Shown: positions 1-64,000 of the stretch, one piece after another
Layout of the letters: each line of letters opens with the position of its first letter
Position numbering within the stretch: position 1 is the stretch's first letter
NCBI GenBank assembly: GCA_900016875.1
Contig: FCNR01000050.1
Location: 1 to 64,000, forward strand
Source: Eubacteriaceae bacterium CHKCI004
GTDB taxonomy: Bacteria; Bacillota; Clostridia; Lachnospirales; Lachnospiraceae
Reading direction: 5' to 3'
Length of the DNA: 64,000 bases
Notes under the pieces: model-generated
The model's database searches: none
What the model saw: the letters and a program-made list of their open reading frames with translations, nothing else
Told to the model about the DNA's origin: nothing
Made by a program: the position numbers and the translations under genes

Positions 1-48
1 CGCAAAACGCAAGTCGTCTGCGATTATGCCATAGGTCCCACGCTTATT

Positions 49-95
49 CAAAAAAATATGGCAGCGATTCCATGCAAAGCATGAATCCCTGCCAT
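49..95 (-). terminator. Rho-independent terminator of the C39-like peptidase gene
   Basis: Read on the minus strand, an 17-18 base-pair imperfect hairpin (arms ATGGCAG..GATTC and GAATC..CTGCCAT) is followed directly by a run of seven T. It lies about 100 bases past the stop of the peptidase gene at 196-1734 and points the same way. Confidence 0.75.
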
Positions 96-195
96 AGGGC
101 ATAAGCTGTTTTTGGTGCGACAGCCCCGTTTTAATACTGTATTTATCATAGCATATCTGCTATAGGAGCGCAAGAGCCTGGTAGATGCAGTGTTC

Positions 196-1734
196 TCACT
201 GTGATGAAGTATTGTTGTCCGACACAGATTGATTGCCCGCTGTACCCTTTGAAGAATTCCCCGCCGCAGTTTCATTTCCAGCCTTTTCGACCTCGGTCTC
301 GTTCTCCATGATTGCCGCCATTGCCCCATGGACTGTCGGAGAAGCCTCCTTCATGATCCGGAGCTCTGACAGAGGGATGGCTTCACTGCCGTCCGGCATG
401 GTCAGAGGCTGGCCGTTTTCGCCGGTGATGTATGCTTTTCTGTTTTCGAACTTGACGATGAGACCGTAAGCGCCGTTGTAGGAAACCTTGTCTCCCAGAT
501 GGAAGGTGATGGTTTTTTCTTCCCCATTCTCTTCAAAGTGAATGACGTACTCATTCTGCGGGGAGGTGAAAGTAACGGTTTCTTTGGCCTTTTTCTTCTT
601 CTTTGGCTTGGAGATCACCCAGAACGGACCGCCGGCGCTGGCGCTCTTGGACTGGCTGATAATGTCGGAGAGGGCGTATTTGTAAGCGGAACGTGTGCGG
701 CTGCCCACGTCTGCCACTGTGACATTGTCGTTCTCGTCGATGTCGATGAGCACCATGAAATGTCCACGCCTGGTGAAGTATCCCGGTCCCATCAGAGCGA
801 CAACTGGTTTGCCTTTTTTGAGTGCCTTTTTGATGGAAGCGTAGTCTGTGCCGACGCCTTCGCAGTTCAGGCCGTAAGCTTCGGACATGGCTGGAATCAG
901 GGCGTGTGCGGAGCCGGCAGAAGAATAGTAGCCGTGCTCATAAGCCCAGACCGTTGCGTCCACAGGCGTCACCCACTGTTTGGTGAGAGAGGAGATGACC
1001 ACAGCCATGGAAGTCGGACCGCAGCCGGCAGAAGCAATCTGGTAACCGTTCTGGTTCCACACGCTGTCGGTCTGATTAAAATAAACGAAATCTCCCATGT
1101 ATTCCGCATCGTCTCTGGTGACAATCTGGGAGCTGCCGTAGATCTTCGGGATGATGGCGGAAGGATCTTCGTCTTTTTCCGCGGAATCTTCCTCGTCGAT
1201 GATAGTGCCGTCAAGTTTTTTCAGTTCTTTTTCTTCCTCAATATCGGTTGATGCCTTTTTTTCGGATTTTTTCCGGTTCTTTTTGGAGGAAGAAGTGGAA
1301 GAAGAGTCCTCTGTGGAGGATTCCTTGTGTTGAGAAATATCCTTGTTCTTTTTGCTTTCCGTGGATGTCTCGGAAGTCTCTTCGGAGGCCGGCGCCTCTG
1401 TATCTTCTGAGCTTTCAGTATCCTCTGCTTTGCCAGTGGTGTCAGAGTCTTCAGAAGAGGAACTTCCAGTGGTATCCTCTGTCTCGGACGAGGAGGAAGT
1501 TTCTTCGCTGCTGTCAGAACTGCTTTCGGAGGAATCTTCTGTAGAATCTGTGGATTCTGTAGAAGAATTGTCTTCGGAAGAGTCTCCTTCAGTCTGTTCT
1601 TCTGTGTCAGATGCAGAGGTGGAATATGTATCTGTATTTTGAACAGAAGTATCCGCCGCGTAAATCAAGGCCGGCTGTGTTCCGAGCATGACAGCGCAAA
1701 GCCCCCACATCGTAAAATGTTTTAAAAAGTGCAA
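196..1734 (-). CDS. Secreted C39-type (papain-like) cysteine peptidase with long Ser/Glu/Thr-rich linker
   Basis: A 512-residue exported protein. A signal peptide (basic stretch, then a hydrophobic core ending near ALIYAA) is followed by about 130 residues of low-complexity Ser/Glu/Asp/Thr sequence and a Lys-rich segment. The catalytic domain follows, with the Cys motif SAGCGPTSM near residue 237 and the His motif GHFMVLIDI about 90 residues later, typical of peptidase C39_2/NlpC-like folds. A Lys/Thr-rich tail follows. The linker suggests the enzyme reaches through the cell wall. The start chosen is TTG at 1734, behind AGAAGGA; an upstream TTG at 1776 has no good ribosome site. Substrate unknown. 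It is a single-gene unit closed by the terminator at 49-95. Confidence 0.75.
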   Translation of the reverse strand: MHFLKHFTMWGLCAVMLGTQPALIYAADTSVQNTDTYSTSASDTEEQTEGDSSEDNSSTESTDSTEDSSESSSDSSEETSSSSETEDTTGSSSSEDSDTTGKAEDTESSEDTEAPASEETSETSTESKKNKDISQHKESSTEDSSSTSSSKKNRKKSEKKASTDIEEEKELKKLDGTIIDEEDSAEKDEDPSAIIPKIYGSSQIVTRDDAEYMGDFVYFNQTDSVWNQNGYQIASAGCGPTSMAVVISSLTKQWVTPVDATVWAYEHGYYSSAGSAHALIPAMSEAYGLNCEGVGTDYASIKKALKKGKPVVALMGPGYFTRRGHFMVLIDIDENDNVTVADVGSRTRSAYKYALSDIISQSKSASAGGPFWVISKPKKKKKAKETVTFTSPQNEYVIHFEENGEEKTITFHLGDKVSYNGAYGLIVKFENRKAYITGENGQPLTMPDGSEAIPLSELRIMKEASPTVHGAMAAIMENETEVEKAGNETAAGNSSKGTAGNQSVSDNNTSSQ

Positions 1735-2147
1735 GTGCGATTCCTTCTTTCCTGTACAAATGTAATGGTTTATCAATAACGCTTCATTTAAAACTCCCTG
1801 GAAGGAGTTTATATTATACCATAAAAATAAAAAAATGTGAGCGTGTTCCGGTGAAATATTTGTGAATTTTTACAAAATGATGAATAAAAACCCTGAATTA
1901 TAGAAAATATTTCCAAAAACAACCATAAATGTGTATTAAAAAACATATTTCAAAGCATTATATTTTGGAAAGGAGAGAGAAAAGCAAAAAGATTATGTGT
2001 ACAGAATAAGAGGGAAAATGCTGTATGGCAGATGGTAAGATTGGGGTGGAGAAAAAAGCCGATGAGTGCTAAGATAAAAGAAAAACAACTGACAAATGTA
2101 AAGAAAAGAACGGATATAGATTTAGAAGATGAAGAGGAGAAGTGAAT
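1735..2147. promoter_or_regulatory. Divergent intergenic region with a minus-strand promoter
   Basis: About 410 AT-rich bases between two divergent genes. On the minus strand an extended -10 (TGGTATAAT, near 1812-1820) precedes the peptidase gene, with a small AACTCC/GGAGTT hairpin in its leader (about 1792-1809). On the plus strand the only clear element is the ribosome site AGGAGA at 2135-2140 for the dehydrogenase. No RNA gene or credible coding sequence seen. Confidence 0.45.
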
Positions 2148-3179
2148 ATGAAAATAATAATTTTGGATGGTTACGCAGAGAATCCGGGAGATTTGTCCTG
2201 GGAAGGTTTTGAGAAGCTGGGTGAGCTTACGGTCTATGACCGCACGCCGCGGGAAGATGTGGAAGAGATTCTGCGGCGCATCGGCGATGCGGAGATCATC
2301 TGCACCAACAAAACGCTGATTGGCAGAGAGGTTATCGAGCGGGCGCCAAAGCTTCGCTATATCGGCGTGCTGGCCACGGGCTACAATGTGGTGGATGTGA
2401 ACGCGGCCGCCGAAAAGGGAATACCGGTGACCAACATCCCTGCCTACGGCACGGCGGCGGTGGCGCAGCATGTGATGGCACTGCTGCTGGAGATCTGCAA
2501 TCAGGTGGGCCATCACAGCCGCGCGGTCGGTGAAGGAAGATGGCAGCGTTCCAAAGATTTCTGTTTCTGGGATTATCCGCTCATGGAGCTGGCCGGAAAG
2601 ACCATGGGAATCATCGGTTACGGGCGTATTGGGCAGGCTACGGCGAAACTTGCCCGGGCCTTCGGGATGGATGTGATCGCCTGCCGCCGGCCGGGCAGTA
2701 CCCGGAATATGGCACCAACGGGTGACGCCGTCATGGTGACGCTGGAGGAGCTGTTTGCAAAAGCGGACGTCATTTCTCTTCACTGTCCGTTGTTTCCGGA
2801 AACAGAGGGGCTGATCTGTAAAGAAAATATCGCTAAAATGAAGAACGGCGTTATCATTATCAACACTGCCAGAGGCCCGATCGTGCGGGAGAATGATCTG
2901 GCGGAGGCGCTGAATACAGGAAAAGTCTATGCCGCCGGAGTGGATGTTGTATCAGCGGAACCAATCCGGGGAGATAATCCGCTGCTTATGGCGAAGAACT
3001 GTTTTATCACGCCGCACATTGCATGGGCATCCAGAGAAAGCAGGCAGCGGCTCATGGATACGGCTGTGGCTAATCTTCAGGCATTTCTTGCCGGAGAGGC
3101 AGTAAATGTGGTGAATATGCAGACAGAGGAAATGCAGTCCGGCAAAAAACGCAGTCGGTCTGCCGGCGGACTGCGTTAG
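2148..3179 (+). CDS. D-isomer-specific 2-hydroxyacid dehydrogenase (hydroxypyruvate/glycerate dehydrogenase-like)
   Basis: A cytosolic 343-residue NAD-dependent oxidoreductase that would interconvert a D-2-hydroxyacid and its 2-oxoacid. The Rossmann motif GIIGYGRIGQATAKLA lies near residue 148. The family catalytic Arg (NTARGP), Glu (SAEPI) and His (TPHIAWAS) follow in the expected order. Overall similarity is to hydroxypyruvate/glycerate dehydrogenases; the substrate is not fixed by sequence. ATG 2148 is preferred over GTG 2142, which lies too close to AGGAGA. The final codons overlap a GC-rich hairpin (about 3150-3177), and the FUSC gene starts 12 bases downstream, so the two are probably cotranscribed. 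Confidence 0.88.
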   Translation: MKIIILDGYAENPGDLSWEGFEKLGELTVYDRTPREDVEEILRRIGDAEIICTNKTLIGREVIERAPKLRYIGVLATGYNVVDVNAAAEKGIPVTNIPAYGTAAVAQHVMALLLEICNQVGHHSRAVGEGRWQRSKDFCFWDYPLMELAGKTMGIIGYGRIGQATAKLARAFGMDVIACRRPGSTRNMAPTGDAVMVTLEELFAKADVISLHCPLFPETEGLICKENIAKMKNGVIIINTARGPIVRENDLAEALNTGKVYAAGVDVVSAEPIRGDNPLLMAKNCFITPHIAWASRESRQRLMDTAVANLQAFLAGEAVNVVNMQTEEMQSGKKRSRSAGGLR

Positions 3180-3191
3180 AAAGGATGGATT

Positions 3192-5138
3192 ATGGCAGAG
3201 CAGGTAACACAATGGAGAAAAACATTCTGGCAGTCCCTGCGCGCGACATTTCCGGTGATACTTTTTTTCCTGACCGCATTTTTGAGCGTCTACCTTCTTT
3301 TTGGTATTCACTATGTGATGATGGTCTCGATTCTTACTGTGTTTTTTAAAACCCGCTATAAGAAGAACGATAATACTCTGATTCGCTACATACGTCTGAT
3401 TCTGGTGGGAAGTCTGCTGGTGGTGCTGGCATATGCAAGTTCTTTGAACATCTGGCTGTGTATCATTTTGAATATCACTGTGCCGTTTTGTCTGGTATTT
3501 ACCCAGAGTACGCAGTTCAAGCCTAAAGGATATTTTTCTTTTGCTATGATTTTTGTTTTCCTGTCAATGATTCCACCGGATAACCTGGAGGGAGTTGGGC
3601 GGCAACTCATTGTATTCTGGTTTTGCGTATTGCTGCTGGCAGTGTTTATCGGAGTATATTACCGTTTTTTTGCAAAACGTGGTTCGCAGAATATGACGCT
3701 GGAATATATTTTGTGTGAAATATCTGAAATGATGTTTCTGATTTTTCAGCCGGAGAAAAAGAAAGAACTGGAACACCGCTTTCGGAATTTACTCCATGAC
3801 TTTAATCAGATATCCTATCATCAGAATTTTTTCTCGGTCAGGACAAAAGAAAATCAGATATATGATATGGTCAACACTTTGATTCAGCGGTTTTCCTATC
3901 TGATTACCGATGACGAGTGGAGAAATGAGCTGGATGAAGAGGGAATTCTTCTTCTGGGACGGATCGCCACTTTTTTAAAAGAGACTGCCATGGAGCTTGA
4001 CGCGCCGTCTTATGAGAAGCAGATTAAAACGGCGCAGATGCATTTGGACCGTATGATGGTTCCGGAGGGCAGAATCCGCATTTTCTGCCGGAGCATGCTT
4101 CATATGATTATTTTGATATTGAAAACCCGGAGCGATCGGACGGAGAGATTTTCCAGGATTCACCGGATCAACTGGAGAGAAATCCGGCAGCAGATAACGA
4201 CACGTTTTTCGCTGGAGTCCTTTGAAACCCGGGTAGCCATGCGGGTGTCCGCAGTTATGACCATAAGCTGCATCATCAGCTATATTCTGCCGGTGACCCA
4301 CTCATACTGGATTCCGCTCAATGCATTTCTTCTCATCCAGCCAAGCTGTGAGGAGAGCAGCTACCGCATGAAAACAAGACCTGTAGGAACTATGATCGGA
4401 TGCTGCATCGAATTTCTGGTGCATCCGCTGCTCCCGGGAATCGTTGGCCAGCTTGCTTTTGCGCTGGTGATGATTTCGCTTATGTACTGTGCCACGCCGG
4501 GAACCTGGTATCATCCGATCTTTTCCACCTGCTACGCCCTGACGCTGGCGGGAATGACCATGGACGAGACGACCGCCATCACTCTGCGGCTGCTGTTCCT
4601 GATGGCAGCTGTGGTCATCGTATTTGTGGTAAATCGTTTCTTCTTCCCGGTGCGGAGCGAGGCGCTGTTCAGGTATAATATAAAAGCGCTGCTTCGTCTG
4701 AACCGTATTTACTGGAAAATCATCGGCAAGAATCTGGAGAGAACCCCTGATCTGTCGGTATCAGGAGAAATACTCACTTATTTTCACATGGTTTATGAGG
4801 AATGTACCGGATACCTGCGGAAGAATCCTGCTCTTCCTTCCGGCAGAGGGCTGCGTGTGGTGCTTCTGACTCTGTGGCATATGTTCTCGGAACTTGAACA
4901 GATGCATTATCTGGTAAGCACCGGAGCTGTGTCCGCCGAAGAAAAAGAGGACGCCCTGGCATTTATCACCAGAATTCGAAAAGACCTGTATCCCAGGGTG
5001 AACAGCAGAGATATCATCGGCCTGCGCCGACAGATTCATTACCGGGAACCGGAAGTAAACTATGTGTTTAACAAATATCTGATGCACGCGGAACTGCTGG
5101 GACGTTACCGGAAATGTATTCCGGGCAATGAAGGATAA
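3192..5138 (+). CDS. FUSC-family membrane protein (aromatic acid exporter-like)
   Basis: A 648-residue inner-membrane protein with two clusters of hydrophobic helices, at about residues 15-150 and 345-470. They are separated and followed by hydrophilic domains, the duplicated layout of the FUSC/YccS/AaeB family. The motif YWIPLNAFLLIQPSCEES opens the second membrane half, as in fusaric-acid-resistance-like proteins. Probably an efflux permease for organic or aromatic acids, but the substrate is unknown. ATG 3192 follows AAAGGATGG. It lies 12 bases behind the dehydrogenase, possibly exporting a product or analogue of that pathway. Confidence 0.8.
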   Translation: MAEQVTQWRKTFWQSLRATFPVILFFLTAFLSVYLLFGIHYVMMVSILTVFFKTRYKKNDNTLIRYIRLILVGSLLVVLAYASSLNIWLCIILNITVPFCLVFTQSTQFKPKGYFSFAMIFVFLSMIPPDNLEGVGRQLIVFWFCVLLLAVFIGVYYRFFAKRGSQNMTLEYILCEISEMMFLIFQPEKKKELEHRFRNLLHDFNQISYHQNFFSVRTKENQIYDMVNTLIQRFSYLITDDEWRNELDEEGILLLGRIATFLKETAMELDAPSYEKQIKTAQMHLDRMMVPEGRIRIFCRSMLHMIILILKTRSDRTERFSRIHRINWREIRQQITTRFSLESFETRVAMRVSAVMTISCIISYILPVTHSYWIPLNAFLLIQPSCEESSYRMKTRPVGTMIGCCIEFLVHPLLPGIVGQLAFALVMISLMYCATPGTWYHPIFSTCYALTLAGMTMDETTAITLRLLFLMAAVVIVFVVNRFFFPVRSEALFRYNIKALLRLNRIYWKIIGKNLERTPDLSVSGEILTYFHMVYEECTGYLRKNPALPSGRGLRVVLLTLWHMFSELEQMHYLVSTGAVSAEEKEDALAFITRIRKDLYPRVNSRDIIGLRRQIHYREPEVNYVFNKYLMHAELLGRYRKCIPGNEG

Positions 5139-5151
5139 GACTGTAAATGCA

Positions 5152-5184
5152 ACCATCCCCCGTCCATTGAGGGCGGGGGATGGT
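5152..5184. terminator. Hairpin between convergent genes
   Basis: A strong GC hairpin (ACCATCCCCCG and CGGGGGATGGT) lies in the 64 bases between the convergent FUSC and cotJC 3' segment ends. The T-tracts are weak on both sides, so bidirectional termination is likely but not certain. Confidence 0.6.
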
Positions 5185-5202
5185 GTTTGTAAAATGCCCA
5201 GG

Positions 5203-5673
5203 CTATCTCCGGCATCGCCCGTTCCGGGCGCATCCATTGCCGCAGCCGTTGTTCCCGCCTTTATCGAAGGCCGGGTTGAAGGCGTAGAAGTTCCGGCTGT
5301 TCAGATGATCCTGCACGATTCGAAGTCCTTCACCGAATCTCTGGAAATGCACGATCTCTCTGGCGCGGAGAAATTTGATGGCATCGTAGACGTCCGGGTC
5401 GTCTTTGACAAGGCGGAGAATGTTGTCGTAAGTGATCCGGGCCTTTTGTTCTGCAGCGAGGTCTTCCATCAGGTCTGCGATCGGGTCGCCGGTGGACTGG
5501 AAAGTAGCCGCGGAGAACGGCACGCCGCTGGCGGCCTGCGGCCAGAGGCCGGTGGTGTGATCCACATAGTAATCGGCGAAGCCCTGCTCTTTAATCTGTT
5601 TCACGGTAAGATTACGGGTGAGCTGATGAACGATGGTGCAGATCATCTCAATGTGGTTTAACTCTTCTGTACC
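5203..5673 (-). CDS. cotJC: cotJC 3' segment (spore-coat Mn-catalase-like protein, split gene)
   Basis: About 155 codons matching CotJC/Mn-catalase from the TEELNHIEMI motif to the C terminus. Metal-ligand type motifs EELNHIEM and AREIVHFQRF are present, along with SGVPFSAA and GDPIADLMEDLAAEQKA. The tail is Gly/Cys/Asn-rich. Conserved CotJC sequence begins at LTDIG|TEEL, but the first 62 codons are missing here and lie at 14252-14452 on the same strand. Upstream of residue T the frame runs into the end of an unrelated transporter gene and has no ribosome site, so this piece is not translated alone. Joining at the shared core (5672-5673 with 14268-14269) restores one 217-residue protein. CotJC sits in the inner spore coat. 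Confidence 0.85.
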   Translation of the reverse strand, partial: GTEELNHIEMICTIVHQLTRNLTVKQIKEQGFADYYVDHTTGLWPQAASGVPFSAATFQSTGDPIADLMEDLAAEQKARITYDNILRLVKDDPDVYDAIKFLRAREIVHFQRFGEGLRIVQDHLNSRNFYAFNPAFDKGGNNGCGNGCARNGRCRR

Positions 5674-5690
5674 TGTATCGGTGACATTAG
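5659..5690 (-). other. attR-like junction of the cotJC intervening element
   Basis: Core GG (plus-strand CC 5672-5673) inside AGGTA. The element-side arm ATGTCACCGATA (5676-5687 on the plus strand as its complement) is the inverted copy of the arm at 14254-14265. The other side is cotJC coding sequence (GTACAGAAGAG). The layout matches a serine-integrase hybrid site, with half phage-type palindrome and half target gene. Confidence 0.72.
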
Positions 5691-6211
5691 CCCGCCTGTA
5701 TGAGCTGCCGTATATGTGCTTTTTCCAGCACTGCAGCAGCGGCAAAGTATACAGCGATATTGACGACGCCTTCCGTGATCAGTCCCGGTGAGGAAGCGAG
5801 TCCGGCGGCAAAGCTGCCGTAAAGAATACTGCCCACAGCTGTGTATCCGATGACCATCCATGCCATGCTTAAGATGGCTGCCAGAAAAGTCCGCCAGTGG
5901 AAAAGGCGGAAGCTGCCGTTCTTATCAAACATGAGATGTCCTGCAATGAGAACAATAATAACTTTGATTAAGAATGTAGGAATGACCCATTGGGTAAAGC
6001 CAGTCAGAAAATCTGCCAGGGAGGAACCGAGACCGCTGGCCCAGACTGCCTCCCGCCGTCCGAAGTACGCGGCGCCAAGAAGGATTGCGGCATCGCCCAG
6101 ATGGGCGTAGCCAAGGGGAATCGGAATCTGAATGACCATGGTCATAATGCAGACGAGGGCGGTCAGCAGCGCGCCGCAGCAAAGAGAAAAAGTATTATGT
6201 TTGCGTTTCAT
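5687..6211 (-). CDS. ECF transporter S component (vitamin/precursor uptake)
   Basis: A 174-residue membrane protein with about five or six hydrophobic helices. The conserved HLGDAAILLGAAYFG segment near residue 37 is typical of substrate-binding S components of energy-coupling-factor transporters, especially the ThiW/HmpT-like group. That suggests a thiamine- or pyrimidine-precursor substrate, but this is only a resemblance. No ECF A/A'/T genes are nearby; S components usually share a module encoded elsewhere. The start follows GAGGTG. Its TAA stop lies inside the element's attachment arm, so it is the outermost gene of the element. Confidence 0.7.
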   Translation of the reverse strand: MKRKHNTFSLCCGALLTALVCIMTMVIQIPIPLGYAHLGDAAILLGAAYFGRREAVWASGLGSSLADFLTGFTQWVIPTFLIKVIIVLIAGHLMFDKNGSFRLFHWRTFLAAILSMAWMVIGYTAVGSILYGSFAAGLASSPGLITEGVVNIAVYFAAAAVLEKAHIRQLIQAG

Positions 6212-6380
6212 TTTGTCACCTCATTTTATTATTTGTATATCAGTCACTATAACATAAAACTGGCATGCTATATAGAACCAATTTGTGTTAATTGCAGAGG
6301 TCAGATTATTGATTCGATGGAGGAAAAGCGGTGATTGGGACAGGTCAGATTGTTGTGACAGATCAGATTCCGGATACGGT

Positions 6381-7250
6381 TCATCGTGTTTTACCTGGGC
6401 GGCGACGGGCGCGGCGGGCAAGCTCTGCCTGTGTTCGTTCCCACAGCTCCCGGTCGATGATGGGCGGATGGTGATTTTTTATAAAGATAAATTCTTCTTC
6501 GCCGTGGTTGGAAGCTTTGCGGTGGGTGAGGTAGTCCGGCGTGATGGTCTTTTTCTGGCAGAGATCGCCGGCATATTTTTCGTTTCTCAGAATTTTTATA
6601 ATGACGCCGGGAGACCAGCGGGCAGCGTATTTAGGCGTGAAGCCTTCTTCCAGCAGTTCCGCCGCGATTCGGCGGGCGCTTTTTCCTTCTTCTGTATATT
6701 TGTGGAAGATCCGCCGGACGATGGGGGATTCGGCATCATTGATAAAAATCTGCCCGTTCTGCACGGTGTAGCCAAGAAGATCTCGCCCAAAGACAACGCC
6801 CTGTTCCATTCTCCGCAGCTGTCCCCATTTCACCCGCTCGGATATTTTGCGGCTTTCCTCCTGAGCAAGACTGGCCATGAGAGTAAGCCGCAGTTCACCG
6901 TCACAGTCTCTGGTATCAATATTGTCCAGAATAAAAATCACGCCGACGCGCCGTTCCCGGAGCATCCGCGTGTAGGCCAGGGCGTCCACTGTATTTCTGG
7001 CGAAACGGCTCACCTCTTTTGTAAGAATTAAATCGATCTTCCCGTCCATAGCGTCGTCGATCATACGATTAAATCCGGCACGTTTTCTTGTCTGGGTGCC
7101 GCTGATGCCCTCGTCAAAATATACATTGACAAGCTCCCAGTCACTGTGCTGCCGGATATACTTGTCAAAATAGCGCTGCTGACTGGCAAGCGACTGGGCT
7201 TGTTCTCCTTTGTCGGTGGACACCCGGCAGTAGGCGGCGATTTTTTGCAT
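6381..7250 (-). CDS. Serine site-specific recombinase (resolvase/invertase + recombinase domain)
   Basis: A 289-residue serine recombinase. The resolvase domain (about 1-140) opens with AAYCRVST, with the nucleophile Ser11, and contains the conserved SRFARN. The Recombinase domain (about 155-265) carries GYTVQNGQ and WSPGVIIKILRNEKYAGD. The protein stops soon after this domain and lacks the long zinc-ribbon/coiled-coil tail of most large serine integrases. The gene lies 0.7 kb inside one end of the element that splits cotJC, the usual place for the integrase, and is the obvious candidate to excise it. ATG 7250 follows CGGAG. A Fur-like box lies upstream (7359-7377), between this gene and the divergent repeat-protein gene. 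Confidence 0.88.
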   Translation of the reverse strand: MQKIAAYCRVSTDKGEQAQSLASQQRYFDKYIRQHSDWELVNVYFDEGISGTQTRKRAGFNRMIDDAMDGKIDLILTKEVSRFARNTVDALAYTRMLRERRVGVIFILDNIDTRDCDGELRLTLMASLAQEESRKISERVKWGQLRRMEQGVVFGRDLLGYTVQNGQIFINDAESPIVRRIFHKYTEEGKSARRIAAELLEEGFTPKYAARWSPGVIIKILRNEKYAGDLCQKKTITPDYLTHRKASNHGEEEFIFIKNHHPPIIDRELWERTQAELARRARRRPGKTR

Positions 7251-7358
7251 AGAAGGCTCCGTTAAATGTATTTAATAAAAAAATATGAAAAAAGCAGGAA
7301 ATTATGTTTTTGGCAGTTCCATAAAAGAGATGGACTGAAGGATAATCGTGCCCTAAAT

Positions 7359-7377
7359 GAAAATGATAATCATTATC
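7359..7377. promoter_or_regulatory. Fur box upstream of the repeat-peptide gene
   Basis: The 19 bases GAAAATGATAATCATTATC differ from the classical Fur consensus at one position (third base). The site is 93 bases before the repeat-protein start and 109 before the divergent recombinase start, so iron could control either or both. Fur binding is inferred from the motif. Confidence 0.72.
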
Positions 7378-7407
7378 AAAAATGTTTTCCAAATCGCCAG
7401 AAATCCA

Positions 7408-7436
7408 TTGACAACCCCAGAAAATCATGTTTAAAT
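7408..7436 (+). promoter_or_regulatory. Sigma-A-like promoter of the repeat-peptide gene
   Basis: -35 TTGACA (7408-7413), a 17-base spacer and -10 TTAAAT (7431-7436), about 33 bases before the ATG at 7470. The -35 is perfect and the -10 moderate. The Fur box lies about 30 bases further upstream. Confidence 0.6.
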
Positions 7437-7469
7437 TGCTGTATAAGAAAGAAAAGGAGGTATGTAACT

Positions 7470-7898
7470 ATGGTTTATGGTGAAACAGAAGGATACGCTA
7501 AGAAGGATTCTTACAGCGATTCCTATAGTGACGGATATAGTGAAACAACAGGATACGGGGACGGTTACAGCCACGGAGATTCCTACAGTGATGGTTACGG
7601 CAAGAAAGACAGCTATGGTGATAGCTACGCAGACGGCTACAGCCATGACGGCGACTCCTACAGCGACGGCTACGGCAAGAAAGAGGACAGCTATGGTGAC
7701 AGTTACGGCGACGGCTACAGCCATGACGGCGATTCCTACAGCGACGGCTACGGCAAGAAAGAGGACAGCTATGGCGACAGTTACGGCGACGGCTACAGCC
7801 ATGACGGCGATTCCTACAGCGACGGTTATGGCAAGGGAGACAGTTATGGCGATTCTTACAGCCATGGCGACAGCTACAGCGATTCTTACGGCAAATAA
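7470..7898 (+). CDS. Tyr/Ser/Asp/Gly-rich tandem-repeat protein, putative substrate of the adjacent radical SAM and U32 enzymes
   Basis: A 142-residue protein built almost only from Y, S, D, G, H and K, with 28 Tyr and no Cys. The core is nearly three copies of a 26-residue unit (DGYSHDGDSYSDGYG, then KKEDSYGDSYG); shorter variants of DSYSDGYG flank it. There is no signal peptide or hydrophobic segment. A strong AAAGGAGG stands 7 bases before ATG 7470, with a promoter and Fur box upstream. A hairpin-T attenuator separates it from a radical SAM gene and two U32 genes, the layout of a ribosomally made, modified peptide with many core repeats. Alternatives: a Tyr-rich spore-coat structural protein, or a metal-binding storage protein. 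I do not recognise the family. Confidence 0.72.
   Translation: MVYGETEGYAKKDSYSDSYSDGYSETTGYGDGYSHGDSYSDGYGKKDSYGDSYADGYSHDGDSYSDGYGKKEDSYGDSYGDGYSHDGDSYSDGYGKKEDSYGDSYGDGYSHDGDSYSDGYGKGDSYGDSYSHGDSYSDSYGK
7632..7835 (+). repeat. 78-base coding tandem repeat, 2.6 copies
   Basis: Units at 7632-7709, 7710-7787 and 7788-7835 (partial), encoding the 26-residue repeat. The copies are nearly identical at base level, including synonymous positions, which points to recent duplication or gene conversion. Confidence 0.85.
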
Positions 7899-7936
7899 CG
7901 GGCGCTGGTATCCAAAACAGGAATATTTATGAATAT

Positions 7937-7983
7937 AAGCCTCCATGAAGATGCCGGCAGTGCATCGGAAGGGGGCTTTTCTT
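7937..7983 (+). terminator. Attenuator-type terminator between the repeat peptide and the radical SAM gene
   Basis: A stem of AAGCCTCC against GGGGGCTT, with an inner GATGCCGGCAGTGCATC arm, is followed by TTTTCTTC. It lies 39 bases after the repeat-protein stop and 32 before the radical SAM start. Partial termination here would give more substrate than enzyme. Confidence 0.65.
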
Positions 7984-8014
7984 CATTTTATATAGAAAAG
8001 GAGAATAAAAGAAG

Positions 8015-9073
8015 ATGGCTAATATTATGATGACGGACGTCTGCAATCTGAGATGTCCGTACTGCTTTGCCAATGAATTTGTAAATAAAGATACCAATGA
8101 GATCTCGGAAGAGAATTTTAACCGGGCGGTGGATTTCATCGTGGGTGACGGCAGTCACAGTTCTGTGGGTCTCATTGGCGGAGAGCCGACGGTACATTCT
8201 CAGTTTGAAAAATATCTGCGCAGGCTTATTGAGGACGACCGGGTGAAGACTGTCGTGGTGTATACCAACGGTATTCTGCTGGATAAGTACTGGGACGTCA
8301 TCTGTCATCCGAAGGTTCGGATTCTGGTAAACTGTAACTGTCCGGAGGATATCGGGGAGAAGAATTATGAGCGGCTGTGCCGGAACCTTGATTATATGAT
8401 CGAGACGCGTATGTTTAAGAAAAATGTGACCCTGGGCATTAATATGTACCAGCAGGATTTTCCGTATGCGTATATCATTGAGCTTCTGAAGAAATATCAT
8501 TTCCATCATGTGAGGGTTTCCATCACGGTTCCGAATATGGAGGACGGCAGAAACGCCGATGCTCATGTATATTTTGAGAGCATGAAACCGCGGATGTTTG
8601 AATTCTTCCATGAGCTTCTGAGCAACGAGATTATTCCGAATTACGACTGCAACAAGATTCCGTCCTGTCTGATTACTGAAGAAGATGTGGAGTCTTTCAG
8701 AAAATATGGAAAAAACCGGTACATCCATGAACATATCGGACGCAGCAATATTTCAGATAAGATCGTCAAATGTTCTCCGGTCATTGACATCCGGCAGGAT
8801 CTGACGGCGGTGCGCTGTTTTGGCCTGTCAGAGTGTACCAAGCAGGATATCCGGAATTTTTCCGGTATCCGGGAGCTGGAGAATTATTACCGAAGAACTA
8901 TTGACGCTTACGGCTGTAATACCGTTTATTCGGAGAAGTGTATTGACTGCCATGCGAGACTGGTTCAGAAATGCAACGGCGGCTGCCTTGCTTTTAAGAT
9001 CAAGGATATTCTTGCCATGCGTGATTTTTCTGAGCAGGTCGTTCATAAGCATGCCGGCGCTGCGGACAGATAG
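8015..9073 (+). CDS. Radical SAM enzyme with SPASM-like C terminus
   Basis: 352 residues. The radical SAM [4Fe-4S] motif CNLRCPYC (Cys10, 14, 17) lies at the very N terminus, followed by GGEPT near residue 55. The C-terminal third is Cys-rich (RCFGLSEC, then CIDCHARLVQKCNGGC), as in SPASM/twitch domains that hold auxiliary Fe-S clusters in peptide-modifying enzymes (PqqE, sactisynthases). The start follows AAGGAGAATAAAAGA. It is second in a four-gene unit, after a Cys-free Tyr/Asp-rich repeat protein, so C-C or C-O chemistry on Tyr/Asp/Ser/His side chains is more plausible than thioether formation. Reaction unknown. Confidence 0.82.
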   Translation: MANIMMTDVCNLRCPYCFANEFVNKDTNEISEENFNRAVDFIVGDGSHSSVGLIGGEPTVHSQFEKYLRRLIEDDRVKTVVVYTNGILLDKYWDVICHPKVRILVNCNCPEDIGEKNYERLCRNLDYMIETRMFKKNVTLGINMYQQDFPYAYIIELLKKYHFHHVRVSITVPNMEDGRNADAHVYFESMKPRMFEFFHELLSNEIIPNYDCNKIPSCLITEEDVESFRKYGKNRYIHEHIGRSNISDKIVKCSPVIDIRQDLTAVRCFGLSECTKQDIRNFSGIRELENYYRRTIDAYGCNTVYSEKCIDCHARLVQKCNGGCLAFKIKDILAMRDFSEQVVHKHAGAADR

Positions 9074-9087
9074 GGAGGACGGAACAT

Positions 9088-9975
9088 ATGGCGGAATTAT
9101 GCCTGAATCTATGCGAGGTGCTGAACGCGTCTATGCTGAAGGAAGAACGGCTGGAGCGGATCATCAGCCTTGTGATGCGAAGAAATGCGGCTGAGGAGCC
9201 TCTGACAAGAATTTATGCGGGATCTTCCTTTTGCAGCCAGTATTTTCTTCATATAAACTGGTGGGAACCGCTGCTGGCGTCCTGCCGGGAGCATCGGTGG
9301 AAGATGACGCTGACCCTTCCGGTGTTCAGCCAGAAGGATCTGAAAAAGGGAAAGGAACGGATCGGAGATATTCTTGTTTCCGGTGCCGATGTGATCGATG
9401 AGATCACGGTCAATGATGTGGGAATGCTTCTTTACATTTCCGGGGAGTGTACCAGGAAAATAAATCTGGGACGTCTGTTCTTCAAGGATGCCAGGGACGT
9501 CCGCGTCCGGGACTACGATGAGGGAATCATGACCCCGAATCTTCTGACATCCCGGGACAGTCTGCCGGCTGACTGGTCGCGGATTCATGGGATTGAACTT
9601 GACAGAATGAGCAGAGAGATTGATTTGACAGACTGTCCGCTGGAAGGAATGGTTCTCGGACTGCATGGTCCGTTTTGTTATATGTCCACGGGCAATATCT
9701 GCAAGTTCGCGTCTATCCATAAGAAGACGGAATATAAGTTCCGGCCCAACACGCCGTGCGCCATGGAGTGCGCCGGGATTTATGAGCATTACCGGGCGCG
9801 GTTCGATGGGAGAGACACGGATGTTATCCGATTCGGGAGAACGATTTATTATCTTAAAAATGACAGTCGGGTTATCGGAAAAACAGTGAATAGAACGATA
9901 TATTTTCCGGTGAGAGAGGCCGGAGAGGTGATGAGGGGAGGTGACCGGCATGAAAGTACTGGTTCCGCTCAATGA
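9088..9975 (+). CDS. U32-family protein, UbiV-like Fe-S subunit
   Basis: 295 residues. Its cysteines fall as in UbiV: Cys49 in AGSSFC, then Cys197 (GPFC), Cys205, and the CxxxC pair Cys224/Cys228 (PCAMEC). Motifs DEITVNDVGMLL and NLGRLF match the U32 barrel. UbiV pairs with UbiU to hydroxylate a ring without O2, using [4Fe-4S] clusters. Here no quinone genes are nearby and the neighbours are a radical SAM enzyme and a repeat peptide. The gene starts 15 bases after the radical SAM stop and overlaps the UbiU-like gene by 26 bases, so the two are probably coupled as a heterodimer. The hydroxylase role is inferred from the family. Confidence 0.72.
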   Translation: MAELCLNLCEVLNASMLKEERLERIISLVMRRNAAEEPLTRIYAGSSFCSQYFLHINWWEPLLASCREHRWKMTLTLPVFSQKDLKKGKERIGDILVSGADVIDEITVNDVGMLLYISGECTRKINLGRLFFKDARDVRVRDYDEGIMTPNLLTSRDSLPADWSRIHGIELDRMSREIDLTDCPLEGMVLGLHGPFCYMSTGNICKFASIHKKTEYKFRPNTPCAMECAGIYEHYRARFDGRDTDVIRFGRTIYYLKNDSRVIGKTVNRTIYFPVREAGEVMRGGDRHESTGSAQ

Positions 9976-10936
9976 TGCGGCCTATATGGAAAGGCTGGTG
10001 GAGGCGGGCGCGGACGAGCTGTATCTGGGATTTTACGATGAAAAATGGTTTGAAACATTCGGGGAATACGCGGATATCAACCGCATGTCCGGCTTTCGCC
10101 GCAATGCCAACCGCTACGACTTTGACCAGATGATTTCTCTGGCCAAACGAATCAAAACTCTGGGGCGCAGCGCTTTTGTGACTATGAACGCCAACTGCTA
10201 CAGTGAGGCGCAGATCGCCTACATGCAGGAGAATTACTTTCCTGCCATGAAGGAAGCGGGGCTGGACGGCCTGATCGTATCAGAGCTTCCTCTGGCAAAA
10301 GCTGCATTTGAGGCGGGAATTCCTACCGTGGCGAGCACCATGTGCGCCATTTACAACGAGGACATCGCAGCCGCCTATTATAACACCGGCATGCGCCGTT
10401 TCATTTTGCCGAGAGACCTGTCTCTTGATGAGATCGCTTCCATATGTCAGGCCTATGACGATGTGGAGTATGAGGTCTTCTTCATGAGAAACGGCTGTGT
10501 TCTCTCAGACTGCTACTGCCTTGGAATGCACCGGAGAGAGTGCGGCTCTACCTGCGGCTTCCTCCGCAGCCATGCCAAACAGATGGTGACCAGGGAGAGG
10601 AGTTTTGAGGAGCGTCAGGACATTGATGGCAACGATTACTGGTATAATGTACATTTCCATCATGACGCCTGCGGTATGTGCGCCCTCTACCGCATGAAAA
10701 AAATGGGTATCAGTTCTCTGAAAATTGTGGGAAGAGCGGATCGAAGTGATTCGGTTTATGAGGATATCCGGTTGACCAAGCGCAACCTGGCCATCGCCGA
10801 GGCGTGTTCTTCGGAACGGGAATATCTTGACCGTATGGAAATGCCGGCTCGCGCTCAGAAAAAATGTCTTTGGGGATTTTCCTGTTATTACCCGGAGGTG
10901 CGTTTTCCGGAAAAAACGAATAAACAGGAGAAGTGA
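9950..10936 (+). CDS. U32-family protein, UbiU-like Fe-S subunit
   Basis: 328 residues of the peptidase-U32/PrtC-like family. The barrel begins MKVLVPLNDAAYMERLVEAG. The Cys cluster FFMRNGCVLSDCYCLG with ECGSTCGF (Cys183, 188, 190, 198, 202), then HHDACGMC (241, 244), resembles the UbiU/RlhA/TrhP ligand set. KIVGR near residue 258 is the usual U32 C-terminal motif. Such proteins act as O2-independent hydroxylases on quinone precursors, rRNA or tRNA; peptidase activity is doubtful. The start chosen is ATG 9950 behind GGGGAGG; the gene overlaps its UbiV-like partner. Last gene before a terminator at 10973. Confidence 0.75.
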   Translation: MKVLVPLNDAAYMERLVEAGADELYLGFYDEKWFETFGEYADINRMSGFRRNANRYDFDQMISLAKRIKTLGRSAFVTMNANCYSEAQIAYMQENYFPAMKEAGLDGLIVSELPLAKAAFEAGIPTVASTMCAIYNEDIAAAYYNTGMRRFILPRDLSLDEIASICQAYDDVEYEVFFMRNGCVLSDCYCLGMHRRECGSTCGFLRSHAKQMVTRERSFEERQDIDGNDYWYNVHFHHDACGMCALYRMKKMGISSLKIVGRADRSDSVYEDIRLTKRNLAIAEACSSEREYLDRMEMPARAQKKCLWGFSCYYPEVRFPEKTNKQEK

Positions 10937-10972
10937 AATAAGGAATGAGAGAAGCGGTCCGCCGCAGGTGGA

Positions 10973-11008
10973 GGGGCTGGCGCATGAATGCGTCAGTCCC
11001 CTGTTTTG
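10973..11008 (+). terminator. Terminator of the peptide-modification cluster
   Basis: Stem GGGGCTGgCGCAT / ATGCGtCAGTCCCC with a two-base loop, followed by TGTTTT. It ends the operon 36 bases after the UbiU-like stop. Confidence 0.8.
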
Positions 11009-11031
11009 GTTCACAGGAAATGTGGCGGTTT

Positions 11032-11099
11032 AATTCTGTTTCCCGGCCCATTGTTCCGAAAGCTTAATTCTGTTTCCCGGCCTGTTGTTCCGAAAGCTT
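11032..11099. repeat. 34-base tandem duplication at the 3' end of treR
   Basis: Two adjacent 34-base copies (11032-11065 and 11066-11099), beginning AATTCTGTTTCCCGGCC and ending GTTCCGAAAGCTT, differing at two positions. The second copy touches the treR stop codon. No clear function. Confidence 0.8.
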
Positions 11100-11823
11100 A
11101 ATTCTTCTTTCTCGTGGCCGTGGTCTGAAAGGAAAAGTAGTCTGGCCGGTGGCGGGAATGGGTGTACTCGAACATGATGCCATCGTCGTTGAAAGTCTGA
11201 CCGGTGACCACCGCCAGACAATTGTAGTCGCCCAGCTCCAGGTAGGATTCATCGGCGGGGGTGACATGTTCCACGGTCATGGTTCTTCGGCTGGTGACGA
11301 TCAGCATTTCCAGTTCATTTTCAATATATTCATATATGGAGGTCTCGGCGATGGTTTCCGTGAGACCGGGAACAAGAGACTTCAAAAAAAAGTTTGTATC
11401 AAGAATCAGAGGTTTCCCGTCCAGATACCGGACACGGCGGACATAGTACAGTTCATCCCCCGGCTGAAAGCCAGTCCGGCGGGAGAGACGTTCGTCACAG
11501 GTGATTTCGTCAAACTGCACAACTTTTGTGATAGTTTCCCGGTGATTGCGCCGGGCCGATTCCTGGAAAGATTCGATACCGCCCATGAGGAAACTGTTTG
11601 TGGCGACAGGCTGATAGATGACACGGACGCCTTTGCCGTGAAGAGACTGGACGTATCCGTCGTCAGCCAGCATGCCAATGGCGCGGCGGACTGTGTTACG
11701 GGAACAGTGGTAGATGTCCACCATGGTATTTTCTGATGGAAGCATCTGTTGATATTCGTATTCCATAGTTTCTATTTTTGCTTTCAAATCTTTATATATC
11801 TCATTAAATTTTATTCTGGGCAT
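11098..11823 (-). CDS. treR: Trehalose operon repressor, GntR family
   Basis: 241 residues. The N-terminal winged-helix GntR domain (about 1-70, with PSENTMVDIYHCSRNTVRRAI) is followed by a UTRA effector domain (about 90-235). Order and sequence match TreR, which senses trehalose-6-phosphate. The start is ATG 11823 behind AAGGAG. It is divergent from treC, with two identical palindromes CTTGTTTAAACAAG between them, the expected TreR operators; autoregulation is likely. No trehalose PTS gene is in the window, so uptake would be encoded elsewhere. The gene lies within the cotJC intervening element. Confidence 0.88.
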   Translation of the reverse strand: MPRIKFNEIYKDLKAKIETMEYEYQQMLPSENTMVDIYHCSRNTVRRAIGMLADDGYVQSLHGKGVRVIYQPVATNSFLMGGIESFQESARRNHRETITKVVQFDEITCDERLSRRTGFQPGDELYYVRRVRYLDGKPLILDTNFFLKSLVPGLTETIAETSIYEYIENELEMLIVTSRRTMTVEHVTPADESYLELGDYNCLAVVTGQTFNDDGIMFEYTHSRHRPDYFSFQTTATRKKN

Positions 11824-11885
11824 AAGAACTCCTTTATTTGTTTCAAACTTTACTATCATTATAACAGAAAAAATAGAAAATACAA

Positions 11886-11899
11886 CTTGTTTAAACAAG
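11886..11899. promoter_or_regulatory. TreR operator 1
   Basis: Perfect 14-base palindrome CTTGTTTAAACAAG between treR and treC, identical to the copy at 11918-11931 and 32 bases from it centre to centre (about three helical turns, same DNA face). Assigned to TreR by position. Confidence 0.78.
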
Positions 11900-11913
11900 A
11901 ATGAAAAAACTTC

Positions 11914-11942
11914 TTGACTTGTTTAAACAAGTGTGATATAAA
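11914..11942 (+). promoter_or_regulatory. treC promoter with TreR operator 2 in the spacer
   Basis: -35 TTGACT (11914-11919), a 17-base spacer and -10 TATAAA (11937-11942). The second palindrome CTTGTTTAAACAAG (11918-11931) overlaps the -35 and spacer, so a bound repressor would block RNA polymerase. Confidence 0.8.
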
Positions 11943-11991
11943 TAAATCATCAAACTTGTTCTTCAGGACAAAAAAGAAATGGGTGAAAACA

Positions 11992-13659
11992 ATGAACAAT
12001 TTCAGCGATAAAGTGATTTATCAAATCTATTTAAAATCCTTTAAAGATTCCAATGGAGACGGAATCGGAGACATCAGGGGAATTACAGAACAACTGGATT
12101 ATCTGCAAGCGCTGGGCGTGGATTATCTGTGGATTACTCCTTTCTTTGTCTCTCCTCAGAATGATAACGGTTATGATGTGGCGGATTACCGCAGCATTGA
12201 TCCGATTTTCGGCACTATGACAGATCTGGAAGAACTGATTGACGAGGCGAAGAAACGGGGAATCGAGCTGATGCTCGATATGGTCTTCAATCATACTTCC
12301 ACCAGCCACCAGTGGTTTCGCAAAGCTCTTGCCGGAGATAAAAAATATCAGGATTATTACATTTTCAAAGACGGTACGCCGGATCAGCCGCCTACAAACT
12401 GGGAATCCAAATTTGGCGGCCCGGCGTGGGAATATGTGCCTCATCTGAGGAAATGGTATCTGCATTTGTTCGATGTGAGTCAGGCGGATCTGAACTGGGA
12501 GAATCCTCAGGTGAGAGAAGAACTGAAAGAAGTTATCCGTTTCTGGAAAGAAAAAGGCATCGGAGGATTCCGGTTCGACGTGGTCAACCTCATCTCCAAA
12601 CCGGAGAGCTTTGAGGATGACCAGATCGGAGACGGCCGACGATTTTACACAGATGGCCGCCACGTGCATGAGTTTCTAAAAGAGCTGACAGCCGATACCG
12701 GTCTGGATCAATATGTGACGGTAGGAGAAATGTCTTCCACCTCTCTGGACAACTGTATCCGTTATTCCAGTCCGGCAGAGAAAGAGCTCAGTATGTGCTT
12801 CAATTTTCATCATCTGAAAATTGATTATAAGGATGGAAAGAAATGGGAGCTCATGGAACCTGATCTGATGAGGTTAAAAGGATTGTTTGAGACCTGGGAG
12901 ACAGGTATGCAGGAAGCGGGAGGATGGAATGCTCTGTTCTGGTGCAACCACGATCAGCCGAGAATCGTCAGCCGTCTGGGAGACGAGGGCCGCTACTGGA
13001 AAGAATCTGCTAAAATGCTGGCAGCTTCCATTCACCTGATGCGCGGCACTCCGTACATTTACCAGGGAGAGGAAATCGGCATGACCAATCCACATTTTGA
13101 CGACATCCATCAGTACCGCGATGTGGAAAGCCTGAATTATTACAATATTCTGCTGGAACAGGGCAAAACCAGCAGGGAAGCCATGGAAATCCTTCAGGCG
13201 CGATCCAGAGATAATGGCCGGACGCCGGTACAGTGGAACGCCGGTGAAAACGCCGGATTCACGGAAGGAATCCCGTGGATCAGCCTTGCATCGAATTACC
13301 GGGAGATCAACGTGGCCGCACAAATGAAAGAGTCGGATTCCATCTGGGCCTTCTATCGGAAATTAATCCGGCTTCGCAAAGAAAAACCGGTGATCGCAGA
13401 GGGACAGATTGCTTTTATGGAAAAGGAAAATGAAAATGTGCTGGCCTACCGCCGCACTCTTGGAGAAGAAGAACTGATTGTTTTCAATAATCTGACCGGG
13501 CAGACGACAGAAGTTTGTCTGGAAGATTCCTGGAAAAATTACCGTATACTGCTGACAAATTACGAAGGGGAAGAAAGCGGAACGGAACAGAACTTAAAAA
13601 ATGTATCAGATGACCGGTGGACATTGCGCCCATTTGAGACTCTGGTGCTGGAAAAATAA
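11992..13659 (+). CDS. treC: Trehalose-6-phosphate hydrolase (GH13)
   Basis: A 555-residue cytosolic GH13 enzyme, normal length for phosphotrehalase/oligo-1,6-glucosidase. GH13 regions are visible: DMVFNHTS (region I), GFRFDVVNL with the nucleophile Asp near residue 200 (II), TVGEMSS with the acid/base Glu (III), and NHDQPR with the transition-state Asp (IV). It would split trehalose-6-phosphate into glucose and glucose-6-phosphate. The assignment to TreC over a general alpha-glucosidase rests on the divergent treR and its operators. A second GH13 paralogue lies at 42401. ATG 11992 begins MNNFSDKVIYQIY, the usual family start. Confidence 0.85.
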   Translation: MNNFSDKVIYQIYLKSFKDSNGDGIGDIRGITEQLDYLQALGVDYLWITPFFVSPQNDNGYDVADYRSIDPIFGTMTDLEELIDEAKKRGIELMLDMVFNHTSTSHQWFRKALAGDKKYQDYYIFKDGTPDQPPTNWESKFGGPAWEYVPHLRKWYLHLFDVSQADLNWENPQVREELKEVIRFWKEKGIGGFRFDVVNLISKPESFEDDQIGDGRRFYTDGRHVHEFLKELTADTGLDQYVTVGEMSSTSLDNCIRYSSPAEKELSMCFNFHHLKIDYKDGKKWELMEPDLMRLKGLFETWETGMQEAGGWNALFWCNHDQPRIVSRLGDEGRYWKESAKMLAASIHLMRGTPYIYQGEEIGMTNPHFDDIHQYRDVESLNYYNILLEQGKTSREAMEILQARSRDNGRTPVQWNAGENAGFTEGIPWISLASNYREINVAAQMKESDSIWAFYRKLIRLRKEKPVIAEGQIAFMEKENENVLAYRRTLGEEELIVFNNLTGQTTEVCLEDSWKNYRILLTNYEGEESGTEQNLKNVSDDRWTLRPFETLVLEK

Positions 13660-13666
13660 AAGAGCA

Positions 13667-13717
13667 GGGCCTGTCTCACGCAGGAAGAGCGTGGGCAGGC
13701 CCGTTTGTATCTCTTTT
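13667..13717 (+). terminator. treC terminator
   Basis: Hairpin GGGCCTG..CACGC / GCGTG..CAGGCCC followed by GTTTGTATCTCTTTT, starting 8 bases after the treC stop. Confidence 0.75.
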
Positions 13718-13734
13718 CTTCCAGAAAAACATTC

Positions 13735-13932
13735 CTAAAGCTGGTAGGCAATCAACGCAATCTTTTTACCGGTTTCCTGCCGGATGGACTCTTCAAGAGC
13801 GGCAATTTTTCTGGAACAGGATTCAGACAGCGCCGCCACAGGTCTCGCCGTGGTAGTGTAAAGAAGTGCGGAATTATTACCTGTAGTCGGAGCAGCTTTA
13901 TATTGAATTTTGGTCGAAGTACCATAATACAT
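13735..13932 (-). CDS. Small protein of unknown function (65 residues)
   Basis: Begins MYYGTSTKIQYKAAP at ATG 13932, behind a very strong ribosome site (AAAGGAGGAATTCCC). Thr/Ala-rich in the first half and amphipathic helical in the second (SRKIAALEESIRQETGKK). No membrane segment or recognised domain. It lies inside the cotJC element between treC and tRNA-Gly, on the cotJ strand. A recombination directionality factor or a small spore protein are possible ideas, with no direct support. Confidence 0.55.
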   Translation of the reverse strand: MYYGTSTKIQYKAAPTTGNNSALLYTTTARPVAALSESCSRKIAALEESIRQETGKKIALIAYQL

Positions 13933-14008
13933 GGGAATTCCTCCTTTCTGCAGCATAGCATGCGCGAAAAACAAAAAAATATACAAAAAAAGACATATGC
14001 CCTGATAA

Positions 14009-14079
14009 AGCAGATAACGGGAGTCGAACCCGCCTCTTCGGCTTGGGAAGCCAATGTTCTACCGATGAACCATATCTGC
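14009..14079 (-). tRNA. tRNA-Gly (anticodon CCC)
   Basis: Minus strand. Acceptor stem GCAGATA/TATCTGC, D-arm GTTCATCGGTAGAAC, anticodon stem-loop GGCTTCCCAAGCC with loop TTCCCAA (anticodon CCC), T-arm CGGGTTCGACTCCCG, and discriminator U as expected for bacterial tRNA-Gly. CCA is not encoded. It lies 190 bases inside the attL-like end of the element that splits cotJC. Confidence 0.92.
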
Positions 14080-14251
14080 ACACACCAGCCGGAGCGTGTT
14101 CCTCCGGGAAAATCTAATGTGTGAACCGAGACACCTCCGATACAGTGTTACCCATACTCCTCCCAGAACTGGTGATATATTTATTATAGCACCGGACAGC
14201 CAAAATGCAAGGAAGGATTTTGGAGTATCGCAGCCGATCCGCTTGCCGCCG

Positions 14252-14452
14252 TCATGTCACCGATATACCTATATCGGTCAATATCCCCATGACTTCCCGG
14301 TACGGCATGGCAAATCGCTGGGAAAGATAGCGGAGGGAGGCTCCGGTTTCGCCATCCGGACCTCCGAACTGCGTAATGATCGCTTTCGCCATCTGTGCGT
14401 CCGTCCGGCGGATGTTTACCGGATACTGCAGTCTTTTTTCATAATTAAACAT
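14252..14452 (-). CDS. cotJC: cotJC 5' segment (split gene)
   Basis: The first 62 codons of CotJC: MFNYEKRLQYPV, TQFGGPDGETGASLRYLSQR, and MGILTDIG, exactly where conserved CotJC continues with TEEL. Here the frame instead reads four element-encoded residues (ISVT) and stops. The ATG overlaps the cotJB stop (TAAATG), the normal cotJ layout, so this is the native operon position. The other 155 codons are at 5203-5673 on the same strand. In this configuration the product would lack the ferritin-like fold; removal of the intervening 8,596 bases restores an uninterrupted gene whose junction reads LTDIGTEEL. Confidence 0.88.
   Translation of the reverse strand: MFNYEKRLQYPVNIRRTDAQMAKAIITQFGGPDGETGASLRYLSQRFAMPYREVMGILTDIGISVT
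14253..14283 (-). other. attL-like junction of the cotJC intervening element
   Basis: Core GG (plus-strand CC 14268-14269). The cotJC side reads TTGACCGATATA, and the element side TATATCGGTGACAT is the inverted copy of the arm at 5676-5687. The junction is itself a near-palindrome (ACCGATATA-GG-TATATCGGT). Confidence 0.72.
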
Positions 14453-14710
14453 TTAACAATCCCCCTCCCAAGGCCAAGGCTGTGTCGCCCATTTCCACGT
14501 ATCATCGTGTGATGCTTCATTTAGTGTGAGCGGTCCGAAACGCACAGAATATTCGTGAAGTGCCTGCTGCCTGGCTTTATTGAAATGATGAAAAAATTCA
14601 AGAGCTTCCGCGTCGTCCGGGTGGGTGTCCAGGTACAGTGAGGCGTCCAGAGCGGCGAAGCTTACCGCATCGATATAAAATAAAAGATTTTTCTTTTCCA
14701 TCTTGGACAT
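14453..14710 (-). CDS. cotJB: Spore coat protein CotJB
   Basis: About 85 residues, matching CotJB in LYLDTHPDDAEAL near residue 28, RFGPL, and the Trp-rich end WKWATQPWPWEG. Second gene of the cotJ operon, whose products are inner-coat proteins made in the mother cell. The ATG at 14710 shares its A with the cotJA stop (TAATG), so translation is coupled; an in-frame ATG at 14722 sits too close to the Shine-Dalgarno. The stop is followed at once by the cotJC ATG. Confidence 0.88.
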   Translation of the reverse strand: MSKMEKKNLLFYIDAVSFAALDASLYLDTHPDDAEALEFFHHFNKARQQALHEYSVRFGPLTLNEASHDDTWKWATQPWPWEGDC

Positions 14711-14904
14711 TATTTCATGCATCTCCTTCCCGTAAAAGGTAAATTGAGTTCTTTAAAGATTGTGCCCTCCATGAGTGCGTCTTCTGCTTTATATATATTT
14801 TTCCAGCTCTGCCACGGCACGTAGGCCATAGCCAGCGGAAGCGAATCTACATTTTTAACGGCAGTTTGATGCTGATGCTCAAAGCAGGTATTCATTCCTT
14901 CCAT
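14710..14904 (-). CDS. cotJA: Spore coat-associated protein CotJA
   Basis: 64 residues with the CotJA signature LAMAYVPWQSWKNIYKAEDAL and a short hydrophobic/basic end. First gene of cotJABC. The start is ATG 14904 behind AAAGGAG. The roughly 200 bases upstream, shared with the divergent CobW-like gene, should hold a mother-cell (SigE-type) promoter; I could not place one with confidence. Confidence 0.88.
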   Translation of the reverse strand: MEGMNTCFEHQHQTAVKNVDSLPLAMAYVPWQSWKNIYKAEDALMEGTIFKELNLPFTGRRCMK

Positions 14905-15105
14905 GTCCGGCTCCTTTCGGATAATTTGTACAATATCAGTATATGTAGAAACAGAGTGAGTGCGACAGGGAATCGCAGGAGCCACGATAAAAGTGTCATA
15001 ACAGAGTATTGTCTTATGGATAACCGCCCCTTGCATTTTTGAAAAAAAAGGTTACAATATATTAGATGTTTTGTAAACGTTTTAAAATGGAAAGGAATGA
15101 GAAGC

Positions 15106-16245
15106 ATGACAAAGATAGATATTATATCCGGTTTCCTGGGAGCCGGTAAAACCACGTTGATTAAGAAGCTGATCGCAGAGGCGCTGCAGGGACAGAAGGT
15201 TGTACTCATTGAAAATGAGTTCGGTGAGATCGGTATTGACGGCGGCTTTTTGAAAGAGTCCGGCATTCAGATCAATGAGATGAATTCCGGATGCATCTGC
15301 TGTTCTCTGGTTGGAGATTTTAACGCGGCGCTCAAAGATGTACTGTCCCAGTACGAGCCGGACCGGATCATCATTGAGCCGTCAGGCGTTGGCAAGCTGT
15401 CCGATGTTATCAAGGCGGTGCAGAAAGTTGTGGATGGAGAAAATGTGGTACTTGACAGCTACATTACTGTTGCGGATGTGAAGCGCGCGAAAATGTATCT
15501 GAAGAACTTCGGCGAGTTCTACAAGAACCAGGTACAGTATGCCAGCACGATCATTTTAAGCCGTACTCAGGATGTGAAGGAAGACAAACTGGAGAAAACT
15601 ATTGAGCTGATCCGCACGCTCAATGACCGCTCCCCGATTGTCACAACCCCATGGGAGGATATCACCGGGGCGCAGATTCTTGAAGTTATGGAAGGAAAGA
15701 ATGATTTCGCTGAAGACCTTCTTCGCGAGGCGGAGATATGCCCGGAATGTGGTCACCATCACCATGAAGGCGAGCACTGCCACGACCACGAGCATGATCA
15801 TGAACATGACCACGGCCATGAAGGCCATGACCATGAAGCACACCTCCACGATGGCGGGCACTGCCATCACGAAGAGCACCATCACGACCATGATCATCAT
15901 GATCACTGCGGCTGCGAGGGACACGATCACCATCATCATGGTCATGAGGGCCATCACCACGCCGATGAAGTGTTCACAAGCTGGGGAAAAGAGACGCCGA
16001 AGAAATTTACGGAAGAGCAGGTTCGGGGTATTCTTGAGAAGCTGGCTGATGAAGACAGCAGAGAGTACGGTATTATCCTGAGAGCCAAGGGTATTGTGCC
16101 GGATGAAAACGGTAAATGGCTGCATTTTGATCTGGTTCCTGGCGAGGAAGAGGTACGGTACGGTGCTGCGGAATATACGGGAAGGATCTGTGTCATTGGT
16201 TCTGAGCTGAAAGAAGATAAGCTTGCGGAGCTGTTTGGATTATAG
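15106..16245 (+). CDS. CobW/COG0523-family GTPase with poly-His metal-binding segment
   Basis: 379 residues. P-loop GFLGAGKTT at residues 9-17, the metal-binding CxCC motif GCICC near residue 67, and the Walker B-like IIEPSGVG near 90. A His/Asp/Glu-rich stretch (about residues 217-285, with many HDH, HHH and HEG runs) probably buffers or delivers Zn, Co or Ni. A CobW C-terminal domain follows. These proteins insert metals into target enzymes using GTP. The start is ATG 15106; the in-frame ATG 15097 abuts the ribosome site. Followed 19 bases later by a second family member. The metal is not determined by sequence; no Zur-type box was recognised. Confidence 0.85.
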   Translation: MTKIDIISGFLGAGKTTLIKKLIAEALQGQKVVLIENEFGEIGIDGGFLKESGIQINEMNSGCICCSLVGDFNAALKDVLSQYEPDRIIIEPSGVGKLSDVIKAVQKVVDGENVVLDSYITVADVKRAKMYLKNFGEFYKNQVQYASTIILSRTQDVKEDKLEKTIELIRTLNDRSPIVTTPWEDITGAQILEVMEGKNDFAEDLLREAEICPECGHHHHEGEHCHDHEHDHEHDHGHEGHDHEAHLHDGGHCHHEEHHHDHDHHDHCGCEGHDHHHHGHEGHHHADEVFTSWGKETPKKFTEEQVRGILEKLADEDSREYGIILRAKGIVPDENGKWLHFDLVPGEEEVRYGAAEYTGRICVIGSELKEDKLAELFGL

Positions 16246-16264
16246 AATCTGACGGAGGATAGTT

Positions 16265-17236
16265 ATGCCGGGAAAGAAAGAAATGGAGATTCCTGTTTAT
16301 GTGTTTATGGGTTTTCTGGAGAGTGGAAAGACCTCATTTATTCAGGACACACTGGAAGAAGATTATTTTAATAACGGAGAGAGGACGCTTCTGTTTGCCT
16401 GCGAGGAAGGCATGGAGGAGTATGACGAGGAGCTGTTGAAGAAGACCAACACTACCCTTGTGTATGTTGAGGAGGAAGAGGATTTTAATAAAGATTTCCT
16501 CATCAGCAAAGTGCTGCAGTATTATCCGGACCGGGTGATCATTGAGTATAACGGTATGTGGTCTGTTGAGCGGATGATGACGGAGATGGACGATACGCCG
16601 CTGCTGGTGTTCCAGACCATCGTGACGGTCAACGGAGAGACTTTTGATCTGTATATGAACAATATGCGCTCCCTGGCGGTGGAAATGTACAAAATTGCAG
16701 AGATGGTCATTATCAACCGCTGCACGGCAGAGATGCCGCGGGCGACCTGGCGAAGAAGCATCAAGGCAGTGAACCGCCGTGCGCAGGTGTTGTTTGAATC
16801 GGTGGATGATGACGATATGGGAGAAGAGGATGATACGCTTCCTTTCGATATTGAAGGTGATGAGATTCATCTTGAGGATGAGGATTACGGTATCTGGTTT
16901 GTGGACGCCATGGAGCGGCCGGAGGTTTATGACGGAAAGACCATGGTCATGAAGACAAGGGTGTTCAAATCAATCCGTCTGCCAAAGGGTTGCTTTGTGC
17001 CGGGGCGTCATGCCATGACCTGCTGTGCTGACGATATCCAGTTTATCGGATATCTCTGCCACACGAATCATGCCAAGTCATCTACCATAAAGTCGTTAAA
17101 GAATAAGATGTGGGTGAATCTGACAGCGGAAGTCCGCATTGAATATAATAAGGAATACGGCGAAGAAGGACCGGTGCTCTACGCCAAGAGAGTGGAGGCG
17201 GCGGAGCCGCCGGTGGACGAACTGGTTTACTTCTAA
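16265..17236 (+). CDS. CobW-like P-loop GTPase, divergent
   Basis: 323 residues. The N terminus MEIPVYVFMGFLESGKTSF carries a P-loop (GFLESGKTS) and the overall fold resembles COG0523, but the CxCC metal motif is absent and an acidic stretch (about residues 180-205) replaces the His-rich segment. The C-terminal half carries CFVPGRHAMTCCADDIQFIG, with a Cys pair. It is 19 bases behind the poly-His CobW protein, so the two probably act together in metal delivery. Could be a regulatory partner; function not established. Confidence 0.72.
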   Translation: MPGKKEMEIPVYVFMGFLESGKTSFIQDTLEEDYFNNGERTLLFACEEGMEEYDEELLKKTNTTLVYVEEEEDFNKDFLISKVLQYYPDRVIIEYNGMWSVERMMTEMDDTPLLVFQTIVTVNGETFDLYMNNMRSLAVEMYKIAEMVIINRCTAEMPRATWRRSIKAVNRRAQVLFESVDDDDMGEEDDTLPFDIEGDEIHLEDEDYGIWFVDAMERPEVYDGKTMVMKTRVFKSIRLPKGCFVPGRHAMTCCADDIQFIGYLCHTNHAKSSTIKSLKNKMWVNLTAEVRIEYNKEYGEEGPVLYAKRVEAAEPPVDELVYF

Positions 17237-17264
17237 AAGAGATAGAAAATCAACGAAAATATAC

Positions 17265-17293
17265 TTGTTTTTTGCTGGGAAATGTACTATACT
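17265..17293 (+). promoter_or_regulatory. Promoter of the thiamine-precursor transport operon
   Basis: -35 TTGTTT (17265-17270), a 17-base spacer and -10 TATACT (17288-17293), just before the TPP riboswitch. Confidence 0.6.
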
Positions 17294-17310
17294 TACCCCA
17301 ATTGGATAAT

Positions 17311-17400
17311 ATAAATCAGGGGAGTTCATGAGATGAGCTGAGAGTAAGGTGACACCTTAGACCCTTTTAACCTGTTGGATAATGCCAGCGTAGGAAGTAT
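17311..17400 (+). ncRNA. TPP riboswitch (THI element)
   Basis: Conserved THI-box blocks in order: CAGGGGAG, CTGAGAGTAAGG, TTAGACCC, ACCTG, GGATAATGCCAGCGTAGGAAG. It binds thiamine pyrophosphate. The downstream hairpin at 17416-17441 with a T-run is its expression platform, so high TPP should terminate transcription of the downstream ABC operon. Confidence 0.95.
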
Positions 17401-17415
17401 TTATGATGTTTTTTG

Positions 17416-17441
17416 CGTCCGCATTATGCGGGCGTTTTTTT
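17416..17441 (+). terminator. Riboswitch-controlled terminator
   Basis: Hairpin CGTCCGCAT / ATGCGGGCG followed by seven T, 22 bases before the first gene of the operon. Confidence 0.85.
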
Positions 17442-17462
17442 AGTTCAAAGGAGGAAGATAAG

Positions 17463-17759
17463 ATGAACGCGAGTGTTGCAATTCAGGTTTTACCAAATGT
17501 ACAGGACGAAAATGAAGTTATCCGTATTGTCGATGAGGTGATTGACTACATTAAGTCTACAGGGCTCAGTTACTATGTGGGACCGTGTGAGACTTCTATT
17601 GAGGGTGATTATGATCAGCTCATGGAAATTGTGAAAAACTGTCAGATCGTGGCTGCCAAGGCTGGATGCAAGGCCATGAACACCTATGTAAAGATTTCTT
17701 ATAAGCCGGAAGGAGACGTGCTGACCATTGACAAAAAGGTTACAAAACATCACCAGTAA
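17463..17759 (+). CDS. Thiamine-binding protein (MTH1187/YkoF-like, DUF77)
   Basis: 98 residues of the small ferredoxin-like TBP family. ASVAIQVLPNV opens strand one and YYVGPCETSIEGDYDQLMEIV follows. Family members bind thiamine or its pyrimidine moiety in the cytosol and cluster with TPP-riboswitch transport operons, as here. The ATG follows AAAGGAGG. Its 3' end overlaps the start of the permease gene by 32 bases. Confidence 0.82.
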   Translation: MNASVAIQVLPNVQDENEVIRIVDEVIDYIKSTGLSYYVGPCETSIEGDYDQLMEIVKNCQIVAAKAGCKAMNTYVKISYKPEGDVLTIDKKVTKHHQ

Positions 17760-18519
17760 GCTTCCGGCGGCAGCGGCTCTGGCACTCATCGTGCTGCTCT
17801 GGTTCATTTTGAGCGAGACCGGCATTGTGCCTGGCTATATGCTCCCGTCGCCGGTGGACGTGGTGAAAGCGCTGATCGGAGATTTTCCAATTATCATGGA
17901 GCATGCGCGTACTACGCTGCAGGAAGCGTTTTACGGCCTCTCCATCGGAATCATTCTGGCGTTTATTACCGCTACGCTGATGGATCATTTTCTGATTCTT
18001 AACAGGGCATTTTATCCAATTATGATTATTACTCAGACCATCCCGACCATTGCCATTGCTCCGGTGCTGGTTTTGTGGATGGGCTTTGGGATGGCGCCGA
18101 AGATTACTCTGGTGGTTATCACTACATTTTTTCCGATCACGGTGGGACTCCTGGACGGATATAAAAGTGTTGACAGGGATTCCATTGATCTGATGCGGGC
18201 CATGGGAGCGACAAAGCTCCAGATTTTCTGGCATGTGAAGATTCCGGCGGCCATGCCGCAGTTTTTTGCGGGACTCAAGATTTCCGCCTCCTACGCAGTG
18301 GTAGGCGCGGTTATTTCAGAATGGCTGGGTGGTTTTGTGGGACTCGGCGTTTATATGACCAGAGTAAAACAGGCATATGCCTTTGACAAAATGTTTGCCG
18401 TCATCATTTTCATTGTGGTCATCAGCCTGCTGCTGATGGCGGTGGTAAATGTGATACGGCGAGTATCCATGCCGTGGATGGCGGTGGAAGAAAGAGGAGA
18501 GAAAGATGAAAAAGAATAA
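17728..18519 (+). CDS. thiX: ABC transporter permease for thiamine precursor (ThiX-like)
   Basis: 263 residues with about six membrane helices and the permease EAA-loop (SIDLMRAMGATKLQIFWHVK near residue 152). It belongs to the SsuC/TauC/ThiX group and would import a pyrimidine precursor such as HMP or its formyl-amino form. The start appears to be TTG 17728 behind GGAGA, inside the preceding gene. The 3' end overlaps thiY by 14 bases. Confidence 0.82.
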   Translation: MTKRLQNITSKLPAAAALALIVLLWFILSETGIVPGYMLPSPVDVVKALIGDFPIIMEHARTTLQEAFYGLSIGIILAFITATLMDHFLILNRAFYPIMIITQTIPTIAIAPVLVLWMGFGMAPKITLVVITTFFPITVGLLDGYKSVDRDSIDLMRAMGATKLQIFWHVKIPAAMPQFFAGLKISASYAVVGAVISEWLGGFVGLGVYMTRVKQAYAFDKMFAVIIFIVVISLLLMAVVNVIRRVSMPWMAVEERGEKDEKE

Positions 18520-19540
18520 TTGGAAAAAAGCAGTATCCGTTATGTTGGGGGCGGCAATGCTCCTGGGACTTACCGCCTGCGGTTCCGCGGGCAATGAAGC
18601 GTCTTCCACAGGAGAGGACAAAGAACTGACAAAAATTACTTTTTGCCTGGACTGGACGCCAAATACCAATCACACCGGTCTGTATGCGGCTCAGGCACTG
18701 GGCTATTATGAGGATGCGGGTCTGGAAGTGGAGATCGTGCAGCCGCCGGAAAATGGAGCGGCAACCATGTGCGCTTCCGGACAGGCGCAGTTTGCCATTG
18801 AGGCACAGGATACCATGGCGGCAGCTCTGGATTCCGATGAGCCGCTGGGTATTACGGCCGTAGCTGCAGTGCTGCAGCATAATACTTCAGGAATCATTTC
18901 CAGAGCAGGCGAAGGCATTGACCGTCCAAAGGGACTGGAAGGAAAGACTTATTCCACCTGGGAATCTCCGATTGAACTGGCAACTCTGGAGACTGTTGTA
19001 AAAGAGGACGGCGGTGATTTCAGCAAAGTGACGCTGATTCCAAATGATATCACCGATGAGCCGGCGGCGCTGGAAGCAAAACAGACTGACGCCATCTGGA
19101 TTTTCTACGGATGGGGAGGCATTAACGCCGAGCTGCGGGGAATGGATTTTGATTACTGGAACTTCCGGGATATCAATTCCGTATTTGACTATTATACGCC
19201 GGTCATCATTGCCAACGATGATTTTCTGAAAGAATCTCCGGATGTGGCAAAGGCATTTCTTTCGGCAACAGCCAAAGGTTATGAGTACGCTGTGGAAAAT
19301 CCTCAGGAAGCGGCTGATCTGCTCATGGAGGGGGACAACACAGGTTCTCTGTCCGGTTCTCAGGATCTGGTTTATGCCAGTCAGGAATGGATTTCAGAGC
19401 AGTATGTGTCCGATGCGGCATCCTGGGGCGTTATCGATCCGGCAAGATGGGACGCCTTCTATACATGGCTCTATGAAAATAAGCTGACCGATAATGATCT
19501 GACCGGAATTGGTTATTCCAATGATTATCTGCCGCAGTAA
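18506..19540 (+). CDS. thiY: Thiamine-precursor-binding lipoprotein (NMT1/THI5-like, ThiY)
   Basis: 344 residues. A lipoprotein signal (lipobox LTAC, Cys about 24) precedes an NMT1/THI5 domain: FCLDWTPNTNHTGLYAAQALG near residue 47, then EIVQPPENGAA. These are hallmarks of HMP/FAMP-binding proteins. It captures a pyrimidine precursor outside the membrane for the ThiX permease and ThiZ ATPase. Operon member under the TPP riboswitch. Confidence 0.88.
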   Translation: MKKNNWKKAVSVMLGAAMLLGLTACGSAGNEASSTGEDKELTKITFCLDWTPNTNHTGLYAAQALGYYEDAGLEVEIVQPPENGAATMCASGQAQFAIEAQDTMAAALDSDEPLGITAVAAVLQHNTSGIISRAGEGIDRPKGLEGKTYSTWESPIELATLETVVKEDGGDFSKVTLIPNDITDEPAALEAKQTDAIWIFYGWGGINAELRGMDFDYWNFRDINSVFDYYTPVIIANDDFLKESPDVAKAFLSATAKGYEYAVENPQEAADLLMEGDNTGSLSGSQDLVYASQEWISEQYVSDAASWGVIDPARWDAFYTWLYENKLTDNDLTGIGYSNDYLPQ

Positions 19541-19571
19541 ATGCCGCGATTTATGAATTGGCGCGGTTATG

Positions 19572-19596
19572 CTGTCCGCCCCTTGGCGGGCGGCAG
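19572..19596 (+). other. Intercistronic hairpin between thiY and thiZ
   Basis: A stable CTGTCCGCCC / GGGCGGCAG stem without a T-run, in the 101-base gap before thiZ. Probably an mRNA-stability element or weak attenuator. Confidence 0.4.
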
Positions 19597-19641
19597 ATTA
19601 TGCGGAATTTCTGAAAGACTGCAATAATAAAGGAAACGATC

Positions 19642-20400
19642 ATGACATTATTAAAAGCAGAACATATCACAAAAAAATACAGCGGAAGAACAATCATTGA
19701 GGACATCAGCATCGATCTTCAGGAGGGCGAGCTGGTGTCGTTGCTGGGCGTGAGCGGCGCGGGAAAGACCACGCTGTTTCATGTCCTTTCCGGACTGGTG
19801 GCGCCGGAGGAGGGCCGCGTTCTTCTGTCCGGAGAGGATATTACGGCGAAGCCGGGACGAATCAGTTATATGATGCAGAAGGACCTGCTTCTGCCTCACA
19901 AAAAAATCATTGACAACGTATCTTTGCCGCTGGTTTTAAAAGGAGAAAAGAAAAAGGACGCCAGAGAGAAAGCAGATCCGCTCTTTGAGGAGTTTGGTCT
20001 GGAAGGTACCCAGTATCAGTACCCAAGTCAGCTTTCCGGCGGCATGCGCCAGCGGGCGGCGCTGCTTCGTACCTACCTGTCATCCGACGGCGTAGCTCTT
20101 CTGGACGAACCTTTCAGTGCTCTGGACACTATCACCAAGTCGAATATCCACCGGTGGTATCTGGACGTCATGGAGCACATTAATCTGTCTACTCTTTTCA
20201 TCACCCATGATATTGACGAGGCAATCCTGCTGTCAGACCGCATCTATATCTTAAACGGCAGACCAGGCAGGATAACTGAAGAAATTGTCATCGAAGAAAA
20301 GAAACCGAGACAGGCCGACTTTAATCTGAGCGACGCTTTCTTCCGATATAAACGTGAGATCATCGGCAGGCTTGCTCTGGAGGAAGAGCAGGAAAAATAA
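19642..20400 (+). CDS. thiZ: ABC transporter ATP-binding protein (ThiZ-like)
   Basis: 252 residues with Walker A GVSGAGKTT (about residue 36), signature LSGGMRQR, Walker B ALLDEPFSALD and the switch His in FITHDIDEA. SsuB/ThiZ group. It energises uptake by ThiX/ThiY; last gene of the TPP-riboswitch operon. Confidence 0.88.
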   Translation: MTLLKAEHITKKYSGRTIIEDISIDLQEGELVSLLGVSGAGKTTLFHVLSGLVAPEEGRVLLSGEDITAKPGRISYMMQKDLLLPHKKIIDNVSLPLVLKGEKKKDAREKADPLFEEFGLEGTQYQYPSQLSGGMRQRAALLRTYLSSDGVALLDEPFSALDTITKSNIHRWYLDVMEHINLSTLFITHDIDEAILLSDRIYILNGRPGRITEEIVIEEKKPRQADFNLSDAFFRYKREIIGRLALEEEQEK

Positions 20401-20802
20401 GGATCTGTCGGGGTGGAAACTGCGGGTTTCGATAAAATCTGAGGACGCAGGGACAGACGAGATATGATGCCTCAAATCTCTGTCCTATTGCATCGCTAAG
20501 ATTGTGGCGAAACGCCCGTTCCATCTCGACGGCATCTGTGCCATTATTAAATCCCTACTATTCTTTTTTATCACATATCTGTTTTATACGAATCTTTTTA
20601 TTTCTCTGAATAAACCCCAATGAAGATATATAGATAAATAATAAGAAAACTGCGGGGCGCCCCCGTAAGAACTCGTAAAAATTTAGTACTTGACTATACA
20701 TAGTACCTAGTATAATATAGTATTCACAAGAACGCAGTAGCCTGCGCGCCGAACAATACATTTATGGGTCAATGCGCATACCCATGAGGAAGGAGTGGAG
20801 GA
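20401..20802. promoter_or_regulatory. Intergenic region with probable PadR operator/promoter
   Basis: About 400 bases. A GGACAGA/TCTGTCC hairpin lies near 20452-20486 and a GGGGCGCCCCC palindrome near 20654-20664. The last 120 bases hold TTGACT (20690-20695) and TATAAT (20711-20716, a short 15-base spacer) embedded in overlapping dyads built from TATAC, TAGTA and TATAGT, a likely autoregulatory site for the PadR protein downstream. No coding sequence is convincing here. Confidence 0.45.
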
Positions 20803-21123
20803 ATGAATGCACAATTTAAAAAGGGGGTTCTGGAACTGATGGTTCTGGCCGCCGTTTCCAGCCGGGATATGTATGGATATGAGCTGGTGGCGGAGGTGTC
20901 CAAGGTGGTCAATGTGAAAGAGGGGACGATTTATCCGATTTTAAAACGTCTGACCAACGAGCATTATTTTGAGACGTATCTGAGGGAATCCAGCGAGGGG
21001 CCGCCGCGAAAATATTATCATCTGACCGCCGCGGGAATCATGCATCTGGATGAGACCAGAAAAGAATGGAAAGAATTTTGCCGGAATGTCAATGGATTTT
21101 TAAAGGAGCAGGGATATGAATAA
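20803..21123 (+). CDS. PadR-family transcriptional regulator
   Basis: 106 residues, a PadR winged helix: KGVLELMVLAAVSSRDMYGYEL, then EGTIYPILKRLTNEHYFETY and GPPRKYYHLTAAG. The short (s-PadR) subtype typically autoregulates and controls an adjacent DUF1700 membrane gene, which is the arrangement here (8-base overlap). The ATG follows AGGAGTGGAGG. Confidence 0.9.
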   Translation: MNAQFKKGVLELMVLAAVSSRDMYGYELVAEVSKVVNVKEGTIYPILKRLTNEHYFETYLRESSEGPPRKYYHLTAAGIMHLDETRKEWKEFCRNVNGFLKEQGYE

Positions 21124-21820
21124 GAAGGAATTTTTGAATGTAATGGAAAAGAGGCTCTCTGTGCTGGAGGCGCAGGAGAGGGAGGATATGCTGTCGGAGT
21201 ATGCACAGCATATCGAATTGAAAATGGAGAGCGGAATGAGCGAGCAGGAGGCTATTGATGATTTTGGAGATATTGACAGCCTCATTGCGGAGATTTTAGA
21301 AGCATATCACATTGATCCGTCTTATAAAGAGCAGCAGAAAAAGGGAGCTGCCGAGGGAATTGGTAAAAAAGCCAGCGGGATGTTTAACAAGTCTAGACAG
21401 TCCCTTTCTAATTTTATGGAACAGCAGAAGGAAAAGCAGGAGCAGAGGATGGAGCAGAAGCGGAAGGAAGACTTGGAAAAACCGCCCCGTTGGAGACGAA
21501 AAGAAGAGGGGGAAGGCAGCGACAGCCGGAGCCGTGATGTGGCGAAGGCGGCAGCAAAGAAAACCGGAGAGATTATAAAAAAGCTTTTGATTATCTGCGT
21601 AAAAATTCTGCTGGTTTTGGTGCTGCTTCCATCTGCTTTCATGGCGCTGTCATCTATGTTTGGCTTTGGAGTTATGGCTGTTTTGCTGCTGCAGGGCTAT
21701 CCGCTTTTTGGAGCGGCCCTGGTGATGTTGGGATGTGTGATGGGTTTCGGCGCCCTCAGCCTTTTCATTGTAACATTTATTATCAGCAGATGGACTGAGA
21801 GAAAGGATGTGGAAGCATGA
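21116..21820 (+). CDS. DUF1700 (HAAS-domain) membrane protein
   Basis: 234 residues. The N-terminal HAAS helical domain (MNKKEFLNVMEKRLSVLEAQE, EAIDDFGDID) is followed by a long charged, Lys/Gln/Arg-rich segment (about 80-145) and two or three membrane helices (about 155-225). Such proteins pair with PadR regulators and are linked to cell-envelope stress; the signal is unknown. Overlaps its neighbours on both sides (8 and 4 bases). Confidence 0.82.
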   Translation: MNKKEFLNVMEKRLSVLEAQEREDMLSEYAQHIELKMESGMSEQEAIDDFGDIDSLIAEILEAYHIDPSYKEQQKKGAAEGIGKKASGMFNKSRQSLSNFMEQQKEKQEQRMEQKRKEDLEKPPRWRRKEEGEGSDSRSRDVAKAAAKKTGEIIKKLLIICVKILLVLVLLPSAFMALSSMFGFGVMAVLLLQGYPLFGAALVMLGCVMGFGALSLFIVTFIISRWTERKDVEA

Positions 21821-22566
21821 GCGGCATTAAAAATGAAAATGTAAAAAAGAGAGAAAGAAACAGAATGGAAAAGAAATTGAGCGCAAGAAAAATATTGGTC
21901 ATCGTGTTTGTCGCCGGCGCCCTCTTATGCGGCATCGGAACGGGAATCAGTCTTGTAGAGTATTCTTCTTTTGAATATCTGGGAAAGAAAAATATTGGGG
22001 GCAATGATGTGGAGACAAAGATGATCATGGAGAATTTGTACCGGGGAACGGACGGGAACGGCAAAGTATACATTCACTCTTATTATGGAGAGGACTCCAA
22101 GGTTACAGTCGAGACATCCAAAGATGTTCCGAAAGACCAGATTCAGTTTGTGGTGGAATACAATCCGAATAATGTGAAAGATATTGTCATCGACCGGGAG
22201 GAGCTGGAAGGAAACGATCCGTATTATGAAGGATATTACGATTCCTATTATGGAGATGTGGAATATTCCGTGGAAAATGAAACTGTGGCAGCCTCAGAGG
22301 ATGCGACAACGGTGACGGATTCGTCCGCCGCGCAGAACGGACAGCAGGCAGGCGCACAGACGGACATACAGCCGCAGGCATATATTACCTATATGATCAA
22401 TCCGGTGATGGCGCAGGAGAGCGGACTGGAAGTATTCTTTACTTATAAAGATGAAATTCTTCAAAATATAAAGGAAAAAAGATTTTATGAATATGAATAC
22501 CCGTCCATTCAGTCAGTGAAGGTACTGGTGCATCCATCAAATAAAGATGTGGTATCGTTGTATTAA
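21817..22566 (+). CDS. Membrane-anchored protein of unknown function, partner of PadR/DUF1700
   Basis: 249 residues. A basic N terminus and one membrane helix (about 27-48) precede an extracellular domain with many acidic and Tyr residues (YYEGYYDSYYGDVEYSVE near residue 135) and a Thr/Ser/Gln-rich linker. It may be a DUF4097-like beta protein, as often found third in PadR-DUF1700 operons, but no firm motif is visible. ATGA overlap with DUF1700 implies coupled translation. Confidence 0.65.
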   Translation: MSGIKNENVKKRERNRMEKKLSARKILVIVFVAGALLCGIGTGISLVEYSSFEYLGKKNIGGNDVETKMIMENLYRGTDGNGKVYIHSYYGEDSKVTVETSKDVPKDQIQFVVEYNPNNVKDIVIDREELEGNDPYYEGYYDSYYGDVEYSVENETVAASEDATTVTDSSAAQNGQQAGAQTDIQPQAYITYMINPVMAQESGLEVFFTYKDEILQNIKEKRFYEYEYPSIQSVKVLVHPSNKDVVSLY

Positions 22567-22600
22567 ATGGTGTGGTATCGCTGTATCAAAAATGAAGAAA

Positions 22601-22637
22601 AGCGGAGGCGGAATATGGATGCCTCCGCTATCTTTTT
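22601..22637 (+). terminator. Terminator of the PadR operon
   Basis: AGCGGAGGC / GCCTCCGCT stem followed by ATCTTTTT, 35 bases after the last stop. Confidence 0.82.
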
Positions 22638-22796
22638 GCGAGTGACATTGCCGCGGCAGTCTTTATTGCCGGGAATGTCAGAGCAAAGAGAACATTTGGA
22701 AATATTTTCACAAAATTTTACTGATATGTAAGAAATCACACAACAAAAATTTGCAATTTGTATAAGAACGTATCAAGAAATTATGTCTGTTAATGT

Positions 22797-22825
22797 TTGA
22801 CCCTCTCTTGTGGAAATGTTATAAT
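22797..22825 (+). promoter_or_regulatory. Promoter of the dehydratase-reactivase gene
   Basis: -35 TTGACC (22797-22802), a 17-base spacer and -10 TATAAT (22820-22825). The leader to the ATG at 22948 is about 115 bases, with no recognised riboswitch. Confidence 0.72.
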
Positions 22826-22947
22826 TTAAGCAGGTTTGTGTGCTCTTTTTTTTACCAAATGGGCGAAGACCTGCGTGAGCGGGTTTTGAAAGAAATGGGT
22901 GCTGTACAAAAGATGGCTGGACAGCACGCAGGAAAGGATGGAAACGT

Positions 22948-24765
22948 ATGAAGTTTGTAGCGGGTGTTGATATTGGCAATGCGACGACGGAGGTCGCTCT
23001 TGCCAGAATTGAAGGAAAAGATATACAGTTTCTTGCCAGCGGTATCGGGCCTACGACCGGTATTAAAGGTACATTAAAGAATATCAACGGTGTGTTCATG
23101 TCATTGAATAATGCTCTGAAAAAGGTGGGACTGGAGTATTCGGATCTGGATGAGATTCGGATTAACGAGGCGGCTCCGGTAATCGGAGATGTGGCCATGG
23201 AGACGATTTCAGAGACTATCATTACAGAATCGACAGTGATCGGTCATAATCCGAGTACGCCGGGAGGTACAGGTATTGGCGTGGGTACGTCGGTTCTGGT
23301 TACGGAACTTTCAAAGATCACGGAGGAGAAAGATGTTATCGTCGTGATTCCGGCCTGTGTGGATTTTGCCGAGGCAGCCCGCCTGATGAACGAGGCCAAA
23401 AAGAATGTGACGATACAGGGGGCTATCGCCCAGACTGATGACGGTACATTGATTACCAATCGTCTGGACAAAAAGGTTCCGGTCATTGACGAGGTTACTA
23501 TGATCGATAAGGTGCCTTTGGGCATGGAATGTGCTATTGAGGTTGCGCCGATTGGAAGTGTTGTCTCTGTCCTTTCTAATCCTTATGGAATCGCTACTCT
23601 GTTTCAGCTCTCTTCCGAGGAGACAAAGCGGGTCGTTCCGATCGCCCGTTCTCTGATAGGAACCCGTTCCGGCGTGGTCATTAAGACGCCGGAAGGAGAT
23701 GTGAAGGAGAGAAGCATCAAAGCGGGAACCATCACTGTCATCGGAAGTAAAAAAGAAGTGGAAGTGGACGTGGACGAAGGTGCGGAGCGGATCATGGAGG
23801 GCATCGCATCTATTCCGGATATTGAGGATATCCAGGGTGAAGTCGGAACCAATGCGGGAAATATGCTGGATAAGGTTCGCCGGGTAATGGCAAATCTGAC
23901 AGATAAACATAAAAGAGATATCAAGATTCAGGATTTATTGGCTGTGGATACTTTTAATCCGCAGAAGGTCAAAGGCGGTATCGCTGATGAGTTTTCTCTG
24001 GAAAACGCCGTAGGTATTGCCGCCATGGTAAAATCGGACCGTCTCCAGATGGAGATCATCGCCCGTGTGCTTTCTGAGAAGCTGAATGTACCTGTATATG
24101 TGGGCGGCGTGGAAGCTGACATGGCTATCAAAGGCGCTCTTACTACACCGGGAACCAGTACTCCTCTGGCTATTGTGGACATGGGAGCAGGTTCTACGGA
24201 CGCTTCTATTATTAACCGGGAAGGAAAAGTGAAACTGATTCATCTTGCCGGAGCCGGCAACATGGTTTCACTGCTGATCCAGTCTGAGTTGGGACTGGAT
24301 GACTTTGAACTGGCGGAAGATATCAAAAAGTATCCTGTGGCTCTGGTGGAGAGTTTGTTCCATATCCGCCATGAGGACGGTACGGCGCAGTTCTTTGACA
24401 AACCTCTGGACACCTCTGTCTTTGCAAAGGTCGTTCTGGTGAAGGATGATGGAGAGCTTGTTCCTCTGGAGGGAATGGAATCCATGGAAAGAGTGCGCCA
24501 GGTGCGTATGGAGGCTAAGAAAAAAGTTTTTGTTACCAATGCTGTACGCTCCTTATCCAAGGTCAGCCCGACCGGTAATCCAAGAGATATTCAGTTTGTG
24601 GTTATGGTTGGCGGGTCTGCCCTCGACTTTGAGATACCAAATATGGTGACTGACGCATTGTCCGATTACGATATTGTTGCCGGACGAGGTAATATCAGGG
24701 GTTGTGAAGGACCAAGAAACGCGGTGGCAACAGGACTTGCTCTTGCCTGCGTGGAAGAAGAATAA
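22948..24765 (+). CDS. Diol/glycerol dehydratase reactivase, large subunit-like
   Basis: 605 residues of the DdrA/PduG/GdrA family, actin-like ATPases that swap damaged B12 from diol or glycerol dehydratase. The N-terminal phosphate motif FVAGVDIGNATTEVALA and the inserted domain with GHNPSTPGGTGIGVGTSV (about 94) match. A second ATPase segment, DMGAGSTDASI, lies near residue 411. Length is normal. No dehydratase subunits, small reactivase subunit or microcompartment genes are nearby, so it is an orphan here and may serve enzymes encoded elsewhere or have another role. Confidence 0.88.
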   Translation: MKFVAGVDIGNATTEVALARIEGKDIQFLASGIGPTTGIKGTLKNINGVFMSLNNALKKVGLEYSDLDEIRINEAAPVIGDVAMETISETIITESTVIGHNPSTPGGTGIGVGTSVLVTELSKITEEKDVIVVIPACVDFAEAARLMNEAKKNVTIQGAIAQTDDGTLITNRLDKKVPVIDEVTMIDKVPLGMECAIEVAPIGSVVSVLSNPYGIATLFQLSSEETKRVVPIARSLIGTRSGVVIKTPEGDVKERSIKAGTITVIGSKKEVEVDVDEGAERIMEGIASIPDIEDIQGEVGTNAGNMLDKVRRVMANLTDKHKRDIKIQDLLAVDTFNPQKVKGGIADEFSLENAVGIAAMVKSDRLQMEIIARVLSEKLNVPVYVGGVEADMAIKGALTTPGTSTPLAIVDMGAGSTDASIINREGKVKLIHLAGAGNMVSLLIQSELGLDDFELAEDIKKYPVALVESLFHIRHEDGTAQFFDKPLDTSVFAKVVLVKDDGELVPLEGMESMERVRQVRMEAKKKVFVTNAVRSLSKVSPTGNPRDIQFVVMVGGSALDFEIPNMVTDALSDYDIVAGRGNIRGCEGPRNAVATGLALACVEEE

Positions 24766-24790
24766 TATAGCCGGCAGTGTCAGGCTGCAG

Positions 24791-24828
24791 GAACGGGCGA
24801 ACTTCTTTTTTGTGAAGTTCGCCCGTTC
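24791..24828 (+). terminator. Strong hairpin after the reactivase gene
   Basis: A perfect 15-base-pair stem (GAACGGGCGAACTTC / GAAGTTCGCCCGTTC) with a T-rich loop, 25 bases after the stop. There is no T-run after the stem, so it acts as a terminator or 3' stabiliser. Confidence 0.6.
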
Positions 24829-24885
24829 TGCACTTATAGCAGGATACTGTAGTTTATTAAAATTTTCTGCAAAAACTTCGTTGTG

Positions 24886-24914
24886 TTGACATAAAACAAG
24901 GGCTTCTTTATAAT
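24886..24914 (+). promoter_or_regulatory. degV promoter
   Basis: Consensus -35 TTGACA (24886-24891), a 17-base spacer and -10 TATAAT (24909-24914), 38 bases before the ATG. Confidence 0.85.
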
Positions 24915-24951
24915 ACTAACAACAATAAAAGATGATGGAAGGATAGTAAAT

Positions 24952-25821
24952 ATGGGAAAAATTCAGATTATTACAGATTCGGCCAGTGATATTTCTTATG
25001 AGAATGAGAAAAAGTATAACATACACATTATTCCGTTTCCGGTGGTCATAGGCGATCAGTCCTATCTGAGCCGGGTGGACATGGATAATGAGGGATTTTA
25101 TAAACTGATGGAAGAACACGATGACATTCCAAAAACTTCACAGATTACTTCTTACCAGTTTGAGGAATTGTATTACGAATATTATCAAAAAGGGTGTACA
25201 GAAATTATCCTCGTGTTGATTAATTCCAAAGGTTCTGCCACATATCATAATTCTCTTCTGGCGATAGACACGTTTTTTGAGGAGCATCCGGAATGTGAAG
25301 GAAAAATATCCATTCACAGCCATGATGGCCGCAGCTATTCAGGAGCTTACGGGCAGCCGGTACTTACAGCCGGGCAGATGGCAGAGGATGGAGCATCCGC
25401 TGATGAAATCAATGAATATCTGGAAAAGATTCTCGTGCGCCGCTGTGTATATTTTGGTATTTATAACCTGAAATATGCGGGCAAGTCCGGAAGGATTCCA
25501 AGCGCCGCCGCTTTTGTGGGCGACAAACTGGGGATCAAACCGATCATGAAGATCTGGGGTAATGAAATCACTACTGCTGCAAAATGCAGAGGAGAGAAAA
25601 AAGTGGTGGCGAAAATTGCTGACATGGCGGTGGCGGACATGGAGCCGGGATCTGCATATCAGGTTGTGTACGGCAGTGACAGAAGCTGTGCGGACGAGAT
25701 GATTCAGAAGATGACAGAGAAAGTCGGATATGGCCCGACAGAGGTTTATCAGATTGGTGTGGCTATTGCGGCTAATGCCGGTCCGAAGGTATCCGGAGTT
25801 CTTTTTGACATGAAACAGTGA
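24952..25821 (+). CDS. DegV-family fatty-acid-binding protein
   Basis: 289 residues. Begins IQIITDSASDISYE, the DegV N-terminal motif, with the lipid-contacting SQITSYQFEELY near residue 62 and SGRIPSAAAFVGDKLGIKPI near 180. Family members (FakB-like) hold a fatty acid for phosphorylation by FakA; no FakA gene is in the window. Single-gene promoter upstream; the SGNH hydrolase gene follows 30 bases later. Confidence 0.88.
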   Translation: MGKIQIITDSASDISYENEKKYNIHIIPFPVVIGDQSYLSRVDMDNEGFYKLMEEHDDIPKTSQITSYQFEELYYEYYQKGCTEIILVLINSKGSATYHNSLLAIDTFFEEHPECEGKISIHSHDGRSYSGAYGQPVLTAGQMAEDGASADEINEYLEKILVRRCVYFGIYNLKYAGKSGRIPSAAAFVGDKLGIKPIMKIWGNEITTAAKCRGEKKVVAKIADMAVADMEPGSAYQVVYGSDRSCADEMIQKMTEKVGYGPTEVYQIGVAIAANAGPKVSGVLFDMKQ

Positions 25822-25851
25822 CCGAACGGAGTAGGAAGGGGGAGGGAAACA

Positions 25852-26493
25852 TTGAAGGATCAGAAGAAAAGAATTTCCATTCTCGGAGATTCTGTCAGTA
25901 CATTTGCAGGCATTACGCCGCCGGAAGCTCTTTTTTATGATGCCTGGAGACAGGAAGAGACGGGCGTGACAAGTCCGGATGACACCTGGTGGATGCAGGT
26001 CATACAGGGAATGGGCGGCATACTGGGCGTTAATAATTCTTATGCGGGGAGCACGGTTTCCGGCGGATTTATGACTTCCGGTACATCAGAGAAACGTTTG
26101 AGGACTCTGAGTGCGGAGGGAGAACCGGATATGATCCTTGTGGCTATGGGAGCCAATGACTGGGGATTTGGCGTTCATCCTCAGGAATTTGAATATGAGT
26201 ACCGGAGAATGCTTCAGCGAATGAAACGTCTGTATCCCCGGGCAGAGATCTGGTGTGCGACGATCCTCAGAGGAAAGCCGGTGCCGGAAGAAGAAATGTT
26301 TTTCAATGTGGATGGTGTGATCTCGCCGAATATTTATTCGGATATCATACGCAGGATCGGAACGGAAGAGGCTGTACATCTGGCGGATGTGTCCGGCTAC
26401 CATATGGAATACGAAACAATTGACGGAGTACATCCGAACCGTGAGGGAATGAAAATGATTGCCTGCCTGTGGCTGAAAGAACTGCAAAAATGA
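25852..26493 (+). CDS. SGNH/GDSL-family hydrolase
   Basis: 213 residues. Block I ISILGDSVST holds the catalytic Ser, GANDWGFG is block III, and GVHPNREGM holds the catalytic Asp/His. No signal peptide, so probably cytosolic. An esterase/lipase-type enzyme of unknown substrate. The start is TTG 25852 behind AGGAAGGGGGAGG. Probably cotranscribed with degV, which fits a lipid-related role. Confidence 0.82.
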   Translation: MKDQKKRISILGDSVSTFAGITPPEALFYDAWRQEETGVTSPDDTWWMQVIQGMGGILGVNNSYAGSTVSGGFMTSGTSEKRLRTLSAEGEPDMILVAMGANDWGFGVHPQEFEYEYRRMLQRMKRLYPRAEIWCATILRGKPVPEEEMFFNVDGVISPNIYSDIIRRIGTEEAVHLADVSGYHMEYETIDGVHPNREGMKMIACLWLKELQK

Positions 26494-26609
26494 AATATTT
26501 ATTAGCTTAAATTGCATTTTTTTTAAAACCTCATGATAAAACATAGAAAATCTGCAGAATCTGTGATACAATGATTGCAATTGCAGAGGCAGAAAGGAAG
26601 TTGTGAGTT

Positions 26610-27638
26610 ATGGAAAAGAAAAATTTGGACTGGAGTTCCATAGGATTTAATTATCGGCAGACAGATTTAAGATTTGTGTCAAATTATAAAGACGGCGCCT
26701 GGGATGAAGGAACCATGACAGACGACGCCAATGTAGTGATCAACGAATGTGCCGGTGTGCTTCAGTATGCGCAGACTTGTTTTGAAGGTCTGAAAGCTTA
26801 TACAACGGAAGACGGAAAAGTGGTTTGTTTCCGTCCGGATTTAAATGCGTCTCGTATGGCCGACAGCTGCAGAAGACTTGAGATGCCGGTTTATCCGGAG
26901 GATAAATTTGTGGATGCGGTGGTGAAGACAGTTCACGCTAATCTTGCCTACGTTCCGCCATTTGGTTCCGGTGCGACTCTGTATATCCGTCCGTATATGT
27001 TTGGTTCGAATCCGGTTATCGGAGTAAAACCGGCAGACGAATATCAGTTCCGTGTATTTGTTACACCGGTAGGCCCGTACTTCCAGGGCGGCGTTAAGCC
27101 GGTGACTATCCGTGTCAGTGATTATGACCGTGCGGCTCCACATGGAACCGGACATATCAAGGCAGGGCTTAACTATGCCATGAGTTTATATCCGATTATG
27201 GAAGCGCACCGCCAGGGATTTGATGAGAATATGTATCTGGATGCTGCTACGAGGACAAAGGTAGAGGAGACTGGCGGAGCCAACTTTATCTTCATCACAA
27301 AAGACGGCAAACTGGTAACACCGAAGTCAGACAGTATCCTGCCTTCCATTACCCGTCGTTCGATTGTTTATGTGGCTGAGCATTATCTGGGAATGGAAGT
27401 GGAGCACAGAGAGGTATACTTTGATGAGGTAAAAGATTTTGTGGAATGTGGTCTTTGCGGCACTGCCGCCGTTATCTCTCCGGTTGGAAAGATTGTAGAT
27501 CACGGCAGCGAGATCTGTTTCCCGAGCGGAATGGATGAGATGGGTCCGGTTACCAAGAAGCTTTATGATACTCTGACAGGCATCCAGATGGGACATATTG
27601 AAGCGCCGGAAGGATGGATCAAGGTGATTGCCGAATAG
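26610..27638 (+). CDS. ilvE: Branched-chain amino acid aminotransferase
   Basis: 342 residues, class IV PLP enzyme. Motifs QTCFEGLKAYTTEDGKVVCF (about 54), IRPYMFGSNPVIG and HIKAGLNYA with the PLP-binding Lys (about 185), and EETGGANFIFI match the large BCAT type. It makes Leu, Ile and Val from their 2-oxoacids. ATG 26610 follows AGAAAGGAAG. Confidence 0.92.
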   Translation: MEKKNLDWSSIGFNYRQTDLRFVSNYKDGAWDEGTMTDDANVVINECAGVLQYAQTCFEGLKAYTTEDGKVVCFRPDLNASRMADSCRRLEMPVYPEDKFVDAVVKTVHANLAYVPPFGSGATLYIRPYMFGSNPVIGVKPADEYQFRVFVTPVGPYFQGGVKPVTIRVSDYDRAAPHGTGHIKAGLNYAMSLYPIMEAHRQGFDENMYLDAATRTKVEETGGANFIFITKDGKLVTPKSDSILPSITRRSIVYVAEHYLGMEVEHREVYFDEVKDFVECGLCGTAAVISPVGKIVDHGSEICFPSGMDEMGPVTKKLYDTLTGIQMGHIEAPEGWIKVIAE

Positions 27639-27711
27639 TTTTGCCGGAAGATATCTGTCCGGTAAATCCCTGTCAGGCGATTGCATCAGATAATATATAA
27701 CAATACAGAAG

Positions 27712-27769
27712 ACTCTGTCTATAACAGGAAGATTTTGAAAAAGGTTTTCCGAATAGGCAGAGTTTTTTT
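27712..27769 (+). terminator. ilvE terminator
   Basis: ACTCTGtCTAT / ATAGgCAGAGT stem followed by seven T. Confidence 0.82.
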
Positions 27770-27861
27770 ATGCATAATAGCTAAAGATATGTAAATTAAA
27801 GCTGATTTTTATGTGATTTTATGATATACTGTATTAAACCAAACGTAGGGAGGATTTACAG

Positions 27862-29808
27862 ATGCAGGACAATAAACAGAAAAAAAATAAAAAGCAGAGT
27901 AATGAGTCGGCTTACAGTTTTATAACAGAATTTGATCAATATCTTTTTGGACAGGGAACCCACTATGATTTATATAATAAGCTGGGAGCGCATCCCATGA
28001 CCATAGAGGGGCAGAAGGGGGTATTTTTTGCCGTTTGGGCGCCGAATGCCCGGAAGGTTTCCGTTGTGGGAAATTTCAACCGCTGGGACAGAGAAGCGCA
28101 TCTGATGAAAAGAACAGAACCGATGGGCATCTACGAACTGTTTATTCCAGATCTGTCAGAGGGGGAGATCTACAAATACTGCGTCACGACAAAACAGGGC
28201 AATGAAGTTTTAAAGACGGATCCTTACGCCTTCCAGATGGAGAAGAGACCGAATAATGCGTCTGTGGTAACAGATATCTCTGATTTCAAGTGGGGCGATA
28301 AGAAATGGATGGAACACCGGAGCAAGTTTGATGTGCGGAAGGATCCGATGTTTGTTTACGAGGTACATCCGGGTTCCTGGAAGAAACATCCGATTACCGA
28401 TGAGGATGAGGATGGATATTACAACTATCGGGAGCTGGCTGTGGAACTGGCAAAATATGTGCAGGAGATGGGATATACCCATGTGGAACTGATGGGTATT
28501 GCGGAACATCCGTTTGACGGTTCCTGGGGGTATCAGGTGACCGGATATTTTGCTCCGACGTCCCGCCACGGATCTGCTCAGGATTTTCAGTATTTTGTAA
28601 ATTATCTGCATGAACATAAGATCGGCATTATTCTTGACTGGGTGCCGGCACATTTCCCGAGGGATGCTTTCGGACTGGCGGAGTTTGACGGTACATGCCT
28701 TTATGAGTATGCGGATACAAGAAAAGGAGAGCACCCGGACTGGGGTACTAAAGTATTTGACTACGGCAAGACGGAAGTAAAGAATTTCCTGATCTGCAAC
28801 GCGCTGTATTGGATTGAGAAATATCATATTGACGGACTCCGTGTGGACGCTGTTGCTTCCATGCTCTATCTGGATTACGGCCGCAGAGACGGAGAATGGG
28901 TGGCCAATATGTACGGCGGCAACGAGAACCTGGAGGCTATCGAGTTCTTCAAGCACCTGAATACGGTGGTGGAAGGACGGAACCCGGGCGCGGTCATGAT
29001 CGCAGAGGAATCCACCGCATGGCCGAAGGTGACGGACAAGGCCGAGTACGGCGGACTGAACTTCAGCCTCAAATGGAACATGGGATGGATGCATGATTTC
29101 CTTGAGTACATGAAGCTGGATCCTTATTTCAGAAAATATAATCACAATAAGATGACATTTGCCATGATGTACGCCTACGCGGAGAACTATATGCTTGTTC
29201 TCTCCCACGATGAGGTGGTTCATCTGAAATGTTCCATGCTGGAGAAGATGCCGGGACTTTACGACGACAAGTTCCGCAACCTGATGGTGGGCTACGCATT
29301 CATGACCGGACATCCGGGCAAGAAGCTTCTCTTCATGGGACAGGACTTCGGCCAGCATCAGGAGTGGAGCGAGGCCAGAGAGCTTGATTGGTTCCTGCTG
29401 GAGAAAGACAGAAACCGCCAGCTCCAGAACTTCGTCCGGGCGCTGCTGCACATTTACAGAAAGAATAAATGTCTCTACGAGTACGACTGCTATCCGGAAG
29501 GATTTGAGTGGATCAACGCCAACGACGGTGACCGGAGCATCTTCTCCTTCACCAGACATTCTGAAAACGGCAAGAATAATCTGCTCTTCGTCTGCAATTT
29601 TACGCCGGTGGCAAGACCTGATTACCGGGTAGGAACTACCTGCCGCAGAAAACACACGCTGATATTAAACAGCGACGCTGCAGAGTTCGGCGGCTCCGGT
29701 CAGAAGCGTCCGGAGATCTACAAACCGGTGAAGAAAGCCTGCGATGACCGTAAGTATTCTATTGCGTATGATCTTCCGGCATACGGAGTGGCGATCTTTA
29801 AATATTGA
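27862..29808 (+). CDS. glgB: 1,4-alpha-glucan branching enzyme
   Basis: 648 residues. An N-terminal CBM48 (VFFAVWAPNARKVSVVGNFN near 54) is followed by a GH13 domain with DWVPAHFPRD, GLRVDAVASMLYLDY (nucleophile Asp near 327), MIAEESTAWP (acid/base Glu) and VLSHDEV. A C-terminal beta domain ends the protein. It adds alpha-1,6 branches to glycogen. Other glg genes are absent here; the next gene begins 68 bases later and may be cotranscribed. Confidence 0.95.
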   Translation: MQDNKQKKNKKQSNESAYSFITEFDQYLFGQGTHYDLYNKLGAHPMTIEGQKGVFFAVWAPNARKVSVVGNFNRWDREAHLMKRTEPMGIYELFIPDLSEGEIYKYCVTTKQGNEVLKTDPYAFQMEKRPNNASVVTDISDFKWGDKKWMEHRSKFDVRKDPMFVYEVHPGSWKKHPITDEDEDGYYNYRELAVELAKYVQEMGYTHVELMGIAEHPFDGSWGYQVTGYFAPTSRHGSAQDFQYFVNYLHEHKIGIILDWVPAHFPRDAFGLAEFDGTCLYEYADTRKGEHPDWGTKVFDYGKTEVKNFLICNALYWIEKYHIDGLRVDAVASMLYLDYGRRDGEWVANMYGGNENLEAIEFFKHLNTVVEGRNPGAVMIAEESTAWPKVTDKAEYGGLNFSLKWNMGWMHDFLEYMKLDPYFRKYNHNKMTFAMMYAYAENYMLVLSHDEVVHLKCSMLEKMPGLYDDKFRNLMVGYAFMTGHPGKKLLFMGQDFGQHQEWSEARELDWFLLEKDRNRQLQNFVRALLHIYRKNKCLYEYDCYPEGFEWINANDGDRSIFSFTRHSENGKNNLLFVCNFTPVARPDYRVGTTCRRKHTLILNSDAAEFGGSGQKRPEIYKPVKKACDDRKYSIAYDLPAYGVAIFKY

Positions 29809-29876
29809 TACAGGATTCCGCCGATGGCAGCGCTGTCGGCGGAGTTGTCGTTTATTTAGTGATTTCAGGAGATAAT

Positions 29877-30677
29877 ATGGCAGACAGGAAAGACAGAATT
29901 ATTTTACATTGGAAGAAAGTTGCTTTTAAGGGATGGTTTCTCGTGCCGGGTGAGTATACAGGAAGGCTTGACGGGCCGGAGCTTGAGGTGGAGCTGGCAG
30001 TATCGGAGGAAGAGAAAGGCGCTCAGCCGGCGCGTACCTTTCGTGTATTCCAGCAGAAGGCCGGAACCTATGGCGCGTACAGCGACTATATGACCCGCCA
30101 CGGCTGTGCCTGCTGCTCTCTGACTACGCTGCTGGCGGCTTATGTGCCGCGGTATCGTGCGCTTCGTCCGGATGAGACCATCGCCCGGGTGGAGAGAGAA
30201 CATTTTGATGAGAGAGTATGGAAGAAAAATTACGGGAAGCATATCGCCCGGCAGATGCCTGTCTCCTTATATGGTATTTCCCGGATTCTTACGGACTGCG
30301 GCGTCTCCCATCGATATGTGGGCGATTTTAAAGACGAGGATGCTGTGAATGAGATTCGGGCGCACCTGCGTTCCGGCCGGCCGGTGGTGGTGGAGACCAG
30401 CCGTATGAAAAGGCAAAATGGCAGAATCGTCCGGTGGTTTGACAAGAAGTTTGCCGGTTCTTATCACACTATGATTCTTCTGGGCGAAGATGAGAACGGA
30501 CATTTTATTTTCACGGATTCCGCTACCAGAGAGTGGTCGGGAGACTGGCAGCGTCTCAAGAAAGCAGAGCCTGGCGACATCCTTTCATATATGTTTCCTC
30601 AGAAGAATATAGAAGATTCCCATGTGTATTTCAGCCGGAGAAGAAATACAGGCGGTTATATTTTGATGGATGTGTGA
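29877..30677 (+). CDS. Cytosolic C39-type cysteine peptidase-like protein
   Basis: 266 residues. The Cys motif HGCACCSLTTLLAAY near residue 76 and a His motif, SYHTMILLGED near 198, with a later Asp (FTDSATREW), form a papain-like C39_2 set. No signal peptide or membrane segment is seen, unlike the secreted relative at 196-1734. ATG 29877 follows AGGAGATAAT. It sits directly behind glgB; the functional link is unknown. Confidence 0.68.
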   Translation: MADRKDRIILHWKKVAFKGWFLVPGEYTGRLDGPELEVELAVSEEEKGAQPARTFRVFQQKAGTYGAYSDYMTRHGCACCSLTTLLAAYVPRYRALRPDETIARVEREHFDERVWKKNYGKHIARQMPVSLYGISRILTDCGVSHRYVGDFKDEDAVNEIRAHLRSGRPVVVETSRMKRQNGRIVRWFDKKFAGSYHTMILLGEDENGHFIFTDSATREWSGDWQRLKKAEPGDILSYMFPQKNIEDSHVYFSRRRNTGGYILMDV

Positions 30678-30740
30678 AGGGTCGGCCGGAATGTAGACGT
30701 TCATTTTGCCGTCGGTGATCATAAATTGGCAAATTCAAGG

Positions 30741-30769
30741 TTGACAAATACATGTTTATTGCTTAGAAT
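30741..30769 (+). promoter_or_regulatory. tyrS leader promoter
   Basis: -35 TTGACA (30741-30746), a 17-base spacer and -10 TAGAAT (30764-30769), just before the T-box leader. Confidence 0.8.
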
Positions 30770-30776
30770 AGACTAC

Positions 30777-31080
30777 ATCACAAAGGTAATACAGCAATGA
30801 AAAACGATGACGGAAACAAGTAGCTTTCGCACAGATATTCAGAGAGCGGTCGGCTGGTGAAAGGCCAATAGAACTGCGGACAGTGAATACATTCCCGAGT
30901 TGCGCACCGAACGGAAGGCAGACTTCTCTGTAGGCTGTGACGGGGTGGCGGGCGTTATTCCCGCTGAGACTGTGAATACGCAGCCTCATGAGGCAGACAG
31001 CGCAGGCTGTCGGTGAAGTAAGGTGGTACCGCGAGAGATTCGCCCTTATCTGTTTTGGCAGATAAGGGCTTTTTTTATTT
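30777..31080 (+). ncRNA. T-box riboswitch, tyrosine-specific
   Basis: A leader of about 300 bases. The specifier loop shows GTGAATACATT, with UAC (Tyr) at 30888-30890. The T-box proper, AGGTGGTACCGCG (31021-31033), pairs with the uncharged tRNA CCA end. The terminator CGCCCTTATC / GATAAGGGC plus T-run follows (31042-31077). Uncharged tRNA-Tyr would allow read-through into tyrS. Confidence 0.93.
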
Positions 31081-31158
31081 CGCAGGAAATTCCGCTGGAA
31101 TTCCGCAAAGCGAAACTCTTTTTATCATTATTATCATTACCAATCAGGAGGAAAAAAG

Positions 31159-32385
31159 ATGACATTATACGATGAATTGGTGGCAAGAGGACTCATTGCC
31201 CAGGTAACTAACGAAGAAGAAATCAAAAAGATGATCAATGCGGGCGAGGCAACTTTTTATATTGGCTTTGATCCAACGGCGGACAGTCTCCATGTGGGAC
31301 ATTTCATGGCTCTTTGCCTTATGAAACGTCTGCAGATGGCAGGCAACAAACCGATCGCCCTGCTTGGAGGCGGAACCGGAATGATCGGCGATCCGTCCGG
31401 ACGGACTGACATGCGTCAGATGATGACTAAGGAAACCATTGATCACAATATCGAGTGCTTTAAGAAACAGATGAGCCGTTTCATTGACTTTTCAGACGGC
31501 AAAGCGCTTATGGTAAACAATGCGGACTGGCTGCTGGATCTTAATTATGTGGATCTGCTCCGTGAAGTGGGAGCCTGCTTCTCTGTCAACAACATGCTTC
31601 GTGCCGAGTGCTACAAGCAGCGTATGGAGAAAGGTCTGTCCTTCCTGGAGTTCAACTACATGATCATGCAGAGCTACGACTTCTACGCATTATACCAGAA
31701 ATACGGCTGCAATATGCAGTTCGGCGGCAATGACCAGTGGAGCAATATGCTGGGCGGTACAGAACTGATTCGCCGGAAACTGGGCAAAGACGCTTACGCC
31801 ATGACCATCACCCTGCTGCTGAATTCCGAGGGCAAAAAAATGGGCAAGACCCAGTCCGGAGCCGTATGGCTGGATCCGAACAAGACTTCCCCGTTTGATT
31901 TCTATCAGTACTGGAGAAATGTCGCTGACGCCGACGTTATGAAATGTATCCGTATGCTGACCTTCCTGCCTCTGGAAGAAATCGACGCAATGGCAGACTG
32001 GGAAGGCAGCCAGTTAAATCAGGCAAAAGAAATCCTTGCGTATGAGCTGACTAAACTGGTACACGGCGAAGAGGAAGCGGCGAAAGCGCAGAAAGCGGCG
32101 AAAGCGTTGTTCGTACAGGGCGGTGCGTCCGCCGATATGCCGGAATGTGTGCTGGCAGATGAAGATTTCACTGACGGCAGTATCGACATCTTAAGTCTGC
32201 TGGTGAAGGCAGAACTGGCGGCAACCCGTTCCGAGGCCAGAAGAAATGTAACGCAGGGAGGCGTTACTTTGGACGGTGAAAAGGTAACGGATATCAAGGC
32301 CGCTTACACAGCCGATGACTTCATGGGAGACGGCAAAGTGTTAAAACGCGGCAAAAAGAAATTTAAAAAGATTTTTGCAAAATAA
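31159..32385 (+). CDS. tyrS: Tyrosyl-tRNA synthetase
   Basis: 408 residues. The class I signature is HVGHF (about 47) and the KMSKS-type loop is KKMGKT (about 232). Tyr-specific [14 protein letters not shown] and [10 protein letters not shown] are present. A C-terminal S4 RNA-binding domain ([19 protein letters not shown]) completes it. Controlled by the Tyr T-box leader. Confidence 0.96.
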
Positions 32386-32527
32386 TTGCCGTGCATCTGC
32401 CGGGTGGAATCACTCGTGAAAATTCCGGATGAAATATATTTTTTAAAGAATACTTTTCCGGGCTGTGGGCATACTGTTTCTGTCAGTTCACAGGGACAAA
32501 TAAGTGAACGGGAAAGGAGCATATTTT

Positions 32528-32764
32528 ATGTCCAAAAATCAGAAAACATCTGCTCAGAATAAGGCAAAAAACCGTTCCGGAAATGCTGCGAAAAACAGCA
32601 GCCAGAACTGCCCGAGAGGCACTTCAAAAAGTGGCTCTCAGAGCAGCGCCCGGAATCAGTCCGACGACGAATCCGACGACCCGGACGATGGTTCGGAGCA
32701 GAACAGCCGGCTGAATGCAGGAGCCAGGAATTACATTCCCTCCGGGATTCGGTGGCGCTGGTAA
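32528..32764 (+). CDS. Small Ser/Asn/Asp-rich hydrophilic protein
   Basis: 78 residues beginning MSKNQKTSAQNKAKN. Highly charged and disordered, with an acidic run DDESDDPDDGSE and an aromatic end GIRWRW. No known domain. The composition resembles small acid-soluble or spore-associated peptides, but there is no diagnostic motif. Clear AAAGGAG before ATG 32528 and a terminator after the gene support that it is real. Confidence 0.55.
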   Translation: MSKNQKTSAQNKAKNRSGNAAKNSSQNCPRGTSKSGSQSSARNQSDDESDDPDDGSEQNSRLNAGARNYIPSGIRWRW

Positions 32765-32798
32765 AAAAAGCGCAGATACAATTGAATAAATGAGCGAA

Positions 32799-32860
32799 GA
32801 GGCTGTCAGACCGGCCGGGACCCGTGAGAGTTCAGACCGGAAGGCGGCCTCCTTCTTTTA
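32799..32860 (+). terminator. Terminator after the small hydrophilic protein
   Basis: GAGGCTGTC pairs with GGCGGCCTC (two G-U pairs), followed by CTTCTTTTA. Confidence 0.6.
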
Positions 32861-32925
32861 TTGCAAAGGAAACGCGCCGGCAGTTTTGCATAATATAGTA
32901 GTAACAAAGGACTGTGAGGTTTATT

Positions 32926-33261
32926 GTGCTGAATTTTATTTCCGTATCAGACGCGGTCAGATTGTGTTATGATAAAAAAGGAATACTTGTGGATGTCCGG
33001 CCGGAGGAAGAGTACAGGCAAGGGCATCTTCCAATGGCGGAAAATGTGCCGCTGGAAAGAATCATGCAGGGGGAGTACCAGCCAGGGAAAGAAAAACCGC
33101 TCTATCTGTACTGCGATACCGGCGCCAGCAGCCTGCTGGCGGCAAAAAAGCTGGCAGAGAGTGGCGTGGAGGCTTACAGTGTTGCCGGTGGGCTATCTTA
33201 TTACCGGGGCTATCTGGAAAAAGAGGAAGAAAAGCTGTGGAATATGGTCTACGTGGATTGA
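32926..33261 (+). CDS. Rhodanese-domain protein
   Basis: 111 residues, a single rhodanese domain. GILVDVRPEEEYRQGHLPMAENVPL is the typical N-terminal half (CH2A-like) and YLYCDTGASS is the active-site loop with the catalytic Cys. It would carry persulfide sulfur. GTG 32926 behind GAGG is preferred; an in-frame GTG at 32914 is an alternative. No sulfur genes are adjacent. Confidence 0.85.
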   Translation: MLNFISVSDAVRLCYDKKGILVDVRPEEEYRQGHLPMAENVPLERIMQGEYQPGKEKPLYLYCDTGASSLLAAKKLAESGVEAYSVAGGLSYYRGYLEKEEEKLWNMVYVD

Positions 33262-33386
33262 GAAGACAAGCGGCGGCGCCACAAATGGTTGGGAGTTGAC
33301 ACATTCCTGCGGAATCAGTAAAATACTTCTATATTATTGTATGTGCGATGATAAGACGCACCAAAACAGGATAAGATGGAGGAAGC

Positions 33387-34559
33387 ATGAAAGGCAGATA
33401 TGAATTTGTGGCGCCATGTCATTTTGGGCTGGAGGCAGTGAGCAAAAGGGAAATCAGCGATTTGGGATATGAAATTGTCCGGGTAGAGGACGGCAAAGTG
33501 ACTTTTACCGGGGATGCAGAGGCTCTGGTAAGAGCCAATATTTTTTTGAGGACAACCCAGAGAATTCTCTGGAAGGTGGCAGAGTTTCCTGCCCTGACCT
33601 TCGAGGAGCTGTTCCAGGGTATAAAAAATGTACCGTGGGAAGAATTTTTCCCGAAGGATGCCCGCTTCTGGGTGACCAAAGCGACTTCGGTGAAAAGCGC
33701 CCTGTTCAGTACTTCTGATATCCAGTCTGTTGCCAAAAAAGCCATGGTGGAAAGAATGAAGGAGCATTATCATATCGGTTGGTTTGCTGAGACCGGACAG
33801 GATTATCCGGTGCGTATTTCTATTTATAAGGACATGGTGACTGTGGGACTGGACACTTCCGGCGAGAGCCTGCATAAAAGAGGGTATCGGAAGATGGTCA
33901 GCAAGGCTCCCATCGAAGAGACGCTGGCGGCAGCGCTCATCAAACTGACTCCGTGGAGAAAAGACCGTATTTTGGTGGATCCTTTCTGCGGCAGCGGTAC
34001 ATTTCCTATCGAAGCGGCCATGATGGGCGCCGGCATCGCGCCGGGGATGAGGCGGACTTTCCAGGGGCAGCAGTGGACGAATCTCATTCCTCAGGAACTC
34101 TGGCAGAGAGGGTTTGAGGAGGCGCAGGATCTGGTGGATACCAGTGTGGAGATGGACATCCAGGGCTATGATATTGATCCGCTCATTGTAAAGGCCGCCC
34201 GTGAGAACGCCGGACGCGCCGGAGTGGCAGATCTGATTCATTTTCAGCAGAGACCGATACATAAGCTGCGGCATCCGAAAAAGTACGGATTTGTCATTAC
34301 TAATCCTCCTTACGGAGAGCGCATGGAGGATAAAGAGGACATGCCGGTGCTTTACCGGGAAATCGGCGAAGCGTTTTCTCATCTGGAGGGGTGGTCGGAA
34401 TACATTATCACTGCCTACGAGGACGCTGAGCGATACATTGGCAAAAAGGCAGATAAAAACCGGAAGATCTACAATGGCATGATGAAAACGTATTTCTATC
34501 AGTTCATGGGGCCGAAACCGCCGCGGCGGAAGAAGCCGGAGCAGGAAGGAAAGGTGTGA
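33387..34559 (+). CDS. THUMP-domain class I RNA methyltransferase (RlmL/YpsC-like)
   Basis: 390 residues. The N-terminal THUMP domain (about 1-160) is followed by a SAM methyltransferase domain with DPFCGSGTFPIEAAMMG (about 195) and the catalytic TNPPYGERM (about 307), as in N2-guanine methyltransferases of 23S rRNA. First of four closely spaced genes (next start 10 bases downstream). Confidence 0.88.
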   Translation: MKGRYEFVAPCHFGLEAVSKREISDLGYEIVRVEDGKVTFTGDAEALVRANIFLRTTQRILWKVAEFPALTFEELFQGIKNVPWEEFFPKDARFWVTKATSVKSALFSTSDIQSVAKKAMVERMKEHYHIGWFAETGQDYPVRISIYKDMVTVGLDTSGESLHKRGYRKMVSKAPIEETLAAALIKLTPWRKDRILVDPFCGSGTFPIEAAMMGAGIAPGMRRTFQGQQWTNLIPQELWQRGFEEAQDLVDTSVEMDIQGYDIDPLIVKAARENAGRAGVADLIHFQQRPIHKLRHPKKYGFVITNPPYGERMEDKEDMPVLYREIGEAFSHLEGWSEYIITAYEDAERYIGKKADKNRKIYNGMMKTYFYQFMGPKPPRRKKPEQEGKV

Positions 34560-34568
34560 AAAGATACA

Positions 34569-35153
34569 ATGAAAAAGAAATTGATATTTGCAACGGGAAA
34601 CGAAGGAAAAATGAGGGAAATCCGCCAGATTCTCGGAGATATGGATTATGAAATCCTTTCCATGAAAGAGGCGGGCGTTGACATCGATATCGTGGAGGAC
34701 GGAGAAACCTTTGAGGATAATGCCATCATCAAGGCAAAGGCCGTGATGGAAGCCACGGGCTGCCTGACGCTGGCGGATGATTCCGGACTGGAAATTGATT
34801 ATCTCAACAAAGAACCAGGCGTGCTTTCTGCCAGATATATGGGAGAAAACACATCTTACCGCATTAAAAATCAGATTCTTCTGGATCGTCTGCATGGCGT
34901 GCCGGCGGCAGTGCGGGGAGCGCGCTTTGTCTGCGTCATTGCCGCTGCATTTCCGGATGGACACATTGAGACGAGAAGAGCGACCATCGAAGGGCGTATT
35001 GCCGACGAGCCGGCCGGAGAAAACGGTTTTGGATACGATCCGATTTTCTATGTTCCGGAGCTGAAGAAAACGACCGCGGAACTTTCAGAGGAGGAAAAAA
35101 ATGCCATTAGCCACAGAGGCAAAGCCCTCAGAATGATAAAGGAGATTCTGTAA
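34569..35153 (+). CDS. rdgB: XTP/dITP pyrophosphatase (RdgB/HAM1)
   Basis: 194 residues. FATGNEGKMREI at the N terminus, TLADDSGLEIDYLN near 70, GENGFGYDPIFY near 150 and ISHRGKAL near 180 are the HAM1 signatures. It hydrolyses non-canonical purine triphosphates. Its TAA abuts the next ATG. Confidence 0.95.
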   Translation: MKKKLIFATGNEGKMREIRQILGDMDYEILSMKEAGVDIDIVEDGETFEDNAIIKAKAVMEATGCLTLADDSGLEIDYLNKEPGVLSARYMGENTSYRIKNQILLDRLHGVPAAVRGARFVCVIAAAFPDGHIETRRATIEGRIADEPAGENGFGYDPIFYVPELKKTTAELSEEEKNAISHRGKALRMIKEIL

Positions 35154-35660
35154 ATGAGAATTTTAGTAATCAGCGATTCCCATGGACGCAATGACGACGT
35201 GTCCGGCGTCATCCGGCAGGTTGGCCCCATCGACACACTGATTCACTGTGGAGATGTGGAACGCGGAGATGATTATATACGTTCCCTTGTAGACTGTCCG
35301 GTGTATATGGTTGCCGGAAACAATGATTACAATCTGGATCTTCCGCCGAAAATCATAACCAAGATCGGAAATTACCGGGTGATGATCGCGCACGGGCACA
35401 CCTATCATGTATACAGAGGCATTGACTATCTGAAAAAGGCTGCCAGAGAAGAAAAAGTGGATGTGGTCATGTTCGGACACACCCATGTTCCCTTTATTGA
35501 TATCGGCCATGATATCACCATCCTGAATCCGGGAAGCCTTTCCTATCCAAGACAGGCGGACAGAAAGCCTACGTTTCTTTTGATGGAAATTGACGAGAAC
35601 GGACAGGCACATTACGGACATGGCTATTATAAATCAAAGTTCAGCGAGCTTAGTATATAG
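35154..35660 (+). CDS. YfcE/MJ0936-family metallophosphoesterase
   Basis: 168 residues. The metal ligands of the calcineurin-like fold are present: VISDSHGR, HCGDVE, AGNNDYN, AHGHTYH and FGHTHVP. A small cytosolic phosphodiesterase; physiological substrate unknown. It starts directly after the rdgB stop, so the two are coupled, as in many clostridia. Confidence 0.93.
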   Translation: MRILVISDSHGRNDDVSGVIRQVGPIDTLIHCGDVERGDDYIRSLVDCPVYMVAGNNDYNLDLPPKIITKIGNYRVMIAHGHTYHVYRGIDYLKKAAREEKVDVVMFGHTHVPFIDIGHDITILNPGSLSYPRQADRKPTFLLMEIDENGQAHYGHGYYKSKFSELSI

Positions 35661-35672
35661 AAGGAGATGAAT

Positions 35673-37067
35673 ATGAAAAAAGGAGACATTTTAGAAGGAA
35701 AAGTCTTGAAAACGGAATTTCCCAACAAGGGAATTATATATATAGAAGAGAAAAAAGTGATCGTAAAAAATGCGCTGGAAGGACAGACAATTCGTTTTTC
35801 CGTCAGCAAAAAACGTAAAGACCGGGTGGAGGGACGCCTTCTGGAAGTACTTGAGCCATCATCGCTGGAGGCCGCATCACAGGACTGCGTCTGTCAGCAT
35901 TTTGGCATCTGCGGCGGCTGCGCCTATCAGCCCCTTCCCTACGAAGAGCAGCTTGCCCTGAAAAAACGCCAGGTGGAAGACCTTATCGAAAAAGCGGGAT
36001 TTGATTTCCCGGTGGAAGATATCTACGCCAGCCCGCTGGCCCGGGACTACCGCAACAAAATGGAATATACCTTCGGAGATGAGGAAAAAGACGGCCCGCT
36101 GGCGCTGGGCATGCACCGGAAGAACAGCTTTTACGATATAGTATCCTTAAAGGACTGTCACATTGCAGACCCGGATTTTATGGTCATTTTGCAGGCAGTC
36201 CTTCAATACTTTACATCCATCGGAGCGTCCTACTATCACAAAATGCGAAAGGAAGGATTCCTCCGCCATCTGGTGCTGCGCCGTTCCGTAAAGACCGGCG
36301 ATATCCTTGTCAATCTTGTCACCACCACCCAGTCGCAGCTGGACGATGAGACTTTTGTGAACCTTCTCACATCCGCCAAAACAGACGGCAGGATCGTGGG
36401 CATCCTGCATACGTTCAATGACAGCCCGGCGGACGTGGTGCAGAGCGACGAGACACGTCTCCTCTACGGACAGGATTATTTTTATGAGTACCTTCTGAAT
36501 ATGCGTTTTAAAATTTCTCCGTTCTCCTTCTTCCAGACCAACACTCTGGGCGCAGAGGTTCTTTACGAAAAAGTAGGAGAGTACGTGGGTGAGACAAAGG
36601 ACAAGCTCATCTACGACCTTTACACCGGCACCGGCACCATCGCCCAGATGATGGCGCTGTACGCCAGAAAAGTGGTCGGCGTGGAGATTGTCGAGGAAGC
36701 GGTGGAGGCCGCCCGACTCAACGCTGAGGATAACCATCTGACCAATTGTGAATTCATTGCCGGCGATGTCCTCAAGGTTGTGGATAACCTCACCGAAAAA
36801 CCGGACATGATCATCCTCGACCCGCCCCGCGACGGCGTGAACCCGAAAGCCCTCCGCAAGATCATCCGCTTTGGCGTCGACGAGATGGTCTATGTCAGCT
36901 GTAAGCCGACCAGCCTCATGCGCGACCTGGTCATGCTCCAGGAAGCCGGGTACGCGGTGAAGCGTTGCTGTCTGGTTGATATGTTCCCGGGGACAACGGG
37001 GGTGGAGACGGTGTGTCTGCTTTCTCGCAAAGGCCAGACAGCTAATCAATTTAACATTTCCAAATAG
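35673..37067 (+). CDS. 23S rRNA (uracil-5-)-methyltransferase RlmD/RumA-like
   Basis: 464 residues of the TrmA/RumA family. An N-terminal TRAM domain (EGKVLKTEFPNKGIIYIEEK) precedes a four-Cys Fe-S cluster (CVCQHFGICGGCAYQ, then a distal Cys near 165). The SAM fold has DLYTGTGTIAQMMA, DPPRDGV and the catalytic YVSCKPTS. ATG 35673 has proper spacing from AAGGAG; ATG 35667 does not. Terminator follows. Confidence 0.93.
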   Translation: MKKGDILEGKVLKTEFPNKGIIYIEEKKVIVKNALEGQTIRFSVSKKRKDRVEGRLLEVLEPSSLEAASQDCVCQHFGICGGCAYQPLPYEEQLALKKRQVEDLIEKAGFDFPVEDIYASPLARDYRNKMEYTFGDEEKDGPLALGMHRKNSFYDIVSLKDCHIADPDFMVILQAVLQYFTSIGASYYHKMRKEGFLRHLVLRRSVKTGDILVNLVTTTQSQLDDETFVNLLTSAKTDGRIVGILHTFNDSPADVVQSDETRLLYGQDYFYEYLLNMRFKISPFSFFQTNTLGAEVLYEKVGEYVGETKDKLIYDLYTGTGTIAQMMALYARKVVGVEIVEEAVEAARLNAEDNHLTNCEFIAGDVLKVVDNLTEKPDMIILDPPRDGVNPKALRKIIRFGVDEMVYVSCKPTSLMRDLVMLQEAGYAVKRCCLVDMFPGTTGVETVCLLSRKGQTANQFNISK

Positions 37068-37117
37068 TTACGCATTGCGTAGCTGATGAAATCCATATTT
37101 ATAATGATCGGATATAA

Positions 37118-37160
37118 GACCTGCGGTTATCTTAAATAAAGTAACCGCGGGTCTTTTTTT
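37118..37160 (+). terminator. Terminator after rlmD-like gene
   Basis: GACctGCGGTTA / TAACCGCgGGTC stem followed by seven T. Confidence 0.88.
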
Positions 37161-37238
37161 GTATCTTCCAAAATGTTATGATAAGCATGACAGACAGTTG
37201 TCATGTTTGGATTGTTATGATACAGGCAGGAGGGGAAA

Positions 37239-38501
37239 ATGAAAACAGATCGGCTGATTGGTATTTTGTCGGTTCTTTTGCAGAAGGAGAAATGCACCGC
37301 TCCGGAGCTGGCGGAGAGGTTTGAGGTTTCAAGGAGAACGATTAACCGGGATATAGAGGCGCTGTGCAGGGCAGGGATACCTATCTGTACCATGCAGGGA
37401 GTCGGCGGTGGTATCCGCATTATGAACGGATACCGGATGGACAGGACATTGTTGACTTCCAGGGATATGCAAATGATTCTGGCGGGACTGCGCAGTCTGG
37501 ACAGTGTCAGTGGAAGCAGTTATTACAGGCAGTTAATGGAAAAACTGCAGGTGGGCGGAGCGGATTTTGTCAGTGGCAGGGATTCCGTGCTCATCGATCT
37601 GTCCTCGTGGTATAAGGAATCCCTGGCTCCCAAAATCACACTGATCCAGGATGCCATTGCCGAAAGAAAGCGGATTACATTTCATTATTACGCGCCGGGA
37701 GGAGAGAGTGTCCGGCAGGTGGAGCCATATTATCTGGTGTTCAAATGGTCCAGCTGGTATGTGTGGGGATGGTGTCTGACGCGAAAGGATTTCCGGTTAT
37801 TTAAACTGAACCGGCTGGAACATTTAAAAATGCTGGAGGAAGGTTTTGCACCCAGGCAAGTGCCGATGCCGGATTTGTCCAATGAGAGAATCTTTCCGGC
37901 AAATATCCGGGTAAAGGTGATTTTTGATCCCGATGCAAAATGGAGGCTGGTAGAAGAGTTCGGTCCCGGATGTTTTGAGGAGCAGGAAGACGGGCGCCTT
38001 CTGTTTCAGATGGATTATACCGACGAGGAATCCCTGCTGAGCTGGCTGCTGACCTTTGGAGCGAAGGCGGAGGTTCTGGAGCCGGAAACAATAAAGGAAA
38101 AATTGCTGAGAACGGCGGAAGGCATGATGTACATTTACCGAAAAGGAGGAAAGCTGATGGCACAAAAGGAACTGGCGCTTTATGTGGCGGAACAGCTGGA
38201 GCCGCTGGGAGACATCCGATATATTCCCATGATGGGCGGCTGGCTGTTTTATTATCGGGAAAAGCTGATCGGAGGAATATATGAAGATGGATTTGCCGTG
38301 AAGGACACCCCGGCTTCCAGAAGGTTTATGCCGGACTGCCGGGATGAGGTGTGGGAAAATACCCCGGCGGCTCTGCTGCCCTGCACTATTTTGGAAGACA
38401 GTGGGAAGCTGTGTCAGATGGTAAGGGAAATGTATCCGGAACTTCCGGCTCCGAAGGCGAAGAAACCGGGAAAAAGAAGGAGGAAATCAGATGGCATTTG
38501 A
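37239..38501 (+). CDS. WYL-domain (YafY-type) regulator fused to a TfoX-N domain
   Basis: 420 residues. HTH (about 1-60: RLIGILSVLLQKEKCTAPEL, FEVSRRTINRDIEAL), then a WYL domain (about 140-240: FHYYAPGGESVRQVEPYYLVF) and WCX-like region to about 300. The last 115 residues (MMGGWLFYYREKLIGGIYEDGFAVKD) match the TfoX N-terminal domain, normally a separate small protein. The fusion frame contains a strong internal Shine-Dalgarno (AAAAGGAGG) and an in-frame ATG at 38157, so a free TfoX-like protein may also be made. It overlaps the GyrI-like gene by 11 bases. Confidence 0.85.
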   Translation: MKTDRLIGILSVLLQKEKCTAPELAERFEVSRRTINRDIEALCRAGIPICTMQGVGGGIRIMNGYRMDRTLLTSRDMQMILAGLRSLDSVSGSSYYRQLMEKLQVGGADFVSGRDSVLIDLSSWYKESLAPKITLIQDAIAERKRITFHYYAPGGESVRQVEPYYLVFKWSSWYVWGWCLTRKDFRLFKLNRLEHLKMLEEGFAPRQVPMPDLSNERIFPANIRVKVIFDPDAKWRLVEEFGPGCFEEQEDGRLLFQMDYTDEESLLSWLLTFGAKAEVLEPETIKEKLLRTAEGMMYIYRKGGKLMAQKELALYVAEQLEPLGDIRYIPMMGGWLFYYREKLIGGIYEDGFAVKDTPASRRFMPDCRDEVWENTPAALLPCTILEDSGKLCQMVREMYPELPAPKAKKPGKRRRKSDGI

Positions 38502-39123
38502 TTATAAGAAAGAATACAAAGAATTTTATCTTCCGGGCAGGAAACCCCAGATCATAGAGGTTCCGAAAATGAACTTTATTGCAGTCAGAGGAATGGGCGA
38601 TCCCAATGAGGAGGGCGGCGCTTATAAAGAATCCATCAGCCTTCTGTACGGCATTGCATTTACCATTAAAATGAGCAAGAAGGGCAGCCATCAGATAGAA
38701 GGATATTTCGATTATGTGGTGCCGCCGCTGGAGGGCTTCTGGAAACAGGAAGGCGTTCAGGGAATGGATTATGAGCGAAAAGATAAACTGCAGTGGATTT
38801 CAGTCATCCGCCTGCCGGATTTCGTGCAGAAAGAGGATGTTGACTGGGCAGTTGCGGAGGCAGAGCGAAAGAAAAAACAGGACTATTCCAAAGTGGAATT
38901 TCTTACCATAGAAGAAGGGCTGTGCGTCCAGTGCATGCATATCGGAGCTTTCGATGACGAGCCGGCGACCGTTGATCTGATGAATACATTTCTTGAAGAA
39001 AACGGTTATGTAAATGATTTTTCCGATGACCGGATGCATCATGAGATTTATTTGTCCGACGCCAGACGCGTCCCGGCGGATAGATGGAGGACGGTGGTGC
39101 GGCATCCGGTGATAAAGGTGTGA
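38491..39123 (+). CDS. GyrI-like small-molecule-binding domain protein
   Basis: 210 residues. IIEVPKMNFIAVRGMGDPNE near residue 19 and a repeated GyrI-like half (VEFLTIEEGLCVQCMHIGAFDDEP, then HHEIYLSDARRV) match the family of stand-alone GyrI/SOUL-type effector-binding proteins. Cytosolic. Overlaps the WYL-TfoX gene, so the two probably form one sensing unit. Confidence 0.82.
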   Translation: MAFDYKKEYKEFYLPGRKPQIIEVPKMNFIAVRGMGDPNEEGGAYKESISLLYGIAFTIKMSKKGSHQIEGYFDYVVPPLEGFWKQEGVQGMDYERKDKLQWISVIRLPDFVQKEDVDWAVAEAERKKKQDYSKVEFLTIEEGLCVQCMHIGAFDDEPATVDLMNTFLEENGYVNDFSDDRMHHEIYLSDARRVPADRWRTVVRHPVIKV

Positions 39124-39143
39124 CGGATTAAAATATGTTTTGT

Positions 39144-39482
39144 TTAGTCATTAAGTTCTGCAAGCATGATTTGTTCCAGACGAGTTATATCTGGAAACAC
39201 AACTTTTTTTCCTCTTGCATGAAGATGACGAAGTCGTTTCATGTTGGTGCTGACTTCTTTGTGGATGGAGTGTTTTACAGGTACGGGGTTGTTATTAGAT
39301 CGAAATTTTTCCACACGGGTACTTAATGGGACCATCCACAGCAGGGAGGTTTTTGTGTCACGGAGACAATAAAAGGTAGGACGATATGTGCCGTTTTCTT
39401 TATTCTGCATTAGACTGCTGTCGTGCACTTTTTCGAAATATTCGTCTTTAATATGGTAAACATAACCTTCCTGATAAATCAT
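39144..39482 (-). CDS. Type III toxin-antitoxin endoribonuclease toxin (CptN/ToxN-like)
   Basis: 112 residues. GYVYHIKDEYFEKVHDSSLMQ, then GTYRPTFYCLRDTK and LLWMVPLSTRVEKFR, resemble the N-terminal half of CptN/ToxN RNases. The region after about residue 65 diverges and is shorter than usual for ToxN (around 170), so the toxin may be truncated or of a short variant. Context is decisive: upstream on the same strand stand a perfect promoter, two 46-base non-coding repeats and a terminator, with the toxin ATG 12 bases beyond the T-run behind GGGAGGA. That is the type III (RNA antitoxin) arrangement. Confidence 0.65.
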   Translation of the reverse strand: MIYQEGYVYHIKDEYFEKVHDSSLMQNKENGTYRPTFYCLRDTKTSLLWMVPLSTRVEKFRSNNNPVPVKHSIHKEVSTNMKRLRHLHARGKKVVFPDITRLEQIMLAELND

Positions 39483-39493
39483 TTTTCCTCCCT

Positions 39494-39523
39494 ATAAAAA
39501 TCAGCCCTGCCATGCAGCAGGGC
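39494..39523 (-). terminator. Terminator between antitoxin RNA and toxin
   Basis: GCCCTGC / GCAGGGC stem then TTTTTAT on the minus strand, with the toxin start 12 bases further on. Partial read-through sets the antitoxin:toxin ratio in type III systems. Confidence 0.8.
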
Positions 39524-39536
39524 CGAGAATTTTCAA

Positions 39537-39628
39537 GCCGGACATTTATTAGACGCTTCCGGTGAGCGAACCATATTTTCGAGCCGTTCATTTATAGGCC
39601 GCCAGCGGTAAGCGGACAATATTTTCGA
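39537..39628 (-). repeat. Two 46-base tandem repeats of the antitoxin RNA
   Basis: Copies at 39583-39628 and 39537-39582. Identical blocks are TCGAAAATAT, CGCT-ACCG, AATAAATG-like and CGGC ends, with compensating differences in between. Confidence 0.8.
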
Positions 39629-39654
39629 TGACAGGAATCCCTGTCTCTATCATT

Positions 39655-39683
39655 ATTATATGTTTTCACATGAAATATGTCAA
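39655..39683 (-). promoter_or_regulatory. Consensus promoter of the antitoxin RNA
   Basis: Minus strand: -35 TTGACA (39678-39683), a 17-base spacer and -10 TATAAT (39655-39660), both perfect. It points into the 46-base repeats. Confidence 0.88.
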
Positions 39684-39842
39684 TGAAAATAAGAAAAAAA
39701 TATAGTATAAAGAATGTAATGATGATAAGAATATTGTGCATGAACGTGGTTATATTTGATTTGACGGCATAAAACAAGAATAATTTCATCACCGGTTTGC
39801 GGTCATACGCAGACCGGTTTTTTCTTTTTACGGGAAAATGTA

Positions 39843-39894
39843 TTGACAAAGCGACATGCGTGTTGCATAATATAAAAAACGACGTATATGTCGC
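39843..39894 (+). promoter_or_regulatory. TetR promoter and probable operator
   Basis: -35 TTGACA (39843-39848), a 17-base spacer and -10 CATAAT (39866-39871). GCGACAT (39851-39857) and its inverted copy ATGTCGC (39888-39894) bracket the -10, suggesting autorepression. Confidence 0.65.
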
Positions 39895-39925
39895 AAAAAT
39901 GAAAGCTGGAAATGAGGGCTGGAAG

Positions 39926-40504
39926 ATGGGAAAAAAGGGTGATGAGACCAGGAGGATGATCCGGGAAAAGGCAGCCGGGCTGTTTGCACAAAGAGGTTTT
40001 AAAAATGTAACGATGAACGATATTTGTCAGGTAACAGGATTGAGCAGAGGCGGGCTGTACAGGCATTATGACAGCACAAAACAGATTTTCTCAGAGATTG
40101 TGGATGAATTGATGCAGGCACAGGATAATGAACTATCGGAGAAGATGAAGGCAGAGCTTCCGGCGACGCAGATTCTTGACGAGATTCTGGAACGATATCG
40201 TCAGGAGATGATGGACGGAGAAGCGTCTTTGAGTGTGGCAATTTATGAATATTACAGTGGCAGCGCGACAGATGATCGGGAGAATCTGCTCTCAAAGCAG
40301 TATGAGTATTCGGTGGAGATGTGGAGCGCTTTTATATCTTATGGTATAAAACGGGGAGAGTTTAAGGAGACGGATGCCAGAGAGCTTATTGATATTCTTC
40401 TGTTTGCTTATCAGGGAGTGCGGATGTACAGCACCATTATGCCTCTGGATGAGCAGATACCGGTGCGGATCATTCATCATGTAAAAAAGATATTAACCAT
40501 GTAA
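39926..40504 (+). CDS. TetR/AcrR-family transcriptional regulator
   Basis: 192 residues from ATG 39926 (ATG 39899 is possible). The N-terminal HTH runs from TRRMIREKAAGLFAQRGFKN to TMNDICQVTGLSRGGLYRHYDSTKQIF. The C-terminal ligand domain is typical and unassigned. The promoter carries an inverted GCGACAT repeat. Target genes are unclear; the nucleoside phosphorylase gene follows 83 bases later. Confidence 0.88.
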   Translation: MGKKGDETRRMIREKAAGLFAQRGFKNVTMNDICQVTGLSRGGLYRHYDSTKQIFSEIVDELMQAQDNELSEKMKAELPATQILDEILERYRQEMMDGEASLSVAIYEYYSGSATDDRENLLSKQYEYSVEMWSAFISYGIKRGEFKETDARELIDILLFAYQGVRMYSTIMPLDEQIPVRIIHHVKKILTM

Positions 40505-40587
40505 AGAGAACATTAATTATACAAAGAGGATACTAACTATGCAATAATGATATATAATCATCATAGAAACAGAGCAGGAGGCAGGGA

Positions 40588-41349
40588 ATGGGAACTGTTT
40601 TTTATAATTATCCAAAAGAAAAGAGTGCGTTTATTAATCCGGAAGATGTAACAAAGAGAAATGCGGATTTTCCTGAGAGGTGTGTCTCCACATTTTCTGA
40701 AAATATTATCAATAAATTTGCTTCTCTGGATGGTGTGGAGGTTATAGATTATCTATACACGGCCAATGGGCGAACTCCTGTTTATCAGTTTATTTACAGG
40801 GATACTCCTATTGCTTTTTATTTGTCGAGAGTCGGAGCGCCTGCCTGCGCTGCCGGGCTGGAAGAAGTGATTGCCATGGGAGCAAAGAAAATTCTGCTGT
40901 TTGGAAGCTGCGGGATTTTAAATCGTGCTGCCGATGATAAGATTATTATTCCGGTATCTGCGGTTCGTGATGAAGGTACCAGCTATCATTATCTGGAGGC
41001 GGCAGATGAGGTATCTGCCGACGCAGACGTCATTGAGAGACTGACAGCATGCATTGAGAGATGCGGGCATCCGCATGTCAAAGGAAAAACCTGGACCACC
41101 GATGCCATTTACCGTGAAACTGCTGAGGTGATTGCGGAGAGGAAAGAGACGGGCTGCCTCTGCGTGGAAATGGAATGCGCGGCAGCCATGGCAGTGGCGA
41201 AGTTCCGGGATATTCCTTTTGCTCAATTTCTGTATGGCGCGGACAATCTGGACAGCGATAGCTGGGAGTCGCGGGACTTGACAGAATACGGGTTGTCCGG
41301 CGCCGAAAAATATATGGCCCTGGCTTTAGAGGGAGTGCTTGCGCTTTAG
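40588..41349 (+). CDS. Nucleoside phosphorylase (uridine phosphorylase-like)
   Basis: 253 residues of the PNP/UDP superfamily. GAPACAAGLEEVIAMGAKKILLFG near 87 (phosphate and ribose pocket) and CLCVEMECAAAMAVAKFRDIPF near 190 are the hallmark motifs. It would split a nucleoside with phosphate into base and ribose-1-phosphate; base specificity is uncertain. The ATG follows GCAGGAGGCAGG. Confidence 0.85.
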   Translation: MGTVFYNYPKEKSAFINPEDVTKRNADFPERCVSTFSENIINKFASLDGVEVIDYLYTANGRTPVYQFIYRDTPIAFYLSRVGAPACAAGLEEVIAMGAKKILLFGSCGILNRAADDKIIIPVSAVRDEGTSYHYLEAADEVSADADVIERLTACIERCGHPHVKGKTWTTDAIYRETAEVIAERKETGCLCVEMECAAAMAVAKFRDIPFAQFLYGADNLDSDSWESRDLTEYGLSGAEKYMALALEGVLAL

Positions 41350-41358
41350 CGAAAAGCC

Positions 41359-42261
41359 TCACACAATAGGCACCGCTCCCGGGTGCTCCATCTTGCGGAA
41401 TACAGAAGGGGTGCAGCCCTTACAGTGTTTAAACTGTCGGATGAAATAGCTCATATTATCGAAGCCGGTGTCCATGGCGATCTCTGTGATCGGGGCGTTG
41501 GTGGTGAGTAAGAGGGCGGCGGCCTGATTGATACGGTATTCATTTAAGTAGGAAAACGGTGTTTTTCCTACTTTTTGTTTGAAAAATTTGCAAAAATAAT
41601 TTTTGTTCATATGAAGTCTGGAAGAAAGCTGTTCCAGGGTGATTCGCTCCTGATAATGCTGTTCGATATATTCAAATACCGGGCGGAGAGAATACTCTTC
41701 GGAGGATTTCCAGCGGGCGTTGTCACCGGACGGCAAGAAGGCCTGCCTGGAGAACAGAATTTCCAGAATCTGCAGCAGAATAATCTTGATCGAAAGGGAG
41801 GCGGGAACCGCAGGGTCTGTATTGTGATACAGTTGTTCCGCCTGCGCGATCAGCTGACCGATTTGCGCGGAAGTCTTCGGCTCGAATGTATCTCCCGGAG
41901 GAAACAGAAGTTTGCCGGAGAAGAGAGGTTCCAGATATCGGTTCTGGCAGACATCGTATTGGGCGAAGCTGAGCAGTTCCAGACCGAAAACCAGCGCATA
42001 GTGATGGGAAACCTCACTGTTGCCGAATAGGGCGTGGGCGGTTCCCGGATTAATGAAATAAATCTGACCGGCAGTCAGAAGCTTCGTGCTGTTTTCTGTG
42101 CGGAGCGTGATGCTTCCTTCTGTCACATATAGAAATTCCGCTTCATCGTGCCAGTGATAGGGAGCAAAATACTGGCCGCAGGTGTCCCACTGGGAGAATG
42201 CCTGAAAACGGAATTGCGGAGTTCCATGTTGTGCTTCTTTTTGAAGGTGAATTTTGTTCAT
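41359..42261 (-). CDS. AraC-family regulator with cupin sensor domain
   Basis: 300 residues. An N-terminal cupin (HWHDEAEFLYVTEGSITLRTE near 38) precedes two C-terminal HTH motifs (YQERITLEQLSSRLHMNKNYFCKFFKQKVG and NAPITEIAMDTGFDNMSYFIRQFKHCKG). It is divergent from the GH13 glucosidase gene 140 bases away and so is likely its sugar-responsive activator. Confidence 0.9.
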   Translation of the reverse strand: MNKIHLQKEAQHGTPQFRFQAFSQWDTCGQYFAPYHWHDEAEFLYVTEGSITLRTENSTKLLTAGQIYFINPGTAHALFGNSEVSHHYALVFGLELLSFAQYDVCQNRYLEPLFSGKLLFPPGDTFEPKTSAQIGQLIAQAEQLYHNTDPAVPASLSIKIILLQILEILFSRQAFLPSGDNARWKSSEEYSLRPVFEYIEQHYQERITLEQLSSRLHMNKNYFCKFFKQKVGKTPFSYLNEYRINQAAALLLTTNAPITEIAMDTGFDNMSYFIRQFKHCKGCTPSVFRKMEHPGAVPIV

Positions 42262-42400
42262 GTTTTTCTGCTCTTTCTGTTGACTGGTTGGATAGTAAGT
42301 GAATATTGTACATGTTTAGAATAACATATTGCAAGAAAGAACAAAAGAAGTTTTTTATACTGAATCTACATGAAGTGCATAATAAATGGGAGGAAGAAAC

Positions 42401-44068
42401 ATGAACAACAATTTATGGTGGAAAAAGAGCGTGATTTATCAGATATATCCGAGAAGTTTTGCGGACAGCAACGGGGACGGTATCGGAGATCTGAACGGTA
42501 TTACCGAACATCTGGATTATCTGAAAGAGCTGGGGGTGGATGTGATCTGGCTGTCTCCGGTCTATCAGTCTCCTAACGATGATAATGGATATGATATTTC
42601 GGATTATCAGGCTATCATGAATGAGTTTGGGACCATGGAAGATTTCGACCGGATGCTTTCGGAAATGCATAAAAGAGGATTGAAGCTGGTGATGGATCTG
42701 GTTGTCAACCATACGAGCGATGAGCACCGCTGGTTCGTGGAGAGCAGAAAATCAAAAAACAATCCTTACAGAGATTATTACATTTGGAAGGATGCAAAGG
42801 ACGGAAAAGAGCCGAATAACTGGGGCAGTTCTTTCGGCGGTTCTGCATGGCAGTATGATGAGGAGACGGAAATGTATTATCTCCACTGTTTTTCTCCGAA
42901 ACAGCCGGATCTGAACTGGGAAAATGAAACGGTTCGGAAGGAAGTCTTTGATATGATGACCTGGTGGTGTGAGAAAGGCGTGGATGGCTTCCGTATGGAC
43001 GTGATCAGTATGATTTCCAAAGACCCGGCTTATCCGGACGGGGAAGTCGTGAATGGATTATACGGAAACAAGGATCCATATGTCTGCAACGGCCCGAGAG
43101 TGCATGAGTATCTGCAGGAAATGAATCAGAAAGTGCTGTCCAAGTATGATCTGGTGACGGTGGGCGAGACCGCCGGTGTTACCATCGAGGAAGCAAAAAA
43201 ATATGCCAATCTGGACGGCAGGGAATTAAATATGGTGTTCCAGTTTGAACATATGGATATTGCCGCGGGCGAGCATGGAAAATGGACCACAGACAGAATA
43301 CCGATGAAAAAACTCAGAGAGGTACTGAATAAATGGCAGGAAGAGCTGGAAGGTGTGGCCTGGAACAGCCTGTACTGGGATAATCACGACCAGCCAAGAG
43401 CGGTTTCCAGATTTGGAAACGACGGTCCGATGTACCGGGAAGTATCCGCCAAAATGATCGCGACCTGTCTGCATATGATGAAGGGAACTCCGTACATTTA
43501 TCAGGGTGAAGAAATCGGTATGACCAATGCTTATTTTAAGAATATTGAAGATTACCGGGATATCGAGTCGATCAATGCATTTTATGAATACACAGAAAAT
43601 GGGATCATGAATGAGGAAGATATGCTGGATGCGATCCGGGCGATCAGCAGAGATAATGCCAGAACCCCGATGCAGTGGGATGACAGCGCCAACGCGGGAT
43701 TTACAACAGGAACGCCGTGGATCAAAGTAAATCCAAATTATCTGATGATAAATGCAAAACAGGCCATGGAAGATCCAGACAGTATTTTTTACTACTATCA
43801 GAAATTGATCCGGCTCCGGAAAGAGCAGGAGATCATTGTAGAGGGCGTCTTTAAAGGGCTGTTGAATGATGATGAAAATATTTATGCGTACCAGAGAACG
43901 CTCGGCGATAAGAAACTGGTAGTTGCCTGCAATTTCAGTGATCGCGAAGTTGCCTGCGATCTGTTCGAGCAGCAGGAGGGAGAGGAACTGATCTCTAACT
44001 ATCATTTTCATAAAGAAGGCGTTTTAAAGCCGTATGAAGCCAGAGTGGTGCTGTACGAAAATGTTTGA
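42401..44068 (+). CDS. GH13 alpha-glucosidase / oligo-1,6-glucosidase
   Basis: 555 residues. GH13 regions DLVVNHTSDEHRWF, GFRMDVISM (nucleophile Asp about 200), TVGETAGV (acid/base Glu) and NHDQPRAVSRFG are intact. It resembles sucrose isomerase/oligo-1,6-glucosidase members that act on short alpha-glucosides in the cytosol; exact specificity is not readable. Paralogue of TreC at 11992. ATG 42401 follows GGGAGGAAG. Divergent AraC regulator upstream. Confidence 0.88.
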   Translation: MNNNLWWKKSVIYQIYPRSFADSNGDGIGDLNGITEHLDYLKELGVDVIWLSPVYQSPNDDNGYDISDYQAIMNEFGTMEDFDRMLSEMHKRGLKLVMDLVVNHTSDEHRWFVESRKSKNNPYRDYYIWKDAKDGKEPNNWGSSFGGSAWQYDEETEMYYLHCFSPKQPDLNWENETVRKEVFDMMTWWCEKGVDGFRMDVISMISKDPAYPDGEVVNGLYGNKDPYVCNGPRVHEYLQEMNQKVLSKYDLVTVGETAGVTIEEAKKYANLDGRELNMVFQFEHMDIAAGEHGKWTTDRIPMKKLREVLNKWQEELEGVAWNSLYWDNHDQPRAVSRFGNDGPMYREVSAKMIATCLHMMKGTPYIYQGEEIGMTNAYFKNIEDYRDIESINAFYEYTENGIMNEEDMLDAIRAISRDNARTPMQWDDSANAGFTTGTPWIKVNPNYLMINAKQAMEDPDSIFYYYQKLIRLRKEQEIIVEGVFKGLLNDDENIYAYQRTLGDKKLVVACNFSDREVACDLFEQQEGEELISNYHFHKEGVLKPYEARVVLYENV

Positions 44069-44117
44069 TGAAAGCGTTTTGCTGATGATGCCGACAACGT
44101 AAAAAATGTTTTGCAAC

Positions 44118-44154
44118 ACAAAAAAATGAGATTCAGACGAATCTAAATCTCATA
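44118..44154 (-). terminator. niaR terminator
   Basis: Minus strand: ATGAGATT / AATCTCAT stem then seven T. It overlaps the last codons of niaR and lies tail to tail with the GH13 gene. Confidence 0.65.
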
Positions 44155-44682
44155 TTCCATGTAATCAGCAAGATAATGTTTCTGGCGCAGCGCCTCCTCG
44201 ATCTCATCGAGAATCTCCTCGCTGTCAGCGCGGATGGTGTGGTAGTGATAACCGGAGGTGGCGCTTGACAGCAGGGAGGACTTGCTGGTGTCGAGTTCTG
44301 ATTTGAAATTGTGGGTGTCACGGCGGCTTTTGATGTTCAGGGGAGCGGAGACCTTGCCGTAGACCCGGTGATTGATGCTCACATCCACGATGCATCCGCC
44401 CAGATCCACGATGGTCTGCAGCTCGTCCTCCACCTGCGCGTCGCTGTGGCAGACCTTCAGGACTCTGGTGCAGCCGCCGGAAGTCTCATTTAAAATGTAT
44501 CCCCGGCCCGTGGAGAGGATGGGATAGCCGGCGGTGCGCAAAAGAGCGATGTCCTGCACGACAACCTGCCGGCTAACGCCGGTTTCCTTTCCCAGCCGGG
44601 TCCCCGACAGGGGAACGTCAGACTGGGAAAGAAGAGACAGGAGAGTCTTCCGCCTGCTTTTGCCGTCTAGTTCTTTTTTCAT
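44143..44682 (-). CDS. niaR: NAD biosynthesis repressor NiaR (HTH + 3H domain)
   Basis: 179 residues. An HTH_11 domain (about 8-62: GTRLGKETGVSRQVVVQDIALL) is followed by a 3H domain with the conserved His residues (VSINHRVYG, RDTHNF, GYHYHTI), the niacin-sensing, metal-binding unit of YrxA/NiaR. It represses nadABC-type genes when niacin is present. The gene lies directly downstream of nadC on the same strand, so it is likely the operon's own regulator. Strong AAAAGGAGG before the ATG. Confidence 0.88.
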   Translation of the reverse strand: MKKELDGKSRRKTLLSLLSQSDVPLSGTRLGKETGVSRQVVVQDIALLRTAGYPILSTGRGYILNETSGGCTRVLKVCHSDAQVEDELQTIVDLGGCIVDVSINHRVYGKVSAPLNIKSRRDTHNFKSELDTSKSSLLSSATSGYHYHTIRADSEEILDEIEEALRQKHYLADYMEYEI

Positions 44683-44756
44683 GAAATCTGCCTCCTTTTC
44701 TGACAGGCATAGATTTGCACATCCAGAATGTCGAGTATTTTAAACTCTAGTTCCTC

Positions 44757-44819
44757 ATTCTGAACAGTTTTTGTTCAGATAATATTACTCATCCTGAACA
44801 GTTTTTCGTTCAGATAATC
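44757..44819. repeat. Tandem CTGAAC-GTTCAG inverted repeats between nadC and niaR
   Basis: Two adjacent copies of CTGAACAGTTTTT(C)GTTCAGATAAT, about 34 bases apart, each an inverted repeat (CTGAAC/GTTCAG). They could be weak hairpins or paired protein-binding sites. No match to a known operator is claimed. Confidence 0.65.
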
Positions 44820-44820
44820 T

Positions 44821-45696
44821 TTATTCATCCAGTACCCGCAGGTGTTTCAGACTGATGTCGAGAATCGGCGCGGAGTGGGTCAGGGCGCCGCTGGAAATGT
44901 AATCAACACCCAGGGAGGTGATGGTTTCGATGTTTTCTTTGGTGATGTTGCCGGAACATTCCGTCTCGGCTCTGCCGTCGATGATGCGGATGGCTTCTGC
45001 CATCGTTTCCGGACTCATGTTGTCGAGCATAATGATGTCGGCGCCGGCTTCCACAGCTTCCCGGACCATATCGAGATCTTCTGTCTCCACTTCGATCTTG
45101 CGAACGAAAGGAGCGTAGGATCTGGCGGCCTCGATGGCTTCCTTAACGCCGCCGGCAGCGTCGATGTGATTGTCTTTTAAGAGAACGCCGTCGGACAGGT
45201 TGTAGCGGTGATTGCATCCGCCGCCGATGCGGACGGCGTATTTTTCAAAAATGCGCATGCCCGGGGAGGTCTTGCGGGTGTCGAGAAGCTTTGTTTTGCT
45301 GCCCTTTAACATATCGGCCAGATGACGGGTGTAGGTGGCGATGCCGCTTAACCGCTGCAGATAGTTGAGGGCCGTGCGCTCACCGGATAACAGGACGCGG
45401 ATATCGCCGGTCACAACGGCAAGCGCCTGTCCTTCTTCCACCCGGTCGCCGTCCTGGATGGTTCTGCCGTTGGTCTCGATGAAGGTGACCTCTGTGTTCT
45501 CGTCCAGCAGCTTAAATACCCGCTCGAAGATCTGCAGACCGGCGATGATGCCGTCTTCCTTGGCAAAGAGATAAACCTCGCCTTTTTTATATTCCGGCAT
45601 CACGGCGTTGGTGGAAACATCCTCGCTGTTGATGTCTTCTTCCAGTGCGATTTTGATATATTTATCGGCAACCAGCCGAAGAGTAATTGGATTCAT
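44821..45696 (-). CDS. nadC: Nicotinate-nucleotide pyrophosphorylase (quinolinate phosphoribosyltransferase)
   Basis: 291 residues. LSGERTALNYLQRLSGIAT (about 110), LLDTRKTSPGMRIFEKYAV with the conserved TRKT (about 138), GGGCNHRYNLSDGVLLKDNHI and VDYISSGALTHSAPILDISL are complete NadC signatures. It converts quinolinate and PRPP to nicotinate mononucleotide. Third gene of nadABC, 30 bases after nadB. Confidence 0.96.
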   Translation of the reverse strand: MNPITLRLVADKYIKIALEEDINSEDVSTNAVMPEYKKGEVYLFAKEDGIIAGLQIFERVFKLLDENTEVTFIETNGRTIQDGDRVEEGQALAVVTGDIRVLLSGERTALNYLQRLSGIATYTRHLADMLKGSKTKLLDTRKTSPGMRIFEKYAVRIGGGCNHRYNLSDGVLLKDNHIDAAGGVKEAIEAARSYAPFVRKIEVETEDLDMVREAVEAGADIIMLDNMSPETMAEAIRIIDGRAETECSGNITKENIETITSLGVDYISSGALTHSAPILDISLKHLRVLDE

Positions 45697-45726
45697 GTGA
45701 CTGTTCCTTTCTATTAAAAAGATGTA

Positions 45727-46941
45727 TCATTTTCTGCGATATGTTGTGCTATCATTTTTCGCGATATGCGTGCTGTCATTTTCTGCGATATGCTGCGCCG
45801 CCCGCTTGGCAAAAACCAGACTTTCCAGCAGGCTGTTGCTGGCCAGCCGGTTCCTTCCGTGGACTCCGTTGCAGCTTGTCTCGCCCACGGCGTAGAGATG
45901 GGGCATGGTGGTGGCGGAGTTGCTGTCCACGTGGATGCCGCCCATAAAATAATGCTGTGCCGGGATGATAGGAATCGGTTCCTTCAATATATCATACCCG
46001 TGTTCCAGGCAGTATTCATAAATATGTGGAAAATGTTCGAGAATCGTTTCCTTCGGTACATTTTCAAAGGAAAGAAATTCATGGTCCACATTTTCTTTCT
46101 TCATTTCTTTTTCGATGGCGGCGGAAACTACGTCCCGCGGCTCCAGCTCGTTGGTAAAGCGTTCTCCCTTATGATTTAAAAGAATGGCGCCCTCCCCCCG
46201 GGCTGATTCGGAGATCAGGAACTGGCGTCCCGGTTCCTCGCTGTAAAAGCTGGTGGGATGAATCTGCACGTAGTCCATATGTTCCAGTGCCACGCCGTGT
46301 TTTTCTGCGATGCGGCAGCCGTCCCCGGTGAGAATCGGATAATTGGTGGAATGTTTGTAAAGGCCTCCGATGCCGCCGGTGGCAAAAATAGTATCTTTGC
46401 TGTGGATCTGTAGCGTTTCTCCGTTGGCCGTCTCGGCAGTCATGCCGGTACACTGTCCGTCTTCCACCAGAATGTCGGTCATGGTGGTGTATTCCATGAT
46501 GGTGACATTGGAAAGAGCCTGCACGGTGCGCAGGAGGACGGTGGTGATCTCCTGACCGGTCACATCTTCGTGAAAACAGATGCGGGGCCGGGAGTGAGCG
46601 CCTTCCTTTGTGTAGAGAAGGGATCCGTCCGGATTTTTGGCGAAACGGACGCCCAGACGGAGCAGATGATCAATGACGGCACGACTGCCCCGGATCATGA
46701 TATCGACGCTCTCCCGGCGATTCTCGTAATGGCCGGCCCGCATGGTATCCTCAAAGTAGGAATCGTAATCATCGTCATCCCGGAGGACGCAGATGCCGCC
46801 CTGGGCCAGCATGGAATCGCAGGTGGAAAGGCTGCCCTTGGACAAAAGCAGTATTTTCTTGTCGGAAGGCAGGTGGAGGGCAGTGTAGAGCCCTGCAACG
46901 CCGCAGCCGGCGATGGCCGCGTCAAAGTATAAATGTTTCAT
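45727..46941 (-). CDS. nadB: L-aspartate oxidase (short form)
   Basis: 404 residues. The FAD-binding GCGVAGLYTALHL lies at the N terminus. Active-site elements include LAQGGICV, HEDVTGQEI, FATGGIGGLYKHSTNYPILTGDG, and the C-terminal GETSCNGVHGRNRLASNSLLE. It oxidises aspartate to iminoaspartate, in anaerobes probably with fumarate as acceptor. The protein ends soon after the FAD domain and lacks the roughly 110-residue helical C-terminal domain of the E. coli enzyme. Its last codons lie in imperfect tandem repeats (about 45727-45800). Confidence 0.92.
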   Translation of the reverse strand: MKHLYFDAAIAGCGVAGLYTALHLPSDKKILLLSKGSLSTCDSMLAQGGICVLRDDDDYDSYFEDTMRAGHYENRRESVDIMIRGSRAVIDHLLRLGVRFAKNPDGSLLYTKEGAHSRPRICFHEDVTGQEITTVLLRTVQALSNVTIMEYTTMTDILVEDGQCTGMTAETANGETLQIHSKDTIFATGGIGGLYKHSTNYPILTGDGCRIAEKHGVALEHMDYVQIHPTSFYSEEPGRQFLISESARGEGAILLNHKGERFTNELEPRDVVSAAIEKEMKKENVDHEFLSFENVPKETILEHFPHIYEYCLEHGYDILKEPIPIIPAQHYFMGGIHVDSNSATTMPHLYAVGETSCNGVHGRNRLASNSLLESLVFAKRAAQHIAENDSTHIAKNDSTTYRRK

Positions 46942-46992
46942 AAGTAGTGTTCTCCATTGTAAATTATTTGGTCTGCCGGGCTGTGCGGCTCT

Positions 46993-47907
46993 CTATTTGG
47001 CCAGCTTAAGCATATTGGAAAGCGCCTGTTCGGCCTGCTGTGCCAGCGCTTCCGGCGGCATGGCCACCTCATTTTCTCCCGTTGTCAGAACGTGGATGAC
47101 CTGATCGAGAGTAATCTGCTCCATGTCCGGGCAGGACGGCCGTGTCTTTGGGAAGTAGAATCGGGCGTCCGGGCGTTTTTCGCTGAGCTTGTAGACGACG
47201 CCGGACACGGTGCCGATGATAAACTCGGAACATTCGGTATGTTCTCCGGCATAGTTAATGATGCCGCTGGTGGAGCCGATGTAATCGGCCAGGTCGAGAA
47301 TCTGCCCGTTACATTCCGGGTGGACGAGAACCTGTGCCTGCGGGTGAGCTTCTTTCAGCTCACGGACTTCATCGGCAGACATGAATTCGTGTCTCGGGCA
47401 GTAGCCTTCATTATAGAAGAAATGTTTCTCCGGCACCTGCTCCGCTACAAAATGTCCCAGATTGCGGTCCGGGATAAACAGGATGTTTTTATTCGGCAGA
47501 TTGCGGACGATCTTTACCGCGTTGGCGGAAGTCACACATACGTCGGACCAGGATTTGATCTGCGCGGTGGAGTTGATGTAGCAGACCACGGCCAGATCCT
47601 CGTACTGTTCCCTGGCAGCGTCGATGACCGCTTTGTCCACCATGTGCGCCATCGGGCAGTCGGCGGTGGCATCCGGCATGAGAACGGTCTTCTCCGGATT
47701 CAGAAGCTTGGCACTCTCTCCCATGAAGGAGACGCCGCAGAACACGAGAACCGGGTTCGTAAGCTGCACCGCCAGCTTGCTCAGACAAAAGGAGTCTCCG
47801 ATATAATCGGCAACTTCCTGCACCTCCGGAGGTGCATAGTAATGCGCCAGAATAACGGCGTTTTTTTCTTCTTTTAACTGCTGGATTCTTTCTTTTTTTG
47901 TATTCAT
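46993..47907 (-). CDS. nadA: Quinolinate synthase A
   Basis: 304 residues. VILAHYYAPPEVQEVADYIGDSF (about 20), VFCGVSFMGESAKLLNPEK, MPDATADCPMAHM, HPEC and TRPSCPDME supply the three Fe-S cysteines and substrate motifs. It condenses iminoaspartate with dihydroxyacetone phosphate. First gene of nadABC. The start is ATG 47907 behind AGAAGGAATT; the open frame extends further upstream, but without homology. Confidence 0.96.
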   Translation of the reverse strand: MNTKKERIQQLKEEKNAVILAHYYAPPEVQEVADYIGDSFCLSKLAVQLTNPVLVFCGVSFMGESAKLLNPEKTVLMPDATADCPMAHMVDKAVIDAAREQYEDLAVVCYINSTAQIKSWSDVCVTSANAVKIVRNLPNKNILFIPDRNLGHFVAEQVPEKHFFYNEGYCPRHEFMSADEVRELKEAHPQAQVLVHPECNGQILDLADYIGSTSGIINYAGEHTECSEFIIGTVSGVVYKLSEKRPDARFYFPKTRPSCPDMEQITLDQVIHVLTTGENEVAMPPEALAQQAEQALSNMLKLAK

Positions 47908-48276
47908 AATTCCTTCTCCATAATAGCTGTAAATGTACGGTATGATTCGCACGGAATGACTGGCCTGCGTTTTACCTGCAGCGTTGTCGTTCTTTGGCGC
48001 GCGTTTGCTGCGCCTCGCTTTTTCCGCTGAAATCTTTAAGAGTATACCACGTGTTTTTGCAGGTGACAAGACATATGTAAAGAAAAATGTAAATAAAAGT
48101 AAAATACTGACCACTGCGTGAACAGTAACAAATGCTGTGTCAGGGAGAAGGAGCTTATGCAGGACAAAAATATCGCAACAATTTATTTATATTGACGGAA
48201 GTATTCTTGTGTTATAGACTGAGAGAGAAAAAGGACGCGTGAGAAGGCGTCTGGAAAAGGAGGATATGAGAAGATT

Positions 48277-49320
48277 ATGTATTCACAGACTGAGAAACGG
48301 CAGTTTACTATTTTCCTGCTGATTGCCTACGGGCTTACGTATGTGATGGGATTGTTTATGTGGTATGGTAATGCATCTGCCATGGATGTCAGTGTTTTCC
48401 CCAATGCGCAGATGATGTATCCGGCGGCTGGCGTGGCGCTGGCATATCTGATCACAGGAAAGAAGGAGCAGAAATATCCAAAAGGTTTTTATGCGGTGTT
48501 TTTTGTGCTGGCGATGATCATGGCGGCGATGGCACTTATTTCCGTTTTTGTGGCGCTTCCAACCCTGGGAACAGCAGAGGCGCCTGTCTCCATGTGGACG
48601 CTCATCTCACAGGTTGCGATCATCATCGGAAGTATTGTCGGCTGGATCGCGCTGGGGGTTTCCGGTAAGGAGAAGAGGGAGAACGGAGGACTGCGCTGGA
48701 AGAAGACAGGGGCTTCCGTATTCTGCATCGTGCTGTTTCTGGTGATTTATATACTTCGGACAGTGGTATCTTACGCGCTGAGCGGCCAGCTTTCAGACAT
48801 CGCGCAAACATTAGCCAGTCCGTATACCTGGATTAACCTTGCGGCGATGATTCCGAACTTCTTCCTCGTGTTTATCGCTTTCTTTGGGGAGGAATACGGA
48901 TGGAGATATTATATGCAGCCGTATCTGCAGAGAAAGTTTGGCCTGCGGGGCGGTGTGATTGTGCTCGGAGTTGTGTGGGGACTGTGGCATCTGCCGATTG
49001 ATTTCTTCTATTATACAACCCCGGACATGGGAATCATCATGGCGGTATCCCAGCAGGTAACCTGTATTTTCCTGGGGATTTTCCTGGCCTATGCGTATAT
49101 GAAGACCAACAATATCTGGGTCCCGGTTATTTTACATTTTCTGAATAATAACCTGATTCCGGTGCTTTCCGCTGATTATTCGGCTGATATCCTGCAGAAC
49201 CAGCAGGTGACATGGGCCGGCGTGCTGTTTGGTCTGATACTGAATGTAATCTGCTTTGGCGGATTCCTGTTTGCTAAAGAATTTAAGAAAAAGGACGCCG
49301 GAGAAGGTGGAGAGCTGTAA
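48277..49320 (+). CDS. CPBP-family intramembrane glutamic protease
   Basis: 347 residues with about eight membrane helices. The ABI/CAAX-protease motifs are present: FFGEEYGWRYYMQPYL (EExxxR, about 204), VVWGLWHLPIDFFY (second His motif) and ILHFLNNN (third). Likely processes a membrane peptide; the substrate is unknown. An ATG behind AAAGGAGG-type sequence; single gene. Confidence 0.88.
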   Translation: MYSQTEKRQFTIFLLIAYGLTYVMGLFMWYGNASAMDVSVFPNAQMMYPAAGVALAYLITGKKEQKYPKGFYAVFFVLAMIMAAMALISVFVALPTLGTAEAPVSMWTLISQVAIIIGSIVGWIALGVSGKEKRENGGLRWKKTGASVFCIVLFLVIYILRTVVSYALSGQLSDIAQTLASPYTWINLAAMIPNFFLVFIAFFGEEYGWRYYMQPYLQRKFGLRGGVIVLGVVWGLWHLPIDFFYYTTPDMGIIMAVSQQVTCIFLGIFLAYAYMKTNNIWVPVILHFLNNNLIPVLSADYSADILQNQQVTWAGVLFGLILNVICFGGFLFAKEFKKKDAGEGGEL

Positions 49321-49505
49321 AAAGAAGAAGGCGGTTGGTGAGTGGACTATGGAAACATTGTCAGAACATTCTGCCAAAAAATGAAATAATACAATAAAAG
49401 AGCTGCTGCGGGAGCCGGTTTTGTGAAGCATCCATGCGCCTGAATGTGGAAGGCGGAGAATGTTTCGCAAAGACCCGGCAGGCCCGCGGCAGTTTTTTGT
49501 ATGTT

Positions 49506-51380
49506 CTATATCAGTTCCAGTTCCCGGAGGCTGTCGCAGATGCGCTCGATATTTTTGCCGTCGGAAAATTCATTGATGGTCTGATACCGCCGTTCAAATT
49601 CTTCGGTGCGGAAGTAATCAAGAAGAATGCTCCCGTCCTGGAATCCGTCTTCCAGAACAGCTTCCAGTTCCTCAAAGGAAAAAGCGCGTCTTCCGATGTA
49701 TTCATCGTCCGCCGGAATCAGTTTTCCGTTTTCTTTCTCGTATAATTCCAGATCTTCCTGGAAGAAGACCACGCCGCCGCCCTGGTAGAAGCTGTTGTAG
49801 CAGACGGATGAATAGTCCGTGATCAGCAGCTTGGCGATGCCCAGCACCTCGGAAATGGGCTGCGTCCAGATGGAGGAGGCCAGAGGTGTGTTTTCCAGAT
49901 GCCCGTTGGTCTTCGGATGTATCACGATTTTGATATGATCGGCGGGAAGATACCGCCGGAGAATCTCATAAATGCCCATCGTGTTTTTATAGTAGCTGGT
50001 CCGGGTAAAATCCTCTGCGGCATCCTCGTAGGGCTTCCAGGTCAGCATGATGACAGCAATGTCCGGAGAGGACTGGGTCAGATGCCGGTAAGGGATTTTG
50101 CTGAAAATGGCCATGCCGGTTTTCAGGATACGGTCGGGAGGCAGCATGAGCATCCGGGCAATGACATTTTTCTCTTTCTCGCTGTCCACGATGATGTAGG
50201 ATGGCGCGGCTTCTCTTCCATATACAAAGGTGGAATTTTTGCCCTGGCATTTCAGATAGGTGATGCCGTGTTGAAGAAAAATAAAGGCATTGTCGGCAAT
50301 GGACTTTCGGAAATACCGGTTGTTAGAGCGCAGCACGCTCAAATGTGTCGGAGCCTCTGTGGATATGTACGAGGAAGCCCGGAACAGGAGCCAGTAATAT
50401 TTGGCGGAAAACTGCGGCACCACCCGGGGATTCTCTTTGAGCCGTTCATAATCGGCGGAATCCCGGTTGATGAGAAAGTAAGCGTGGCCCGGATTCTTTT
50501 GTTCCGCCTCCTGAAAGATCTCCCAGGTTCCCTCCTCGGCTTTTTCGCAGAATTTCTCGTAAAACAGAGCGATTTTCTTCGGGGAGCGGCGTTTGAAAAA
50601 GCGTCCCAGATGATAGAGTGCGCCGGAGACAAGGGTGCTCTCCCAGAAGCGGAACCGGCGGCTGTACTCGATCTCGGCCATGGGCCGGCAGATGAAGATG
50701 ATATTTCCGTTGGGCGAATATTTCAGCTGAACGGCGCGCTGGTCCGCGTAGAAGCTTGTGACAGGCACGTGCCGGTAGGGGCTGTCCGCCTCCGGAGCCG
50801 CCTTGATTTTCATGGGATAGGTCACCTCATATCCGTTGATATGAAGGGAAATGGTGATCCGGGAGTGAATCTCCGTGCGGCTTTCCATCAAATCCTGAAG
50901 ACTGAAATGAAAATGGTGTATGCACGCTTCCCGGCTGACATTTTTTGCACTTTTTTCCGAAAAAACAGGCAAATCGAACGGCTGCATCAGTCGGTTCCCG
51001 ATGTTCACTGCGGCGTCGGAAATCTGCACGTCCATGGGATTGACGATGCCTCCGGCCCAGCGGATATCCAGGCCGTTTCTGTTAAGGGAGACAGAGACGG
51101 CTTCATTTATTCTCTCTATGAGACGAAGGTGAGCCGCATTTTCATCGGCCAGGATACATTTGACAGAACCAGCCTTGGAAAATACCATCAAAATGTTCTG
51201 GTCCACTGGCTGCCAGAGGAAGAGTCTGTATTTATTTTCCGCATCGGTGGATAAAAAAGTATCTTCCAGAGTATTCAAAGTAAGATCCGGAAGATTTTTC
51301 GTCCAGACGGCAGCGGAGGAATCTTCCGTGCTTTTGGTCACAACGAGGGTGTTGTCGTCAATGCGCGTGTAAAAAGTCAT
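49506..51380 (-). CDS. CDP-glycerol:glycerophosphotransferase family protein (teichoic-acid-type polymer)
   Basis: 624 residues. The N-terminal half has no clear motif. The C-terminal half is a TagF/TagB-like Glyphos_transf domain with FLQHGITYLKCQGKN (about 370), VDSEKEKNVIARML, VIHPKTNGHLENT, and LLITDYSSVCYNSFYQGGGVVFFQ (about 510). It would add glycerol- or ribitol-phosphate to a cell-surface polymer at the inner membrane face. ATG 51380 follows GGAGG. Downstream of an acyltransferase relic and divergent from a Wzy-like gene, in a surface-polysaccharide neighbourhood. Confidence 0.85.
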   Translation of the reverse strand: MTFYTRIDDNTLVVTKSTEDSSAAVWTKNLPDLTLNTLEDTFLSTDAENKYRLFLWQPVDQNILMVFSKAGSVKCILADENAAHLRLIERINEAVSVSLNRNGLDIRWAGGIVNPMDVQISDAAVNIGNRLMQPFDLPVFSEKSAKNVSREACIHHFHFSLQDLMESRTEIHSRITISLHINGYEVTYPMKIKAAPEADSPYRHVPVTSFYADQRAVQLKYSPNGNIIFICRPMAEIEYSRRFRFWESTLVSGALYHLGRFFKRRSPKKIALFYEKFCEKAEEGTWEIFQEAEQKNPGHAYFLINRDSADYERLKENPRVVPQFSAKYYWLLFRASSYISTEAPTHLSVLRSNNRYFRKSIADNAFIFLQHGITYLKCQGKNSTFVYGREAAPSYIIVDSEKEKNVIARMLMLPPDRILKTGMAIFSKIPYRHLTQSSPDIAVIMLTWKPYEDAAEDFTRTSYYKNTMGIYEILRRYLPADHIKIVIHPKTNGHLENTPLASSIWTQPISEVLGIAKLLITDYSSVCYNSFYQGGGVVFFQEDLELYEKENGKLIPADDEYIGRRAFSFEELEAVLEDGFQDGSILLDYFRTEEFERRYQTINEFSDGKNIERICDSLRELELI

Positions 51381-51396
51381 AGGGGCCTCCATACAA

Positions 51397-51855
51397 TCAC
51401 GAAGGATTGTTTCTCTCTAGTTTATTGATGAAGCTGTAAAAATGCAGTTTCTTTTTTAAAAATTCAATTGCCATGGACATCAGTACCGTGATGACCAGCA
51501 GTACCAGCACGTTCAGCCATGCATTTCCAAAGCTGTAGGAAAAGTCCTTGAAGAAAGTCGTCCGTATGAGCGTGTGGGTCAGGAACATATTCATGGAATG
51601 TCTGCCCAGGAATATGAGAACCTGGCTGAGGCCCAGGAGACGGAACAGGTAGCGGCGGCCAAAGTAGGCGATGTAAACCGGGATGATTCCGTCAAAGACT
51701 TCCAGAAATTCCTGACCGGCTGCGCTCTGCCGGAACATGACCAGCGCGGCCAGAATCAGCAGGTGAAACAGGAAGAGCACGGGCCGGGGTATCTTTTTCA
51801 GGCGTGTGTCCTCCCACGTTTTCCAGCGGGTAAAAAAAGTAAAATCTTTTTATTA
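51397..51855 (-). pseudogene. Acyltransferase-3 family relic (N terminus lost)
   Basis: About 150 readable codons. TRWKTWEDTRLKKIPRPVLF and LGRHSMNMFLTHTLIRTTFF, with three hydrophobic helices, match the C-terminal third of membrane acyltransferase-3 proteins (about 350-600 residues). Just upstream the frame meets stop codons near 51860, and no start with a ribosome site exists. The remaining ORF from GTG 51780 (127 residues) is unlikely to be functional. Confidence 0.75.
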
Positions 51856-52080
51856 AGTTTAGCAACAGAAAAATGATTTTACAAGAGGGTTTCCGCGGAA
51901 AAAGAGGATAATTTGAAGAAAATGCAGCGGCGCGCCGGATAAATGTGGCATCTTCATTAGACATTTCCGTAAAAGTGGGATATAATCAGCAATAGCAAAA
52001 TGGCAGATTGCCGGAATGATGGAAGTTTTTCCATCTGTTTACAAAGATAAATGACGGAAGAGAGAAGCAGGAGGTTTATG

Positions 52081-53490
52081 ATGAATACTCTTAATGGAAA
52101 AGCTCCGGGGCGAAAGTTCTGGAGAACAGGCAGTCATAGTTTAAATAAAGAAGATTATCTGGATACTGCCGCTTCTGTAGTGCTGAAAATCATGTTGATC
52201 GTGGCGCTGTTTTGTCCCATCAGTACGACCATGGAGGGCAGCAGGCATCCGCAGTATTATCAGGAGTTTCTTCTGGTAAATGCCGTGGCTGTTATTTTTC
52301 TGCTGTTCTATGGGATCGCGACGATCTGGCAGAAACGCTGGAACAGGGAGAACCTGGTTTTTTGTATAAAGTTTCTTTTTGTGATGTGCTGCTACGTATT
52401 CTTCTATTATCTGATGATGGATTCCATCCAGTGGAAGTGGCAGGGCGTAAACTGTGTCATCAGCTTCGGATTCTTTCTGCTGCTGATGTGCGGCAGAAAC
52501 CAGGAGTGGTTTGACCGGCATCACATCATTGAGTTTGCCAACCGGAGTATCGTCATCTCTAATCTGATCGGTATCCTTGTATATCTGCAAGGATACGCTT
52601 CTGTGTACTGGTATGATTTTAAGTTTCAGCTGATGCTGCCGCAGGCTTTCTATGGAGAAAAGCGGTTTGAGTGGATTTATTATCACAAATCCCAGTATGC
52701 CTTTATGCTGCTGCTCAGCCTGGCGTTTGTTCTGGTGCACCGGAAGAAGTTTATCAACAGAGTGACTCTGGCGCTCAGTATCGCCGTGCTTCTGTCAGGC
52801 CTGTACATTTCCCATGTAAATACGGCCATGGTTGGCGGCGGACTGATTCTGGTCAGCTTCTGCGTGGACTGGTTTATCAGGAACTTTAAGAAAATAAAAC
52901 TCTGGATCAAAGTTGTGGTGATCCCGCTGTTTGGAGCGGGAGTGCTGGGCGCCGGTGTGATGGCGTTTCAGAAGATCGCGGCGGAGCGTTCCGTTCTGAC
53001 CCTCGGCTCCCGGACCTATATCTGGCAGAGCGCCATTGACTTGATTCTCAAGCGGCCGGAGGGACTGGGGCTGCGGTTTACCTTCAAGAAGCTGTCATTG
53101 AACGGACTAGGCGGCATGGTAAACACCAACAACGGCCACAACATTTTCCTCAATGAGATTCTGCGGCTGTCCATCCCGGTGGGCGTCTGCTTTATCATTT
53201 TCTTCGTACTTATCATCGTGTACTCGCTGGAGAAGAAGTTCTCCTTCTTTACGCTGGGTATCTGGGGAGCTCTTCTCATGTCCATGATGATGGATTACGC
53301 CGTGATGAATTCCGGCTGGACGCTGATGGTATTTTTCTTTTATACAGTCTTCTTCCTGGATGTGGGAGCGCAGAAGAAGGAGGCGGCAGTCAGCGGCGCC
53401 GGAGGCGAACCTCAGGATGACCGGGAAATTTCGGAAGCAACCAGCGCGGAGGCGGCAAAAGCGCCGGATAGCCCGGATATAATAATCTGA
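52081..53490 (+). CDS. O-antigen ligase/polymerase-like membrane protein (Wzy-like)
   Basis: 469 residues with 10 to 12 predicted membrane helices and a loop carrying LGSRTYIWQSAIDLILKRPEGLG (about 325), then NNGHNIFLNEILRLSIP, the Wzy_C/O-antigen-ligase pattern. It would polymerise or transfer surface polysaccharide. The cytosolic tail is Ala/Glu-rich. GGAGG supports ATG 52081 (or 52078). Confidence 0.8.
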   Translation: MNTLNGKAPGRKFWRTGSHSLNKEDYLDTAASVVLKIMLIVALFCPISTTMEGSRHPQYYQEFLLVNAVAVIFLLFYGIATIWQKRWNRENLVFCIKFLFVMCCYVFFYYLMMDSIQWKWQGVNCVISFGFFLLLMCGRNQEWFDRHHIIEFANRSIVISNLIGILVYLQGYASVYWYDFKFQLMLPQAFYGEKRFEWIYYHKSQYAFMLLLSLAFVLVHRKKFINRVTLALSIAVLLSGLYISHVNTAMVGGGLILVSFCVDWFIRNFKKIKLWIKVVVIPLFGAGVLGAGVMAFQKIAAERSVLTLGSRTYIWQSAIDLILKRPEGLGLRFTFKKLSLNGLGGMVNTNNGHNIFLNEILRLSIPVGVCFIIFFVLIIVYSLEKKFSFFTLGIWGALLMSMMMDYAVMNSGWTLMVFFFYTVFFLDVGAQKKEAAVSGAGGEPQDDREISEATSAEAAKAPDSPDIII

Positions 53491-53509
53491 CAGAAAGGAA
53501 GAACACAAT

Positions 53510-53983
53510 ATGTCCATAGAAAGAGCAAGAGAGTATCTGAAACAATATAACATGGAAGACCGGATTCTGGAGTTTGACGTATCCAGCGCCACGGTGGAGC
53601 TGGCGGCGCAGGCTCTTCACTGCGAGCCGAAACGGATCGCCAAGACTCTGTCTTTTAAGGTGGGAGAGGATGCGATTCTCATTGTGGCGGCGGGAGACGC
53701 CAAGGTCAACAACGCAAAGTACAAGGCGCAGTTTGGCACGAAGGCGAAAATGCTCTCTCCGGATGAGGTGGAAACGCTGGTGGGGCACGCCGTGGGAGGC
53801 GTCTGCCCGTTTGGCATCAATGACGGCGTGAAGGTGTATCTGGATGAGTCTCTGAAACGGTTTGAGACGGTGTTTCCGGCCTGTGGCAGCAGCAACAGCG
53901 CCATAGAGATGACCATGGACGATCTGGAAAAATATTCCGGATGTGAGCAGTGGGTGGATGTGTGTAAGCTGCCGGAACTGTAG
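53510..53983 (+). CDS. YbaK/EbsC-type aminoacyl-tRNA deacylase
   Basis: 157 residues, a single YbaK domain. IAKTLSFKVGEDAILIVAAGDAKVNN holds the conserved Lys, GHAVGGVCPFGIN (about 99) forms the pocket, and FPACGSSNSAIEM is the C-terminal signature. It clears mischarged tRNA (Cys- or Ala-tRNA-Pro type). It starts 19 bases after the Wzy-like gene. Confidence 0.9.
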   Translation: MSIERAREYLKQYNMEDRILEFDVSSATVELAAQALHCEPKRIAKTLSFKVGEDAILIVAAGDAKVNNAKYKAQFGTKAKMLSPDEVETLVGHAVGGVCPFGINDGVKVYLDESLKRFETVFPACGSSNSAIEMTMDDLEKYSGCEQWVDVCKLPEL

Positions 53984-54234
53984 GGCAGAAAAGGGAGACT
54001 TTTGCAGCGTATAACGAAATAATCCTTTTTGAGAAGAATCTTTATTTATTTTTGTATAAAATGCCACAAAATGCATCAATCGGGTAAAATGACTTGTGAT
54101 TTTTCCATTTTCAGATATAATATTTTATCAGATATGAAGTTATGGGATGGAAAATGGTTTCAGCAGGTGATGAAAGAAGCGCCTGGGGAGCTGCCATCCG
54201 TGATGCACTTAAAAATCAACAGGAGGGTGAATTT

Positions 54235-57200
54235 ATGCCAAAGAGAACAGATATTCATAAGGTATTAATTATCGGCTCAGGTCCGATCGTGATCGGACAG
54301 GCCTGTGAGTTCGATTATTCCGGTACACAGGCATGTAAGGCGCTGCGTAAACTGGGCTATGAGATTGTCCTGGTCAATTCCAATCCGGCGACTATCATGA
54401 CTGACCCGGAGACCGCAGATGTGACTTACATTGAGCCGTTAAATGCGGAGCGTTTGGAGCAGATTATCAAAAAGGAGCGTCCTGATGCCCTCCTGCCGAA
54501 TCTGGGCGGTCAGTCCGGACTGAATCTTTGTGAGGAATTATATAAAAAAGGAATTCTGGATAAATATAACGTGCAGGTTATCGGCGTGCAGGTGGATGCC
54601 ATTGAGCGCGGCGAGGACCGTATCGAGTTTAAGAAGACCATGAATAAGCTGGGCATCGAGATGGCCAGAAGCGAGGTTGCCTACAGTGTGGAGGACGGTC
54701 TTGCCATCGCTGAGAAGCTTGGTTATCCGGTAGTTCTCCGTCCTGCCTATACCATGGGCGGCGCCGGCGGCGGTCTGGTTTATAATAAAGAAGAACTGAA
54801 GACAGTCATGGCAAGAGGACTGCAGGCCAGTCTTGTGGGACAGGTGCTGGTGGAAGAGTCTATTCTTGGCTGGGAAGAGCTGGAGCTTGAGGTTGTCCGC
54901 GATATGGAAGGCAATATGATTACGGTCTGCTTCATCGAGAACATCGACCCGCTGGGCGTGCACACAGGTGATTCCTTCTGTTCCGCGCCGATGCTGACCA
55001 TTTCCGAGGAATGTCAGAAGCGTATGCAGGAGCAGGCGTATAAGATTGTGGAATCCGTACAGGTTATCGGCGGAACAAATGTACAGTTCGCCCATGATCC
55101 GGTATCTGACCGTATCGTCGTTATCGAGATTAACCCGCGTACTTCTCGCTCTTCTGCGCTGGCTTCCAAGGCGACCGGATTCCCGATCGCACTGGTATCC
55201 GCCATGCTGGCAACGGGACTTACATTGAAGGATATCCCATGCGGTAAGTACGGAACCCTTGATAAATATGTGCCGGACGGCGACTACGTGGTGATTAAGT
55301 TTGCCCGCTGGGCATTTGAGAAGTTCAAAGGCGTGGAGGATAAACTGGGAACCCAGATGCGTGCCGTGGGCGAAGTCATGAGTATTGGAAAGAACTTTAA
55401 GGAGGCATTCCAGAAAGCCATCCGTAGTCTGGAGATTGGTCAGTACGGTCTTGGCCATGCGAAGAATTTTGATACCATGACAAAAGAACAGCTGCTGCAG
55501 AAGCTCGTTTCTCCGTCCAGCGAGAGATATTTTGTCATGTATGAAGCTCTGAGAAAGGGCGCTACTGTGGACGAGATCTTTGAGCTTACCAAAGTAAAAC
55601 ATTATTTCATCGAGCAGATGAAAGAGCTGGTGGAGGAAGAGGAAGCGCTGGCTGCCTGCAAGGGAAGCCTTCCGTCCGACGCTATGCTGACAGCTGCCAA
55701 GAAAGATGGATTCTCTGATAAATATCTGAGCCAGATTCTGGAGATTCCGGAAGACGATATCCGGAACCGCAGAATTGCCCTCGGCGTAGAGGAAGCATGG
55801 GAAGGCGTTCACGTGAGCGGAACACCGGACAGCGCTTATTATTACTCCACCTACAATGCACCGGACAAGAATCCGGTATCCAGCGACAAGCCGAAGATCA
55901 TGATCCTCGGCGGAGGTCCGAACCGAATCGGTCAGGGTATCGAGTTTGACTACTGCTGTGTTCACGCTTCCCAGGCATTGAAGAAAATGGGCTTTGAGAC
56001 CATTATCGTCAACTGTAATCCGGAGACCGTATCCACAGACTACGATACCTCCGACAAGCTTTATTTTGAGCCGCTCACACTGGAAGATGTACTGAGCATT
56101 TACAAGAAAGAGAAACCGCTGGGCGTGATCGCGCAGTTCGGCGGTCAGACACCTCTGAATCTGGCGGCAGACCTGGAGAAGAATGGTGTGAAGATTCTTG
56201 GTACCTCTCCGTCTGTCATTGATCTGGCGGAAGACAGAGATTTGTTCCGCGCTATGATGGAAAAGCTGGAGATCCCGATGCCGGAATCCGGCATGGCGTC
56301 CACTGTGGAAGAGGCTCTTGACGTAGCGGCCAGAATCGGTTATCCGGTTATGGTTCGTCCTTCCTATGTGCTGGGCGGACGCGGTATGGAAGTTGTGTAT
56401 GATGAGGAAGCAATGTCCGGTTATATGAAGGCCGCTGTCGGCGTAACGCCGGATCGACCGATTCTTATCGACCGTTTCCTGAACCACGCTATGGAATGTG
56501 AGGCAGACGCTATCAGTGACGGTACGCATGCTTTTGTTCCGGCAGTGATGGAGCACATCGAGCTGGCCGGCGTGCATTCCGGTGATTCTGCATGTATCCT
56601 TCCATCAGTACACATTTCCGATAAAAATGTGGAGATCATTAAGGAATACACAAGAAAGATCGCGGAAGAAATGCACGTCAAAGGTCTGATGAACATGCAG
56701 TATGCCATCGAGAATGATAAAGTATACGTGCTGGAGGCCAACCCGAGAGCGTCCCGTACCGTACCGCTGGTATCCAAGGTATGTAATATCCGCATGGTGC
56801 CTCTGGCAACGGAGATTATCACATCGGAGATTACAGGAAAAGAATCACCGATTCCTTCCCTGAAGGAAAAGAATATTCCATACTATGGCGTGAAGGAAGC
56901 GGCATTCCCGTTCAATATGTTCCAGGAAGTCGATCCGGTTCTCGGACCGGAAATGCGTTCTACCGGCGAGGTTCTCGGCTTATCCCACTCCTACGGCGAA
57001 GCCTTCTTCAAGGCGCAGGAGGCAGTACAGGCAAAACCGCCGCTGTCCGGTACCGTCCTTATCTCCGTCAACAGAAAAGACAAGGATGAAGTTGTGGATG
57101 TGGCGAGAATGTTTGCGGACAATGGATTCCGTATCCTGTCCACCAAGCACACCTGTGATCTGATCAAAGAGGCTGGTATCCAGGCAGAGCAGGTGAAGAA

Positions 57201-57459
57201 GCTCTCCGAAGGCCGTCCGAACATCTATGACCTGATCACCAACGGAAAGATTGACATCATTGTCAACTCTCCGGTTGGAAAAGACAGCGTCAACGACGAC
57301 AGCTACCTGCGTAAAGCGGCTATTAAAGCGAGAGTGCCATATTATACAACCATTGCAGCAGCCAAAGCAGCAGTGGAAGGAATCCATTATGTGAAAAAGC
57401 ACAGCAGCAGCGAGGTGGAATCCTTACAGGATTACCATGCAGAGATTACGGATAAATAA
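54235..57459 (+). CDS. carB: Carbamoyl-phosphate synthase large subunit
   Basis: 1074 residues, full length. It has two homologous ATP-grasp halves (KVLIIGSGPIVIGQACEFDYSG at about 9; KIMILGGGPNRIGQGIEFDYCC at about 552). Each is followed by the ATP-grasp signature (RPAYTMGGAGGG; RPSYVLGGRGMEVVYD), and a C-terminal MGS-like regulatory domain comes last. It makes carbamoyl phosphate for pyrimidine and Arg synthesis. ATG 54235 follows CAGGAGGGTGAA. No carA is adjacent, so the glutaminase subunit is elsewhere. Confidence 0.96.
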   Translation: MPKRTDIHKVLIIGSGPIVIGQACEFDYSGTQACKALRKLGYEIVLVNSNPATIMTDPETADVTYIEPLNAERLEQIIKKERPDALLPNLGGQSGLNLCEELYKKGILDKYNVQVIGVQVDAIERGEDRIEFKKTMNKLGIEMARSEVAYSVEDGLAIAEKLGYPVVLRPAYTMGGAGGGLVYNKEELKTVMARGLQASLVGQVLVEESILGWEELELEVVRDMEGNMITVCFIENIDPLGVHTGDSFCSAPMLTISEECQKRMQEQAYKIVESVQVIGGTNVQFAHDPVSDRIVVIEINPRTSRSSALASKATGFPIALVSAMLATGLTLKDIPCGKYGTLDKYVPDGDYVVIKFARWAFEKFKGVEDKLGTQMRAVGEVMSIGKNFKEAFQKAIRSLEIGQYGLGHAKNFDTMTKEQLLQKLVSPSSERYFVMYEALRKGATVDEIFELTKVKHYFIEQMKELVEEEEALAACKGSLPSDAMLTAAKKDGFSDKYLSQILEIPEDDIRNRRIALGVEEAWEGVHVSGTPDSAYYYSTYNAPDKNPVSSDKPKIMILGGGPNRIGQGIEFDYCCVHASQALKKMGFETIIVNCNPETVSTDYDTSDKLYFEPLTLEDVLSIYKKEKPLGVIAQFGGQTPLNLAADLEKNGVKILGTSPSVIDLAEDRDLFRAMMEKLEIPMPESGMASTVEEALDVAARIGYPVMVRPSYVLGGRGMEVVYDEEAMSGYMKAAVGVTPDRPILIDRFLNHAMECEADAISDGTHAFVPAVMEHIELAGVHSGDSACILPSVHISDKNVEIIKEYTRKIAEEMHVKGLMNMQYAIENDKVYVLEANPRASRTVPLVSKVCNIRMVPLATEIITSEITGKESPIPSLKEKNIPYYGVKEAAFPFNMFQEVDPVLGPEMRSTGEVLGLSHSYGEAFFKAQEAVQAKPPLSGTVLISVNRKDKDEVVDVARMFADNGFRILSTKHTCDLIKEAGIQAEQVKKLSEGRPNIYDLITNGKIDIIVNSPVGKDSVNDDSYLRKAAIKARVPYYTTIAAAKAAVEGIHYVKKHSSSEVESLQDYHAEITDK

Positions 57460-57524
57460 CTAGCCTCATATTGAATGAACAGATTATACTGAAAATGTAA
57501 AACATAGAACAAATTGACAAAAAG

Positions 57525-57556
57525 AAAAGGGTATTGCGTGACGCGATACCCTTTTC
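57525..57556. terminator. carB terminator (likely bidirectional)
   Basis: AAAAGGGTATTGCG / CGCGATACCCTTTT stem with T on one side and A on the other, 65 bases after carB. Confidence 0.78.
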
Positions 57557-57584
57557 CTGTAATTACATGAAAGGAGGCGGCGCT

Positions 57585-58139
57585 ATGACATGGCTGCAAA
57601 ATATAGATGCATCGATTCTGCTGTGGATACAGGAAAACCTCCGGGCAGACATCTGGACACCTTTTTGGAAGGCTGTCACTTTTCTTGGAAATGGAGGCTG
57701 GTTCTGGCTGGCTTTGGCAGTCTTGCTGCTGTTTATAAAATCAACCAGAAAAGCAGGAATTTTAAGCCTTCTGTCCATGGGGATAGGAGCGCTGCTCACA
57801 AATGCATTTCTGAAACCTGTGGTGGCAAGGATACGTCCTTACGAGGCGGTACCCGATATTATTCTTCTGGTGGAAAAACAGCATGATTTTTCCTTCCCTT
57901 CAGGACATACTTGTGCCTCTTTTGCCTGTGCCCTTGTTCTGTGGAAAATACTTCCGGGAAATAAAGGGCTGCCGGCATTGATTCTTGCAATACTCATTGC
58001 ATTTTCCCGCCTGTATGTGGGAGTACACTACCCCAGCGACGTCCTGGGAGGATTTTTGGTGGGACTGCTCAGCTGCGCGGTTGTCTGCTGGGGAAATCAG
58101 CGTTATATTTTAAGAAAAAAGATTAAGGAAGAAGGGTGA
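57585..58139 (+). CDS. PAP2-family membrane phosphatase
   Basis: 184 residues with about five membrane helices. The three acid-phosphatase motifs are KPVVARIRP (KxxxxxxRP, about 85), FPSGHT (PSGH, about 105) and SRLYVGVHYPSD (SRxxxxxHxxxD, about 143). It probably dephosphorylates a lipid (undecaprenyl-PP or phosphatidate). ATG 57585 follows AAAGGAGGCGG. The Rrf2 gene starts 4 bases later. Confidence 0.9.
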   Translation: MTWLQNIDASILLWIQENLRADIWTPFWKAVTFLGNGGWFWLALAVLLLFIKSTRKAGILSLLSMGIGALLTNAFLKPVVARIRPYEAVPDIILLVEKQHDFSFPSGHTCASFACALVLWKILPGNKGLPALILAILIAFSRLYVGVHYPSDVLGGFLVGLLSCAVVCWGNQRYILRKKIKEEG

Positions 58140-58143
58140 TAAC

Positions 58144-58554
58144 ATGATTATATCGTCCAGAGGAAGATACGCGCTGCGGGTCATGATTGACCTGGCGCAG
58201 CATGACAACGGAGAACTGATTTCCCTGAAGGATATCGCCGAGAGACAGGAAATCTCCATGAAATACCTGGAACTCATTGTCAGCACCTTAAATAAAGGAG
58301 GCATGCTCATAAGCGGCCGGGGAAAAAAGGGCGGATACCGGCTGAAACACCAGCCGGAAGAATATTCTGTGGGTTCCATCCTGAAACTGACAGAAAAGAC
58401 CCTGGCGCCTGTAAGCTGCCCGGAGATAGAAAATGAATGCTGTGAGCGGGCGGGAGAATGTATTACGCTGCCTCTCTGGAAGAAACTCGATGAGATGATC
58501 GGACAATACCTGGCAGGAGTTACCCTGAAGGATCTGCTGGAGGGGAAGGTGTGA
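58144..58554 (+). CDS. Rrf2-family regulator, IscR-like
   Basis: 136 residues. The Rrf2 winged helix (MIISSRGRYALRVMIDLAQH, LKDIAERQEISMKYLE, GRGKKGGYRL) is followed by a Cys set CPEIENECCERAGEC near residue 99, in the position of the Fe-S ligands of IscR. Expected to sense Fe-S status and repress iscS-iscU at 59382, whose promoter carries ATTCCTAT/ATAGGAAT. It is coupled to the PAP2 gene upstream and separated from iscSU by an Rpn relic. Confidence 0.85.
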   Translation: MIISSRGRYALRVMIDLAQHDNGELISLKDIAERQEISMKYLELIVSTLNKGGMLISGRGKKGGYRLKHQPEEYSVGSILKLTEKTLAPVSCPEIENECCERAGECITLPLWKKLDEMIGQYLAGVTLKDLLEGKV

Positions 58555-58578
58555 GAAGACTTTTTAAGGAAAAATGAA

Positions 58579-58615
58579 GCCCCCTCTGACAATATTATCT
58601 CAGAGGGGGCGTTTT
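58579..58615 (+). terminator. Terminator after the Rrf2 gene
   Basis: GCCCCCTCTGA / TCAGAGGGGGC stem then GTTTT. Confidence 0.85.
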
Positions 58616-58629
58616 GGAAAATCGTGCAT

Positions 58630-59112
58630 TTACTTTGTATCAGGCAGTTCGTATCCTGCATTCTTCATCCCGGTGAGAAATTCTTCCTCTGTTTGATGCA
58701 GCTCCTCGGAAGCATCGGAAATGGAGAGTTTCCCATTGGCGGTCAGACTATATAAGGTTAATTCAATGCCTTGCTCAATACCCAACTCAATACCTTGCTC
58801 TATGCCGCGCTTTATTTCTCTCTGTTCTAATCTCTCCGCGACATCACACATTGTTATCCCCTCCTTCGGGCCGGGAGAGAAGAGTCTGGTATATCTCTTG
58901 TCTCCGGTCATGACTGATAATAGTTTTAAGACTTCATCTACGTGCTGTATTATACGGTGGTCTGATTTTCCATGCTGAAGAGCGCCATATGGATCTTTTG
59001 TTTCTCCCAGTATTTGGAGACATCGCGTTCCTGTTCGTGGAGAATGTCATCGTCGGCCTTGTACTGTGAATGGACGGCCGTGGCCGCCAGGTCTTCCGGC
59101 GAGATCTGACGT
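58630..59112 (-). pseudogene. Rpn/PD-(D/E)XK nuclease-transposase family relic
   Basis: Two pieces of one family, read on the minus strand. First, about 59110-58955 encodes KADDDILHEQERDVSKYWEK and ALFSMENQTTV, then a stop; this is the Rpn N-terminal part up to the ENQT motif. Then, in another frame, QHVDEVLKLLSVMTGDKRYT runs into the C-terminal tail REIKRGIEQGIELGIEQGIE (to 58630). The central roughly 200 residues and the start are missing. Rpn-family genes spread as recombination-promoting nucleases; this copy is dead. Confidence 0.8.
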
Positions 59113-59265
59113 TCCCCCTTTCCTGAATGATCGTAAAAACAGGAGGAAGTCCTTATAGGAATCCCTGCATCAATTACAGTTTTATATTATCATAAAAAAT
59201 AAAATAATGCTATATATTTCTCGATTTTTGGTGAAAAAAATGATTCTGGAGAAAATGTTGTCTAT

Positions 59266-59301
59266 ATTCCTATTGACAAAATAGGAATTAAAACTTATAA
59301 T
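59266..59301 (+). promoter_or_regulatory. iscSU promoter with palindromic operator
   Basis: -35 TTGACA (59273-59278), a 17-base spacer and -10 TATAAT (59296-59301), both consensus. The inverted repeat ATTCCTAT (59266-59273) / ATAGGAAT (59281-59288) flanks the -35, and a third half-site ATAGGAAT lies downstream (about 59315-59322). Likely bound by the IscR-like Rrf2 protein at 58144. Confidence 0.82.
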
Positions 59302-59381
59302 CCGTAGTATAGAGATAGGAATTAATAATAAAACGCAGAACATTTGCCATAATAAATAAAAAAGGAAATGAGGGAGATAAA

Positions 59382-60569
59382 ATGTATATTTATGCTGATA
59401 ACGCGGCAACAACGAAGATCAATCCTGTAGCCATGGATGTTATGAATAAATGTATGACGGAGGTTTACGGGAATCCGTCAAGCCTCCACAGTGCCGGACA
59501 GAAGGCGGCGGAGGTTATGCAGAAGGCGAGAGAGGATATCGCACAGGTTCTCGGCGCCGACTTCCGGGAGATTTATTTCACCTCGGGAGGGACGGAGGCA
59601 GATAACCAGGCGATTTATTCCGCAGCAGCTTTCGGGGAGAAAAAAGGAAAGAAGCATATCATTTCTTCCGCAATTGAACATCATGCGGTGCTGCATACGC
59701 TGCAGCGGCTGGAAAAAGAAGGCTTCGAGATCACTCTCCTTGATGTGGGAGAGGACGGCATCGTCCGTCCGGAAGATGTCCGTCAGGCCATTCGGGAGGA
59801 TACTGCTCTGGTGACCATCATGTACGCCAACAATGAAATCGGCACTCTTCAGCCGATCAGTGAGATCGCGGCAATCTGCCGGGAGAAAAAAGTGATTTTT
59901 CATACGGACGCCGTACAGGCGGTGGGACATGTTCCGATCAACGTGCGGGAGCAGAATATAGATATGCTGTCTTTGTCGGCTCATAAGTTCCACGGGCCGA
60001 GAGGAATCGGAGTGCTGTATGTGCGCAAGGGCGTGCCGCTGTTTAATCTCATCGAGGGAGGCGCCCAGGAACGAGGGCGGAGACCTGGAACAGAGAATCT
60101 GCCGGCCATTGCAGGGATGGCAGCCGCTTTGAAAGAAGTGGTTTCACACATGGCAGCTGCGGAAGAGAAGGTGAGCAGCCTGAGGGACATTCTCATCGAA
60201 GGATTATCGAAGATTCCTCACGCCAGACTAAACGGCGATGCAAAAAGGCGTCTTCCGGGAAATGTGAATTTCTGCTTCGAGGGAATTGAGGGAGAATCCC
60301 TCCTGCTTCTTCTTGATAATAAGGGCGTTGCCGCTTCTTCGGGAAGCGCCTGCACGTCAGGTTCTCTCGATCCGAGCCACGTACTTCTGGCGCTGGGACT
60401 GCCCCACGAGGTGGCCCACGGCTCACTGCGATTGTCCCTGAGTGAAGAAAATACAAAAGAAGAAATGTACTATATCATAGATGCCGTCCGGGAGGTTGTG
60501 GAATATCTGCGCGACATGTCCCCGGTGTGGGAGGCTTTGGAGAAAGGAGAAAAAGAACATGTTATATAG
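59382..60569 (+). CDS. iscS: Cysteine desulfurase
   Basis: 395 residues, NifS/IscS class I-like. YADNAATTKINPVAMDVM is at the N terminus and SAIEHHAVLHT near 98. HTDAVQAVGHVPINV and SLSAHKFHGPRGIGVLYVRKG hold the PLP Lys (about 203). SSGSACTSGSLDPSHVL carries the sulfur-accepting Cys (about 326). It supplies sulfur for Fe-S clusters. Overlaps iscU by 10 bases. Confidence 0.95.
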   Translation: MYIYADNAATTKINPVAMDVMNKCMTEVYGNPSSLHSAGQKAAEVMQKAREDIAQVLGADFREIYFTSGGTEADNQAIYSAAAFGEKKGKKHIISSAIEHHAVLHTLQRLEKEGFEITLLDVGEDGIVRPEDVRQAIREDTALVTIMYANNEIGTLQPISEIAAICREKKVIFHTDAVQAVGHVPINVREQNIDMLSLSAHKFHGPRGIGVLYVRKGVPLFNLIEGGAQERGRRPGTENLPAIAGMAAALKEVVSHMAAAEEKVSSLRDILIEGLSKIPHARLNGDAKRRLPGNVNFCFEGIEGESLLLLLDNKGVAASSGSACTSGSLDPSHVLLALGLPHEVAHGSLRLSLSEENTKEEMYYIIDAVREVVEYLRDMSPVWEALEKGEKEHVI

Positions 60570-60984
60570 TGAAAAAGTGATGGATCATTTTCAGCATCCG
60601 AGAAATCTGGGAAAAATGGAGAACGCCGACGGCGTCGGCGAGGTAGGCAACGCAAAGTGTGGAGATATCATGAAAATGTATATCAAGGTGGACGACGGTA
60701 TCATCACCGATGTGAAGTTCAATACATTTGGCTGCGGCTCAGCCATCGCCACCAGCTCCATGGCCACGGAGATGATCAAAGGAAAATCTGTGGAAGATGC
60801 GCTGGAGCTGTCCAACCAGGCGGTGGTGGAGGCACTGGATGGACTGCCGACTCACAAGATCCACTGTTCCGTACTGGCGGAAGAAGCGGTAAAGGCAGCT
60901 GTAAAAGATTATTACGACAGAAACAACATTTCCTATGACGCCGCGCTGTTTGCGGAAGGCGAATGTCCGCACTGCCACGAATAA
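60560..60984 (+). CDS. iscU: Fe-S cluster scaffold protein IscU/NifU
   Basis: 141 residues. YSEKVMDHFQHPRNLGKMEN starts the domain. The cluster ligands are GNAKCGDIM, FGCGSAIATSS and KIHCSVLAEEAVKAA; an extra CxxC (GECPHCHE) ends the protein. It assembles Fe-S clusters with IscS. The ATG lies inside the iscS 3' end, so translation is coupled. Confidence 0.95.
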
Positions 60985-61124
60985 TCGGCGCCGCTGCGGC
61001 AGTCCCCGCATTGCCATAATATAAAGCCGTCCCCGACATTTCCTCTTTACATTTCTTTGAAGCGTATTATAATTAGGAAGGGTTTCAGAGAAATGTACAG
61101 AAGACGAAAGGAAAGGGCCGGGAT

Positions 61125-61892
61125 ATGAGTGGCGAAATGCTGAACAGAAAAGAAAATAAAGGTTCTGCTGGAGAAAATGTATGGCATGTGGAGAATCATT
61201 CTCTGCAGAGAAAGGAAATCCAGACCTCGGAGACGCTGAAGCTTGGTATTCTTCTGGCGTTGAGCGGAGGATTTATGGATGCGTATTCCTACATCTGCCG
61301 GGGAGGCGTGTTTGCCAACGCTCAGACGGGAAATATGCTTCTGCTTGGAGTGAATCTTTCTTCAGGACAATGGAGAGAGGCGGCAGGGTATGCGCTGCCG
61401 GTCACTGCATTTGCGCTGGGAATCGCCATCGCGGAATTGATCCGGTTTGGCATGAAGGATAAAAATCTGCTGCACTGGCGGCAGATGACGGTGTTTCTGG
61501 AAGCACTGATTTTGCTGCTGGTGGCTTTTATACCGCTGAATCAGAACTTTCTGGCTAATGCGTTGACATCTTTTGCCTGCGGCATGCAGGTGGAGAGCTT
61601 CCGCAAAATACACGGCAACGGTATTGCTACTACCATGTGTATCGGAAATCTGCGCAACGGAACGCAGCATTTTTGTGAATTTGTGGAAAAAAGGGAGAAG
61701 AAACATCTTAAAAAAGGAATTCTCTACTACGGAATTATCGTGTTTTTTGTAATTGGCGCTGTCATCGGCAATCAGGTGATTCAGTGGCAGGGCAAAACAG
61801 CGATCGCCGTATCTTCCTTCCTGCTTATGATCGCATTTCTTATGATGTTTGCAGATGGCAGGATGGAGTCAGAGAAAATAGGATCAGAGTAG
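61125..61892 (+). CDS. YoaK/DUF1275-family membrane protein
   Basis: 255 residues, about six membrane helices. LALSGGFMDAYSYICRGGVFANAQTGNMLLLGV (in two parts, about 42-75) is the DUF1275 signature; SFACGMQVESFRKIHGNGIATTMCIGNLRNG follows near 148. Transport of an unknown small solute is the usual guess. The N-terminal 35 residues are hydrophilic and unusual. Confidence 0.88.
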   Translation: MSGEMLNRKENKGSAGENVWHVENHSLQRKEIQTSETLKLGILLALSGGFMDAYSYICRGGVFANAQTGNMLLLGVNLSSGQWREAAGYALPVTAFALGIAIAELIRFGMKDKNLLHWRQMTVFLEALILLLVAFIPLNQNFLANALTSFACGMQVESFRKIHGNGIATTMCIGNLRNGTQHFCEFVEKREKKHLKKGILYYGIIVFFVIGAVIGNQVIQWQGKTAIAVSSFLLMIAFLMMFADGRMESEKIGSE

Positions 61893-61910
61893 ACGCAGCA
61901 AAAATGTGTA

Positions 61911-62008
61911 AAGGACCAACCACAATGATATGTTTTTCCGGGCAGATAGTCAAAAGATGAAAACTGTCTGCCCGGAAGGAAATATACCAGAGGGTTGGTC
62001 CTTTTTTA
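61911..62008. terminator. Large nested bidirectional terminator
   Basis: Outer stem AAGGACCAACC (61911-61921) / GGTTGGTCCTT (61993-62003) followed by TTTTTT. Inner perfect stem CCGGGCAGATAGT / ACTGTCTGCCCGG type (about 61938-61975). It separates the convergent DUF1275 and porB genes and can work from both sides. Confidence 0.8.
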
Positions 62009-62028
62009 TTTATTATATAAAGAGAGAT

Positions 62029-62958
62029 TTATTTCGCCCGTTTCAGAAGCTCGTCCCAGCGGCGGTCCACCTCTGCCTGAATGTCGGCGATGAGGTGTTC
62101 CTTACCCGGCTTGAACAGGTGTTTGAAACGGCCCTGCGGACGGAGAAAATCTTCGATCGGAAGCTTTTTTTTCGGCTCGTAGTTGAGAATCCATTCGCCG
62201 TCGATGACCTCGAAGAGCGGCCAGAAGCAGGTGTCCACAGCCAGCTGGCAGATCTCAAGGATATCGGACATCTCGTAGCGCCAGCCGCGCGGGCATGGAG
62301 CCAGCACATTTAAAAAGGCGGCGCCCGGGGTGTAGATGGCTTTCTCTGATTTTACGTGAATGTCCTTGAAGTTCTTCACAAAGGTGGTCTGCGCCACGTA
62401 TGGAATGTTGTGGGCGGCGATGACCTGAGCCAGATCCTTGCGGTTCTGATTCTTACCTTCCGAGTCTGTGCCCACAGGGGTGGTGGTAGTGTCCGCGTAG
62501 AGCGGGGTGGCGGAGGAACGCTGGATACCGGTATTCATATACGCCTCGTTGTCATAGCAGACGTAAACCATGTCGTGGTTTCGTTCCATGGCGCCGGAGA
62601 GGGACTGAAAACCGATGTCGTATGTACCGCCGTCGCCTCCGAAGGCGATGAACTTGTGGGTGTTTTTGACTTTACCTTTTTTACGCAGAGCGCGGTAGGC
62701 AGCCTCCACGCCGCTGCAGGTGGCGCCGGCGTTCTCGAAGGCGTCGTGGATGAAGGAATCCTTCCATGCGGTGTACGGGTACATGAAGGAGGAAACCTCC
62801 AGACAGCTGGTGGCGCAGGTGATGACAGCCTCGTCGCCGTCATGGAGACCACGGAGTACATTTCTTACGGCGATGGTGGCGCCGCAGCCGGCACACATTC
62901 TGTGACCGGGAGATAAACGTTCTTCTTTATTTAATGTCTGTTTTAAATTGTAAGCCAT
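62029..62958 (-). CDS. porB: 2-oxoacid (pyruvate):ferredoxin oxidoreductase, beta subunit
   Basis: 309 residues. The Fe-S motif RMCAGCGA is near the N terminus, with a further Cys near 50 and later. The TPP-binding FGGDGGTYDIGFQSLSGAMERNH runs to YDNEAYMNTGIQRS (about 105-140, in two parts). LAPCPRGW near 215 is the usual PorB motif. It oxidises pyruvate (or another 2-oxoacid) to the acyl-CoA, reducing ferredoxin. It follows porA by 12 bases. Confidence 0.92.
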   Translation of the reverse strand: MAYNLKQTLNKEERLSPGHRMCAGCGATIAVRNVLRGLHDGDEAVITCATSCLEVSSFMYPYTAWKDSFIHDAFENAGATCSGVEAAYRALRKKGKVKNTHKFIAFGGDGGTYDIGFQSLSGAMERNHDMVYVCYDNEAYMNTGIQRSSATPLYADTTTTPVGTDSEGKNQNRKDLAQVIAAHNIPYVAQTTFVKNFKDIHVKSEKAIYTPGAAFLNVLAPCPRGWRYEMSDILEICQLAVDTCFWPLFEVIDGEWILNYEPKKKLPIEDFLRPQGRFKHLFKPGKEHLIADIQAEVDRRWDELLKRAK

Positions 62959-62970
62959 GATGTGTTCCTC

Positions 62971-64000
62971 CTATTCTCTGACAGATAAATACCGGTAAGT
63001 CTCGCCGGTGTCGCCGGTTTTCTCGATCTGCATCAGGTCATTGAACACGGATGTGAGGCTCTCCACCGTCACATCCCGGCCGCCGAGACCGTAACAGTAG
63101 TTGATCACTGCCGGATGGAGATTTTTATTGTAAAGGGCGGATTTGATCTCTGCGCCGAGAGGGCCGCAGTTGGTGTTGAAATCCTCGGTCCGGTCCATGA
63201 TGGCCAGGTATTTCACATGGGAGAGCGCCTCGGCGATCTCCTCAGCCGGAAACGGACGGAAGAGCCGGATCTTCAGGATGCCGGCTTTAACGCCCTGCTC
63301 CCGAAGCTGATCCACGGTGTCCTTGGCGGTTCCTGCTGCGGAGCCGATCAGGACCATGGCGTAGTCGGCGTCCTCCAGCTTATACTCTTCAAACAGGCCG
63401 TATTTTCTGCCGGAGATGCCGGCAAATTCTTCCGCCACATCGAGGGCAACCTGTTTGGCGTTGCGGAGACCCTGCATCTGTGCCCGGCGGGCTTCCATGA
63501 CGTAGTTGGTCACGGCGTAAGGGCCGTAAGCGATAGCCTCGCCGTCCTTCAAAAGATAATGTTCCGGCTCGTACTCGCCCACGAAGTTTTTCACCACGTC
63601 ATCCTCCAGAAGCTCGATGTTTTCCACGGCGTGGCTGGTGATGAAACCGTCCTGGCAGATCATGATCGGAAGCATCACGTCTTTGTGCTCGGCGATGCGG
63701 TAAGCCTGAATCATATTGTCGTAGGCTTCCTGATTGTTCTCGGCAAAGATCTGAATCCAGCCGGTGTTTCTCGCACCCATGGCGTCGGAATGGTCGCAGT
63801 TGATGTTGATCGGGCCGGAGAGGGCGCGGTTTACAAGGGCCAGACAGATTGGGAGCCGGTCGGAGGCCGCCACATTTAAGACCTCCCACATGAGGGCCAG
63901 ACCGCAGGATGAGGTGGCGGTGATGGTTCTTGCGCCGGCCGCCTCGGAACCGATGCAGGCGCTCATGGCGCTGTGCTCGCTCTCCACCGGTATGAACTCG
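62971..64000 (-). CDS. porA: 2-oxoacid (pyruvate):ferredoxin oxidoreductase, alpha subunit (partial)
   Basis: 343 codons to the window edge; the N-terminal part (roughly 50 residues) lies outside. FIPVESEHSAMSACIGSEAAG at the edge, then TATSSCGLALMWEVLNVAAS and GMLxxCQDGFITSHAVE-type sequence (ICQDGFITSHAVENIELL), and RTEDFNTNCGPLGAEIKSAL, match PorA of the four-subunit enzyme. Gamma and delta subunits, if present, would be upstream beyond the window. Confidence 0.92.
   Translation of the reverse strand, partial: EFIPVESEHSAMSACIGSEAAGARTITATSSCGLALMWEVLNVAASDRLPICLALVNRALSGPININCDHSDAMGARNTGWIQIFAENNQEAYDNMIQAYRIAEHKDVMLPIMICQDGFITSHAVENIELLEDDVVKNFVGEYEPEHYLLKDGEAIAYGPYAVTNYVMEARRAQMQGLRNAKQVALDVAEEFAGISGRKYGLFEEYKLEDADYAMVLIGSAAGTAKDTVDQLREQGVKAGILKIRLFRPFPAEEIAEALSHVKYLAIMDRTEDFNTNCGPLGAEIKSALYNKNLHPAVINYCYGLGGRDVTVESLTSVFNDLMQIEKTGDTGETYRYLSVRE

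Follow-up and report, generated by a model that had tools for sequence, protein, structure and literature searches.

What is made by an operon in which a tyrosine-rich repeat protein stands ahead of a radical SAM enzyme and two cysteine-rich proteins, one of them of the U32 family? The four genes (REP, the radical SAM enzyme, V and U, in that order) lie at positions 7470–10936 of the window, the whole 64,000-nucleotide stretch of DNA that was analysed, which comes from a gut bacterium. The radical SAM enzyme belongs to an unusual family that is often accompanied by aromatic-rich repeat proteins, and a UbiU-related U32 protein is encoded beside it. We put at about an even chance the reading in which the operon supplies both a multi-repeat protein rich in tyrosine and the enzymes for its O2-independent post-translational modification, with formation of DOPA as the likeliest U32 step; that REP-like proteins are substrates of these enzymes is, by itself, highly probable. 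Among the papers listed from the open-licence PMC literature, none is seen to describe such a system.

The repeat protein and its three neighbours

REP (7470–7898, forward strand; ATG at 7470, stop codon at 7896–7898) is a protein of 142 residues, including 30 glycines, 29 serines, 28 tyrosines and 28 aspartates and no cysteine. Its repeats start at the initiator methionine and consist of a 78-nt tandem unit encoding 26 residues (3.7 copies, 89% matches), and all 27 gaps between tyrosines in the window protein are of 4, 6 or 7 residues. There is no match in Pfam, and the five NCBIfam matches are of low complexity and far below cut-off. We regard REP as a real gene because AAGGAGG precedes the ATG, because the version on a near-identical contig (L024) is exactly 26 residues shorter (116 aa) and in frame, and because diverged homologues of 149 and 180 residues are present in L025 and L026, with dN among homologues of 0.19–0.25, dS being too high to compute and the repeat alignment ambiguous.

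The radical SAM enzyme (8015–9073, forward strand) matches PF04055 (E 2.6e-16), with CxxxCxxC at residues 10–17 and a cysteine-rich, SPASM-like C-terminus, for which the SPASM model PF13186 gave no match in the Pfam search. C10, C14 and C17, together with C212, C218, C253, C268, C309, C312 and C324, are invariant in all 12 aligned sequences. Matches were found to 52 NCBIfam families, the best 25 of which all fall under their cut-offs (highest score 52.7 bits).

V (9088–9975, forward strand) is a cysteine-rich protein of 295 residues with a UbiV-like layout and unproven homology. Its cysteines, C49 and C205-X18-C224-X3-C228 in the window, are invariant in 12 of 12 sequences and may be compared with the UbiV arrangement CXnCX12CX3C. 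Neither Pfam, searched up to E 1, nor NCBIfam, searched up to E 10, gives a match; hhalign gives a probability of 0.3% between the V and U profiles and of 6.6% and 4.5% between V and UbiV (NF047965), and ranks UbiV above UbiU for V, with C49 aligned to UbiV C39 at low probability. Assignment of V to U32 or UbiV by profile was rejected since these comparisons failed, and V appears to resemble UbiV in position, size and cysteine pattern only.

U (9950–10936, forward strand) is a UbiU-like member of the U32 family (PF01136, E 2.7e-30, 105.8 bits; cut-off 22.4). The ATG at 9950, which gives a 26-nt overlap with V, is favoured over a GTG at 9941 because GGAGGTGA precedes it; in alignment A3 the window U was taken from 9968 and lacks six residues. 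Four cysteines, C-X6-C-X11-C-X38-C, do not vary among the 12 aligned sequences and are putative ligands, differing in the middle spacing (X11 versus X16) from the E. coli UbiU ligands, CX6CX16CX38C (PMC6747719). The U profile aligns with E. coli UbiU alone at 97.7% (hhalign, E 2e-12), and the score against the NCBIfam UbiU family (NF047963) is 48.3 bits, which does not reach the cut-off of 440; U is best described as a relative of UbiU rather than UbiU itself.

A sigma-70-like promoter, TTGACA-18-TAAATT (7408–7437, forward strand), precedes REP, and TTGACA is also found before REP in L025 and L026. Between REP and the enzyme genes there is a stem-loop with a T-rich stretch (7937–7985, forward strand), which a simple terminator scan did not pick up; stem-loops occupy the matching position in L025, with different arms, and in L026, with a similar 5′ arm, and the z values for these structures are −2.8, −3.7 and −4.1. 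The window stem-loop is probably an attenuating terminator. A further terminator-like stem-loop lies at the end of the operon (10973–11000, forward strand), although such stems are equally frequent in shuffled sequences.

The initial annotation had described a cysteine-free, tyrosine-rich protein of 26-residue repeats, a SPASM-like radical SAM enzyme beside it and a closing terminator, all of which agree with these features. It had also described two overlapping U32 genes forming a UbiV/UbiU-like pair; the overlap and the U32 assignment of U hold up, whereas V is not recovered as a U32 protein, and the likeness to the Ubi pair is supported for U and unproven for V.

Related genomes and the element splitting cotJC

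Of 24 genomes of the genus that were searched, four have the enzyme, and in each of these all four genes are present with their order unchanged, though REP differs in its number of repeats. The operon genes have dN values of 0.09–0.30 in 12 comparisons (dS was not computable in 11 and is 3.8 in one), indicating a four-gene unit that is conserved and under purifying selection. Co-occurrence of the genes in other genomes was one of the points on which the initial annotation had staked its proposal, and the proposal survives: besides the four complete sets there are partial ones in L028, in which the radical SAM enzyme, V, U and a tyrosine-rich ORF are found together, and in a further clade that combines the enzyme family, an aromatic repeat protein and U32. 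The initial annotation proposed to look in Clostridia, and a search of Clostridia alone is too narrow, because the enzyme family is also present in viral contigs. In L027 the tyrosine-rich stretch is seemingly spread over more than one frame.

The four genes are not an obligate foursome, since V and U occur without the enzyme in eight of the nine family genomes with V (these pairs having 25–48% identity), and there are several loci of the enzyme family without a U32 gene nearby. Taking as tyrosine-dense any ORF within 4 kb with at least 18% tyrosine in some 60-residue stretch, seven of the eight enzyme-less V/U loci have no such neighbour, and the other (L014) passes through an ordinary-looking ORF of 490 residues; the first substrate of these pairs may therefore be something else.

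In the window the operon lies within a gene-intervening element of ~8.57 kb (5685–14255) that splits cotJC, and whose junctions share a short candidate core, ACCGATAyAGGTAy (12 of 14 positions). The C-terminal piece of cotJC (Mn-catalase family; 5206–5685, reverse strand) is on one side, and the N-terminal piece (14255–14452, reverse strand), which adjoins cotJB and cotJA, is on the other. The element also encodes, on the reverse strand, a serine recombinase (6381–7250) of 289 residues, shorter than the 450-residue recombinase in L025, and an ECF transporter S component (5687–6211), a relative of which is likewise found upstream of the operon in L025. The operon is inside cotJC in L024 and L025 as well as in the window genome; in L026 its flanks are unlike those of the window, being genes that by eye we take to be ilvE-like and glgB-like, and its neighbours are not cotJC, so that the link to cotJC is a property of the element and not of the operon, which is variable cargo of the element. 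By its sequence, cotJC is a sporulation gene split by a recombinase-carrying element, as are gerE by gin (PMC5595907), spsM by SPbeta (PMC4191935) and sigK by skin (PMC5025042), but here the split gene is cotJC and the cargo is a putative modification operon. SpoIVA was found in all five host genomes tested, and all may therefore sporulate.

The wider radical SAM family

The sequence-defined radical SAM family has Tyr/Trp-rich repeat proteins close by in about seven lineages, including phage tail modules, and U32 proteins as neighbours in two or more distinct clades and on one T4-like phage contig. Tyrosine-dense neighbours are present at 16 of 24 enzyme-family loci and 10 of 75 other viral radical SAM loci at the 18% threshold, and at 12 of 24 and 3 of 75 at 20%; the controls are all viral whereas many of the enzyme-family loci are bacterial, loci inside a group are not independent, and two controls (L115, which was viewed, and L116) themselves carry U32-like, radical SAM and Cys/Tyr-repeat genes. 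L086 is counted in both the 16 and the 12 through a non-adjacent 104-residue ORF that is probably unrelated. Eight loci have no tyrosine-dense neighbour (L030, L162, L048, L084, L085, L163, L164 and L055), among them two close relatives, L030 (39%) and L162 (46%). L048 and L086 have in-frame TGA and TAG codons that are read through, and are still negative under those codes. L163 and L164 (25–26%) have neither a tyrosine-dense nor a U32 neighbour, and a Chlorohelix plasmid relative (26%) was set aside as it has no tyrosine-dense neighbour.

U32 neighbours are found at 10 of 18 higher-scoring loci (a count that includes L074, the second contig of the L027 genome), 1 of 7 others and 2 of 75 controls. 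Because these 11 matches are themselves members of the profiles used, the fair measure of U32 support is from Pfam, in which PF01136 (E ≤ 0.01) is found in 13 of the 18 proteins submitted, three of them V proteins. Three cases, f101, L074 and L085, count as independent. In f101 all five loci, in three genomes, combine a second radical SAM gene, a U32 gene, a Tyr/Asn/Trp repeat protein and the family enzyme (the Pfam match given for one has E 5.6e-11). L074 has a Trp/Tyr repeat protein downstream of two other radical SAM genes and upstream of its own V′ and U′ (28–30%). On phage contig L085 a U32-like gene adjoins the family enzyme, with an hhalign probability of 98.6% to the f101 U32 protein and a Pfam score of 22.0 bits, just below the 22.4 cut-off. 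On the tree, the combined label of tyrosine-rich protein and U32 requires two changes. At E ≤ 1e-10, named phage records do not match the enzyme of L083 or that of L047, and five records have partial matches to the L085 enzyme (25–32% of the query).

Proposed modification, alternatives and known systems

In the mechanism that we propose, REP would be acted on by the radical SAM enzyme as well as by V and U, and would be produced in excess because a putative terminator lies between REP and the enzyme genes. V and U would pair, as UbiU and UbiV do, into a heterodimer with two Fe-S clusters that converts tyrosine to DOPA by ring hydroxylation, with prephenate as the likely oxygen source; the characterised U32 oxidases catalyse O2-free hydroxylation of quinone precursors or RNA (PMC11574389). 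Aromatic hydroxylation as the U32 reaction has, in our estimate, slightly less than an even chance, with DOPA as its likeliest form. A second modification of these repeats would come from the radical SAM enzyme, the likeliest being a carbon-centred crosslink on tyrosine or on a residue adjacent to it. Because none of the four genes encodes a leader, a protease or a transporter, we expect the product to be not a small secreted peptide but a polymer made without a leader, with a structural, adhesive or metal-binding role. More tentatively, the operon may be an anaerobic counterpart of mussel glue, in which a UbiU/UbiV-like pair makes DOPA, the radical SAM enzyme crosslinks, and phages use relatives on tail-associated repeats.

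The radical SAM enzyme might instead modify the repeats alone (by a cyclophane, ether or tyrosine-centred crosslink), with V and U as accessories acting elsewhere, for example on tRNA or a quinone-like molecule. Loci with the enzyme and a tyrosine-rich protein but no U32 match (L054, L046/L047 and L082/L083) fit this, as do the enzyme-less V/U pairs of most family genomes and the crosslinking of aromatic residues by known radical SAM enzymes, such as that for darobactin (PMC9055067); we find it somewhat unlikely, given that U32 genes, of two types, adjoin family enzymes and aromatic repeats in two or more distinct clades, and that L074 has a second repeat protein with its own V′ and U′. Less likely again is that the product is a catechol (DOPA) made in response to iron, as a metallophore or a sink that binds it. 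DOPA would chelate Fe(III), and a perfect 7-1-7 Fur-type box (7364–7378), unique in the 3.99-Mb genome, is placed 91 bp upstream of REP; it is shared with the near-identical L024 and is part of an 18/19 match at 7359–7377, which begins where the stretch in the initial annotation began. Genes that we take by eye to be feoA follow such boxes too, in a feoA-feoA-feoB run (two mismatches, ~93 bp upstream) and a feoA-feoB pair (three mismatches); three one-mismatch sites elsewhere in the genome are inside ORFs and were set aside. However, two-mismatch sites are expected about once per 20 kb, and three are present in the 64-kb window; the best sites before REP or the tyrosine-rich ORF in L025, L026, L027 and L028 have 5–6 mismatches, and the best near a third feoB-like gene has four. 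The box may also serve the divergent recombinase, which starts 113 bp away, three Fe-S enzymes would be costly under iron starvation, and the operon has no transporter.

Tyrosine-rich coat proteins such as CotC are known, and REP could be an ordinary structural protein of this kind, or a surface polymer, whose neighbours are not its modifiers. The presence of SpoIVA in the hosts and the position within a spore-coat gene in three of them favour this, but the gene order is conserved across diverged hosts, the promoter is sigma-70-like, the cotJC link belongs to the element, and repeat proteins also accompany the enzyme family on viral contigs that carry tail genes, a setting without spore formation; we consider it improbable. 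Least probable is that the enzyme acts on a small molecule in the manner of viperin or MoaA and has its neighbours by coincidence: its weak scores, 52.7 bits for MoaA (cut-off 284) and 40 bits for prokaryotic viperin (NF038283, cut-off 180; PADLOC 43.5 bits), are far under the cut-offs and confined to the N-terminal core, and the cysteine-rich SPASM-like C-terminus and the repeat-protein neighbours also speak against it. A defence-system identity for the operon was rejected, as the only matches, those to viperin, are weak.

If the anaerobic DOPA reading is true, no earlier case of a U32 oxidase with a protein substrate would be known, as far as the literature searched shows. The chemistry of U32 oxidases is described as unresolved (PMC11574389), and a U32 pair whose substrate is a simple, highly repetitive and probably soluble tyrosine protein would offer an easily assayed O2-independent ring hydroxylation. 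Such coupling would widen the reach of U32 enzymes to proteins, and aromatic repeat proteins modified by radical SAM enzymes would form an additional class common to bacteria and phages; the related sets in distant bacteria, and partly in phages, hint at a little-known O2-free route to modified, perhaps adhesive or metal-binding, proteins.

Among known systems, the operon resembles the U32 oxidases UbiU-UbiV, TrhP and RlhA in that U is a U32 protein nearest to UbiU and is encoded by one of two adjacent genes; two of the three cysteine spacings of UbiU are the same in U, and the cysteine layout of UbiV is similar in V. It differs in the low UbiU score of U, in the lack of significant similarity between V and UbiV, and in the protein substrate proposed, the characterised members acting on quinone precursors or RNA (PMC11574389). 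With the radical SAM/SPASM RiPP maturases PapB, GrrM/OscB, DarE and HxsB/HxsC it shares a radical SAM core and SPASM-like cysteine motif beside a ribosomal substrate, but no NCBIfam cut-off is reached among the best 25 matches, there is no leader or N-terminal recognition domain, the substrate is a tyrosine-repeat protein of full length, and U32 partners are present. L074 is similar to HxsABCD (His-Xaa-Ser) in having a radical SAM pair and a repeat substrate, one enzyme being nearest to HxsC (130 bits, cut-off 268) and the other matching several families including HxsB (114 bits, cut-off 370), but its repeats are Trp/Tyr-rich and V′ and U′ are added; the window system has a single radical SAM gene, which is from a different family. 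Mussel-type DOPA adhesives and CotC-like coat proteins are similar to the REP system in their Tyr/Gly/Ser/Lys-rich low-complexity repeats, but the DOPA of mussels is made with O2, where the window operon has instead Fe-S enzymes of anaerobes.

The operon and its repeat protein

The four genes of the operon lie where the initial annotation had placed them: the repeat protein gene REP (7470-7898), the radical SAM gene (8015-9073), the Cys-rich V (9088-9975) and the U32-family U (9950-10936). A stem-loop with a T-rich tail (10973-11000) follows U and agrees with the closing terminator reported there. REP is also the Cys-free protein that was described, with 28 Tyr, 28 Asp, 30 Gly and 29 Ser in 142 aa and 3.7 copies of a 26-aa repeat (a 78-nt unit). 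L024, a contig of Candidatus Anaerobutyricum stercoripullorum nearly identical to the window, encodes a version 26 aa shorter and in frame, and the homologues in L025 (149 aa, with one Cys) and L026 (180 aa) keep the Tyr register; REP is thus a gene under selection. Gaps between Tyr are 4, 6 and 7 in the window, only 4 and 6 in L026, and 4, 6, 7 and one of 10 in L025.

A stem-loop separates REP from the enzyme gene (z -2.8 in the window, -3.7 in L025 and -4.1 in L026), an arrangement that would fit a substrate produced in excess. Upstream of REP there is a sigma-70-like promoter, a type of match equally frequent in shuffled sequences, and a perfect Fur-type box 91 bp 5′ of the gene, the only perfect one in the genome, which also lies 113 bp before the divergent recombinase gene. 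The perfect box is missing in L025-L028, and weaker Fur-type boxes precede two of the three feoB-type loci.

Distribution of the enzyme and its Tyr-rich neighbours

The radical SAM gene is present in four of 24 genus genomes, the window's own and G321, G312 and G308 (the sources of L024, L025 and L026), and in all four the gene order is REP, radical SAM, V, U. The co-occurrence elsewhere that had been proposed as a check is therefore found in every enzyme-bearing genome of the genus. The L026 operon is flanked by ilvE-like and glgB-like genes (named by eye), differing from the window flanks.

In an uncultured Acetatifactor MAG (L028, enzyme 52% identical), V, U and the enzyme gene are preceded, at a distance of 1.9 kb, by an 83-aa ORF with 27 Tyr. 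This ORF lies in a cluster (4856-17715) with Pfam-assigned genes for two GT9 glycosyltransferases and one AMP-binding enzyme, with GNAT-like genes, of which the one scanned scored slightly below the cut-off, and with heptose-synthesis-like genes (by eye); these neighbours suggest glycosylation of the product. In the Erysipelotrichaceae contig L027 (enzyme 65-66%) the enzyme gene lies where the contig ends, preceded by an acyl-carrier-like gene (PF00550) and a 60-aa ORF containing 16 Tyr; judged by eye, this ORF probably belongs to a longer stretch spread over more than one frame. L074, another contig of the same genome, starts with GNAT-like, V, U, GNAT-like and AMP-binding genes as in L028, and the two contigs may therefore be one cluster. 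Further along, L074 contains two other radical SAM genes, a Trp/Tyr repeat protein (6901-7530) downstream of them, and a second pair, V′/U′ (28-30% identical), downstream of the repeat protein, whose C-terminal end is CFI-box-like (32.3 bits against a cut-off of 40).

A profile built from six relatives separates 13 open-frame family candidates (at least 95 bits; one, L030, is a profile member) from other viral radical SAM enzymes (at most 46 bits). The family enzyme occurs in five of 398 genomes in a phylum sample and four of 391 in a class sample, the window's own included in each. Three genomes of one genus (five loci) share the order second radical SAM, U32, Tyr/Asn/Trp repeat protein and family enzyme, with the U32 assignment made by Pfam for one protein (E 5.6e-11). 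In G629 the enzyme is followed by a 94-aa ORF and a Tyr/Cys/His repeat protein, adjoined by Baseplate_J-type tail genes. Viral contigs L046 and L047 have a Tyr-rich ORF immediately 5′ of the enzyme and downstream of tail genes (Baseplate_J and Mu Gp48, as shown for L047); the L047 ORF has two Tyr per 11 residues, 36 of 41 gaps being 3 or 8. Ahead of the enzyme, viral contigs L082 and L083 encode one protein with 65 Tyr among 226 residues and another that is 20% Tyr, and a GT8 gene lies two genes further.

Two viral contigs, L048 and L086, have family radical SAM genes that are open only if in-frame TGA (three) or TAG (seven), respectively, encodes a residue; these phages look recoded, judging from their reading frames, and the interruptions place both outside the profile scoring. 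No Tyr-dense ORF is adjacent when either is read in this way. On contig L085, which encodes a T4-type terminase, a U32-like gene adjoins the family enzyme gene. Its product is matched by a Mosigvirus 'peptidase' (Escherichia phage moskry, 4189-5349) encoded near genes for arabinose 5-phosphate isomerase and GlmU-like proteins, and may take part in modifying DNA with sugars. Matches to the U32-like protein in Cyanophage P-RSM1 and metaG-MbCM1 lie within ~3 kb of annotated tail fibre genes.

Tyr-dense neighbours, defined by the Tyr share of a 60-aa stretch in an ORF within 4 kb, are present at 16 of 24 family loci and 10 of 75 controls at a threshold of 18%, and at 12 of 24 versus 3 of 75 at 20%. 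The controls are viral throughout; the 24 loci, some of them related to one another and one (L086) doubtful, exclude the window and the duplicate records L031, L076 and L077. U32 neighbours occur at 10/18 higher-scoring and 1/7 other family loci versus 2/75 controls, where the search profiles include all 11 family hits; PF01136, which avoids this circularity, matches 13 of 18 proteins (15 U32-type, 3 V-type) at E ≤ 0.01. Among the viral controls, L115 contains a phage module that combines three radical SAM genes with two U32-like ones and encodes a 381-aa protein built of CDCNYCT repeats; L116 gives the same hits.

Two observations count against the proposed system. Eight of the 24 family loci lack a Tyr-dense neighbour, including L030 (39%) and L162 (46%), and the enzyme is absent beside V/U in all eight other family genomes with V. 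A Tyr-dense neighbour is missing at seven of these enzyme-free V/U loci; the eighth (L014) passes at 20% with an ORF whose Tyr stretch has no repeats. No neighbour gene common to the enzyme-free loci was seen by eye in the six viewed.

A gene-intervening element in cotJC

In the window cotJC is split into an N-terminal piece (14255-14452), beside cotJB and cotJA, and a C-terminal piece (5206-5685). The ~8.57 kb between them contains an ECF-S gene, a serine recombinase gene, the operon, a GntR regulator gene and treC, and the junctions share the candidate core ACCGATAyAGGTAy. The cotJC stretch across this site is matched in 14 of 24 genus genomes. It is split near residue 64 in eight, with the pieces on one contig in the window's genome (G000), G299, G300, G302 and G321 and on separate contigs in G301, G307 and G310; it is continuous (≥85%) in G304, G305, G309 and G312, broken elsewhere in G306, and a single piece only in G308. 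Additional continuous matches (60-67%) resemble paralogues. Only G000 and G321 among the eight split genomes have the radical SAM gene, and the operon is therefore variable cargo. In L025 (from G312) the residue-64 site is intact, yet cotJC is divided into three pieces and accompanied by two recombinase genes; the operon, together with the gene for a 450-aa recombinase, occupies the interval from the first piece to the second.

cotJC is a recurrent insertion site in the genus, its splits mostly without the operon; a literature search on interruption of cotJC by a recombinase element in sporulation surfaced only work on Epulopiscium. At 15097-16245 the window encodes a protein that by eye is a CobW-like GTPase and contains a long His-rich stretch; L024 and L025 likewise have a relative close to their cotJ genes.

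Proposed reaction and comparison with UbiU and UbiV

We regard this as a genuine and conserved system for the modification of Tyr-rich repeat proteins, its likely substrates; no description of one was found in the literature searched. The best single guess is that U (with V) would hydroxylate the ring, and the product could be adhesive, structural or metal-binding. U32 oxidases hydroxylate without O2; when ubiquinone is made anaerobically the oxygen comes from prephenate, and the enzyme step is described as lacking direct evidence (PMC11574389).

The radical SAM enzyme stays below the cut-off of each of the best 25 NCBIfam families listed. U matches PF01136, with UbiU as its best NCBIfam match at 48.3 bits (cut-off 440). 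Because scores fell below the tested cut-offs, assignment to UbiU/UbiV or to any named RiPP class was rejected. The UbiV/UbiU-like pair of the initial annotation holds for U, whose profile aligns with the single sequence of E. coli UbiU (hhalign 97.7%, E 2e-12), and is unproven for V, whose similarity to UbiV is without significance. UbiU and UbiV form a heterodimer with cluster ligands CX6CX16CX38C and CXnCX12CX3C, respectively (PMC6747719); in the operon's proteins, the Cys invariant in 12 of 12 are spaced CX6CX11CX38C in U, and in V are C49 and C205-X18-C224-X3-C228.
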